From positions 1 through 37,859 of IMG/VR virus record IMGVR_UViG_3300017782_006943: a stretch of DNA of 37,859 bases; one strand, 5' to 3'. The position numbers and the translations under genes were made by a program. Shown one piece after another: positions 1 to 37,859 of this stretch; positions within the stretch are counted from its first letter, which is position 1; each line of letters begins with the position of its first letter. This DNA comes from a virus. Under the pieces are notes generated by a model. That model was not told the DNA's origin and ran no database searches. It worked only from the letters and a program-made list of their open reading frames with translations.

Positions 1-84
1 AGCATGAAAGACACCAGTGGAAAAATTACCTCTTTTTCTATTGGCTTGCTCTAATACTTCGAACATCGATAAATTATTTGACAT
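1..84 (-). CDS. Hypothetical protein, N-terminal 28 residues only
   Basis: An open frame enters from the left edge and reads on the minus strand from an ATG at 84, giving MSNNLSMFEVLEQANRKRG and nine more residues before the edge. An in-frame ATG 15 nt upstream (99) would add five residues, so the start is not certain. It is divergent from the gene at 149, with TATAAT-like sequences in the shared 64-nt gap. Nothing identifies the product. The hydrophobic-x-Glu near residue 12 loosely resembles the N-terminal tags of the late genes in this window, but the residue three before the Glu is Val, so I do not count it among them. Confidence 0.55.
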   Translation of the reverse strand, partial: MSNNLSMFEVLEQANRKRGNFSTGVFHA

Positions 85-136
85 GTATATACCGCACATT
101 ATATTACATATTATAGTAGAAATTCATTAAAAATCA

Positions 137-143
137 ATAAATA
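137..143 (+). promoter_or_regulatory. Late promoter, ATAAATA, 5 nt before the start at 149
   Basis: ATAAATA is followed by TTATT and the ATG. The same 14 nt plus ATG recur at 19190. In T4 the late box TATAAATA is centred near -10, which puts the transcription start on or next to the start codon. Confidence 0.75.
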
Positions 144-148
144 TTATT

Positions 149-1531
149 ATGAACTTTATCTCATGGGCAACAAAACCGACTATTATTAATGAAAATACAC
201 AGAACTACGTTTCTGGTGACTTGGTTGAAGAGAGTATCGCAAAGACTCTTAAACCTGTAATGAATAAAATGAAGAAGTTAAATATCGGGCTACCATATAG
301 AGACGCTCGCCTCTTTTTCTTTAAGTTCTTGCAAGATAATTACCCTGAAGTGGTACCAGCTGGTTTTGAGACAAGAAAGCCAAGTGCAAAAGACGTAAAT
401 GCGATTGTCGGTCAGATCGCAACTGAGAAACCTGAGCTACTTGATACAATTGGAGCGGGATTTGAACAATATTCATCTGAAAAAACAGATTCTGGCTTAG
501 ATCGTGTTTCACAATTTCTAAATACAGCTGCTACTTTAAGACAAGGTAAGGGAGTACGTCCTAAGAAAGCAGAAGGGTATGTTAGAAAAGATTATAGCAA
601 ATTAACAGCGCAAGAAATTGCAGATGCTACTACAGATGCAATCGCTAAAAAGCAAGAAGAGTTTGATGCCGGTGATGATGTATCAGATGAAAAGCTACTC
701 CTTAGAACTGCCGTTGGTAGTGTTATTGCCCAGCTTGAAAAGGAAGACGTATCACAAGAAGCTCTCGATAATGTTGCTAACGCGGTTGCAAAAATTGATA
801 ACTTAGCTCAGTTTGAAAAATTCTTAGATTATATTGCTGACTTCGAAGAATATAATGTTATTCGTCAATATCTTGTTGATACAATGGATGTTATTGAAAC
901 AAATCTAGGTGATATGCAAGCTCAGAAGGAAGATGAAGAGTATGAAAAGGGTAATGTATATGATGATGTAAGACAGGACCCTAGAGAAGTTGGTAATTAT
1001 CCTGAGCATGAGGATGCTGAAGACTGCCCTTATAGTGATGAAGAGATTGACGCTGAAAAAGCTGATTTAGACGATGACGGTGAAATTTCTGAATATGAAA
1101 GAAAAAGAGGTGAAGCTATTGCTAAAGCGATGAAAAAGGAGCGAGAAAGAGCTGGTCAATCACATGCAAGAGCAGTTGCTGATCATTATGAAGAAGAAGA
1201 TGAAGAGGCAAATCTCGACAACACACCGCTTGAAGAATTATCTATTTTATCACCTGAAGAATTTGAAATGGTACAAAATTTCGAAAACTTTAATCCCGAT
1301 GAATGGGGATATAATACGCTTCAAAAATTCTACTTCAGAAAAAGAGAAGGAGGAGAAGATGAAGAGTTTTCAACCAGCCAGTATATGTCAAAAACTCCTG
1401 TAGAAGCGAGAGAAGAAGCTGAAGAGGTTAAAATGTCACAACAAGAAATTAACCAATACCTCGCTGTTCAAGAGAGACAGCGAGTTCAAAACTTATATGC
1501 ACATCAAAGACGCCATACACACGGCTACTAA
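149..1531 (+). CDS. Acidic late protein with an EF-hand-like loop
   Basis: 460 residues. The start is fixed by the late promoter 5 nt upstream. The N-terminus, MNFISWATKPTIINE, ends in Ile-Asn-Glu and fits the capsid-targeting-like tag seen on other late genes here. The middle is alpha-helical and rich in Asp and Glu. Residues 306-317 form a canonical 12-residue EF-hand loop (Asp at 306, 308 and 310, Gly311, Ile313, Glu317), followed by a Lys/Arg-rich helix. The C-terminus is rich in Gln, Arg and His. I do not recognise a family with known function. Late expression and the tag suggest a virion or internal head protein, and the single loop may bind calcium. It ends at a strong bidirectional terminator facing queC. 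Confidence 0.8.
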   Translation: MNFISWATKPTIINENTQNYVSGDLVEESIAKTLKPVMNKMKKLNIGLPYRDARLFFFKFLQDNYPEVVPAGFETRKPSAKDVNAIVGQIATEKPELLDTIGAGFEQYSSEKTDSGLDRVSQFLNTAATLRQGKGVRPKKAEGYVRKDYSKLTAQEIADATTDAIAKKQEEFDAGDDVSDEKLLLRTAVGSVIAQLEKEDVSQEALDNVANAVAKIDNLAQFEKFLDYIADFEEYNVIRQYLVDTMDVIETNLGDMQAQKEDEEYEKGNVYDDVRQDPREVGNYPEHEDAEDCPYSDEEIDAEKADLDDDGEISEYERKRGEAIAKAMKKERERAGQSHARAVADHYEEEDEEANLDNTPLEELSILSPEEFEMVQNFENFNPDEWGYNTLQKFYFRKREGGEDEEFSTSQYMSKTPVEAREEAEEVKMSQQEINQYLAVQERQRVQNLYAHQRRHTHGY

Positions 1532-1549
1532 AGTATTTTAAATACAGAT

Positions 1550-1584
1550 AAAAAAAGGTATGAAATATTTCATACCTTTTTTTT
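1550..1584. terminator. Bidirectional intrinsic terminator
   Basis: A perfect 20-nt inverted repeat (1557-1576, GGTATGAAAT and its complement) has seven A on its left and eight T on its right. It lies between the convergent ends of the gene at 149-1531 and queC, so it has the form of an intrinsic terminator in both directions. Confidence 0.9.
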
Positions 1585-1586
1585 AT

Positions 1587-2336
1587 TTACTTTACAATTG
1601 CTCTACAATCATTCTTTTCATATACAGCGTCTAGCTTATCTTGCTGTTTATATAGGAGAGGATCTTTTAGCTTAGCATCTATAAAACCTTTTAATCGTAA
1701 GCTGCTACTAGCAGACTCAGCATCACAAGGGTATTCGCCAGAATAACAAGTATATGTATCTTTAAAGTTAACACCTAAAGAAACACCATCTAATATAATA
1801 TCCTTCTTAGACATTTTAATAAGAGGAGCAACGAGTGTTACTTTATATTCTCTATTAAGTGATGTTAATTTATTCATCTCATCAACAAACTCTGCAGAGC
1901 CATCCCAGTAACCAGCTAAGCTATCTGCCTCAGCAGCACCGTACCAAATTTCTGACGCTTTTATTGCTTCAGCGTAAGATGCTAATATACTTATAAACAT
2001 TAAATTACGGAATGGTACATAACTCTTCGGCTGCGCTTCACCCATAATATCTCTTACATTAGGTGTTTCTATATCATTATTTGTAAGAGATGAAGTAGGT
2101 GCAATATCTTTAATGTATTTTACATCTAGTAACTTGTTAGTAAAAGTTACATTCGGGTAACTTTTACTTACATTTAACAATTGCTTCTCAGAAGCTCTTA
2201 CCTCTCTACTCTCATGTCGCTGGCCATAATCAAATGTAACAGTATGTACCTCATCATATTGTTCAGCAGCTTTATAAAGCAATACTGCTGAATCCATTCC
2301 GCCGGATAATGTAACTATAACTTTTTTATTTTGCAT
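1587..2336 (-). CDS. queC: 7-cyano-7-deazaguanine (preQ0) synthase QueC, atypical zinc site
   Basis: 249 residues, a normal QueC length. QueC converts 7-carboxy-7-deazaguanine, with ATP and ammonia, into preQ0, the base used for queuosine and for 7-deazaguanine DNA. The PP-loop SGGMDS is at residues 11-16, and the family segments FDYGQRH, VPFRN and LNREYKVTLVAPL follow. The C-terminal zinc region is unusual: Cys197 (TCYSG) and Cys204 (YPC) are present, but the next two expected cysteines before LRLKGF are absent and the stretch reads DAESASSS. The start lies 2 nt after the uvsX stop, so the two genes are probably co-transcribed. The identification is firm; activity with the altered site is not proven. 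Confidence 0.93.
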   Translation of the reverse strand: MQNKKVIVTLSGGMDSAVLLYKAAEQYDEVHTVTFDYGQRHESREVRASEKQLLNVSKSYPNVTFTNKLLDVKYIKDIAPTSSLTNNDIETPNVRDIMGEAQPKSYVPFRNLMFISILASYAEAIKASEIWYGAAEADSLAGYWDGSAEFVDEMNKLTSLNREYKVTLVAPLIKMSKKDIILDGVSLGVNFKDTYTCYSGEYPCDAESASSSLRLKGFIDAKLKDPLLYKQQDKLDAVYEKNDCRAIVK

Positions 2337-2338
2337 TA

Positions 2339-3463
2339 TTAAACGTCTTCCTCCTCTACTTCATCCGGAACTTCATCGAGTACTTCATCAGGAATAATTT
2401 CCTCTTCCTCAGATTTATTACCATACGCCCACTCCTGTTTAATCTTTTCTTCAATAACAGGTATAATAGTATTATCCCAGAGTTCCGTATCATCCTTCCA
2501 TTTTGAGTAATAACCGAGTTTCTTACCATCCGGTAATTGATACGTTGCACCTGTTTGAGTAACTGCTCCTAGGCCTACTGCTAAGTCCAATAGACCGTAA
2601 TATTTGTTTAGACCCTTATCGAAAGATAGATACATTTCACCCTGTAAATATTGTTTAATGAAGCGGTTCTTAACGGTCAGCGCTCGTAGAATAACACCTG
2701 AATAACTCTTTTGCCCGACAGCTAATTTACCGTCAGTATTTTTATCCTCCTTAACCGGCTTACGAGCTAATTGAATAGTTACTGATGGTAAGTATACAGC
2801 AGCTGTACCGCCTGGCATTGCTTTTACAAGAGTTGGAAACATCGCTGCAGGGTCTTCATAGATATGATTAGTAGCAAGAATAGTTGTCTTTGTTAATCCA
2901 GATAGTTGAGTACAAGTTCTAAGAAGAGTTTTCATTGCTTTAGCTCTACTACCCATATCAGAACTTACATTATTTTTTGTCATTCGACCAATTTGTAACT
3001 GACTTTCCATATTACCGAGAGAGTCAATTGCGATAATAAACTTACCTTCTTGCCCCTTCTCTTTAACTTTCATTAGGAAATCATAAATTGTATTACGGCA
3101 TTCTTCAATACTAAAAACCGGTACGTATTTTACTTTACTAACATCTAGTCCAAGAGCTTCTGCCCCGTCTTTATCAATAGCGTTTTCACTATCAAAAATA
3201 ACTGGAATTAGACCTTCCTTCTGAGCGTTAGCTAAAATCTTCTGAAGGATAAATGACTTACCGGTCATGCTCGGTCCAGCTAAAAGAGTCATTCTATTTT
3301 TTGGGATGCCACCAAATAGTGAACCTGAAACAATACCGTTAAGTACCATCGAACCAGTATCTAACCAACCATCCACATTGCTAATTGCACTGTCATTTAA
3401 GAATGATGCGTACGGGTTTGTCTTATCAATTACAGATAAAATATCGTCAATTTCTTTACTCAT
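2339..3463 (-). CDS. uvsX: UvsX-like RecA-family recombinase
   Basis: 374 residues, close to T4 UvsX (about 390). UvsX forms filaments on single-stranded DNA and drives strand exchange in recombination-dependent replication and repair. Walker A is GPSMTGKS at 63-70, and the Walker B strand FIIAIDSLG ends near residue 150 with Asp147. The segments ILATNHIYEDP and MPGGTAAVYLPS match the UvsX core. The C-terminus is a run of Glu and Asp, as in UvsX and RecA, where the acidic tail modulates DNA binding. A sigma70-like TATAAT lies 7 nt before the ATG. queC follows after 2 nt. The partners UvsY and UvsW are encoded at 15963-17773. Confidence 0.93.
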   Translation of the reverse strand: MSKEIDDILSVIDKTNPYASFLNDSAISNVDGWLDTGSMVLNGIVSGSLFGGIPKNRMTLLAGPSMTGKSFILQKILANAQKEGLIPVIFDSENAIDKDGAEALGLDVSKVKYVPVFSIEECRNTIYDFLMKVKEKGQEGKFIIAIDSLGNMESQLQIGRMTKNNVSSDMGSRAKAMKTLLRTCTQLSGLTKTTILATNHIYEDPAAMFPTLVKAMPGGTAAVYLPSVTIQLARKPVKEDKNTDGKLAVGQKSYSGVILRALTVKNRFIKQYLQGEMYLSFDKGLNKYYGLLDLAVGLGAVTQTGATYQLPDGKKLGYYSKWKDDTELWDNTIIPVIEEKIKQEWAYGNKSEEEEIIPDEVLDEVPDEVEEEDV

Positions 3464-3470
3464 ATATACG

Positions 3471-3476
3471 ATTATA
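3471..3476 (-). promoter_or_regulatory. TATAAT box, 7 nt before the uvsX start
   Basis: On the minus strand TATAAT is followed by CGTATAT and the ATG at 3463. The usual distance from a -10 box to the start site would place transcription initiation at the ATG. Confidence 0.6.
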
Positions 3477-3525
3477 GTATATAATTAGCGTATATCAATA
3501 AAAAACTTCCATTTGAAAAATTTAT

Positions 3526-5241
3526 TTAATAAATTCTTACAGTAGATAATTCATAACCTTCACTGTTACCTAATTCAATTAACCCTGAAGATAATACAGC
3601 TTGTATTGCAGATAAACCATATCCAGGACCAATGGTTAAATCACTACTCGTAGCATATAATGTTGATGATAATAAAATATCATTATCATAAATTATAAAC
3701 GTCGGGCTGCTACTATCACCTACGTTAAAGCTACTTAACCCGAAGAACGAATTACTGAAAACAGAAGATACAGAAGCTAGCGATGTTCTTGCATTTTTTG
3801 TTTCAAAATAATTACCAGCTGCAATACCATCATAACTTTGATTTAATTTACCACTACAACCAAGACCAGCAAAACAATCCGTTTCACCGGTACCGAACGG
3901 CCCATTACCGCCTTGCGTTAGTGTTGCTAATTTATTGTCTAATACTGCACTATAATTACTGCCTATACCGTCAAATCTAGGTAATTTATAAACCTTAATA
4001 TTACCTTGTTGAGTTAAATCTCTATCAAACTTTACCATAGTTATATCGCTTCTTCCAGTTGCTGATACCGATATAACTTCTGCTGAAACTGAATCTCCTG
4101 TAGTATGGTCATAAAAGAAAGCTGAATCTCCTACATTAGGATCTTTACTACTACCCCAGTGTGAGTTACATATACCATGTTTCGGTGTTATAAGTGTAAT
4201 ATTATTTTCATCTTTATTACCACTAGTACCTCTCATACTATAACTAGTACCGGAGAAATTATAAATATCTCTCGCACTATACCCCCACCATTCAGTATTC
4301 CATGCACCTGATAATAATTTATTACTATCAAAAGTCAGAAATCTATATTTATCTTCAATATTATTTGGATTATCTACACCAGAAATAGTATTCCAAGTAG
4401 TTGATATATTATTCCTTGTAATTGCATTAAAACTGAATGTAAACGCTATTAATACATTTACGTTTAAAGTAGTGGTAATTAAATCACTCGCAAAACCATC
4501 ATTTCTAATAGTAGATAATGTCAATGTATTTGTTCCAGTAAAAGGTTCCGTATACGTATAATTAACAGTTTCTATATTCAATAAATTTGAAAAAATAGAA
4601 CTTTCATTTCTATCTCCATTAGCTCCGAAGTCTATTTTAAAATTAGTTTTACCATCTACTATATTACCGGATTGTTTACTGTTAGTAATCTTTATTTGTA
4701 TATTTTGATCAGTGTCACCTATGACAGATAGCGGGTTAGTTGATAAAACTACATTTAAATTATTAAAATCAAATACTGAAATAGCATATGTACTTGTTGT
4801 TTCAACCCCGCTTGTATTATAAAAATCTCTTCTTAAGCTATAATTTTTAGCTTCATCTAACAAAAAGTCAAAATTTATACTTTTAGATTTGAATGAATTG
4901 TCAATAAAATATAAGCTTTTTTGAGAATATCTCGTTGTTGCAGATAATGTCGCGCCTGAATAGAAAGGATTACCATTTAACGATAATACCGGATTACCTA
5001 ATATAGAATTTCCATATAATCTCCCATCCTCTGTTACAAGACCGTTACCTGAACCGGTAAAATCAATTTGTGTTTCAAAAAATACAACTTCATTATTAAA
5101 AGGATCTAATGAAGGTATTGTTATAACTGATGAACCTGGTGATGGACCTAAACCCGGTAACTTGTATCTATATTTAGTTACATTCTTCGACCTGTTTAAA
5201 TCGTTTTTAAACAGCTTAATTGGCGGAGGTGGAAAGGCCAT
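3526..5241 (-). CDS. Virion fibre-like protein with a C-terminal trypsin-like serine protease domain
   Basis: 571 residues. The N-terminus is short and proline-rich (MAFPPPPIK), and residues 40-340 are beta-rich, Ser/Thr/Asn-rich sequence of tail-fibre type. From about residue 345 the order of a PA-clan (trypsin-like) protease appears: a His box ITPKHGICNSHW (probably His361), an Asp box GRSDITMVKF (Asp399), and a Ser box NVGDSSSPTFII (Ser510; compare GDSGxP). The spacing suits one domain of about 220 residues. It follows the repeat fibre and has a full TATAAATA late box overlapping that gene's stop, so it is probably a virion component. The protease could process the fibre or act on the host surface; that is inference. 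No other domain was recognised. Confidence 0.75.
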   Translation of the reverse strand: MAFPPPPIKLFKNDLNRSKNVTKYRYKLPGLGPSPGSSVITIPSLDPFNNEVVFFETQIDFTGSGNGLVTEDGRLYGNSILGNPVLSLNGNPFYSGATLSATTRYSQKSLYFIDNSFKSKSINFDFLLDEAKNYSLRRDFYNTSGVETTSTYAISVFDFNNLNVVLSTNPLSVIGDTDQNIQIKITNSKQSGNIVDGKTNFKIDFGANGDRNESSIFSNLLNIETVNYTYTEPFTGTNTLTLSTIRNDGFASDLITTTLNVNVLIAFTFSFNAITRNNISTTWNTISGVDNPNNIEDKYRFLTFDSNKLLSGAWNTEWWGYSARDIYNFSGTSYSMRGTSGNKDENNITLITPKHGICNSHWGSSKDPNVGDSAFFYDHTTGDSVSAEVISVSATGRSDITMVKFDRDLTQQGNIKVYKLPRFDGIGSNYSAVLDNKLATLTQGGNGPFGTGETDCFAGLGCSGKLNQSYDGIAAGNYFETKNARTSLASVSSVFSNSFFGLSSFNVGDSSSPTFIIYDNDILLSSTLYATSSDLTIGPGYGLSAIQAVLSSGLIELGNSEGYELSTVRIY

Positions 5242-5344
5242 TTTATTATATTTATAAACTTATCTTTAAATCTGTACCATCTCTCCAGACAACTCCGGAT
5301 ACACCAGGATCACTTGTCGGTAAAGCTGCAGCACTTAAATATAA
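5235..5344. repeat. Duplicated segment A (partner 7477-7586)
   Basis: About 110 nt spanning the start of the 3526-5241 gene, its late promoter and the 3' end of the repeat-fibre gene. It recurs at 7477-7586 with about five mismatches, in the same orientation. Confidence 0.95.
5249..5256 (-). promoter_or_regulatory. Late promoter TATAAATA, 7 nt before the start at 5241
   Basis: On the minus strand this is the complete T4 late consensus TATAAATA, followed by TAATAAA and ATG. It overlaps the stop codon of the upstream fibre gene. Spacing is 7 nt rather than the common 5. Confidence 0.75.
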
Positions 5345-7087
5345 CGTATTTGCATGAAGCATATTACCAGAAACAGTTGTTATATCTGAACCTACAATAT
5401 GCGAGTTATTATGATTATTATTATTACTACAACCTGTTATGATTGACGAGTAGTCACCGCAAATTGTATTTAAAAATCCAGAGCCAATAAAACTCTGACA
5501 CCCGTAAATATCAACATCATACCCTGCAACAACAGCATTATTTAAACCACTTACGTTAGCAAAAAGACTATTACCTGCAAAATTCGTGCCGGTTAAACTA
5601 TTACCTTGACCTGCACCTATAAAGCTGGTAGTCGCGACTCCACAAGTTATGATTTGATTAAATTTACCACCAGCAATTACACTGTCCAACATTTTCTCGC
5701 CAGGTTCAGTTTCTGGCCCAATTTGATTATTTGACCCGGCTAAAATAGCATTGTTTTGCGAGCTCTGATTACCATGGCCTATTATTCTATTCTCGAATCC
5801 TCCACCTATAAGGTTTCTAGCGTTACTCCAGTCGATGTTATTACCACTTAAAGTATTAAGAGCGCCTCCAATTATAACACTTTGGACACCTTTTATATTC
5901 TGATTGCGATAACCACCTAATATGATATTACCGGAGCAGGTGCCGGCGATTTCATTTCGGGCACCGCTGCCTATAAAACTGTCAGGTGCATTTGTTATTT
6001 CATTTTGAGAACCACCTACAATTATTGAAGGTGCGGGTAAGGGCAAGCCCGTATTGAAGTCGATGATACATCCACTTGTTACTGTATTGTTCACACCACC
6101 TCCGATAAACCCACTAGCACTGCTCAATGAATTGCCATAACCACCACCAATAGTGCCGCACGCTGATGATACAGTATTTCCCCATCCACCGCCGATAAAT
6201 CCAAAATCAGCTGACAGTTGATTTTGTTTACCTCCAACAATAGATGAATAATTTCCACCAGTAGTACCTGAAACGCTACGAACTGTATTGTAGGCCCCAC
6301 TACCTATGAAACCACCTTTTACGCCGGAGTATACTTTATTATTAGATCCTCCAACTATAGTAGTATAGTTACCATTTATACCGTTATTTAAACCACCGCC
6401 TACAAAGCTATATTTTGATTCTAAATCTTCAGCTGGTAGCGGGTTAAGAGGTGCTCCAAATTTACTAATTTTGTTAAAATAACCGCCTACAATAGTATTA
6501 AAACATAAAGCTTTAGTCATTGCCGGCACATCCTTAAGAGGGTTACCTTTTGTGCCTATTGAATTTATACTACCACCGACGATTATATTACTTTGGTTAT
6601 TGAAATTTGAATCTGCACTTGCACTAGTGTTGCCGGTTTCCATAAAATTACCTCTACCGCCGCCAATAAATGAGAGTTTAAATCCAGAATTAACTACATT
6701 ACCGTTACCACCGCCGATAGTATCAAGGCATGTATTAGGACATGTATCATTACCTACACCGGCGCCTATAAAGCCACCTATTGAATATCCAATATTACCA
6801 GTACCGCCACCTATAAACCCAAAATCAGCTGATAATACATTAACAGTACCACCGCCTATAAAGCTACAGTTACCATAAACATCGTTATATTCACCACCTA
6901 CAATACTGCTATAGTTACTACCGGTACTAATATCATTGCATCGACCGTTAATATTTTCCGTATCACCGGTACCACCAACAGCACTAACTGATACTTTATA
7001 CGATGTACCATTTTGCACTACCGGTAATATTTCATTACCTGTTAAAGTTTGAGCAAAATTTAAATCAGATATTTTTACGTAAGCCAT
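5252..7087 (-). CDS. Repeat-rich tail-fibre or adhesin-like virion protein
   Basis: 611 residues. Apart from the ends it is built of many degenerate units of roughly 15-25 residues of the kind IVGG-x-x-N and SFIGGG-x-x-N, rich in Gly, Asn, Ser and Ile, as in left-handed beta-roll or YadA-head-like stalks of fibres and trimeric adhesins. The N-terminal module MAYVKISDLNFAQTL and the C-terminal module (from NTLYLSAAALP to WRDGTDLKISL) are not repetitive and are exactly the parts kept in the 44-aa miniature at 7494-7628. A CTAAATA box lies 5 nt before the ATG. It is probably a structural fibre; which part of the tail it belongs to cannot be told. Confidence 0.8.
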   Translation of the reverse strand: MAYVKISDLNFAQTLTGNEILPVVQNGTSYKVSVSAVGGTGDTENINGRCNDISTGSNYSSIVGGEYNDVYGNCSFIGGGTVNVLSADFGFIGGGTGNIGYSIGGFIGAGVGNDTCPNTCLDTIGGGNGNVVNSGFKLSFIGGGRGNFMETGNTSASADSNFNNQSNIIVGGSINSIGTKGNPLKDVPAMTKALCFNTIVGGYFNKISKFGAPLNPLPAEDLESKYSFVGGGLNNGINGNYTTIVGGSNNKVYSGVKGGFIGSGAYNTVRSVSGTTGGNYSSIVGGKQNQLSADFGFIGGGWGNTVSSACGTIGGGYGNSLSSASGFIGGGVNNTVTSGCIIDFNTGLPLPAPSIIVGGSQNEITNAPDSFIGSGARNEIAGTCSGNIILGGYRNQNIKGVQSVIIGGALNTLSGNNIDWSNARNLIGGGFENRIIGHGNQSSQNNAILAGSNNQIGPETEPGEKMLDSVIAGGKFNQIITCGVATTSFIGAGQGNSLTGTNFAGNSLFANVSGLNNAVVAGYDVDIYGCQSFIGSGFLNTICGDYSSIITGCSNNNNHNNSHIVGSDITTVSGNMLHANTLYLSAAALPTSDPGVSGVVWRDGTDLKISL

Positions 7088-7112
7088 AACATTATTTAGT
7101 TAAAGATATGTT
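7047..7112. repeat. Duplicated segment B (partner 7588-7653)
   Basis: 66 nt identical to 7588-7653, same orientation. It holds the last codons of the gene at 7092, the CTAAATA box and the first 13-14 codons of the repeat fibre. Confidence 0.97.
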
Positions 7113-7460
7113 TAAACTGTTACATTCTGTCTTGAAGTAATTTTCAAAATTATTATCGTCTTTATTTAAAATAAATAAATTCTCTATATTATTATTAGCA
7201 TTAAATCTTACCATAATTCTATACACTTTTCGTTTATATTTACTAACCTGTAAAGATTCGTGATATTTTAAAAGTATATCGGAAATTACATTCCTACCAA
7301 TTTCTGATTGTATTAAAGCCCAGAGAACATCTTTAAAATCAGCTATAAGTAGATTAAATTCTACAGTTTCATTTAAACCTAAGAGCTGCTTAAATAAATT
7401 ATCTTTACCGGTATCGCAAGGATTTAAACTTTTAATATATTTTTTATTTGACTTAATCAT
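7092..7460 (-). CDS. Hypothetical 122-aa protein between fibre genes
   Basis: A basic protein beginning MIKSNKKYIKSLNPCDTG and ending SLNISLTK; no family is recognised. Its 3' end carries the CTAAATA promoter of the following fibre gene, with the stop 4 nt before that ATG. Upstream is the duplicated TATAAATA box at 7491-7498, which could transcribe it; a dead-end start at 7483 (MAYPSNM then stop) lies between. Position inside the fibre group suggests a fibre assembly or accessory role, but this is inference. Confidence 0.65.
   Translation of the reverse strand: MIKSNKKYIKSLNPCDTGKDNLFKQLLGLNETVEFNLLIADFKDVLWALIQSEIGRNVISDILLKYHESLQVSKYKRKVYRIMVRFNANNNIENLFILNKDDNNFENYFKTECNSLNISLTK
7093..7099 (-). 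promoter_or_regulatory. Late promoter CTAAATA, 5 nt before the start at 7087
   Basis: On the minus strand CTAAATA is followed by ATGTT and ATG. It overlaps the stop of the upstream gene and is duplicated exactly at 7634-7640. Confidence 0.65.
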
Positions 7461-7476
7461 TACATGTTAGAGGGGT

Positions 7477-7586
7477 AGGCCATTTTATTATATTTATAAA
7501 CTTATCTTTAAATCTGTACCATCTCTCCAGACAACTCCGGATACACCGGGATCGGTCGTCGGTAAAGCTGCAGCTCTTAAATATAA
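7477..7586. repeat. Duplicated segment A, second copy
   Basis: Copy of 5235-5344 with about five mismatches. It includes a second TATAAATA box (7491-7498, minus strand) and a copied start codon at 7483 whose frame closes after seven codons. Confidence 0.95.
7491..7498 (-). promoter_or_regulatory. Copied late promoter TATAAATA upstream of the 7092-7460 gene
   Basis: Same TATAAATA and 7-nt spacer as at 5249. Here the adjacent ATG (7483) opens only a 7-codon frame, and the next real start is at 7460, 31 nt beyond the box, giving a short leader. Confidence 0.55.
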
Positions 7587-7628
7587 TGTTTGAGCAAAAT
7601 TTAAATCAGATATTTTTACGTAAGCCAT
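7494..7628 (-). CDS. 44-aa miniature of the repeat fibre (internal deletion copy)
   Basis: An intact frame that joins the first 14 residues of the 611-aa fibre (MAYVKISDLNFAQT) directly to its last 30 (LYLRAAALPTTD to LKISL), omitting the whole repeat stalk. It keeps the CTAAATA box 5 nt before the ATG. Substitutions against the parent are few (for example Ser to Arg and Ser to Thr near the join), and the frame is preserved. It is either a recombination scar left by duplication and deletion, or a functional short version containing only the two end modules. No similar product is known to me. Confidence 0.45.
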   Translation of the reverse strand: MAYVKISDLNFAQTLYLRAAALPTTDPGVSGVVWRDGTDLKISL

Positions 7629-7653
7629 AACATTATTTAGTTAAAGATATGTT
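7588..7653. repeat. Duplicated segment B, second copy
   Basis: Exact copy of 7047-7112. Its right end carries the last codons (NISLTK, stop) of the 7092-type gene, so the duplicated unit spans gene end, promoter and next gene start. Confidence 0.97.
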
Positions 7654-7692
7654 GATTCACTATAAAAATCTACGTAAACTCAAACACTATAA

Positions 7693-8244
7693 CTACACAC
7701 TGTTATCATCATTTAAGATTTGATCCGTATCTTTAAGTAGCTTCTTTATTTTTACCGAAATATAATTACTCTTCCACTTATATTCCTCGAGAAATCCTTT
7801 CCATACTGCAACAACTTTGCGTACTTTTTCTTGCTCCTTATTATTAAATGCGATGCCATTATCACCTCTTTTTATAATTTTTAAAATATGAGATATAAAT
7901 GTATCTTCATCTGCATCAATTGAGGATGTTGGCTCATCAACAATGAACTCTATCTCTTCTGGTATTGCAAAATGTCTTTTTTCTCTCTTTAACGATTCAA
8001 TCTCTTGCTGTTTTTGTTTAATTTTAACCTCTAAACTATCAATTACTTGTTTAAGGTCATTAATCTCACCATCTTTTCCAGTTACAATGCCGTGTATAAC
8101 GTTATTAGCGTCAGCTCTTACTTGTTGTGTAATTTCATTACGCAATCTCTGCTCAGTTTCTGATGTCACTTTATCAAAATAAGAAGAGGTATCGCTCGGT
8201 GGTCTAAACGATGTTGCGCCAACTTTACTATCCCAGTTACTCAT
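7693..8244 (-). CDS. Hypothetical coiled-coil protein, 183 aa
   Basis: The N-terminus (MSNWDSKVGATSFRPPSDTS) looks unstructured. Residues about 25-90 contain a heptad-like stretch rich in Lys, Glu, Leu and Ile typical of a coiled coil. The C-terminal third is basic with an acidic end (DDNSV). No family is recognised. A TAAAAT box lies 6 nt before the ATG. It sits downstream of the small acidic gene at 8353-8721, separated from it by a terminator, so it is probably transcribed on its own. It could be a scaffold or a replication-associated factor, but nothing in the sequence decides this. Confidence 0.7.
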   Translation of the reverse strand: MSNWDSKVGATSFRPPSDTSSYFDKVTSETEQRLRNEITQQVRADANNVIHGIVTGKDGEINDLKQVIDSLEVKIKQKQQEIESLKREKRHFAIPEEIEFIVDEPTSSIDADEDTFISHILKIIKRGDNGIAFNNKEQEKVRKVVAVWKGFLEEYKWKSNYISVKIKKLLKDTDQILNDDNSV

Positions 8245-8250
8245 ATATAT

Positions 8251-8256
8251 ATTTTA
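8251..8256 (-). promoter_or_regulatory. TAAAAT box, 6 nt before the start at 8244
   Basis: On the minus strand TAAAAT is followed by ATATAT and ATG. It is a weaker match to TATAAT than the others listed but has the same placement. Confidence 0.4.
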
Positions 8257-8290
8257 ATGGATATTACACGTGTTTGCAATAAAAAATACA

Positions 8291-8328
8291 CAAAAAAATA
8301 CAGTCTCCGATTACTCAGCGACTGTATT
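8291..8328 (-). terminator. Intrinsic terminator downstream of the 8353-8721 gene
   Basis: On the minus strand a 9-bp stem (AATACAGTC with GACTGTATT) has an inner 4-bp CTGA/TCGG stem with one wobble pair, separated from it by a G-A mismatch and closed by a GTAA loop. A T-run follows directly. This should end transcription from the small acidic gene and possibly from the polymerase operon. Confidence 0.88.
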
Positions 8329-8352
8329 ATTTGTTTTACCTGCAGGTTCTAG

Positions 8353-8721
8353 CTAGTCATCAAACAACTTGATAACTTCACCGTCATCAGCTGGAGCATC
8401 CGCCGGTACAAGAACCGGGTTCACAATCTTTTCGTATTGAGCAGAGATACGCGGATCTACTTCAAAATCTTCACCAATCGCGATCGCAGCTTTATCGTAA
8501 CTAAAGTAGTTATTACGTGATTTTTCGTCACCCACCGGTGTTACAAATTCTGCAAAGAAGAGCGGAAAAAGTTGAACGGAAAGTTGACCGTTCTCCTGTT
8601 GTTGCACGCCAATCATTACAGGGTTTTGCACCTTAATTGCTTTCTCAGTTGCTTCTGCGAGAGCTCCAAAAATCGAGCGCCCGGCGTTATCAATGAATGT
8701 AATATATGTTTGTTCTTCCAT
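8353..8721 (-). CDS. Small acidic protein of unknown function next to DNA polymerase
   Basis: 122 residues. The start reads MEEQTYITFIDNAGRSIFG; the core is beta-strand-like (PVMIGVQQQENGQLSVQLF), and the C-terminus is acidic and ends IKLFDD. Base composition looks more GC-rich than in its neighbours, which could mean strong expression. Tandem TATAAT boxes precede the start (the nearer 8 nt away), and a strong terminator follows, so it is likely a single, well-expressed unit. The hydrophobic residue in an acidic tail faintly recalls the C-terminal tips of single-stranded DNA-binding proteins, but there is no further similarity and I do not assign that function. Confidence 0.8.
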   Translation of the reverse strand: MEEQTYITFIDNAGRSIFGALAEATEKAIKVQNPVMIGVQQQENGQLSVQLFPLFFAEFVTPVGDEKSRNNYFSYDKAAIAIGEDFEVDPRISAQYEKIVNPVLVPADAPADDGEVIKLFDD

Positions 8722-8729
8722 ATCTATAT

Positions 8730-8740
8730 ATTATATTATA
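8730..8740 (-). promoter_or_regulatory. Tandem overlapping TATAAT boxes before the 8353-8721 gene
   Basis: On the minus strand TATAATATAAT gives two -10-like hexamers sharing a T. The second ends 8 nt before the ATG at 8721. Confidence 0.55.
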
Positions 8741-8752
8741 TATACCTTATAA

Positions 8753-11311
8753 TCAACTTAAAAGTTCTAATAAGTTTGTTTGAGTAAGTGACCCTGGCTT
8801 TTGTACTGCCCAGTTAACATTTTCATAGAACGGTTGGATAGCTGAGAAGATAATTTTGTCGAACATCTTTTCATAATCGACGTGAAAACATTTCTTAAAT
8901 TCATCGGGATAATAATACTTGTATGCAATACTATCTACATTATAAGCATTTGGCTTTTGTACATAAAAATACCTTACCTTATCACCGCTGCCGATTGATT
9001 CATATTCATTTTCAATATTAAAGCGACGTAAAAGTGTATTATGGAAATACGCTGATTTTACATGATTAGGCATGCCTTTGGCGGTCTTAAATCCGTCGCA
9101 TTCAGATGCATACTTTTCATAATTTTTAATACCTGATACGCGGGCGATATCTTCTATCGGCAGATCTTTAAATATCTTATAAGCTTCATTTAGCACATTA
9201 TTGGTTTTTGTAATATCGCGCGTATTCAGCATGATCTCGATGATATTCTTGACGTACGGTTTAACTGCAGCTGGCATAGTACTACGAACGACATCCACGC
9301 CAGTATACTTGTATTTATCCATCTCTATCCCTTCATCATCCAGGATGTGCATAACATATCGCTTCTTAGCTAAGAAAACCCCTACATCGGCAATTATCTC
9401 ACGCTTAAAAACGAACCTGCAATCCTCGGAGTTTAAACTCTTTGCACCCCATGTTTTAATATGCTTATTAAGATAATCTTCAACGTTCTGAACTTCTGTA
9501 TGTAACTCCGAGGTAAGCTTACCATCTGACCCTGTAAATTGAATATCTGTATTATCTATAATAGGCTTAATTGAGATGTACGAACTATCTGTATCGTTAT
9601 AAACCACACAATCATTTAATATCTTAGCATCTTCGATACCTACTCGCTCGGTAATGTATTTCTTGAGTAACTCGTTAGACGTTTTAATTACTGCTTGCCC
9701 GGTAAGAGTAATAGAGCTAGCAATATCATCATCACCGAAAGGTGCGTTTTTATTACCAAAATAGCCATAAATTGAGTTAATAAAAATCTTAATACATAAC
9801 TGCTTAGCGTCTAACTGATCTATCTTAACCTTCGTAGCTTTGTCTTTATTTTTACTGTACGCGCGCTTAAGAGCAGTTAGCTCTCTTTTTACTTCAACTC
9901 GCTTGTTATAATATTCATCGAGAATTTCTGGCATAACACCTTTACGCTTTTGCGTAAATAGTACATTGGCTTTGCTTATCGCTATCTTCTCGTCATTAAC
10001 GAACTTAGCAAAGTTTTTTATTGGCAGAGTAAATGTCTTACCATTTACATGTCGAATAGTTACATCCTTATCTGTCTTATCTTCGATCTTACCTACCTTA
10101 GTCTCCGGAGACATATTTAAGGATATCATCACATTCGGGTATAGTGAGTTAGCATCGAATGATATAATATCAGTCTGAAAGCCTTTAAGTGGGACTCCTA
10201 CATATGCTCCCGGGTTCTTACCAGTATCTTCATTACGTATAAAGGTATGTATAAGTTGACCGCGTCGTCTACCTCTAATAGCTGTTGCACCATTAATTAC
10301 AGATAATGCACCCATAGCTGCTTCAAAAGTAGTTAACCCCGTATATGCTAACATACGTAGTAGTTCAATAAACTTCAGTTTTACCTCGAGGTGCTTAAGC
10401 AATCTAACGTCTTGAATATTATAATCAACAAACGTCTGCCAATCATCATCAGATAAAGTCGCGAGGTTCATATTACCGAACTCAACTTTTTTCTGACCTA
10501 ACTCTAGCTCTCCAATAGCGTCTAACTTATAGCTCTCACGGAGCCCTTGAGTAAACTTCTTATATACGTCAAGATAGTCAATCAGTGAAATACCTTCGAT
10601 ATACCATTTTACCTGTTCAGCGCCGAACTGACCTCTGATCGTTCTACTATAGACATTACCGACAGGTGACATACGATTAACCCATTCATCACCTAGTATA
10701 CGACGACAACGGTTTACAATATACGGGATATCGAAAAACTCTGAATTCCAACCAGATAAAATATCAGGGTAATCTACTTCCAAGAATTGTATGAAAGCCA
10801 TGAAGAGATCTTTCTCATCCGCGCAGTGAATGTACGTAACATCATCTTGTGTATTATTATATGGCTTTATTCCCCATGCAGTAAATTTATCATCAAGTGA
10901 ATCATAAACAGTTATAACGGTTACAGGATGATTAGCTGTTTTAATATCTGGAAAACTATCCGGTGAATAGGTTTCGATATCAATAAACATCGTCTTAATA
11001 GGGTTACTATTAAATTCCGGTTCCTCATTTACCTTCCAATATGTATCAACTAGAAATTGCTGATGAGCTGGCAGATTTTCAAATACTCGTTTTGTACCAG
11101 AATCTTTTAAGAACTTATAGCGGTTATATTGACTTTTGAATTTTTTCTTAATTAACTTAGTACCAAATATCGATTCGTAGTTTCCAGGGCCTTCAACATA
11201 AAGATATGGCTCTACACTAGTTTCAAATCGTACTCTATTACCCTCTTCATCCCAAGTGAAGAGAGTTACAGTACCTTCACGTCCATTATAAATTGCATTA
11301 CGATAACTCAC
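8753..11311 (-). CDS. 43: Family B replicative DNA polymerase (T4 gp43-like)
   Basis: 852 residues, slightly shorter than T4 gp43 (898). The 3'-5' exonuclease motifs are Exo I with Asp111 and Glu113 (FIDIETYS), Exo II WNSEFFDIP near 188-195, and Exo III YNIQDVRLL at 297-305. The polymerase motifs are A (FDANSLYPNVM, 385-395), B (KIFINSIYGYFGN, 508-520) and C (YNDTDSSYIS, 571-580). The start is a GTG, set by a TATAAT 7 nt upstream; an ATG two bases earlier is out of frame and stops at once (ATGTGA). The C-terminal PGSLTQTNLLELLS may contact the sliding clamp, by analogy with T4. It replicates phage DNA with clamp, loader and helicase genes that lie outside the window. Confidence 0.97.
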   Translation of the reverse strand: MSYRNAIYNGREGTVTLFTWDEEGNRVRFETSVEPYLYVEGPGNYESIFGTKLIKKKFKSQYNRYKFLKDSGTKRVFENLPAHQQFLVDTYWKVNEEPEFNSNPIKTMFIDIETYSPDSFPDIKTANHPVTVITVYDSLDDKFTAWGIKPYNNTQDDVTYIHCADEKDLFMAFIQFLEVDYPDILSGWNSEFFDIPYIVNRCRRILGDEWVNRMSPVGNVYSRTIRGQFGAEQVKWYIEGISLIDYLDVYKKFTQGLRESYKLDAIGELELGQKKVEFGNMNLATLSDDDWQTFVDYNIQDVRLLKHLEVKLKFIELLRMLAYTGLTTFEAAMGALSVINGATAIRGRRRGQLIHTFIRNEDTGKNPGAYVGVPLKGFQTDIISFDANSLYPNVMISLNMSPETKVGKIEDKTDKDVTIRHVNGKTFTLPIKNFAKFVNDEKIAISKANVLFTQKRKGVMPEILDEYYNKRVEVKRELTALKRAYSKNKDKATKVKIDQLDAKQLCIKIFINSIYGYFGNKNAPFGDDDIASSITLTGQAVIKTSNELLKKYITERVGIEDAKILNDCVVYNDTDSSYISIKPIIDNTDIQFTGSDGKLTSELHTEVQNVEDYLNKHIKTWGAKSLNSEDCRFVFKREIIADVGVFLAKKRYVMHILDDEGIEMDKYKYTGVDVVRSTMPAAVKPYVKNIIEIMLNTRDITKTNNVLNEAYKIFKDLPIEDIARVSGIKNYEKYASECDGFKTAKGMPNHVKSAYFHNTLLRRFNIENEYESIGSGDKVRYFYVQKPNAYNVDSIAYKYYYPDEFKKCFHVDYEKMFDKIIFSAIQPFYENVNWAVQKPGSLTQTNLLELLS

Positions 11312-11318
11312 ATATATG

Positions 11319-11324
11319 ATTATA
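11319..11324 (-). promoter_or_regulatory. TATAAT box, 7 nt before the DNA polymerase GTG start
   Basis: On the minus strand TATAAT, CATATAT, then GTG. Spacing is the same as at uvsX and at the radical SAM gene starting at 33076. Confidence 0.6.
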
Positions 11325-11356
11325 TATGATGCTTCGTTATTATCAATAACAAAAAG

Positions 11357-12568
11357 TTAATTATACCTACTCAGATTAACTCTTAGAGGGTCACCTACAC
11401 TATATTGATAGAGTTCGGTATAACAATCAATATTTTTATCATCCTCTAACCATCGTGTATCAGCATATTGACTAGCTTTTTTACATAAAGCTTTATAGCG
11501 CTTTCTATCTTGCAATGTACTTTCAATCTGCGCAATCATCTCTTCCCCGGTCTTAAATTTGATAGGAGCGTTCTCGTATGTGCACATATCTTGACATGCA
11601 ATAGGCAATCCAAGCGCGCATGCTTCAATATATTTCAGGTCAGATTTCGAACGATTGAAAATACTATCCTGTAACGGAGCTACAATCATGTTTACATTTA
11701 GATCATATAAGCCTTGACCGTATTCATACAAACGCTTCCACGGGTGAAATTCGATCTTACCAGCTTGAACGAGAGGTCTTAACGTTAATGGAAAGGCACC
11801 TAAGAATACCCATTGGTACTTGTCAACTGTTTTAGCGATAACTTCATTAACATGATGAAAATCATCACGCTGTTTTACTCTATTATCTACGTCAAAGTGA
11901 GCACCTGAACCGGCATATAAAATACGAGGCTTCTTCTTGTTCCTCTCATAGCTCTCCATCGCACGATTAAGATCAGATTTACCTCCAATCCAGAATTTAG
12001 GCATAAAATTTGGAATAACTGTAACGTTCGGATTACCTGTCTTATCACGGTAATAATCTCTCATAAACGGGCATGTAACAGTAATCTCATCACACATAGC
12101 CATCATCTCCTGAGCTGATTGTCTTATCTTAGGATCTGTAAACGCACCTTTATATTTGTTATAGTCCGGAATATCTTCAGCAAAACAAATATCATCAATT
12201 TCATATATAAGACGCATACCAGTTTTATCTGCCATGTTTCTAAGAAATTTAACAAACTCTAATTGCTGTGGTGTTGCTTGTCTCTGAATTCTAACACCCT
12301 TAACTCCACCGTAATATCTAGGATCACCATTCATTACAGTCGTTCCGTGTACAACTGCTTTATTATGAGCATTCATAACTTGCTCTGGCCATATCATCCT
12401 CCAGTGGCCGCAACCACTATAATCAGCATAATAATTCATAAAGCGAGGTAATCCAACCTCAGCCGGCGTTGCTACAGGTTTCGGTTTGACACTAGTTGCA
12501 TTAGGTTGACCGCTATTTGGCCGAGCTGGTGACTTAAGCTGAAATGGTACGTTTCCTTGAATTAACAT
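11357..12568 (-). CDS. GT-B type glycosyltransferase
   Basis: 403 residues. The first 40 are Pro/Ser/Lys-rich and probably flexible. The body has features of family-4-like GT-B enzymes: an N-terminal domain with RLIYEIDDI and EITVTCPFMRDYY, a linker VTVIPNFMPKFW, a strand RILYAGSGAHFD that starts the donor-binding domain, and a C-terminal KSDLKYIEACALGLPIACQD, which fits the E-x7-E-like nucleotide-sugar site (Glu in YIEAC). It lies in the replication block between gp46 and DNA polymerase, as glycosyltransferases sometimes do in T4-like phages, where they modify DNA or virion proteins. The acceptor is unknown. No Shine-Dalgarno sequence or clear promoter is seen before its ATG. Confidence 0.8.
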   Translation of the reverse strand: MLIQGNVPFQLKSPARPNSGQPNATSVKPKPVATPAEVGLPRFMNYYADYSGCGHWRMIWPEQVMNAHNKAVVHGTTVMNGDPRYYGGVKGVRIQRQATPQQLEFVKFLRNMADKTGMRLIYEIDDICFAEDIPDYNKYKGAFTDPKIRQSAQEMMAMCDEITVTCPFMRDYYRDKTGNPNVTVIPNFMPKFWIGGKSDLNRAMESYERNKKKPRILYAGSGAHFDVDNRVKQRDDFHHVNEVIAKTVDKYQWVFLGAFPLTLRPLVQAGKIEFHPWKRLYEYGQGLYDLNVNMIVAPLQDSIFNRSKSDLKYIEACALGLPIACQDMCTYENAPIKFKTGEEMIAQIESTLQDRKRYKALCKKASQYADTRWLEDDKNIDCYTELYQYSVGDPLRVNLSRYN

Positions 12569-12594
12569 ATTTAATAATTAATAAGTTTTTTATG

Positions 12595-14400
12595 CTAATC
12601 CACAAAGTTTACACGCTTTGTGATACCATTATGCTTTTCTAGGAATATAATATCACCGGTCGCCGCTTTTATACTTTCCTTTCGATGGCTAATAACAAAT
12701 ACACATTCATTTAGCTTCTCAACCCTTTCATTTAAGATCTCTAAAACTAGATCAACTCCCTTTTCATCCAAACTACTATCAAATAATTCATCGTAAAAAC
12801 TTAAGTTATAATGTACATCTCCTTGAGCCTTTCTCATATCCATAAATGAAAAAAGGCATGCCAAATCAATAGCTTTTCTTTCTGCTCCGGAGAAGTTATT
12901 ATAGAGACATATCTTACCTTTTTCATTTAAAATCTCTTCCTCAAAATATTCGTTAAAAACGCATATACTATTACTATCAAGCTTTTTTAGGTAGTGAGTT
13001 AGTTTAGAGTTAAAGTTTCTTAGTATCTTTTTAACGATATAACTTTTTACCCCTTCTTCACTTACCACAAACTTAACTACATCAAGCATATCAATATTCT
13101 TTTTAATATTGCTTAGCTCGGTGGTAATCGTCGATGATTTAGTCTCTAACTCAACTACAATATCGCTGAATGTATTGGTATCATTGCATGTAGATTTTAA
13201 CTCTTCCTCCATCTCCGATACGCATCTCTTAATGTAATCTATAGATTCTCTAATATGACCTATACCATATTTCTGCTTTTCGATGTTAGCTATTTTATCA
13301 GTTACGACTCCAACTGCCTGGTCGACTTTTTCTATTTCACTATCAATAGCAGTCAATTCATTTGTAAGATTAGCTAACTCTGACTTACCGTTAGTAATAA
13401 TATTTTTAAGATTTTCTTTCTCTTCTTCAATAAGCTCCAAGTCATGATCTTCAATAGAGCGTAAACATACAGGGCAATTTTCTTCACCTGTTCCTATACG
13501 TCTATAGGTTTCTGCCGAGTTCTTTAAATTAAGCTTTAATTCGATAATATTGCTATTAATATTATCCCTATCGGCTTTCTTTGAATCTATTAATGCTGTT
13601 AACTCAGTCAGCTTATCTTTATACGGCTTCTCATCCAATTTTTCGATAACTTCTAGTCGATCGTTAGCTTCTTTTAAATCATCCTTATGCTTTGCTAGGT
13701 TAGTTTGTAAAGTTTCAGTTTTCTTTTCTTTATCGACATTAAAACTATCTCTTTGAGATTTTTGCACAGTCAGGTAATTATTAGTCTCTTCAAGCCGGGT
13801 TATATTAGTATCAAAATCTTGCTTAATAAGACTTTGATCAGACCGTAACTCTGTTAACATTTTTGAGAATATCTCTAAGCTAAATATCTTTTCAATAAAC
13901 TTTCTCTTCTCGACCTTATTTTTTGCCATAAAGGGTATATGGTTGTTGAGAGTCATTATAACACAATTTTGAAAAACTTCTGGTGATGATGATAGAATAG
14001 TTTCAATATAGTGATTAGTATTACCAATCGTATCCCTGGTCTTATCAACCCCATTCTTGAATATATTACATTTAGATGGGCCTAGAGTACGTACTATATG
14101 AAAGTCGTTTCTACCGTAATGCGGGTCATTAATTGCAAATGATAACTCAACAATTGATTTGCCTTCTGTTAAATTATTAGGTATAAATTGTTTTCTAATC
14201 TCCCTGAGAGTACTACCAAAGATAGCAAAATATAAAGCATCAGCTATTGTACTTTTACCGACACCATTTCGTCTATCTTCTTTATCTCGGTTTATACCAG
14301 TTACAATATGTAACCCTTTATTAAATTCAACGCACACCTCATCTTCGCCTACAGACAGGAAGTTCTTTATTTTAAGTTGTTTAAATGTAACGTATTTCAT
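12595..14400 (-). CDS. 46: gp46-like recombination endonuclease subunit (SbcC/Rad50 family)
   Basis: 601 residues (T4 gp46 is 560). This is the ATPase arm of the gp46/gp47 complex that resects DNA ends for recombination-dependent replication. Walker A is NGVGKST at 45-51. Two long coiled-coil arms flank a zinc-hook CPVC at 309-312. The ABC signature FSGAERK is at 503-509, the Walker B region FYDELFDS near 535-542, and a conserved His in VISHRKES follows. The start codon shares its A with the stop of gp47 (TAATG), so translation is coupled, as expected for two subunits of one complex. Confidence 0.95.
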   Translation of the reverse strand: MKYVTFKQLKIKNFLSVGEDEVCVEFNKGLHIVTGINRDKEDRRNGVGKSTIADALYFAIFGSTLREIRKQFIPNNLTEGKSIVELSFAINDPHYGRNDFHIVRTLGPSKCNIFKNGVDKTRDTIGNTNHYIETILSSSPEVFQNCVIMTLNNHIPFMAKNKVEKRKFIEKIFSLEIFSKMLTELRSDQSLIKQDFDTNITRLEETNNYLTVQKSQRDSFNVDKEKKTETLQTNLAKHKDDLKEANDRLEVIEKLDEKPYKDKLTELTALIDSKKADRDNINSNIIELKLNLKNSAETYRRIGTGEENCPVCLRSIEDHDLELIEEEKENLKNIITNGKSELANLTNELTAIDSEIEKVDQAVGVVTDKIANIEKQKYGIGHIRESIDYIKRCVSEMEEELKSTCNDTNTFSDIVVELETKSSTITTELSNIKKNIDMLDVVKFVVSEEGVKSYIVKKILRNFNSKLTHYLKKLDSNSICVFNEYFEEEILNEKGKICLYNNFSGAERKAIDLACLFSFMDMRKAQGDVHYNLSFYDELFDSSLDEKGVDLVLEILNERVEKLNECVFVISHRKESIKAATGDIIFLEKHNGITKRVNFVD

Positions 14401-15449
14401 TATGGTCTATCGGTAGATCTTGCGAAGAGATCAGCTGTATACTTCACAACCTCACTTTTATTTTCAATATCAAGTAAATTTACAAATTCAGTTATAGCTT
14501 CAATTATATCAACACCGGAGAGATCAAAATCACCTTCTTCTGAAAACTTAACTTTATTGTAATTGACGTCATAATCTATTCTAATCTCACAAGGCTTATA
14601 ACTAGTCAATTTAGCTATTAATAAATCTAAATGATCGGTGTTAATATTTTTATCAATTATAATTTTAATAATATTATTTGCAATAACCTCATTAAAAAAT
14701 TTTATAGGGTCCGGGTCTGTAATAAGCTTTGATAAGAAGACTTTGATATGCTTAGGGGTTACTGTATTCTCTGTAAACTCGTATGACTGCTCATCTATAT
14801 TCAGAGTATAAAAACCTTTCACCTGTAGTGAATCTCCGAAATCCATCTCGTACGGGTTTCCAACATACACAATTCGCTTTCTACCTTGAAATGTCTTTTC
14901 GTCTCTTAGATGAAAATGACCTGTAAATATTAACGGTGCCTTGGATATAAGAACTTCTGGATCATCTCCATGATCACAAACTTTAAACCCGTTCATCTTA
15001 AAGTTCTCTAACTCAAAGTGACCAAATACTATATCACAATCAGGTATATCATTAATACTTGTACCCCATGGACAGAAAGTTAAACGCTTACTACCAACGG
15101 TTACCGTCTCAAGCTTATCATATATAGTTAGATTACGTCTACCTTTTAATATTGAGAGGCTGTTAATTTCTGAAGTATCTTTATACCAGGCGTCGTGATT
15201 ACCGGTAATCATGGTAATGTTAAAGTCTTTAAATTTATCTAAAAGATCTTTAGCAAAGTTTAATGTCTTGACACTAATCTCATCTCTATAATGGAAAAAA
15301 TCTCCGCAGAATATTATATCATTAATATCTTGTTTTTGTAATTCTTGAATATACCAATCTACCCATTTATTAGCAATACCTAACCAGAAATCGCTATTTT
15401 GATGTACACCTAGATGAATATCAGAAAATATTGCAACTCTATTTTTCAT
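14400..15449 (-). CDS. 47: gp47-like recombination endonuclease subunit (SbcD/Mre11 family)
   Basis: 349 residues (T4 gp47 is 339). The calcineurin-type phosphoesterase motifs appear in order: FSDIHLG (9-14), CGDFFHYRD (48-56), TGNHDAW (82-88), FGHFELE, and TGHFHLRDE with the final metal-binding His pair. It is the manganese-dependent nuclease partner of gp46. It overlaps both neighbours through TAATG junctions: its ATG lies on the gp55 stop, and its own stop on the gp46 start. Late sigma factor, gp47 and gp46 thus form one translationally coupled operon. Confidence 0.95.
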   Translation of the reverse strand: MKNRVAIFSDIHLGVHQNSDFWLGIANKWVDWYIQELQKQDINDIIFCGDFFHYRDEISVKTLNFAKDLLDKFKDFNITMITGNHDAWYKDTSEINSLSILKGRRNLTIYDKLETVTVGSKRLTFCPWGTSINDIPDCDIVFGHFELENFKMNGFKVCDHGDDPEVLISKAPLIFTGHFHLRDEKTFQGRKRIVYVGNPYEMDFGDSLQVKGFYTLNIDEQSYEFTENTVTPKHIKVFLSKLITDPDPIKFFNEVIANNIIKIIIDKNINTDHLDLLIAKLTSYKPCEIRIDYDVNYNKVKFSEEGDFDLSGVDIIEAITEFVNLLDIENKSEVVKYTADLFARSTDRP

Positions 15450-15934
15450 TAATTGCTGTATTCAAGATCATCACTGCTCGGTTTAACATACACCTGACCA
15501 TCAGTTACTGCTGCCATCTCTTCCTCGTACACCATTTCCTTATAATTTGTAAGAGTTTCGTGATGTTTCTTTTCTTTTTTAATTCTATTAATAAAAGCAT
15601 GGAACGCAATAGTTGTAAAATACGAAAAAGGATTATACTCAGAATCTACGTTAAACTTCTTATTCTTAAGAGCAGTATACATCTTGACTAACGCGTCGCC
15701 GATCATCTCTTCTTTATATGTATAATTGATAAAATTAGACTTATTACCTAGACCATATGCTATTCGTTTCAGTGAGTTAGCTAACTCGAATATACATACT
15801 TCTGTTTCATAGTAATCACGAATCTGCTGCTTAAAGTCAGCAGGGTTAACATAATATTCGTCTATCTTAGGTTTAGGTCCTCTTTTTTTCTTAACCTTAA
15901 CCGGTTCAACTTTTTTTATTTTTTCTACTGCCAT
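15449..15934 (-). CDS. 55: gp55-like late-transcription sigma factor
   Basis: 161 residues (T4 gp55 is 185). After a basic N-terminus (VKVKKKRGPKPKIDEYY) comes the sigma region-2-like core: KEEMIGDALVKMYTAL, then NPFSYFTTIAFHAFINRIKKEKK, which closely resembles the gp55 segment that binds core RNA polymerase and reads the late -10 box. Its presence fits the TATAAATA-type boxes found throughout this window. The C-terminus is acidic and Tyr-containing (SSDDLEYSN); in T4 the equivalent end contacts the sliding clamp, but no clear clamp-binding motif is obvious here. A TATAAT box lies 10 nt before the ATG. Confidence 0.9.
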   Translation of the reverse strand: MAVEKIKKVEPVKVKKKRGPKPKIDEYYVNPADFKQQIRDYYETEVCIFELANSLKRIAYGLGNKSNFINYTYKEEMIGDALVKMYTALKNKKFNVDSEYNPFSYFTTIAFHAFINRIKKEKKHHETLTNYKEMVYEEEMAAVTDGQVYVKPSSDDLEYSN

Positions 15935-15944
15935 AACTAAGTTA

Positions 15945-15950
15945 ATTATA
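15945..15950 (-). promoter_or_regulatory. TATAAT box, 10 nt before the gp55-like start
   Basis: On the minus strand TATAAT, TAACTTAGTT, ATG at 15934. It gives a leader of a few nucleotides at most for the gp55-gp47-gp46 operon. Confidence 0.5.
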
Positions 15951-15962
15951 TATTACCGGTAG

Positions 15963-17381
15963 CTACTTTTCCACTATATCCGTAATAGTAAATGGTATTT
16001 TTTCCTGTTTGTAAATTTCTATCCTCTTCTCGACATGACGTTTACCGTATTTTAAATTATCAGCTAAATCTATAATTGTAAGTTTTTCTTTATTATCATG
16101 CAATCTTAAACCTCTACCTATAGATTGAATTGTTCTAATGGAGCTTTTACCGCCAGCACCAAAAATAATCATATGTATATTTTTAATATTAACTCCTGTT
16201 GAAAATATAGCGCTAATTGCAATACATATTACATTTGTATTTGTCTCCATTAACTGCTTTATTCTATCTCTTTCTTCAACTTCAACATCTCCACGTATGA
16301 AATATACTTGCTTATCTTTTACGGTGCTCAGTATATCATATAACTTTTCACCATGTATAATATGATTTACTAGCATTAGTATATTGTTATTAAAGTTAGT
16401 ACATACTCTGTGAATTATATTGTTTCGAAATTCATTTTCATATAAAAAATCTAGCTCCGTCTTATATGGATTTTGACCTTTAATAGGTACAGGTTTTATA
16501 TTATAGTCTATATTGAGTATAGATGTTTTAGCAGTAGTTAGATGACGCTCGGTTCTTAAACTATAACTGTCTTTTTCATATATTATACTACCTATTTTAC
16601 CGATAATATTCCATTCATCTGGCTTACTATCAGGTAACGTACCGGTTAATCCAAATTTATGTACAGTTTTAATAGACTGTACCATTTTGTTAATTTTATT
16701 ATTCTTCTTTAATTTATGGCATTCATCAATAATCAACATATCAACATCTTGCAGCCACTCGTTGTCTTTGAATTGACTCTGCAGTATTCCTAAATTGGCA
16801 ATTATAACATTCGCTGTTAGATCAGGTTTAAGCTTGCCAGTCCATCTTGTAAATTTGAATAAAGCATTATATTCCTCAAAATCGGTAAATGTCTGGTTAA
16901 CTAATGTAAGATCAGGCACAATTAATAAACATTTAAAATTATCTTTACGTTGCAGGAAAGCACTCATTAGAATTGAACATATAGTTAGAGTCTTACCTGC
17001 ACCTGTACCCATTTTTAGTATACCTCTACCGTGTTTGATTGCATTTTCACATGCAGCATATTGGTAATCTCTAAGACTATGCGTTAGATTATCATATACT
17101 CTAGTGTCTAATAGACTAGGTTTAACAACACGTGATATTGACTTATCTATTCTAACTTCTTCGTTAGGGTATGTCTCTTTAATAAAGCGCATAATATCGT
17201 AGAACAGACCAGGTTCAAACAAACCGGTAGGAGTGATACAGTATATGCGACTTGCAAAATATTTTGCTCTACCTCTACGGAAACGTGCAGTATCATCTTT
17301 AACGCTAAAATGTTCGCGTATATCTGAAAATAGATCGCCTTGTATACGAACTTTACCTCTGTCAAAACTAAAAGTAATCAT
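15963..17381 (-). CDS. uvsW: UvsW-like superfamily 2 helicase
   Basis: 472 residues (T4 UvsW is 503). UvsW unwinds R-loops and branched DNA and moves the phage from origin-dependent to recombination-dependent replication. An N-terminal substrate domain leads to LRDYQYAACENAI, Walker A GTGAGKT (125-131), a DECH box (219-222), motif III TGTLP (246-250), and motif VI QSIGRGLRL near residue 430. The start overlaps the stop of the uvsY-like gene by four bases (ATGA), so the two are translationally coupled. Fusing or pairing of uvsW and uvsY is common in T4-like phages. Confidence 0.94.
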   Translation of the reverse strand: MITFSFDRGKVRIQGDLFSDIREHFSVKDDTARFRRGRAKYFASRIYCITPTGLFEPGLFYDIMRFIKETYPNEEVRIDKSISRVVKPSLLDTRVYDNLTHSLRDYQYAACENAIKHGRGILKMGTGAGKTLTICSILMSAFLQRKDNFKCLLIVPDLTLVNQTFTDFEEYNALFKFTRWTGKLKPDLTANVIIANLGILQSQFKDNEWLQDVDMLIIDECHKLKKNNKINKMVQSIKTVHKFGLTGTLPDSKPDEWNIIGKIGSIIYEKDSYSLRTERHLTTAKTSILNIDYNIKPVPIKGQNPYKTELDFLYENEFRNNIIHRVCTNFNNNILMLVNHIIHGEKLYDILSTVKDKQVYFIRGDVEVEERDRIKQLMETNTNVICIAISAIFSTGVNIKNIHMIIFGAGGKSSIRTIQSIGRGLRLHDNKEKLTIIDLADNLKYGKRHVEKRIEIYKQEKIPFTITDIVEK

Positions 17382-17773
17382 AATGTTTCCATTTTCATGA
17401 TCTCGACAATATTCTTAATATCAAAACTAAGTGAACTGAACGTTTTTTCAGTTTTTTCTAATAGTTCAATTATAAGCTCTTGCTCATCTATCTTGGCTTG
17501 CAGCTCGACCATTTGTTCATGTTGATATGCGGTCTTCTCTGCAATAGGTGTTGTTACCTTAACGGGCGATTTTTCAATAATCTGTTTAGTTATTTCCTTC
17601 TTTAATTGAAATCTCTGCGCTTTAACATTAATAAGATTTTTTTTATGTTGTATTAGCTTACTGACCCAAAAATGCTTACGCCCGGGCGTCTTCATCGAAA
17701 CATCTTTAATATTAAACTCATCAACATGCAGATCCTTTTCAATTTCTTTTACGTATTGGTCTATAATACTCAC
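17378..17773 (-). CDS. uvsY: UvsY-like recombination mediator
   Basis: 131 residues (T4 UvsY is 137). UvsY loads UvsX onto DNA covered by single-stranded-binding protein. The similarity is by pattern: an acidic amphipathic start (KEIEKDLHVDEFNI), then SKLIQHKKNLINVKAQRFQLKKEI, resembling the KWLNKHSSIKKEMLRIEAQ region of T4 UvsY, and a helical end. Position immediately upstream of the UvsW-like gene supports it. The start is a GTG with TATAAT 6 nt upstream. As at the polymerase gene, an ATG two bases earlier is out of frame and reads ATGTGA. Confidence 0.8.
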   Translation of the reverse strand: MSIIDQYVKEIEKDLHVDEFNIKDVSMKTPGRKHFWVSKLIQHKKNLINVKAQRFQLKKEITKQIIEKSPVKVTTPIAEKTAYQHEQMVELQAKIDEQELIIELLEKTEKTFSSLSFDIKNIVEIMKMETL

Positions 17774-17779
17774 ATTATG

Positions 17780-17785
17780 ATTATA
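17780..17785 (-). promoter_or_regulatory. TATAAT box, 6 nt before the uvsY GTG start
   Basis: On the minus strand TATAAT, CATAAT, GTG. It overlaps the plus-strand TATAAGTA box of the divergent gene at 17795, so the two promoters compete for the same DNA. Confidence 0.6.
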
Positions 17786-17789
17786 AGTA
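17782..17789 (+). promoter_or_regulatory. Late-like promoter TATAAGTA, 5 nt before the start at 17795
   Basis: TATAAGTA, CTATT, ATG: one base from TATAAATA, with the same 5-nt spacing as other late genes here. Confidence 0.55.
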
Positions 17790-17794
17790 CTATT

Positions 17795-18205
17795 ATGCAG
17801 AAAACAACTACAAAGGGTAATTTAGCTAAAAATAATGTTGTTAACTTATTTGAGCGTAGATTTATAGATCTTTTAAAGCCTGTTGAAAATATTGAATATG
17901 ATGAAAAAGAGCTTAAAATGGGTATTAAGGTCGAACTCGAACATACAGACGATGTGTCAGTTGCAACTACTATCGCTAAACAGCATTTAGCTGAAGATCC
18001 TAGATATTATAGTAAACTTAAAACCATTCATGACGAGGATGATAATACTGTTGGCGGTGGCGCACTAGGACCGGCAGCTGCTGTTGGCCATTCCCAGTCA
18101 GGTGATTGGTATGCTCCTGGAGACTACAGAAGACCCTTTGCATTAGGCGCTATCCAGACTAGAAGAGGTAGTATCAAGCGTAGAAAGAAAAAGAAAAAGA
18201 AGTAA
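17795..18205 (+). CDS. Conserved phage protein, DUF5661-like, with a basic tail
   Basis: 136 residues from the ATG at 17795. The open frame extends 41 codons further upstream, but that extension lies inside the uvsY gene and promoter, and the late box 5 nt before 17795 fixes the start. The central GIKVELEHTDDVSVATTIAKQHLAEDPRYYSKL matches, as far as I can judge by eye, the DUF5661 pattern (a gxxVExEHT and HLxExPxYY-type motif), whose function is unknown. A Gly/Ala-rich stretch follows and then a strongly basic C-terminus (RRGSIKRRKKKKKK), suggesting nucleic-acid binding or head packaging. Confidence 0.78.
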   Translation: MQKTTTKGNLAKNNVVNLFERRFIDLLKPVENIEYDEKELKMGIKVELEHTDDVSVATTIAKQHLAEDPRYYSKLKTIHDEDDNTVGGGALGPAAAVGHSQSGDWYAPGDYRRPFALGAIQTRRGSIKRRKKKKKK

Positions 18206-18208
18206 ATA
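18203..18208 (+). promoter_or_regulatory. Late-like promoter TAAATA, 5 nt before the start at 18214
   Basis: GTAAATA is followed by CATAG and ATG. It overlaps the stop of the preceding gene. Confidence 0.5.
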
Positions 18209-18213
18209 CATAG

Positions 18214-18624
18214 ATGGATACAGGTCATTGGAAAGTTTACGAAGCAATACCAGAGGACGCTTTCGGGTTTATATATGAAATTACCAATTTAGTAAACGAT
18301 AAGAAATATATCGGCAGAAAACAGATGGTTAAAAAGATTAAACGTGCACCTCTTAAAGGTAAGAAGAGGAAGCGTATTGATTATGTGGAAAGTGACTGGA
18401 AGACCTATACAGGTTCAAGTGATAGGCTCAATATCGATATAGCCACACACGGTAAAGATAAATTTTTATTTAAAATACTAAGATTCTGCAGAAATAAATA
18501 TGAATTAGGTTATTTTGAATCAAAGATGCAGTTCGATAGAGATGTACTATTAAGTGAAGACTATTATAATGGTATAATCAACTGTAGAATAGGTAAACCG
18601 CCTAAGAATTTTTTGGAACACTGA
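18214..18624 (+). CDS. GIY-YIG-type endonuclease-like protein
   Basis: 136 residues. FGFIYEITNLVNDKKYIGRKQ (17-37) gives the paired strands of the GIY-YIG fold in variant form (FIY and YIG), with the catalytic Arg in IGRKQ. A basic insert (KIKRAPLKGKKRKR) follows, then SDWKTYTGSS, and a helix ELGYFESKMQFDRDVL whose Glu suits the metal-binding residue. It is nearly the whole protein, so it lacks the DNA-targeting domain of typical homing endonucleases. It may be a stand-alone structure-specific nuclease or a degenerate homing enzyme. It lies in a late transcription unit. Confidence 0.7.
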   Translation: MDTGHWKVYEAIPEDAFGFIYEITNLVNDKKYIGRKQMVKKIKRAPLKGKKRKRIDYVESDWKTYTGSSDRLNIDIATHGKDKFLFKILRFCRNKYELGYFESKMQFDRDVLLSEDYYNGIINCRIGKPPKNFLEH

Positions 18625-18630
18625 TATAAT
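18625..18630 (+). promoter_or_regulatory. TATAAT box, 5 nt before the GTG start at 18636
   Basis: TATAAT, ATTGT, GTG, directly after the stop of the GIY-YIG gene (stop TGA overlaps the start of the box region). Confidence 0.4.
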
Positions 18631-18635
18631 ATTGT

Positions 18636-19193
18636 GTGGAATCATTAGATTTAGGGGTGTATAATATTTGTCTCATTAATTGCAATGAGATTTTTGCAAA
18701 TAATATTAGTGATGATATTATAAATGATTTGCATATGTTTAATATTCTAGATAGGAGCGTTAATAACGTGGATGTTAAGAAAATCGCATATCATTACATT
18801 ATTCTTGGATTTTCCGAAGCTATTCTTAATAGCACAAATAGAAATAAGCATATATTATTTTTTAACAATACCCAATTACCGGAATGCTCTATGCTTAAGT
18901 TCTATGATGAGTTTGATGTTATAAATTTAATAAATACAGTTTTAAATCGTATGAAACGTATACTACCTATTAAGATATACATTAGTAAATACAGTCTATC
19001 CTATTTTGACCATCTTTTAAGAAGTAAAAACGGTAAAGGTAGCATGCTACTTAACGATATACAAAAACCGGAGAAGGACTTTGCTGAATTTACATTTAGT
19101 AAAGCTAAAGCTTTTAGTAAGAAATATGATCTGAAATGGCTTAATAATAATTACTTCAATAGACTATCAACTAAATTTCTTTTGATTAAATAA
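18636..19193 (+). CDS. Hypothetical protein, 185 aa, GTG start
   Basis: Begins MESLDLGVYNICLINCNEIF. GTG at 18636 is the only start that makes the whole frame: the upstream in-frame codons TGT and TAT lead straight back to a stop. The sequence is Asn-, Ile- and Leu-rich, ending KYDLKWLNNNYFNRLSTKF. No domain is recognised. It lies between the GIY-YIG gene and the late gene at 19202, on the same strand. Confidence 0.7.
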   Translation: MESLDLGVYNICLINCNEIFANNISDDIINDLHMFNILDRSVNNVDVKKIAYHYIILGFSEAILNSTNRNKHILFFNNTQLPECSMLKFYDEFDVINLINTVLNRMKRILPIKIYISKYSLSYFDHLLRSKNGKGSMLLNDIQKPEKDFAEFTFSKAKAFSKKYDLKWLNNNYFNRLSTKFLLIK

Positions 19194-19196
19194 ATA
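19190..19196 (+). promoter_or_regulatory. Late promoter ATAAATA, 5 nt before the start at 19202
   Basis: ATAAATA, TTATT, ATG, identical to the element at 137. It overlaps the stop of the previous gene. Confidence 0.75.
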
Positions 19197-19201
19197 TTAT
19201 T

Positions 19202-19930
19202 ATGAATAAATTTTACCAAGTAGTTAATGATGTATTAAGGGAGAATGCCAGTAGTGAGATTGAAACGCTTATGAGAAAGAAATTTGATGATAAATACCCG
19301 GTAACAAGAGACTCTACATCACCTTATGATGAACCGGGAGCTACTGATCTAAGAGATCGTATGGTAGATTTAGGCGATGAAATTTTTGCAGCTATTAATG
19401 CAAAGGATAAAGAAGCTCATTTAGTATCGTTACAAAAATATGAAGATCTAAGAGATGAGGCTATCAGTAAATTCGGATTAGACGGGCCTGTCGGTCTTAT
19501 TGATCCAGATATGCACGGTGAATATTCGGATGATTTTAAATCGGCGCACGGTATTAGACCGCGAAGCGATGCATTGAATACCTTTAGAAGTGTAATTGAA
19601 TTTTATCCAGACAATAGATATGGTAAGATTGTAGATGATCAATTCATTGCACCTGAGTTAAAAAGTTATATTGGCGTTGAACATGAAGATCAAGAGAGCG
19701 GTATCCGTTCATTAGATGGATTCTTTAGTGATGAAGAAGCACATATTGAAGATAATGAAACTAGCTTAACACCAGAGGATTTAAAAACTATTGAAACAGT
19801 TAAAAGTTTAGCCGGTGATGAAGCTAAGGGTGGATTGAGCCCGTTTGATAAGCCGGAAAAGAATATAAAAAAAGCATACGGTAAATTACTAAATCAAGTC
19901 TCAGCTAAAATTAACAAGATAAAGATATAA
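19202..19930 (+). CDS. Late hypothetical protein with capsid-targeting-like N-terminus
   Basis: 242 residues. MNKFYQVVNDVLRE ends in Leu-Arg-Glu, as in the tags cut by the T4 gp21 prohead protease. The rest is acidic, with KYPVTRDSTSPYDEPGATDLRD and a DEEAHIEDNETSL segment, and has a basic C-terminus. No domain is recognised. It starts a run of tightly packed late genes (19202-23178), so an internal or structural head protein is the likeliest role. Confidence 0.75.
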   Translation: MNKFYQVVNDVLRENASSEIETLMRKKFDDKYPVTRDSTSPYDEPGATDLRDRMVDLGDEIFAAINAKDKEAHLVSLQKYEDLRDEAISKFGLDGPVGLIDPDMHGEYSDDFKSAHGIRPRSDALNTFRSVIEFYPDNRYGKIVDDQFIAPELKSYIGVEHEDQESGIRSLDGFFSDEEAHIEDNETSLTPEDLKTIETVKSLAGDEAKGGLSPFDKPEKNIKKAYGKLLNQVSAKINKIKI

Positions 19931-19931
19931 A

Positions 19932-20240
19932 ATGAAATTTCTTAAAAAAATATACGATCTTAATTTAATTAATGAAGCTGATGAAACCTCTCCACTCCCA
20001 GGTGATGAAACGCCAGCATCAGATGATCCAGCTGAAGAAGTAACAGTAGCTCTTTCACCGGAAAGTGAAGTAATGTATGTCAGACTTCTTAAAAAAGCGA
20101 TGGTAATGAATCTAGATCCAGAAGACATTGATAATATCAATGATCTTACTGATGTTAATGAAGATAATGCCAAACAGGTACTAGGTAGTATCCTTCAACT
20201 AATGAAAAGTTACTCAACAGATATAGACATAGAATTATGA
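19932..20240 (+). CDS. Small acidic late protein
   Basis: 102 residues beginning MKFLKKIYDLNLINEADE. Asn-Glu is preceded by Ile, giving the [I/L]-x-E pattern at residue 15. The middle is acidic and Pro-rich (ETSPLPGDETPASDDP), followed by a predicted helical part (VMYVRLLKKAMVMNL). It begins 1 nt after the preceding stop and overlaps the next gene by four bases. Function unknown; the size and tag suggest a small prohead-core or internal protein. Confidence 0.72.
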   Translation: MKFLKKIYDLNLINEADETSPLPGDETPASDDPAEEVTVALSPESEVMYVRLLKKAMVMNLDPEDIDNINDLTDVNEDNAKQVLGSILQLMKSYSTDIDIEL

Positions 20241-21268
20241 GTTGGAAATCATTAGATCAAATATATATGCAAGAATCTGCAGGCAAGGCAGTGCCAAAGC
20301 TACGTCGACAGCAACTATGTGAATCACCGCAAGGTGAAGAGCTGGTCGAGCTTATTAGAGACCTTGATAGTAAAAATTTATTAGACCTGGAAACGGATGT
20401 TAATTTTATTAAAAAGCATTTGAGTGTCAAGCCGTATGCCGAAAAAATATATGATTATCTTGATAAACAAAACTTAACAGAAAAAACTATTAGCGAAGGC
20501 GATGTTAGAGGGTTTATTATGCAAATACTTTCAAATCATAATGATGTTGCAACATACGCCCAATATATCGAAACACCAGCTACATTATCAACAATTGGTA
20601 ACACTGGTATGTTAATTGAAAAAGTAGTTGAAATAACTAAGATGAAGCCGGAGACTGTCCGTGATTTAATAAACCTCATCGGCACGGAGAGTGGTAGAGG
20701 TGTCGGTAGAGGAGAGATTGCTCTAGCCGCCATCTTTGATGATGTTAGTATGAGTGCTAGTAAAGGAGATCTAGATTGGGGTGGTAAATATCTTGAAGCT
20801 AAGGGTACTAGTGCTCGTTTAGGTAAGCGAGATAGAGCTGCGAGTAACTTTAATAAAACACCTTTAGGTCAATTAGCTACGCAGTACGATAAATCTGATA
20901 AACGAATCGATACTCTCATCGCTAATTTAGCTAATGAACCGGGAGCTAATAGTGAAGATATGTTCGCCGCGTTAAAAACTTTTGCGAAGGTAGAATACCC
21001 ACATAGTACTATCATCAATATTTTAGATAATATCAATCTCAATGACTCTAGAGAGGTAAGAAAGGCTTTAACAAAAATATATTTCGATAACTACGCTAAC
21101 CACGAAGGTGTTGATTATTTTGTTTTTGTTAATACAAGTAGAAATAGATATTTTAGCCGTTATATTATTTTTAGTACAAATCAAATATCAACTCTAATTG
21201 ATAAAAATATAATCAAAGCTGGGGCAATTACGACCCTTGACCTCGATCCATCTCTAGGTACAATTTAA
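20237..21268 (+). CDS. Possible PD-(D/E)XK nuclease-fold late protein
   Basis: 343 residues. The N-terminal segment MSWKSLDQIYMQE resembles the tags on neighbours, ending in Met-Gln-Glu. The core has a restriction-enzyme-like arrangement: Glu160 (GRGVGRGEIALAAIFDD), Asp178 (GDLDWGG), and Glu187-Ala-Lys189 (YLEAKGTSARLG). The pattern Glu, then Asp, then ExK on the next strand with a Gly after it is the PD-(D/E)XK signature. C-terminal sequences (VDYFVFVNTSRNRYFSRY) are not recognised. It overlaps both neighbours (ATGA at its start, a shared base at its end). If active it could act during head maturation or after injection; family assignment is inference. Confidence 0.7.
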   Translation: MSWKSLDQIYMQESAGKAVPKLRRQQLCESPQGEELVELIRDLDSKNLLDLETDVNFIKKHLSVKPYAEKIYDYLDKQNLTEKTISEGDVRGFIMQILSNHNDVATYAQYIETPATLSTIGNTGMLIEKVVEITKMKPETVRDLINLIGTESGRGVGRGEIALAAIFDDVSMSASKGDLDWGGKYLEAKGTSARLGKRDRAASNFNKTPLGQLATQYDKSDKRIDTLIANLANEPGANSEDMFAALKTFAKVEYPHSTIINILDNINLNDSREVRKALTKIYFDNYANHEGVDYFVFVNTSRNRYFSRYIIFSTNQISTLIDKNIIKAGAITTLDLDPSLGTI

Positions 21269-23178
21269 TGAAAACATTCAAACAACATCACAGCGTAATT
21301 TTAGAATTCTTCGATGCTATCGATGGAGCTGTAAAACATATCGATCATCTAGAAGAAAATATACTCAATAAAGGTAAACAGGGAGTAATAGAAGCTATTA
21401 ATCAAATAGAATCATCTATTTCTTATTTTGTAGATGAATCTGATTATAAAATATCCACAAAATTTGACGGTGCACCTGCTATTGTTGCAGGTGTTGATAC
21501 TAATAATAAATTCTTTGTTGCTAGTAAATCAGCTTTTGCTAAAAATCCAAAAATTAACTATACTGAGCAAGATATTATCGATAATCATGGCACTGGTGGG
21601 TTAGCTGATAAGCTTAAGTTAGCATTACGTTATTTACCTTCTCTAAACCTTAAAGGTATCTATCAAATGGATTATATGTTTGATCCGCAGATGAAGGAAG
21701 TTGAAACACCTCAAACTATCGATGGAGTTGCTAATGAAAATCGATTCACTACATTCACACCTAATACAATTAAATATGCTGTTACAGAAAATAGCCCATA
21801 TGGTGATGAAATCAATAAAGCGAAGATTGGAGTAGCTATTCATATTGAATATATGATTCAAAATGGTATTTTAAAGGTTAAGAAATATACATCTTCTCCG
21901 GAAGAGTTTTCTCCGTCGAGTACCGTATTTGTTTTTAATGTGTTAGCTAATAAACCTAAAAATGCTAAGTCATCATTCAGTAAATTACTACTTAAAGATG
22001 TTCAAAAGAAGAAAAAACAAGTTTTAAAATTAGCTGACAAAGTAGATTTTAGTTCTTTAGATGATTATACAATGTTATTAAAGACGTATATCAATTCAGA
22101 GATAAGAGCTGGTAGATTTCTAGAAGATACAGCTATGTCATCTGAAGAGTTTGTCAACTGGATATCGAGTAGGTTTACGAAAGATATTGAAAAGCTTAAA
22201 AGTGAGAAAGGTAAAGCAAAGAAGACAGAGCAGATGAGAAATACACTATCAGCTCTTAAAAAACTTAAACCTTCTATTAAGAATGCATTTGAAATTACTA
22301 AAATCATTGCAAATCTTAAGAATAACCTTATTAAAATCTTTAACGAAATCACGCAGAATGACTTATTAGGTACATACCTAGAAGAAGCTCCTAGTGAATG
22401 GCAAACAACGGCTCCAGAAGGTTTCGCTCTGTCGAAAGTTACTGATGACGGCGCTCAAATAACAAAACTAGTTGATAGGGGCGAGTTTAGTCGCGCTAAT
22501 TTCGGTACTGGTAAGCCAACTTCACCAGCAACTAAAGAAGATCAAGAGTCTTATATAACTAACCCCCCTACCCGTGGTGATTTTTACGGTAAGGGTAGAT
22601 TTTCCTCAAAATCTGGCCCTATAAACGACTCTTTCGATAATCTATACTCAAAAATTATGAGTGAGGATGAAGAAACGCTGTCGACTATTGCGTTATACCC
22701 GGGTGGTTATAAGCCACCTACAAAAGGACATTTTCATTCTTTCGATTACATCTTACAAGATGCCGATAAAGGAGTAATATTTATTGGAAAGAAGGATAGA
22801 GATGGTATTACTGCTGAACAATCAAAACAAATATGGGAGATCTACGCGAAGTATCTAAATAAACCTGTTGAAGTTGTTATAGCTAATGTAACTCCTGTTA
22901 GATCTGTATATGAATATGCAGATGAAAATAAAGACGTTAATATAATTGTCGGTGCTGGGGATAAGGACGACGATGTAAAAAGATATTCGTACTTTGAGAA
23001 GAATATTGAAAAATATCCTCTAGTTAGAGTTATAAAGATACCTCTACAAGCAGAAGGTATATCAGGTACAATGACAAGAGAGTTAATTGCTTCAGATATC
23101 GATAAAGCTATCGAATATTTTACCCCGGAAGCATTATCATCGGAAGATAAAGCTAATATTAAACAAATATTAAGCTAA
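21268..23178 (+). CDS. Ligase-like nucleotidyltransferase fused to a HIGH-type nucleotidylyltransferase
   Basis: 636 residues. MKTFKQHHSVILE resembles the T4 internal-protein tag MKTYQEFIAE. Residues 61-75 (KISTKFDGAPAIVAG) contain a KxDG motif as in covalent nucleotidyltransferases (DNA and RNA ligases, capping enzymes), with Lys65 as candidate nucleophile; further strands (GIYQMDYMFD, AIHIEYM) could be later ligase motifs, but motifs IV and V are not clear. A long helical middle follows. The C-terminal domain (about 470-636) has a cytidylyltransferase/NMNAT-like signature, GGYKPPTKGH (479-488, for GxFxPxHxGH), and ISGTMTR (598-604, for ISxTxxR). It may be an RNA- or cofactor-repair enzyme; the substrate is unknown. 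It shares one base with the preceding gene's stop. Confidence 0.82.
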   Translation: MKTFKQHHSVILEFFDAIDGAVKHIDHLEENILNKGKQGVIEAINQIESSISYFVDESDYKISTKFDGAPAIVAGVDTNNKFFVASKSAFAKNPKINYTEQDIIDNHGTGGLADKLKLALRYLPSLNLKGIYQMDYMFDPQMKEVETPQTIDGVANENRFTTFTPNTIKYAVTENSPYGDEINKAKIGVAIHIEYMIQNGILKVKKYTSSPEEFSPSSTVFVFNVLANKPKNAKSSFSKLLLKDVQKKKKQVLKLADKVDFSSLDDYTMLLKTYINSEIRAGRFLEDTAMSSEEFVNWISSRFTKDIEKLKSEKGKAKKTEQMRNTLSALKKLKPSIKNAFEITKIIANLKNNLIKIFNEITQNDLLGTYLEEAPSEWQTTAPEGFALSKVTDDGAQITKLVDRGEFSRANFGTGKPTSPATKEDQESYITNPPTRGDFYGKGRFSSKSGPINDSFDNLYSKIMSEDEETLSTIALYPGGYKPPTKGHFHSFDYILQDADKGVIFIGKKDRDGITAEQSKQIWEIYAKYLNKPVEVVIANVTPVRSVYEYADENKDVNIIVGAGDKDDDVKRYSYFEKNIEKYPLVRVIKIPLQAEGISGTMTRELIASDIDKAIEYFTPEALSSEDKANIKQILS

Positions 23179-23182
23179 TATT

Positions 23183-23722
23183 TTAAGCTCCCGCAAAACC
23201 AGTATCTTTAGCTGTCTTCGCGGCGTCGTAATCGTCGATTTCAAGCTCATCATCAACTTCTTCATCCTCAACGTTCGCATCTAAAGCATCGTACTCTAAA
23301 GCGTGGTAAACAGATGATAGATAGTCGGAAGCTTTTGTAATTTTACTAGCTGTCCACCCTTCTAAGTTATCGACATCTTGAAGATGATTGAATAGTTTCG
23401 TAGCATAATCAGCAGCTTTGAGTAATTCAGCTCTTGCCATGTCTATTTCACCGTCGTGATCGTCATTACAGTCACTGCAACCACAATCATTATCTGATGT
23501 ATCACCTGCTTGTATATATACTGCTTCTTCCTCTTTCTTTACATCAGCATGTTCTTCATCACTGAATGCACTAAATGTTGTACCGCCTGGCTGACGTCTT
23601 GGTGGGTGATTAGTATTAGACCCTACTGTAATTGTCACAGTAGACATACCGTTCGGACCTAAGCCAATATTCTCATTAACTTGTTTATATTGCTCGAATA
23701 TTAGATTTGTTTCGCTATCCAT
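23183..23722 (-). CDS. Late acidic protein with a Cys cluster
   Basis: 179 residues from MDSETNLIFE. The open frame extends to 23785, but the internal ATG at 23722 has an ATAAATA late box 5 nt upstream, so it is the better start. The N-terminal tag ends in Ile-Phe-Glu. Residues about 75-85 (DNDCGCSDCNDDHDGE) form a small Cys/Asp cluster that could bind metal. The following helix-rich part (MARAELLKAADYATKLFNHL) resembles segments I associate with conserved marine T4-like hypothetical proteins. The C-terminus is acidic. It is the only minus-strand gene within the late block. Confidence 0.75.
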   Translation of the reverse strand: MDSETNLIFEQYKQVNENIGLGPNGMSTVTITVGSNTNHPPRRQPGGTTFSAFSDEEHADVKKEEEAVYIQAGDTSDNDCGCSDCNDDHDGEIDMARAELLKAADYATKLFNHLQDVDNLEGWTASKITKASDYLSSVYHALEYDALDANVEDEEVDDELEIDDYDAAKTAKDTGFAGA

Positions 23723-23727
23723 ATTAA

Positions 23728-23734
23728 TATTTAT
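23728..23734 (-). promoter_or_regulatory. Late promoter ATAAATA (minus), 5 nt before the start at 23722
   Basis: On the minus strand ATAAATA, TTAAT, ATG. It abuts the plus-strand TTAAATA box at 23734-23740, sharing one base pair. Confidence 0.7.
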
Positions 23735-23740
23735 TAAATA
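23734..23740 (+). promoter_or_regulatory. Late-like promoter TTAAATA (plus), 5 nt before the start at 23746
   Basis: TTAAATA, ATTAA, ATG. It is back to back with the minus-strand box; only 23 nt separate the two start codons. Confidence 0.6.
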
Positions 23741-23745
23741 ATTAA

Positions 23746-24066
23746 ATGACCTTCGATAAATTATATACATATTTAATGGAAGCATTTGAAGAAGATGCTG
23801 AATATAGAGGTAGAAAAGTAAAACTTAACAAGCCAACAAGAGGTGACGTTAAAAAATTTAAAGTATACGTAAAAGATCCTAAAACCGGTAACGTAAAGAA
23901 AGTTAACTTCGGTCACGGCGGCACATCTGCTAAACGTAAAGGTGAAAAAACGATGAAGATTAGAAAGAGTAATCCAAAAGCTCGTAAATCTTTTAGGGCT
24001 AGACATAATTGCGATAACCCAGGGCCTAAAACAAAAGCAAGATATTGGTCTTGCAGGAAATGGTAG
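23746..24066 (+). CDS. Small basic late protein with Cys/Trp-rich end
   Basis: 106 residues. MTFDKLYTYLME ends in Leu-Met-Glu before AFEED, the best match here to a gp21-type cleavage site. The body is strongly basic (RGRKVKLNKPTRGDVKKFKVYV, FGHGGTSAKRKGEK). The C-terminus, SFRARHNCDNPGPKTKAR then YWSCRKW, is a distinctive block I associate with conserved small proteins of marine T4-like phages. It is probably an internal, DNA-associated head protein. The structural gene at 24070 follows after 3 nt. Confidence 0.78.
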   Translation: MTFDKLYTYLMEAFEEDAEYRGRKVKLNKPTRGDVKKFKVYVKDPKTGNVKKVNFGHGGTSAKRKGEKTMKIRKSNPKARKSFRARHNCDNPGPKTKARYWSCRKW

Positions 24067-24069
24067 GTT

Positions 24070-24954
24070 ATGAGTATTAAAACAAATATAAGAACTCCGG
24101 AGAATACTCTCAACTACATGAAGTATGTTGAGATTGAAAATGATACTCGATACCCCGCGGTAACAGGTGGTTTAGGTCAAGGCATTTTCAATAAATCAGC
24201 CGTTTTAGTACAGCAAGTTGACCCTTTTAACACTGGGATTGGTAGCGGCACAGGGCAGCAAGATTATATCGAAAAGTTTGGTGCTAATCTATCTGTTGGA
24301 GCTGATATAGAAACAATCTGGGAAACAGGAGGTATATATGAATATTTAACCGTAGCTTCTACCGTATCAGCTATAAGTAATGATTCCGGTGATACGGTTG
24401 CCGGTACCGGTGCGAGAACTATTGAGATACAAGGGTTAGATTCAAATTACAATACTGTAACGGAGATCATTTCAACAAATGGTACAAGTAACGGACCAGC
24501 GTCTACAAACGAGTTTTTAAGAATATATAGAGCTCTTGTTAAAACAGCTGGTTCAACCGGTACAAATGAAGGGCAAGTTGATGTAAATGCCGGTAGCACG
24601 ACTGTTATATCAATTGGTACAAAAGGTACCGGTGGTAATAAAGAAGGGTTTGGTCAATCTCAAACTAGTGTTTATACTATACCAGCCGGTAAAACAGGCT
24701 ATATAACCCAATGGTCTGTAGGGTCTAGTGTCTATAATTCCGGTGTACAGGCTTTCTTAATGTTATCTGAACCTAATGATGGCCCTATTATGAGAACTAA
24801 GGATATAATGTTTCTAAATAATTATTCAATAAAAGATTACAAGGTGCCTTTACGGGCATTGGAAAAGACTGATATTGAAGTAAGAGCGTATGATACTGCA
24901 ACAGGTATACCAGTTTCAACGTCATATAATGTTATTTTAGTCGATAATGTATAA
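24070..24954 (+). CDS. Virion structural protein, beta-rich
   Basis: 294 residues, no tag. The sequence is Gly/Thr/Ser-rich with beta-strand spacing. Segments such as GADIETIWETGGIYEYL, TGARTIEIQGLDSNYNTV, FLRIYRALVKTAGSTG and VYTIPAGKTGYITQWSVG match, as far as I recall, a virion protein family common in marine phages whose exact place in the particle is unclear. It follows the basic protein after 3 nt and ends just before a late box for the next gene. Confidence 0.75.
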   Translation: MSIKTNIRTPENTLNYMKYVEIENDTRYPAVTGGLGQGIFNKSAVLVQQVDPFNTGIGSGTGQQDYIEKFGANLSVGADIETIWETGGIYEYLTVASTVSAISNDSGDTVAGTGARTIEIQGLDSNYNTVTEIISTNGTSNGPASTNEFLRIYRALVKTAGSTGTNEGQVDVNAGSTTVISIGTKGTGGNKEGFGQSQTSVYTIPAGKTGYITQWSVGSSVYNSGVQAFLMLSEPNDGPIMRTKDIMFLNNYSIKDYKVPLRALEKTDIEVRAYDTATGIPVSTSYNVILVDNV

Positions 24955-24957
24955 ATA
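24950..24957 (+). promoter_or_regulatory. Late promoter TATAAATA, 5 nt before the start at 24963
   Basis: The full T4 consensus TATAAATA, then CTGAT and ATG. It overlaps the stop of the structural gene. Confidence 0.8.
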
Positions 24958-24962
24958 CTGAT

Positions 24963-25223
24963 ATGGATACATTCGTTAAATTTTTTGAGCAAACTAAAAT
25001 TCGAAAAGGAGGGGCTGGTAAGTCCTCGTATACTGGTACACGTATAGAAAAAGACAAAAAGAAAGAGCAATCAAAGACAAAAGCTCGTGGTAAAGTTAGT
25101 AGCGAAGATGCACAGGATCGCTGTAAGAGAAAAGCTGATAGTGTATACGGTAAAAAGACGGGCGCGTATAAATCAGGTGCGATTGTTAGATGCCGTAAAG
25201 GTAAAATTTGGAAAAATAAATGA
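24963..25223 (+). CDS. Small basic late protein (I)
   Basis: 86 residues. MDTFVKFFE precedes QTKIRKGG and gives a hydrophobic-x-Glu tag at residue 9. The remainder is very rich in Lys and Arg with two Cys (DRCKRKADSVYGKKTGAYKS, then IVRCRKGKIW). It resembles, by eye, the DUF5872-type short phage proteins; no function is established. Its stop overlaps the next start as ATGA. Probably packaged with DNA. Confidence 0.75.
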   Translation: MDTFVKFFEQTKIRKGGAGKSSYTGTRIEKDKKKEQSKTKARGKVSSEDAQDRCKRKADSVYGKKTGAYKSGAIVRCRKGKIWKNK

Positions 25224-25498
25224 AGTTCAACGATCTAGTTGATAATTATCTTACTGAAGCTAGCGATAGCTTACATAAATGGTTTAAACGCGGAGGTACT
25301 GACCCTAAAACAGGTAAAAAATTTAGCGGTTGGATAAATTGCAAAACCGGAGGACCTTGTGGTAGAAAATCTAAAAAATCTGGAGGGAGCTACCCAGCAT
25401 GTAGACCTACTAAAGCTGCATGCAAAAAAATAAAAGGTAAGATGTATAAAAAGAAGAGCTCTAAGCGAGTTAATTGGAAGAAAAAAAGTAAATCATAA
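25220..25498 (+). CDS. Small basic late protein (II), Cys-rich
   Basis: 92 residues. MKFNDLVDNYLTE ends in Leu-Thr-Glu before ASDS. A central block GWINCKTGGPCGRKSKKSGG and YPACRPTKAACKKIKG carries four Cys with basic residues, followed by a Lys-rich end. It is translationally coupled to the preceding small basic gene (ATGA). It could be a metal- or nucleic-acid-binding internal protein; no characterised relative is recognised. Confidence 0.75.
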   Translation: MKFNDLVDNYLTEASDSLHKWFKRGGTDPKTGKKFSGWINCKTGGPCGRKSKKSGGSYPACRPTKAACKKIKGKMYKKKSSKRVNWKKKSKS

Positions 25499-25504
25499 TA
25501 AATA
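25498..25504 (+). promoter_or_regulatory. Late promoter ATAAATA, 5 nt before the start at 25510
   Basis: AATAAATA, TTGGT, ATG, overlapping the preceding stop codon. Confidence 0.75.
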
Positions 25505-25509
25505 TTGGT

Positions 25510-26388
25510 ATGCCTATTGTATCGCAAAATCAAGATATTACCGTTAAGACAATACGTGATGTTATAAACTTAAAAAGTATCATGCTCGGGCAGGTATTAA
25601 CTCGTTCAACAAGTTTTAATAAATATGGTGCTGATAATAATACTGGTAAAATATTTTTAAAATTTAAAAATATAGCTAATAGCGGCTATATACCTACATA
25701 CAAAGTTACGGTTACCGGGGTAACGGGAGGCGTAGTTACCTTTACATTAAATCCAGGTGTAGAAAAATCTCTCAATTGGCAAGGCCTTTCTGACGGTACA
25801 AGAAATGTTAAGATTGAAGAGATTAGCGGAACGGGCACGGCTAGTCGATCACAGAATCACGACGTCAGTACGAACCCCGAGCAGTTAAAGCAGTTTGAAT
25901 TTGATAGACAAAGCCCTGTTGTTGATATCAGTATGTCTAAAGATAGTGGTAGTAATACTGCAAATTATACAAGAAGGTATGGCGTTAATATACCAAACCC
26001 TTTACCAGCTACAGATCAAAATGCTAGTGTTTTTAACTGGAGAAGTTCATCTGTTTTCGATGGGTTCTATAACGTAAGATCATCTACAAAAAGTAAATAC
26101 GGGGCGGAACAAAACCGAGGTAGGCTTGATTACACATTATATACCGACGGATTTACTACCGGCGGCACGGTTACAGTTAATTATAAAGGTAGATCTGTTA
26201 CAAGAACATTAGCCTCTAATAATTTCTTCAAGTTTGATAATATTTCAGGTGGTGCCGCGACTGCAACGATAACTGATAATACAACTGGTATATCGGTATC
26301 AAGAAGTATTACACCCGGCTACGACTCAACGAGATGGAAATCGTATGCCTTTAACGGTACAGATTACTTCTACGGGTTTAACTGGTAG
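25510..26388 (+). CDS. Late beta-rich structural protein with two similar modules
   Basis: 292 residues, Thr/Ser/Asn/Gly-rich. Two stretches look alike: YKVTVTGVTGGVVTFTLNPG ending in VKIEEISGTG, and GTVTVNYKGRSVTRTLASN ending in ATATITDNTTG, each followed by a segment with RS and YG residues (FNKYGADN and SKYGAEQN also match). This suggests two repeated beta-sandwich or fibre-tip domains. No tag. The aromatic C-terminus (GTDYFYGFNW) is typical of virion fibre proteins. It is the last late gene before the accessory cassette. Confidence 0.7.
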   Translation: MPIVSQNQDITVKTIRDVINLKSIMLGQVLTRSTSFNKYGADNNTGKIFLKFKNIANSGYIPTYKVTVTGVTGGVVTFTLNPGVEKSLNWQGLSDGTRNVKIEEISGTGTASRSQNHDVSTNPEQLKQFEFDRQSPVVDISMSKDSGSNTANYTRRYGVNIPNPLPATDQNASVFNWRSSSVFDGFYNVRSSTKSKYGAEQNRGRLDYTLYTDGFTTGGTVTVNYKGRSVTRTLASNNFFKFDNISGGAATATITDNTTGISVSRSITPGYDSTRWKSYAFNGTDYFYGFNW

Positions 26389-26420
26389 GTGAGTTGAAAA
26401 AATAATGTTTATACATTAAC

Positions 26421-26426
26421 TATAAT
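26421..26426 (+). promoter_or_regulatory. TATAAT box, 5 nt before the start at 26432
   Basis: TATAAT, GTATA, ATG at 26432. It is the first promoter of the accessory cassette on the plus strand. Confidence 0.5.
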
Positions 26427-26431
26427 GTATA

Positions 26432-27115
26432 ATGTTAAGTGAAATTATTCAGGCAATTAGCGGTAATTTAAAATTTTGTTTACGTAATAACGAGACTTTT
26501 TTTGTAGATGGTTGTCATATTTCTGGTAATACCATTAAGTTTATAGATGCTGTTGATGGCATTGAGTATGAGAAGGTTTTAGATGAAATTGATTTAATAA
26601 CATTTGCAGACTTTACTATACCTAACAGGTCAGATCTAGATAATATTAAATCTTTTATGGAAGCTAATATTGATGACCATATAAAGAATAATAACATCTT
26701 TGAAGAGCTACTACATAAATGCAATGAATATAAGAAAATATTTAATGAGCAGAGCATTAACAGGATTAAAGAAGCTGTTTTAGACTGTAATACTTCAGAA
26801 TTAGATAAGCTAAATATTTTAGAATGCAGACAAGTTATTAGTTTAGAGAACTGTAGTCAAAATGAAGCTAGCTTAATAACTACCCTATATATAAATTTAA
26901 TAGATAGAAAACTTAATAAAGCTCTCCGTGAGTTAGATCAATATATAACAGATATGAATGATGTAGAGTTTGAGCAAGAGGCCAATATTATAAGGAAAGA
27001 TTTAATCGATAATGTTAATGATTTTAAGCGATCTATTAATAATATAGACTTTAAAGATTTGTTTGATAACTGGCCTACACTATTAAACCCATCACCATTT
27101 AATATACATGTATGA
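26432..27115 (+). CDS. Hypothetical protein at the head of the accessory cassette
   Basis: 227 residues, helical and acidic, beginning MLSEIIQAISGNLKFCLRNN and ending FNIHV. No domain is recognised. Its end overlaps the next start by 8 nt, so it is co-translated with the GT29-like gene. It has no capsid tag and no late promoter. Confidence 0.65.
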   Translation: MLSEIIQAISGNLKFCLRNNETFFVDGCHISGNTIKFIDAVDGIEYEKVLDEIDLITFADFTIPNRSDLDNIKSFMEANIDDHIKNNNIFEELLHKCNEYKKIFNEQSINRIKEAVLDCNTSELDKLNILECRQVISLENCSQNEASLITTLYINLIDRKLNKALRELDQYITDMNDVEFEQEANIIRKDLIDNVNDFKRSINNIDFKDLFDNWPTLLNPSPFNIHV

Positions 27116-27698
27116 TAATAGTATTATTATAGTTGGTAACGGTGAAGGTATTTTACGAAAAAAGAACGGCTATAAAATAGATATGTTCGATAAAGTCGTA
27201 CGCCTGGGCAGATATGTTACAGGTGGATTTGAAGAATATGCTGGTAGTAAGACTGATATTATATCAACTATATACTGGAAATTAGATAAGGAGAGGCTAA
27301 AGCAACATAAGGTTATATTGAACGTACCACTAAACTATCAGCATAATTTTATAGAAAGCGAAGATTATATAAGTAAAGAGTTTCCGGAGTATAGAGAGAA
27401 TATTATATATCTTAATAAATTTGAGGATGCTGAAAACATCAAACAGATGTACTTAGAAGTTATGCCGACATTTAAAGGTATAGATAATGTAAATTTCTCT
27501 CTTGGCTTTAAAACATTCTATTTTATCCGAAAACTCTTCCCTAATCGAAAGATATATGTAACGGGGTTCGACTTCTTTAAGACAGGGTGGTACTGGGACC
27601 CTACACACAATAGAAATGATTCAAATATGCACCCGTATTTATACGAGAGATTGTGGTATATGAAAATGAAAGTAAAGGGTGTTATAAATGAACTCTAA
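27108..27698 (+). CDS. GT29-like (sialyltransferase-type) glycosyltransferase
   Basis: 196 residues. The N-terminal IIIVGNGEGILRKK with IDMFDKVVRLG (6-34) matches the CMP-sugar-binding sialylmotif L, and AGSKTDI follows, as in GT29. SLGFKTFYFIRKLFPNRKIY (131-150), then VTGFDFF, fits motif S. His175 and Glu180 (HPYLYE) form the H-x4-E of motif VS. The protein is short, a single-domain form without a membrane anchor. It should transfer a sugar from a CMP-sugar, but donor and acceptor are unproven. It overlaps both neighbours. Confidence 0.75.
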   Translation: MYDNSIIIVGNGEGILRKKNGYKIDMFDKVVRLGRYVTGGFEEYAGSKTDIISTIYWKLDKERLKQHKVILNVPLNYQHNFIESEDYISKEFPEYRENIIYLNKFEDAENIKQMYLEVMPTFKGIDNVNFSLGFKTFYFIRKLFPNRKIYVTGFDFFKTGWYWDPTHNRNDSNMHPYLYERLWYMKMKVKGVINEL

Positions 27699-28581
27699 GT
27701 ATCTAATATCGGTAAAAAGTTCAGGTCTATGTTTTAATATAATGCGATTAATTATATTGACAGATATAGCTAAAAAATATAATCGAATTCTATACTTCTT
27801 AACTAAACCAGAGCATATACCTATTCTCGAGATGTTTAACAGTCATTGCATATATATACCTTATATAGATTCTCATACAGAACAATTTAATAATTTTACG
27901 CGCAACAAAAATATACATGCATTGTATGATTTGAAATATTTAAGTTTTTTGAAGAAGGAATATCTCAATAACATATTTAACAGCCCGTCAATCAAAGATT
28001 TTACCTTTTTTAGTGGGAATGCATATGACGCATACAATACCGATAATAAATTTTTAGTTATTGATTATAATGACGGGTCATACGATACAGAGATTATAAA
28101 TTCAATAGAAATAGAACCGCTAGCAGTTAATGATAATATATTAGCCGGTATCAGCCATGATACTATAACAATTAATATTAAGATTAACGTTCCGAATAGT
28201 GAGAGAATATATAGATTCTGGGACGAAGTTATACCACGAGTTAAAGAGCAGTATAAACAGCCAATCCTCTTAATATCCGGTAATAATGATATTTTAGAAT
28301 ATCTTAGTAAGAAGTATGAATGTGCGTGTAGATCGGTTAAGACAGAGACTAATTATTCGAATATTAGAGGCAATGATATAATCAGAGGTAAACCAAGTGA
28401 AATATTTTCTGATGTTATAATTTGTTCGCTAACAAATTTTATACCGTTCACCCGCCTAAAAAGAGATTACCCTGATATTATATCAAAATATACTGATCTG
28501 AATTTTGTTGTTGAAAAGGTGGAGAAGTTTGATATATTAGTTGAATATCTAGCTAAATATATTACTATTCAGGGATCTTAA
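27688..28581 (+). CDS. Glycosyltransferase-like protein (paralogue of 30569-31549)
   Basis: 297 residues. The C-terminal half contains RIYRFWDEVIPRVKEQYKQ followed by PILLISGNNDILEYLSKKYE, and later FSDVIICSLTNFIPF and a DYPDIISKYTD segment. The same order occurs in the protein at 30569 (LILISGSNDYKNHFCEKF, LLTDCLYIQNSPAGY, YREDLFKYG). The arrangement recalls the donor domain of GT-B or fucosyltransferase-like enzymes, but no diagnostic motif is clear. It overlaps the GT29-like gene by 11 nt and the convergent oxygenase gene by 17 nt. Confidence 0.6.
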   Translation: MNSKYLISVKSSGLCFNIMRLIILTDIAKKYNRILYFLTKPEHIPILEMFNSHCIYIPYIDSHTEQFNNFTRNKNIHALYDLKYLSFLKKEYLNNIFNSPSIKDFTFFSGNAYDAYNTDNKFLVIDYNDGSYDTEIINSIEIEPLAVNDNILAGISHDTITINIKINVPNSERIYRFWDEVIPRVKEQYKQPILLISGNNDILEYLSKKYECACRSVKTETNYSNIRGNDIIRGKPSEIFSDVIICSLTNFIPFTRLKRDYPDIISKYTDLNFVVEKVEKFDILVEYLAKYITIQGS

Positions 28582-29155
28582 ATTCCGTTTCAAAGGTACA
28601 ATAATTAACCATTACTGCTCTTCTACGCTCTTTTATATCAACTGACTCTAAACCGTGCCATGTATCATCTCCTGGGTAAAAGTAGAACCCCTGATTGTTA
28701 ATATACGGTACAGTTTTAATATACTCTTTATCTTTATTATATAGAGCAGTGCCGATACTCTCTGATTCACCCGTATTATTAAGATAAACAAGAAAGCTCA
28801 TTATTTTTTCACTTATATCAACATGAGGCTCGAGCCAAGATTTCTCTTTATCTTCTATAAACTCTACGCGTAGATAATTACCTCTTATCGCTTTACCAGA
28901 TTCTTGCTCGAACATAAGAACTATATCATCGTGCAAGAAAAAATCTACAATTCTATTTAATGTGGAATTACTCCACATATTTTCCTTATCAACAAAGAAT
29001 CTATTACTGTTTGTAGTACGCGCGCCGTCAAGAGATGCTGAATGATTATGTAATTTTATATTATCAATATCAGCTAGCTCCCTATCGCAAAAAAAATCAG
29101 TAAATGTATAGTGATTAAATGGGTCGCTGCTGCACTGTTTATTTCGAAACTTCAT
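28565..29155 (-). CDS. 2-oxoglutarate/Fe(II)-dependent oxygenase
   Basis: 196 residues. The facial triad is visible: His111-x-Asp113 (WLEPHVDISEKIMSFLVYLN), His167 (GDDTWHGLES) and a 2OG-binding Arg among 177-179 (KERRRAVMV). The strand order matches small prolyl-hydroxylase-like enzymes frequent in marine T4-like phages. The substrate is unknown; next to glycosyltransferases and radical SAM enzymes it may hydroxylate a sugar, lipid or peptide. Its start overlaps the end of the upstream gene by 17 nt, so the two minus-strand genes form an operon. Confidence 0.85.
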   Translation of the reverse strand: MKFRNKQCSSDPFNHYTFTDFFCDRELADIDNIKLHNHSASLDGARTTNSNRFFVDKENMWSNSTLNRIVDFFLHDDIVLMFEQESGKAIRGNYLRVEFIEDKEKSWLEPHVDISEKIMSFLVYLNNTGESESIGTALYNKDKEYIKTVPYINNQGFYFYPGDDTWHGLESVDIKERRRAVMVNYCTFETEFKIPE

Positions 29156-29681
29156 TAATGTTATTATATATTATATCTATATATTTATCAAGATAGTTTT
29201 TTATATCAGCTCGATTTTTTGCGGAAGTGACTACATCATCGTCCTGTAGTATACTATCGATATGACTTGCGCTACATGACTGTAAATGCATCATTAAACA
29301 AACAAATAACGGCGATAAAACATTATTACGGTTACATATAAAAAGTATATTACCGGTCATTCCACTGAGGGTTAATAAAAATTTACTTCTTTCCTTTATA
29401 ATACGATTTCGTATTGTAATTCTACTGCGAATCTCCTCACCGGATCTACTCTGCGGAGGTATGTGTTTTATTCGATGAAGCTCTGGATCTTTAAAAAAAT
29501 CTAATGATTTGATCCCATTACATGTAAGAGCAATTCGATGATTAACATTCAGCTGTTCATATTCAGTTAAATTAATAACATATTCTATTTTATTTGTAAT
29601 TAAATCATTCAGTTCATCTTCTATTGATTTATCTAGATTTATAAATGTATCGATGTAAAAATTACTATATATCTGTCTCAT
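29139..29681 (-). CDS. Dual-specificity-phosphatase-like protein, catalytic Arg missing
   Basis: 180 residues. EYVINLTEYEQ (33-43) resembles the early strand of dual-specificity phosphatases, and GNILFICNRNNVLSPLF (110-126) sits where the P-loop HCx5RS would be. Cys116 is kept, but the position of the Arg is Leu122 followed by Ser123, so ordinary phosphatase chemistry is unlikely. It may be a pseudophosphatase or an unrelated Rossmann-like protein. It is translated with the oxygenase and diverges from the radical SAM gene at 29715 across 33 nt. Confidence 0.5.
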   Translation of the reverse strand: MRQIYSNFYIDTFINLDKSIEDELNDLITNKIEYVINLTEYEQLNVNHRIALTCNGIKSLDFFKDPELHRIKHIPPQSRSGEEIRSRITIRNRIIKERSKFLLTLSGMTGNILFICNRNNVLSPLFVCLMMHLQSCSASHIDSILQDDDVVTSAKNRADIKNYLDKYIDIIYNNINEVSK

Positions 29682-29714
29682 TGGATATCTGTAAAACTAT
29701 TAATAATTACTTAG

Positions 29715-30572
29715 GTGATAGCAGATAATAAGCAAGATATAATAGATCTAAGAAAGCGACAGATAGCTACAGATATCGAGATGACACCGATGAAAGCTCT
29801 ACAGAGTATTACTATCAATCCTACCGAGCTATGTAACCGTACTTGCCATTTTTGTCCTAGAAGCGATCCTAAGGTATATCCAAATCAAAATCTACATATA
29901 ACAGAAGAAACAGTCCGGAAGCTGAGCTCGGAGCTCAAGCTTAATAATTATACGAATAGGGTAGGTTGGTCTGGTAACGGTGAGCCTCTATTAACTAAAG
30001 ATTTTTATAAACTCGTAAAGATTGTTAGTGATGAAAACCCTCAATTAAGGGTACATGAAATTAATACTAATGGCGATAAAATAAAGGAAGGTACTATTGA
30101 AAAGATATATGAAGCTGGTATTAACCATATCGTTGTTAGTTTATATGACGGTGATGATCAGTTAGAAAAATTTAATAAGATGTTTGAAGGTTACGATTCA
30201 AATACATTTACATTAAGGAAGAGTTATTATCATTCAGATAATTTTTCCGGTTTTACAAATAGAGCTGGAGCAGTCAAAATGAATGCTGATTTACTGAAAG
30301 ATAATATAAAAAATAAATGCTACTTACCTTTTTATAAACTCTTTATCGATTGGAACGGTGATCAGATTTTATGCTGCGAAGATTGGTTTAAATTATCTAA
30401 AAATAAACTAAACATTAACACACACTCATTGAAGGAAATATGGGAATCAGCATTTTTAAATAACTACCGAACACACCTCAAAGAAGGTAAAAGAGATTTA
30501 GCTGTATGTAATAGATGTAATATACATGGTGAGAAGGTAGGAAAGCAGTATACCGATTACTACAAACTATGA
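29715..30572 (+). CDS. Radical SAM/SPASM-type enzyme (A)
   Basis: 285 residues, GTG start. After ALQSITINPTELC the motif CNRTCHFC (CxxxCxxC) binds the radical SAM iron-sulphur cluster; GNGEPLL and NTNGDK follow as the SAM-binding strands. The C-terminal part, CYLPFYKLFIDWNGDQILCC with CNRCN near the end, is SPASM-like and would hold an auxiliary cluster. It is a clear paralogue of the gene at 32198-33076 (shared CPR-x-D, YPN-x-NLH, SLYDG, NR-x-G, FIDWNGD, LK-[ED]-IW). SPASM enzymes modify peptides, proteins or sugars; the substrate here is unknown. ATGA coupling links it to the next gene. Confidence 0.88.
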   Translation: MIADNKQDIIDLRKRQIATDIEMTPMKALQSITINPTELCNRTCHFCPRSDPKVYPNQNLHITEETVRKLSSELKLNNYTNRVGWSGNGEPLLTKDFYKLVKIVSDENPQLRVHEINTNGDKIKEGTIEKIYEAGINHIVVSLYDGDDQLEKFNKMFEGYDSNTFTLRKSYYHSDNFSGFTNRAGAVKMNADLLKDNIKNKCYLPFYKLFIDWNGDQILCCEDWFKLSKNKLNINTHSLKEIWESAFLNNYRTHLKEGKRDLAVCNRCNIHGEKVGKQYTDYYKL

Positions 30573-31549
30573 TTTATTTTGCACAAGCTATTAGAGAGAG
30601 GAGAACATATACTGACTTCATGATAGGTCTTATAATGCTCACTCAGTATTACAAAAAATATGATAAAACATTCTATATAAAAGGTGATATTGCTGATGCC
30701 TTTGAAAACGAAAAGTGTATATTTAATAATATAGAAAGTAATAACTCGTATAAGCTTCTAAGAAATCTCAGATTAAAGGCAGTTAAAGGTGTTAAGGAAG
30801 ATCCGATGCATCGCGATGATACATATCTCAAAAAGCTATTTATTGAAAGAGTTACTAGAGATCGGAATATTAATGATATGTATGCAAACGGTGTTCGTAC
30901 CGGTAATAATTTTTTATTAGATAATACCGTAAAGTTTTATTATCTAGATACACATAATGATGGTTTGTTACACTGTAATGATAATAAACATAAATGTAAG
31001 ACAGAAAGCAGTATTAAGGTAAATGTTGATATAACGAATAGTACTCATATAGCTGATAAATTTACAGAGAATAAATACTTTATAACTTTACCAACATTTA
31101 GAATACATAAAGAGGAAGATATAAAAATGTTAGATATATTTTGCAGCTTCTTAATTAATGAAACTCCTTACAAGAACCTTATTTTAATAAGCGGTAGCAA
31201 TGATTATAAAAACCATTTTTGTGAAAAATTTAATATGGATACCACACATATATATGATGATGGGTTTACTAGTGAAAAACTAGGCTTCAGAAAGACAGAA
31301 GCTGGATTTACACGTAAGGAAAAAGGTTCTCTACAGAGTCTATTAACTGACTGCCTTTACATACAAAACTCTCCAGCCGGTTATATAGACTTTATGCAGG
31401 TCTATAATACATATCGAGAAGACCTCTTTAAATATGGTATGAATAAATATAGTAACTCATACTATGATACATTTATAACGAGGAATAAGAGCCAGGCGAT
31501 TGATATTATTGGTAAAGAACTAAAGAAAAATAAGATATATTATCAATAG
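30569..31549 (+). CDS. Unknown cassette protein, paralogue of 27688-28581
   Basis: 326 residues. It is translationally coupled to radical SAM enzyme A, so the two probably act together. LILISGSNDYKNHFCEKFN and the later LLTDCLYIQNSPAGYIDFMQ correspond to segments of the protein at 27688. The N-terminal half differs (AQAIRERRTYTDFMIGLIML). A glycosyltransferase fold is possible but no motif proves it. Its end overlaps the convergent GT8-like gene by 7 nt. Confidence 0.6.
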   Translation: MIYFAQAIRERRTYTDFMIGLIMLTQYYKKYDKTFYIKGDIADAFENEKCIFNNIESNNSYKLLRNLRLKAVKGVKEDPMHRDDTYLKKLFIERVTRDRNINDMYANGVRTGNNFLLDNTVKFYYLDTHNDGLLHCNDNKHKCKTESSIKVNVDITNSTHIADKFTENKYFITLPTFRIHKEEDIKMLDIFCSFLINETPYKNLILISGSNDYKNHFCEKFNMDTTHIYDDGFTSEKLGFRKTEAGFTRKEKGSLQSLLTDCLYIQNSPAGYIDFMQVYNTYREDLFKYGMNKYSNSYYDTFITRNKSQAIDIIGKELKKNKIYYQ

Positions 31550-32205
31550 TTCAGCCATATATCCGCATAATCGCATTGATTATATTCTTTAAGCCATGGT
31601 CCACCTTCGGTATAATGCAGCGCTAACGGCTTACCATCCTTAGGTTCTTTATACCAGTCAACTAACCAGTTCCATTGTATAGGTAGTGAACCAATCTCTT
31701 CGCCCTCTAACCACTTAAACCTGTGAAGAAAGGCACCGGTTTGATTATTAACAGTAAGTGGGTTTAGCGTCTTATTTTTCGGATGCTCGTTATTAAAAAT
31801 CATTAGGCTACTCCAATTTTTACGCGGCCAGGCAGTCTGCGGCTTACCGTCCATCTTCTGTAAGTTAGTTGGATTATAATCGTGCTTACAACACATGATA
31901 GCATATTTTGGGTCGTATAGATCTAATAGTTTATCAATTGATTCAAGGAATAAAAAGTCACCGTCTAGAAATATACTTACACCTTCATATTCACTTTGAT
32001 ATGGTACAAAAAATCTTGCAAATGCAAACTGTGTAGATTCGTATGGGTCTTTTTCTCTACCATATTCTTCAACCGTGTTATAATTAATCGGTTGTATATC
32101 AAGTTTATATCTACTATTTTTATCTTTAATACTCTGTATACACTTATCATACGCGATTTTATGAGGCTCATCCAAGCCTACAAATATTTTAATTTTTTTA
32201 TGCAT
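31543..32205 (-). CDS. GT8-like (GT-A fold) glycosyltransferase
   Basis: 220 residues from MHKKIKIFVGLDEPHK. The frame is open to 32262, but the ATG at 32205 is preferred because the upstream gene ends at 32198 and the protein starts naturally with the first beta strand. The metal-binding DxD is Asp81-Gly-Asp83 (VSIFLDGDFLFLESI). The C-terminal GGPWLKEY and preceding His (LALHYTEGGPW) fit the donor-site His of GT8-like enzymes. It overlaps radical SAM enzyme B by 8 nt and is probably in one operon with it. Acceptor unknown. Confidence 0.78.
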   Translation of the reverse strand: MHKKIKIFVGLDEPHKIAYDKCIQSIKDKNSRYKLDIQPINYNTVEEYGREKDPYESTQFAFARFFVPYQSEYEGVSIFLDGDFLFLESIDKLLDLYDPKYAIMCCKHDYNPTNLQKMDGKPQTAWPRKNWSSLMIFNNEHPKNKTLNPLTVNNQTGAFLHRFKWLEGEEIGSLPIQWNWLVDWYKEPKDGKPLALHYTEGGPWLKEYNQCDYADIWLNY

Positions 32206-33076
32206 AATACTCTTTAAATAAATTAAACGAATCTTCACCGTAAACCTGGCCGTGCACTTCACAGTCCGTGCATGGTGATTTTCCTTTTCGGCCGTTTAAT
32301 ATATGATGCTGCCTCATTGTTTTAGCTGCTTCTGATAACCATATATCTTTAAGACTATCTTTATGTATATTGCCAAACTTAACATCTTTTCGCCAATTAT
32401 GAGTGCATAATAACACATCGCCATTCCAATCAATAAAAGACGAGTTAAAAGACATATAACACGGTCTAATAGGTACTTCCCTATCATTTAATTTCATCAT
32501 ACCTACTCGGTTACTAATACCTGACATGCCATATTCCTCTTCAGGACCGTACCAGAATCTTTTAATAACGTATTGATCTGGTTTAATATTACATCTATTA
32601 AATTGCTCTAAGAATTTCTCTTCTTGCTCCGGTCCATCATACAGACTCATCTTTAATAGATTAAGACCATTATCAAATAACCTCTTAAGAGTATCATCTT
32701 TTAAGAGATCGCCATTTGTTGTAATAGAAATATTATTATTATATTGCAGCTTGTCTCTAAATGTTTTTACAATCTCAAATATCTTTTTATTAGCGAGAGG
32801 TTCACTAAACCCAGCAAACACAACTTGATTTTTATATTCAAACTCAGCTAAATCATTAGCGAGTTTTTCACATGTATCAATTGACATATGTAAGTTTCTG
32901 TTAGGGTATATTTTTTTATCTACTCTCGGGCAAAAAACACATTTACGAGTACATATTTCTGTAACGTTTACATCAATAATCTGCAATGCAGACATAATGT
33001 TCGATGCATCGATTTCGAATGTATCGAAGATATTTTTTCTAAATTCAATAAACTCGTTAGTAGGTTTACTATCCAT
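32198..33076 (-). CDS. Radical SAM/SPASM-type enzyme (B)
   Basis: 292 residues. CTRKCVFC (CxxxCxxC) lies in VTEICTRKCVFCPRVDKKIY. SEPLANKK and TTNGDLL supply SAM-binding elements, and CYMSFNSSFIDWNGDVLLC with a closing CTDCEVHG supplies SPASM-like cysteines. Sequence and length mark it as a paralogue of enzyme A at 29715, but it lies on the opposite strand and is paired with a different partner (the GT8-like gene). Two divergent copies suggest two related substrates. A TATAAT box lies 7 nt before the ATG. Confidence 0.88.
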   Translation of the reverse strand: MDSKPTNEFIEFRKNIFDTFEIDASNIMSALQIIDVNVTEICTRKCVFCPRVDKKIYPNRNLHMSIDTCEKLANDLAEFEYKNQVVFAGFSEPLANKKIFEIVKTFRDKLQYNNNISITTNGDLLKDDTLKRLFDNGLNLLKMSLYDGPEQEEKFLEQFNRCNIKPDQYVIKRFWYGPEEEYGMSGISNRVGMMKLNDREVPIRPCYMSFNSSFIDWNGDVLLCTHNWRKDVKFGNIHKDSLKDIWLSEAAKTMRQHHILNGRKGKSPCTDCEVHGQVYGEDSFNLFKEYYA

Positions 33077-33083
33077 ATCTTAT

Positions 33084-33089
33084 ATTATA
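33084..33089 (-). promoter_or_regulatory. TATAAT box, 7 nt before the start at 33076
   Basis: On the minus strand TATAAT, ATAAGAT, ATG. It drives the radical SAM B and GT8-like genes. Confidence 0.6.
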
Positions 33090-33133
33090 GCTTATATTTC
33101 TTAAAAATAAACTTGAAATCATTTTTTATATAA

Positions 33134-33140
33134 TTAAATA
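33134..33140 (+). promoter_or_regulatory. Late-like TTAAATA, 8 nt before the start at 33149
   Basis: TTAAATA, TTTTGGAT, ATG. A TATAAT overlaps its 5' end (33129-33134), so either promoter class may apply. Confidence 0.4.
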
Positions 33141-33148
33141 TTTTGGAT

Positions 33149-33343
33149 ATGAGTAATATAAAAGACAATAATAGTGATATTAAGGTATACTTCGAACATT
33201 TCTCTACTGATGTAGAGCTTTTTCTCGAAAAAGGTAATAAGGCTGCTGCAACACGTGCACGTAAGTCGCTGCTAGAGATTTCGAAGCTATGTAAAGACAT
33301 TAGAAAGCAGATTCAGGAGATAAAGAATGAAGGTAAAGCATAA
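33149..33343 (+). CDS. Histone H1-like (Hc1-type) small protein
   Basis: 64 residues from the ATG at 33149 (a TTG two codons upstream is also in frame but less likely). FLEKGNKAAATRARKSLLEI followed by SKLCKDIRKQIQEIK corresponds to the N-terminal helical domain of chlamydial histone-like Hc1 (KGNKAAAxRxR pattern). The long Lys/Ala-rich tail that compacts DNA in Hc1 is absent. It could still bind nucleic acid or act as a dimer module. The gene ends next to the late box of the retropepsin-like gene. Confidence 0.78.
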   Translation: MSNIKDNNSDIKVYFEHFSTDVELFLEKGNKAAATRARKSLLEISKLCKDIRKQIQEIKNEGKA

Positions 33344-33346
33344 ATA
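33340..33346 (+). promoter_or_regulatory. Late promoter ATAAATA, 5 nt before the GTG start at 33352
   Basis: CATAAATA, ATAAT, GTG. The exact 5-nt spacing supports GTG at 33352 as the start although an out-of-frame ATG lies two bases earlier. Confidence 0.72.
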
Positions 33347-33351
33347 ATAAT

Positions 33352-33792
33352 GTGATTACTTTTAAACAATTTTTTGAATCGACTCAACCGCTAGGGTTGA
33401 TTGAAACAATAACATTTAAAGAATTAGGTCCCATTGAAGCTAAAGTTGATAGCGGCAATGGGGCTTATAATGTCTTACACGGTGTAAATCTGCAGTATAG
33501 TGGTCTTGATGACAATTATGAAGGTAAATCTCATGTTACTTTTGAAACAGTAGATGGTAAGACAATAAAAAAGCGTGTTATTGAATTTATCGATATCAAT
33601 ATTGGTTCCGGTAATATTGAAGAAAGACCGGTAGTAGAATTTGATATTGAGATCGGCGATAAAGTTTACCTCGCTACTAAATTCTCAATCGGTGATAGAG
33701 AAGAAAACGAGTATAAAATACTCGTTGGTAAGGATTTTATCGAGCAACTCGGTGGATTAATTGATGTAAGTGCTGAAGGTAATTTAGATTAA
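33352..33792 (+). CDS. Retropepsin-like aspartic protease (PF05618-like)
   Basis: 146 residues, GTG start. MITFKQFFE is a capsid-targeting-like tag close to T4 MKTYQEFIAE. After it, IEAKVDSGNGAYNVLHG places Asp33-Ser-Gly as the catalytic triplet, as in the so-called ATP-dependent zinc protease family (usual form AKIDTGA-x-SALH), and RPVVEFDIEIGDKVY and YKILVGKDFIEQLGG are the matching later strands (LLGRxFL). It would act as a dimer. Tag and late promoter suggest it is packaged or acts in head maturation. It ends at a terminator shared with folE2. Confidence 0.8.
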   Translation: MITFKQFFESTQPLGLIETITFKELGPIEAKVDSGNGAYNVLHGVNLQYSGLDDNYEGKSHVTFETVDGKTIKKRVIEFIDINIGSGNIEERPVVEFDIEIGDKVYLATKFSIGDREENEYKILVGKDFIEQLGGLIDVSAEGNLD

Positions 33793-33799
33793 ACATAAA

Positions 33800-33827
33800 A
33801 AAACTGTTAGCTTTCACTAACAGTTTT
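33800..33827. terminator. Bidirectional intrinsic terminator
   Basis: An 11-bp stem (AAAACTGTTAG and complement) with a 6-nt loop, ending in T-runs on either strand, lies between the convergent retropepsin-like gene and folE2. Confidence 0.88.
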
Positions 33828-33849
33828 ATAATATTGTTATATTTTTAAA

Positions 33850-34893
33850 CTATCGCAATCCAGTTGATTCAAATACATCTCTAGCTACTCCAGCTGAGAA
33901 GCCGCCTTGTACACCCTTCACAATAACTGATACGGCATTATGACTATGCAAGCTTTCGTTATGCGAAGCTACAATCTTGAAGTCTTTAATACGTGATTCA
34001 TTGTTAAGCTTCTCAAATAAGAGTCTAACTGCATCCTCTACGAACTTAAGATAAGCACCGTTCTTTTCAGCAAACGCCTGTTCGTCTTCTCTCTTGACCA
34101 TTACTTGTGTCTCAGTTTGAAGAGCAGCTAAGCATAATTCCTGAAGATCCTCAACCCAGAGCATATCATCAAACTTTACACTAACTCGAGCAACACTTCG
34201 TTGACTATGAGGTACTGTAGCGCGGTTACGATATTTTTCAGCATGCTCACTTAATTCAAAGCTGCAAGGACATGCTGATGAATAGACGAAATCAAAGTGA
34301 ATATACTTTTTAAATTCACCTTCTTTAGTTAGATCTCCTTCAAATACTACGTCATAATACTGAAAACCTTCTAAACCACTACGTAGACTCTGTTGCTTAA
34401 TAGGATATGAGATCTTAAGCATAATACGAGAGTCAAAGCTCTTAAGATTATTCCTATATGTTTCGAGTACATCTCTAATCTTACCCATACTGAATACTTC
34501 ATCTTTATGATCATAGAAGCTTCTCATAATACGAGACATATTAATACCCTTCTTATGAGCTTCGAGACTAACGCTGCCAGTAACGCTCGTCTCTAACTCA
34601 ATAGTTTTCCCGTCTCTCTTCTTGTAAGTTAACGGTAGTTTAAAGTTATGGATGCCTACTTGTTGAATAGGTACAGGTGCACCTTGAATTAAACTAGAAG
34701 GTCCGTTCTGAAGGTCAGGTAATGAAGAAATGTATTTTTTATCTGCATTGATATTATCATCATATACTCTAATAGGAGGAAAATAGCCTTTACTAAACTC
34801 TTCACCCATAATTTCTTTCGCGATGACATCTTTCTCACCAGTAAGTTCATCATCTTCACCTAACCATTCATAATTTTTACTTTTATCTGACAT
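33850..34893 (-). CDS. folE2: GTP cyclohydrolase FolE2 (type IB)
   Basis: 347 residues, slightly longer than bacterial FolE2 because of an extra N-terminus. It converts GTP to 7,8-dihydroneopterin triphosphate, the first step towards preQ0 (and folate). VPIQQVGIHNFKLPLTY opens the FolE2 domain; TGSVSLEAHKKGINMSRIM, SSACPCSFELSEH (metal-binding Cys) and TVPHSQRSVARVSV (metal-binding His) follow, and the C-terminal SHNESLHSHNAVS supplies the last His. The key residues appear intact. TATAAT lies 6 nt before the ATG. Together with queD, queE and queC in this window it completes the GTP-to-preQ0 route. Confidence 0.92.
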   Translation of the reverse strand: MSDKSKNYEWLGEDDELTGEKDVIAKEIMGEEFSKGYFPPIRVYDDNINADKKYISSLPDLQNGPSSLIQGAPVPIQQVGIHNFKLPLTYKKRDGKTIELETSVTGSVSLEAHKKGINMSRIMRSFYDHKDEVFSMGKIRDVLETYRNNLKSFDSRIMLKISYPIKQQSLRSGLEGFQYYDVVFEGDLTKEGEFKKYIHFDFVYSSACPCSFELSEHAEKYRNRATVPHSQRSVARVSVKFDDMLWVEDLQELCLAALQTETQVMVKREDEQAFAEKNGAYLKFVEDAVRLLFEKLNNESRIKDFKIVASHNESLHSHNAVSVIVKGVQGGFSAGVARDVFESTGLR

Positions 34894-34899
34894 ACACTA

Positions 34900-34905
34900 A
34901 TTATA
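34900..34905 (-). promoter_or_regulatory. TATAAT box, 6 nt before the folE2 start
   Basis: On the minus strand TATAAT, TAGTGT, ATG at 34893. It is divergent from the late box at 34927. Confidence 0.6.
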
Positions 34906-34926
34906 TAGTATATTAATTTAAAATCA

Positions 34927-34933
34927 ATAAATA
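34927..34933 (+). promoter_or_regulatory. Late promoter ATAAATA, 9 nt before the start at 34943
   Basis: Preceded by AAAATCA exactly as at 137, but here the ATG comes 9 nt after the box instead of 5, an exception to the common spacing. Confidence 0.6.
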
Positions 34934-34942
34934 ATATTAATA

Positions 34943-35335
34943 ATGAGTAATTTTTTAAAAATAATACAGGAAGCAACACCTACGCAACGCGACACTAAAC
35001 CAACCGGTGGTTTTTTTAAGAGACTCGCTCAAGGTATAGAGTCGATTGAAAGAATAGGTACCGGTAAATGGTACGATAAGAGCAGTAAGGTGGCAGCTCC
35101 AAAGAAGGGTAGAGTTAGTCAACGTGATAATGTAATTAAAAATGTTAAGCCAGGTGACGTTGTTGCCTTAACGTTATCTACAGATAGTGACAACGTTGCA
35201 CGTGTAGTTCGAATAATTAAGGTTCGCGGAGATAGATTAACAGTTAATGATACCCGTAAAAAGAAAAGCTCAAATTATACAATTCTAATAAAAAATATTA
35301 AAGATATAAATTATTTCGGTGCAAAAAGTAGGTAA
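34943..35335 (+). CDS. Late basic protein with capsid-targeting-like N-terminus
   Basis: 130 residues. MSNFLKIIQE is followed by ATPTQ and closely matches the length and form of the T4 internal-protein tag (10 residues, Ile-x-Glu then Ala). The middle is basic (KSSKVAAPKKGRVSQRDN). The C-terminal half (KPGDVVALTLSTDSDNVARV to YTILIKNIKDINYFG) looks like a small SH3-like or KOW-like barrel. No family is established. Confidence 0.72.
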   Translation: MSNFLKIIQEATPTQRDTKPTGGFFKRLAQGIESIERIGTGKWYDKSSKVAAPKKGRVSQRDNVIKNVKPGDVVALTLSTDSDNVARVVRIIKVRGDRLTVNDTRKKKSSNYTILIKNIKDINYFGAKSR

Positions 35336-35443
35336 TGATCTCCTCCTCCCTTCCACCTAAAGGTATTATAATAGAGTAAAAATATAAATCAACTCTCAAC
35401 ATAAAAAAGTTGATTATCTAGATATATACTTCATAATAATAAT
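35336..35443. other. Intergenic region with purine tract, TATAAT and a hairpin
   Basis: 108 nt between two plus-strand genes. It contains a pyrimidine-rich run (35341-35357, a polypurine GA tract on the minus strand), a TATAAT at 35367-35372, and an 8-bp inverted repeat AATCAACT/AGTTGATT (35387-35394 and 35408-35415). It could hold a short untranslated RNA or a weak terminator. A CATAAT lies 6 nt before the queD ATG. No reading frame of note. Confidence 0.4.
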
Positions 35444-36055
35444 ATGAGATATATTTCAACAAAGATTATTCCTATGGGTAGTACAGCTTTTCGTCAATGG
35501 AGGGCAGATAGTCATTGCAAATTGATTCACGGTTATCGTTTACAATGTAAGTTATGGTTTACAGCGGATGAATTAGATGATAAGAATTGGATCTATGATT
35601 TTGGTGGCTGTAGAGAAATTAAAAAGCTTTTAGAAAAGCAATTTGACCATACAACTGTAGTAGCTGCTGATGATCCGGAATTAGACACATTTAAGTTGAT
35701 GTCTGGTAAAGGTATGATTGATCTACGTATTGCTGCAAAAGGTGTAGGCATTGAAAGAACTGCTGAATGGGTTTATGATACAACTAATAAATTCGTAACT
35801 GAACAAACTAATAATCGTGTAAGAGTTATTAAAGTAGAAGTTTGGGAACATGAAGGAAATAGTGCAATTTATGAAGAAAGTCTTGGTGATATTACATTAC
35901 AGGTTCATGATAATACTGAGGAAGAAAGCGTAACTGCAGTTGTAGAAAATACAGTTACTAAAATTCCTCTAGATAAACCAAAAATCCCGCCACTTAATAG
36001 TAAAGTTACTACCGGTATGGGTAATTTATTTGGCGGTACGTCATGGGGTGATTAA
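35444..36055 (+). CDS. queD: QueD-like 6-carboxytetrahydropterin synthase, variant zinc site
   Basis: 203 residues; the first 125 or so are the QueD/PTPS domain, the rest a Pro/Thr-rich tail not found in bacterial QueD. It would convert dihydroneopterin triphosphate to 6-carboxytetrahydropterin. Cys25 in SHCKLIHGYRLQC aligns with the catalytic Cys, and FDHTTVVA (Asp68, His69) and VEVWEHEG (Glu) fit the remaining active-site residues. Of the three usual zinc His, only His29 is clear: the first is replaced by Phe16 (STAFRQW), the third by Tyr31 (HGY for HGH). I recall similar HGY forms in other phage homologues, so this may be a phage subfamily. It lies between folE2 and queE. Confidence 0.82.
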   Translation: MRYISTKIIPMGSTAFRQWRADSHCKLIHGYRLQCKLWFTADELDDKNWIYDFGGCREIKKLLEKQFDHTTVVAADDPELDTFKLMSGKGMIDLRIAAKGVGIERTAEWVYDTTNKFVTEQTNNRVRVIKVEVWEHEGNSAIYEESLGDITLQVHDNTEEESVTAVVENTVTKIPLDKPKIPPLNSKVTTGMGNLFGGTSWGD

Positions 36056-36057
36056 TA

Positions 36058-36309
36058 ATGAATTTAGGGGATATATATCAAGGCATATCCAAAGCTCCTA
36101 TTCATTCTAATGGAGCTACCGGTGGTATACCTACAACACGAGAGAGAGATCCAAAATCAGTCGAGCTAGAAAATAATGTATTTTCAAAAATGCAACATGC
36201 AGTAACTCCACCAACTGAAATTAAGAATGAGCAAAAGCCCGAACCGGTTCAGGAAATTCAGCCGGTCGGGCTTGAGCAAGCGATGAAAGAGCTACTTAAT
36301 GGTGTGTAG
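36058..36309 (+). CDS. Short hypothetical protein after queD
   Basis: 83 residues, polar and Pro/Glu-rich, probably disordered (MNLGDIYQGISKAPIHSNG to GLEQAMKELLNGV). It starts 2 nt after the queD stop, so it should be in the same operon. Its last 18 nt overlap the convergent phoH gene. No domain recognised. Confidence 0.6.
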   Translation: MNLGDIYQGISKAPIHSNGATGGIPTTRERDPKSVELENNVFSKMQHAVTPPTEIKNEQKPEPVQEIQPVGLEQAMKELLNGV

Positions 36310-37065
36310 TCTCTCGACGATAAACTTTAAGATTTCACTCCGAACAATATCGTCGCCGTCGAATTTAAAGGTATTAATATTATTTTCACTGCAGATATCT
36401 GCATCGAAAGCTTTGTATATTCCAGTGAACCCACTCTTTTCACCTATATCAGCTTGATAAGTATCGCCAACGACTAGATATTTACTATCTTGACCAAATC
36501 GAGTTAAAATAGTAGTTAATTCAGAATTAGTCATATTTTGAGCTTCATCAATAATAACGCATGCGTTCTTAAATGTTAAACCTCTTGTAAAATTAACAGG
36601 TATACATCTAATATAACCCTTAGACATTAGATTGCTACTAGTATCACCTACTAGTATCTCGTCTAACTTATCAATAAGAGGCATAGACCATGGTGCGAAT
36701 TTATCTTCCAATTCACCTGGTAGAGCTCCCATACTTCTAGAGGCACTCTCCACAATTGATCTAATATAGACAATATTATCTATCTGTCTATTATGAAGCA
36801 ACTTTAATGCTGCTAATACTGCTATATATGTTTTAGCTGTACCAGCTGGTCCATCTACAATACACATTCGCGTTTGCTGCTGCAATGCTGTATTAAAGAA
36901 GGCTTGTTGCCTCTCAGTTAGATCATAATCTTGTTTGATTTTAAAATCAAGATCCCAGTCATCACCTGGCATCGCGACTCTATTATCAAAAACAAGTTCT
37001 GATTTATTTACGGATTGTCTTTTTGCGGCTTTTGTACTCTTTCGAGTACTAGTTTTTGTTGACAT
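36292..37065 (-). CDS. phoH: PhoH-like ATPase
   Basis: 257 residues from MSTKTSTRKSTKAAKRQ. The frame is open to 37092, but the ATG at 37065 fits better, with a TTAAATA box 7 nt upstream. Residues 72-79 are GPAGTAKT (Walker A), and IIDEAQNMT (171-179) is Walker B with the PhoH DEAQN. Between them lies the PhoH block VYIRSIVESASRSMGALPGE. PhoH-like genes are common in marine phages; their role (RNA metabolism or phosphate stress) is not settled. It diverges from queE. Confidence 0.92.
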   Translation of the reverse strand: MSTKTSTRKSTKAAKRQSVNKSELVFDNRVAMPGDDWDLDFKIKQDYDLTERQQAFFNTALQQQTRMCIVDGPAGTAKTYIAVLAALKLLHNRQIDNIVYIRSIVESASRSMGALPGELEDKFAPWSMPLIDKLDEILVGDTSSNLMSKGYIRCIPVNFTRGLTFKNACVIIDEAQNMTNSELTTILTRFGQDSKYLVVGDTYQADIGEKSGFTGIYKAFDADICSENNINTFKFDGDDIVRSEILKFIVERLHTIK

Positions 37066-37072
37066 ATACAGA

Positions 37073-37079
37073 TATTTAA
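37073..37079 (-). promoter_or_regulatory. TTAAATA box, 7 nt before the phoH start
   Basis: On the minus strand TTAAATA, TCTGTAT, ATG. It is a late-like box with the 7-nt spacing seen at 5249. Confidence 0.45.
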
Positions 37080-37126
37080 TACATATATACATGATAAATT
37101 ACGCGCGTTAAATTATATGCTTTTGA

Positions 37127-37133
37127 ATAAATA
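37127..37133 (+). promoter_or_regulatory. Second late-like box upstream of queE
   Basis: ATAAATA, then 8 nt and an ATG at 37142 opening a 16-codon frame that overlaps the queE start. With the TATAAT at 37168, queE may have two promoters. Confidence 0.4.
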
Positions 37134-37167
37134 TAATATTAATGCTTGATATGCGACGGAACATATA

Positions 37168-37173
37168 TATAAT
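37168..37173 (+). promoter_or_regulatory. TATAAT box, 6 nt before the queE start
   Basis: TATAAT, TAATGT, ATG at 37180, the same spacing as at folE2 and uvsY. Confidence 0.6.
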
Positions 37174-37179
37174 TAATGT

Positions 37180-37859
37180 ATGTCTAATTTAAATAAAACG
37201 CTATCTCTTAGCGATGATCACGTCTTTTATACTGTAGAGGGTGAAGGTAAATTTATTGGTGAGCCTTCTGTTTTCATGAGACTTGCTATGTGTAACCTTA
37301 CATGTCAAGGCTTTGCATCCGAAGATTCGCCGCATGGATGCGATTCGTTTGTTTCATGGTCTGTGAAGAACCGATATACATATGATGAGCTTAATAATTT
37401 CTATGAGAATAACGGGTTTGTTAAGAATCTTAAGGACGGTGCAATTCTTAAGATTACCGGCGGAGAACCGTTGCTGCAACAGAAGCGACTTATTGAATGG
37501 TTAGTATCTTTTATGGAAAGGTTTAATTTTTGCCCGCGTATTGACTTTGAGACAAACGGCTCTTTAATGCCTCTACCGGAATGGTCTAAAATATATAGAG
37601 CGACGTTTACTGTATCTCCGAAGATGAGCAATAACGGTGACGCTGAAAAGCTTAGATATAAACCTAACGTATTGCAATATCATAATGAATTAGGCTCTTG
37701 CTTTAAATTTGTTATTAATAATGAAGATGATGAGAAGGAACTATTTGAGAAATATATTGATAATGGTTTAGTTAGTCGCGAAAGAGTTTGGTTGATGCCT
37801 TGCTGTGGTAGTAGAGAAGAGCATACTGCTAAATCTGCAATGGTAGCCGAGTTATGTAA
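37180..37859 (+). CDS. queE: 7-carboxy-7-deazaguanine synthase QueE, 3' end outside window
   Basis: 226 codons plus two bases before the edge; bacterial QueE is about 210-220 residues, so the end is near. It converts 6-carboxytetrahydropterin to 7-carboxy-7-deazaguanine with a radical SAM mechanism. YTVEGEGKFIGEPSVFMRL is the usual QueE start. The cluster motif is stretched: Cys38-x3-Cys42, then 11 residues (QGFASEDSPHG) before Cys54-Asp, instead of two. GGEPLLQ (94-100) and DFETNGS (122-128) are intact. The identification is firm; the loop is unlike the textbook motif. Confidence 0.9.
   Translation, partial: MSNLNKTLSLSDDHVFYTVEGEGKFIGEPSVFMRLAMCNLTCQGFASEDSPHGCDSFVSWSVKNRYTYDELNNFYENNGFVKNLKDGAILKITGGEPLLQQKRLIEWLVSFMERFNFCPRIDFETNGSLMPLPEWSKIYRATFTVSPKMSNNGDAEKLRYKPNVLQYHNELGSCFKFVINNEDDEKELFEKYIDNGLVSRERVWLMPCCGSREEHTAKSAMVAELC

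Follow-up and report, generated by a model that had tools for sequence, protein, structure and literature searches.

The marine phage of virus record IMGVR_UViG_3300017782_006943 carries, beside genes of the tail-fibre region, nine open reading frames (A–I) in a span for which a preliminary description proposed a pathway that builds or alters a glycan or peptide. Which enzymes does this cassette encode, and on what do they act? We analysed the whole 37,859-nucleotide stretch of DNA (hereafter the window) and found that the cassette is real and conserved and that it is accompanied by a tail-marked partner protein, A, which is a new element (Table 1).

Table 1 Positions of the cassette genes and of the flanking features in the window
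Feature	Position	Strand	Basis
Virion protein (flanking)	24070..24954	+	phrog_8198; homologue labelled 'virion protein' in Synechococcus phage S-SCSM1
Fast-evolving gene, tail fibre/adhesin position	25510..26388	+	Position and divergence; no database match
A, cassette partner protein	26432..27115	+	Hypervariable body, invariant C-terminal tail
DNA for A tail W-P-T-L-L-N-P-S-P-F	27071..27100	+	Holds 7 of the 9 columns that are invariant in a 275-column alignment of A
B, GT29-like (sialyltransferase-type) glycosyltransferase	27108..27698	+	PF00777 and PDB profile matches
C, GT-B glycosyltransferase, fucosyltransferase type	27688..28581	+	AlphaFold2 and Foldseek
D, 2OG-Fe(II) oxygenase, prolyl-4-hydroxylase-like	28565..29155	-	PF13640, P4H match, iron triad
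E, dual-specificity-phosphatase-like fold	29139..29681	-	Low-confidence model; catalytic arginine absent
F, BtrN-type radical SAM protein, twitch auxiliary cluster	29715..30572	+	BtrN profile match E 1.4e-36; invariant cysteines
G, putative second GT-B fucosyltransferase-type protein	30569..31549	+	Distant homologue of C
H, GT8/GT24-like glycosyltransferase	31543..32205	-	phrog_28018 E 2e-48; DxD
I, second BtrN-type radical SAM protein	32198..33076	-	Pfam, cysteines, BtrN match; clade apart from F

A conserved cassette beside tail-fibre genes

All nine frames lie where the preliminary description had placed them, nearly all overlapping by 4–17 bases; the Hc1-like gene is corrected to the + strand at 33149–33343. 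Comparison of close relatives gives dN/dS values of 0.02–0.18 for B to I, showing purifying selection, and these values, together with the same gene order in diverged phages, argue that the frames did not arise by chance. Gene-neighbourhood comparison recovered the set in another 18 viral contigs, which fall into three or more diverged groups; in these the cassette lies directly 3' of tail-fibre-type genes, and the order [fibre]-A-B-C-D is kept across groups. Between close relatives the cassette is swapped as a block by recombination. A search of the cassette DNA against 50,697 phages gave 0 matches, and no known host polysaccharide operon with the same order was found, a pattern scan of 85,000 species genomes returning 0 relatives of C or G.

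The S-SCSM1 homologue of the flanking virion protein sits between tail fibres and terL, and tail-fibre-type genes occupy the position equivalent to the fast-evolving gene in three of the other contigs (L041, L043 and L044). This fast-evolving gene, for which a search against phages gave no match, is 34% identical to its counterpart in contig L003, with dN/dS of 0.33, whereas the neighbouring L003 genes are about 95% identical. The DNA polymerase of the present phage shares at most 31% identity with any phage record. The late promoter TATAAATA occurs 5 times in the window against 12 expected, with 0 copies placed 5' of any cassette gene, and we rejected these counts as evidence on expression timing; sigma-70-like promoters are as numerous as in shuffled sequence.

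Enzymes of the cassette

B to I comprise four glycosyltransferases, two BtrN-type radical SAM proteins, a prolyl-hydroxylase-like 2OG oxygenase and a phosphatase-fold protein. The GT29-like enzyme, the two paralogous radical SAM/SPASM proteins on opposite strands and the 2OG-Fe(II) oxygenase named in the preliminary description hold up, as probably does its GT8-like enzyme, whereas the pair that it called related but unknown (C and G) and its 'phosphatase-like' protein (E) need revision.

B matches PF00777 (E 2e-7; 31 bits against a cut-off of 23), and its profile aligns over residues 6–187 with ST3Gal1 (E 4.5e-5) and ST6Gal1 (E 2e-4). A CMP-sugar donor for B is predicted, and the CMP-Kdo synthetase of variant cassettes fits this prediction. 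H matches PF01501 just below the cut-off (E 1e-4; 22.3 against 24.3 bits), carries an invariant D-x-D, matches phrog_28018 at E 2e-48 and has homologues in the marine phages S-SCSM2R and Mosig; its start is probably ATG 32205, not GTG 32262.

The relatedness of C and G is supported in an alignment of many relatives only, in which they share an ILLISG[NS]ND block; pairwise BLAST gives E 0.5. Neither has a Pfam match above a cut-off or belongs to a named sequence family, and yet both can be taken out of the 'unknown' class. The AlphaFold2 model of C (pLDDT 86) retrieved FUT1 (E 3e-6), a phage fucosyltransferase (E 1e-5) and NodZ (E 3e-5) in Foldseek, with TM-scores to FUT1 and NodZ of only 0.42–0.49, a superfamily-level likeness; from this confidently predicted fold we assign C as a GT-B glycosyltransferase of fucosyltransferase type. 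G is a putative enzyme of the same type, by homology to C alone. A scan for G alone gave 0 matches, a figure limited by the choice of pattern, as relatives do have G.

F and I, each with both Pfam domains (radical SAM and SPASM) above cut-off, are 37% identical. Their closest solved relative is BtrN, at E 1e-36 as against 1e-6 for the runner-up. The radical SAM motif CX3CX2C is invariant in 15 relatives, as are the auxiliary cysteines CX17C-X44-CX2C (C202, C220, C265 and C268), which align with those of BtrN. F and I are therefore predicted to be alcohol dehydrogenases of the BtrN (twitch) type and not peptide maturases; BtrN itself oxidises an alcohol of an aminocyclitol (PMC9012708). A recent tandem duplication was rejected as the origin of the pair, as the two fall in separate clades, each with 100/100 support.

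D matches PF13640 at E 2e-5 (25.8 bits, just below the cut-off of 27), its H-x-D...H triad (H111/D113/H167) is invariant in 14 relatives, and its profile matches the P4H-domain protein 9ei6 at E 2.6e-5. For E, a low-confidence model suggests the fold of dual-specificity phosphatases. C116 is invariant, but the arginine of C-x5-R (+6) is missing in 9 of 9 relatives, and an active phosphatase was rejected on this ground.

A partner protein with an invariant C-terminal tail

Gene A was within the span first described but was left without comment. It encodes a constant partner of the cassette whose body is only 15–20% identical between the most diverged copies and whose end is conserved, with the consensus W-P-[TS]-L-[LI]-N-P-S-P-[FY]; searches of A against phages and against solved structures gave no match. 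Overlap with gene B was rejected as the cause of this conservation, as the motif stops before the start of B and its synonymous sites vary. The tail is linked to the cassette: in a scan of 2.9 million viral contigs the pattern matched 18, which are of common ancestry, and all 18 are cassette carriers. A second kind of cassette (type 4) comes with an A-like protein whose tail is related to that of A; it was matched in 9 contigs, with a pattern built from four of those nine, and in all 9 the A-like gene precedes that cassette or the first gene of it. Across the 2,327 unique frames of all fetched loci, the general tail motif is confined to A-type proteins, close to their C-termini.

Variant cassettes carry additional genes for an aminotransferase, a HAD phosphatase and a CMP-Kdo synthetase, the last above an NCBIfam cut-off. 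Their gene content is compatible with a putative Kdo8N-type pathway (dehydrogenase, aminotransferase and KdsB), for which a literature search yielded no test. Radical SAM relatives of the cassette protein are encoded in 490 viral-contig stretches; among bacterial relatives, one adjoins a flagellin-like gene (L117) and another shares its locus with a NeuB-like gene (L113).

A proposed glycan pathway and its target

Our preferred reading, which we put just short of an even prospect, is that the phage encodes a glycan pathway acting on its own tail-fibre module, that is, on a virion-linked protein. In this scheme we infer the sugar substrates, A as the acceptor, the target of D and the role of E. 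By S-adenosylmethionine radical chemistry, F and I would turn a hydroxyl group on a sugar (or on a ring resembling one) into a ketone. From this, in variant cassettes, a PLP aminotransferase could produce an amino sugar, and an enzyme of the KdsB type there may couple a sugar acid to CMP. Weighing against this reading, the type-1 cassette lacks a complete sugar-nucleotide pathway and must rely on that of the host. A short glycan would then be assembled on protein A, whose gene is directly 3' of the fibre-position gene, by B as the CMP-sugar-type enzyme, C and G as GT-B enzymes of the fucosyltransferase type and H as the GT8-type enzyme. The body of A would co-vary with the host-contact genes, and the W-P-x-L-L-x-P-x-P tail would stay fixed because it is what the cassette enzymes recognise. 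Hydroxylation of a proline in the tail by D may create or trim the attachment site. Skp1-type hydroxyproline glycosylation is the template for combining D with glycosyltransferases; a literature search on it gave no usable source, and one on phage-encoded virion glycosylation found nothing pertinent under the terms tried. A further point against the scheme is that we saw no relative of D among the type-4 genes; hydroxylation by D is thus no general requirement of the tail.

It is possible, if on balance doubtful, that phages have here a dedicated system of protein modification, in which the W-P-x-x-L-x-P-x-P tail of a hypervariable protein linked to the tail fibre serves both as recognition tag and as attachment tag for a matching, exchangeable enzyme set (radical SAM proteins, oxygenase and glycosyltransferases). 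Host-contact proteins would then be free to change, and the exotic glycan would still have an unchanging place to attach. If the tail of A carries a glycan, then phages decorate host-contact proteins by a modular system of tag and enzymes, and the cassettes offer new radical enzymes for the modification of sugars. Viral contigs commonly encode glycosyltransferases and radical SAM proteins, and the constant tail of A is a short peptide that can be tested.

A strong rival, though in our estimate a somewhat unlikely one, holds that the cassette alters a surface glycan of the infected host (the lipopolysaccharide O-chain or core) and so keeps competing phages from superinfecting the cell, with A unrelated to the enzymes. 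This is the published view of glycosyltransferase-rich pelagimyophage clusters, in which GT8 enzymes are the commonest, and for islands of this sort its authors favour modification of the host O-chain (PMC7029224). Cassette exchange among close relatives and the CMP-Kdo synthetase of the variants, Kdo being a lipopolysaccharide sugar, are also in its favour. However, none of A to I spans the membrane, so the cassette has no flippase, polymerase or membrane-bound initiator, and the fixed tail of A and its restriction to cassette contigs are left unexplained.

A could also be an adhesin tip or a fibre-assembly factor, in the position of T4 gp38, with its proline-rich tail docked on the fibre and its linkage to the cassette due only to a shared host-recognition island. 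The place of A directly 3' of tail-fibre genes in diverged phages and the fast evolution of its body, like that of the adjoining fibre-position gene, agree with such a role; we consider it improbable, as the tail patterns match 0 viral contigs without such cassettes, numerous as T4-like fibre modules are, and the tail is constant while the upstream fibre genes vary in length and sequence.

The preliminary proposal of a glycan pathway, with the virion or the host surface as plausible targets, is supported, whereas its peptide (RiPP-type) option is not. Peptides are frequent targets of SPASM proteins, and the conserved C-terminal segment of A adjoins such genes, but F and I have the four-cysteine twitch pattern of BtrN, their best match, rather than the seven-cysteine SPASM pattern, the cassette lacks a protease or exporter, and radical SAM relatives accompany sugar genes in phages and bacteria, making a RiPP-like pathway very unlikely. 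Scarcely credible is a role of the glycosyltransferases in decorating DNA as part of phage 7-deazaguanine modification: QueD, QueE and QueC genes and a gene that we take, from its sequence, to encode FolE2 share the window, but contigs L019 and L081 keep FolE2/Que genes while the cassette is swapped or rebuilt, 0 such genes were matched in the stretches fetched from the diverged carriers L041–L049, and D is prolyl-hydroxylase-like, not TET/JBP-like.

Comparison with known systems

The preliminary description could not match the cassette to any described phage system, which is correct for the exact gene set but not for the general kind (PMC7029224, PMC2853527). Pelagimyophages, which are T4-like marine phages, carry several glycosyltransferases, GT8 above all, and inserted radical SAM cassettes in a hypervariable host recognition cluster beside the tail fibres (PMC7029224); the present phage, likewise T4-like, has such an island adjoining its tail fibres. 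A conserved cassette, a BtrN assignment and a tail-bearing partner were not found in the passages of PMC7029224 considered here.

Campylobacter phages have interchangeable radical SAM/amidinotransferase modules, and in CP220/CPt10 such a module near baseplate genes includes a radical SAM protein that matches F and I, together with aminotransferase-like and amidinotransferase genes (PMC2853527). The CP220/CPt10 protein is only 27–30% identical to F and I, and in contrast to the present cassette no A-like tail was seen and there are no matches to B, C or D.

In the Synechococcus phages S-SCSM2R and S-SCSM1 a radical SAM gene adjoins a HisC-like aminotransferase gene near a tail fibre, and a GT24-like relative of H (45%), 2OG oxygenases and KdsA/KdsB are also encoded; among the viral fold matches of C, a fucosyltransferase of S-SCSM1 ranks second. 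Unlike here, these genes form separate clusters, without matches to A, B, C or D.

BtrN, the radical SAM dehydrogenase of butirosin (PDB 4m7t), gives a nearly whole-length profile match to F and I (E 1e-36) with equal spacing of the auxiliary-cluster cysteines. The sequences are nevertheless distant, and F and I keep company with glycosyltransferases rather than with an antibiotic cluster.

A conserved gene set in a T4-like phage background

The window is a linear IMG/VR virus record of 37,859 bases from a T4-like myovirus, with recognisable genes for DNA polymerase, UvsX, UvsY, SbcC, SbcD, a gp55-like late sigma factor and PhoH. Its DNA polymerase reaches at best 31% identity against 50,697 phage records, so the phage group is undescribed in that collection. 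Queuosine-type genes (QueC, QueD and QueE assigned by PHROGs, FolE2 recognised from its sequence) suggest 7-deazaguanine DNA modification; the related contig L007 has a GTP cyclohydrolase I (FolE) gene at 10809-11459 in place of FolE2. Two minus-strand copies of AAGTTTATAAATATAATAAAATGGCC, a T4-type late-promoter core, lie only a few bases ahead of an ATG: the copy at 5249-5256 precedes a 571-aa frame (3526-5241), and that at 7491-7498 a 7-codon frame upstream of 7092-7460. An additional glycosyltransferase (11357-12568; phrog_7162, E 3e-24) lies within the replication block, distant from the cassette.

The cassette comprises nine genes, A to I. The open frames listed in the preliminary description are all present and overlap as stated there. 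Measured against its close relative L003, the window shows low dN/dS for B to I (F 0.02, I 0.03, G 0.07, D 0.08, B 0.09, H 0.09, C 0.12 and E 0.18), indicating that these frames evolve as proteins. A minus-strand frame at 33085-33300 is antisense to the Hc1-like gene.

Positions of cassette genes, right-hand neighbours and queuosine-type genes in the window
Feature	Position	Strand
A	26432-27115	+
B	27108-27698	+
C	27688-28581	+
D	28565-29155	-
E	29139-29681	-
F	29715-30572	+
G	30569-31549	+
H	31543-32205	-
I	32198-33076	-
Hc1-like gene, small, lysine-rich	33149-33343	+
PF05618 'Zn_protease' family protein	33352-33792	
QueC	1587-2336	
FolE2	33850-34893	
QueD	35444-36055	
QueE	37180-37857	

Recurrence and exchange of the cassette

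The viral contigs L003, L004, L005, L006 and L008 have all nine genes in the window's order, A to I, with H inverted in L006. Variant sets combine an aminotransferase, two C copies, D, F, B and H (L019, L020 and L024, the last being the same contig as L040) or add two further radical SAM genes, a HAD phosphatase and a CMP-Kdo synthetase that scores over an NCBIfam cut-off (L007). The more diverged phage L043 carries the full set minus E, followed by an aminotransferase, a CMP-Kdo synthetase and a HAD phosphatase. In the likewise diverged contigs L044-L049, fibre-type genes are followed by A, B, C, D, E-like, G-like, F and H, at identities of 57-59% for F, about 45% for D, about 40% for B and about 25% for C. 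Between the window and L003, D, E, I and the flanks show a synonymous divergence of approximately 0.3, against approximately 2 for A, B, C, G and the fibre-position gene upstream of A, a pattern that marks block replacement. The cassette, compared across contig fragments of close and diverged phages, is thus an old, stable gene set with exchanged parts. The PF05618 gene is a constant border of the swap site. In the window's phage group its protein is conserved on the right-hand edge of all cassette versions, and it also adjoins a different kind of cassette, type 4, in L081.

A tail-marked partner protein

Tail-fibre-type genes lie upstream of A in relatives, with a T4 gp36 domain in L043 (E 5e-8), a tail-fibre PHROG match in L041 (E 3e-6) and a collar domain, under the cut-off, in L044 (E 5e-4); in the window, a virion-protein homologue (24070-24954) lies a little further upstream. 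Identity over the body of A drops to about 15-20% (against L044, 28 of 181 positions match), yet the C-terminus, W-P-[TS]-L-[LI]-N-P-S-P-[FY], is nearly constant. This tail holds seven of the nine invariant columns in a 275-column alignment, a conservation run reached in none of 20,000 column shuffles. Synonymous positions of its codons vary freely, so the conserved entity is the protein. When the entire viral collection was scanned for exact matches to the tail coding pattern, 18 contigs were returned, all of them cassette carriers, a figure that measures specificity rather than independent discovery, since the pattern was drawn from these same sequences.

Type-4 cassettes (L052, L055, L081 and L099) contain a radical SAM gene, a HisC-like aminotransferase, a GT8-like relative of H and, in most, an amidinotransferase-like gene. 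At or close to the place of A they encode a protein 18-33% alike to it, with the tail W-P-[PA]-[IL]-L-x-P-x-P-x-F-I. This pattern, derived from those four contigs, has exact matches in nine, always 31-35 residues from the end of an A-like protein; seven have the cassette, and L159 and L162 end within its first gene, the aminotransferase. A third kind occurs in L060, where the A-like, GT8-like and radical SAM genes are consecutive and four GT29-like genes come next. In its region 7340-15396, behind the tail-bearing A-like protein, the GT8-like gene comes first, and the GT29-like genes, together with an aminotransferase, are enclosed by two radical SAM genes. Among 2,327 unique frames from all fetched loci, the general tail motif is found 24 times and in each case lies 14-35 residues before the C-terminus. 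Every tail-bearing cassette uninterrupted by a contig end has a BtrN-type radical SAM protein together with a GT8-like relative of H; D is not universal.

Enzyme assignments

B belongs to GT29 (Pfam), and its profile, built with 14 relatives, matches mammalian sialyltransferases over almost its entire length. The structure model of C is confident (pLDDT 86) and best matches fucosyltransferases (plant FUT1, E 3e-6; NodZ, E 3e-5; a cyanophage fucosyltransferase, E 1e-5), giving a predicted fucosyltransferase-type fold at superfamily level (TM-score 0.42-0.55). A conserved block of C recurs in G in the family alignment, and the same fold is assigned to G solely through this homology. Among viral fold matches of C the best, A0A3G5A2W3, covers part of a protein from a giant virus (Harvfovirus) that bears the name radical SAM protein and may fuse radical SAM and C-like activities. 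H is GT8/GT24-like with an invariant DxD. D carries the 2OG-oxygenase iron triad, its closest solved relative being a prolyl-4-hydroxylase-domain protein. E resembles a dual-specificity phosphatase in a poor model only, and the catalytic arginine of those enzymes is absent from E in all relatives compared.

BtrN is the best match of F and I, at E 1e-36 (next match 1e-6), and both proteins share its four-cysteine twitch pattern and spacing. The reaction of BtrN is the oxidation of an aminocyclitol alcohol (PMC9012708). F and I form two separate, fully supported clades, which rules out a fresh duplication. Bacterial neighbourhoods support sugar work by the radical SAM protein: a Paraglaciecola locus opens with a flagellin-like gene, an Arcobacter locus has a NeuB-like synthase, a cytidylyltransferase-like gene and aminotransferases, and in Bradyrhizobium an aminotransferase, a BtrN-like radical SAM and a GT29-like gene stand side by side (L122 6881-9481). 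Apart from genes matched by search, these names were read from N-terminal sequences. The radical SAM gene of the 'Nitrosomonadales' contig L119 is almost identical to that of Paraglaciecola, and that of the 'Pacearchaeota' contig L120 pairs with a viral one; both labels are perhaps binning errors.

Proposed pathway and relation to known systems

Our preferred reading is that the cassette makes a glycan for the tail-fibre module, A being its putative acceptor or carrier. F and I would perform an oxidation step, variant cassettes would add transamination and then CMP loading, and B, C, G and H would carry out the transfers, which together would make a coherent path. The main rival, also plausible, is that the cassette alters the host surface, with superinfection exclusion; this is the published view of similar islands (PMC7029224). 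The same paper describes cassettes of glycosyltransferases and radical SAM proteins in pelagimyophage host recognition clusters, and Campylobacter phages likewise have exchangeable radical SAM modules (PMC2853527). The general kind of cassette is therefore already known from these sources; what is new is that nine genes form a conserved set, that F and I are assigned to the BtrN type and C and G to the fucosyltransferase type, and that a partner protein marked by its tail is tied to cassettes that can be swapped.
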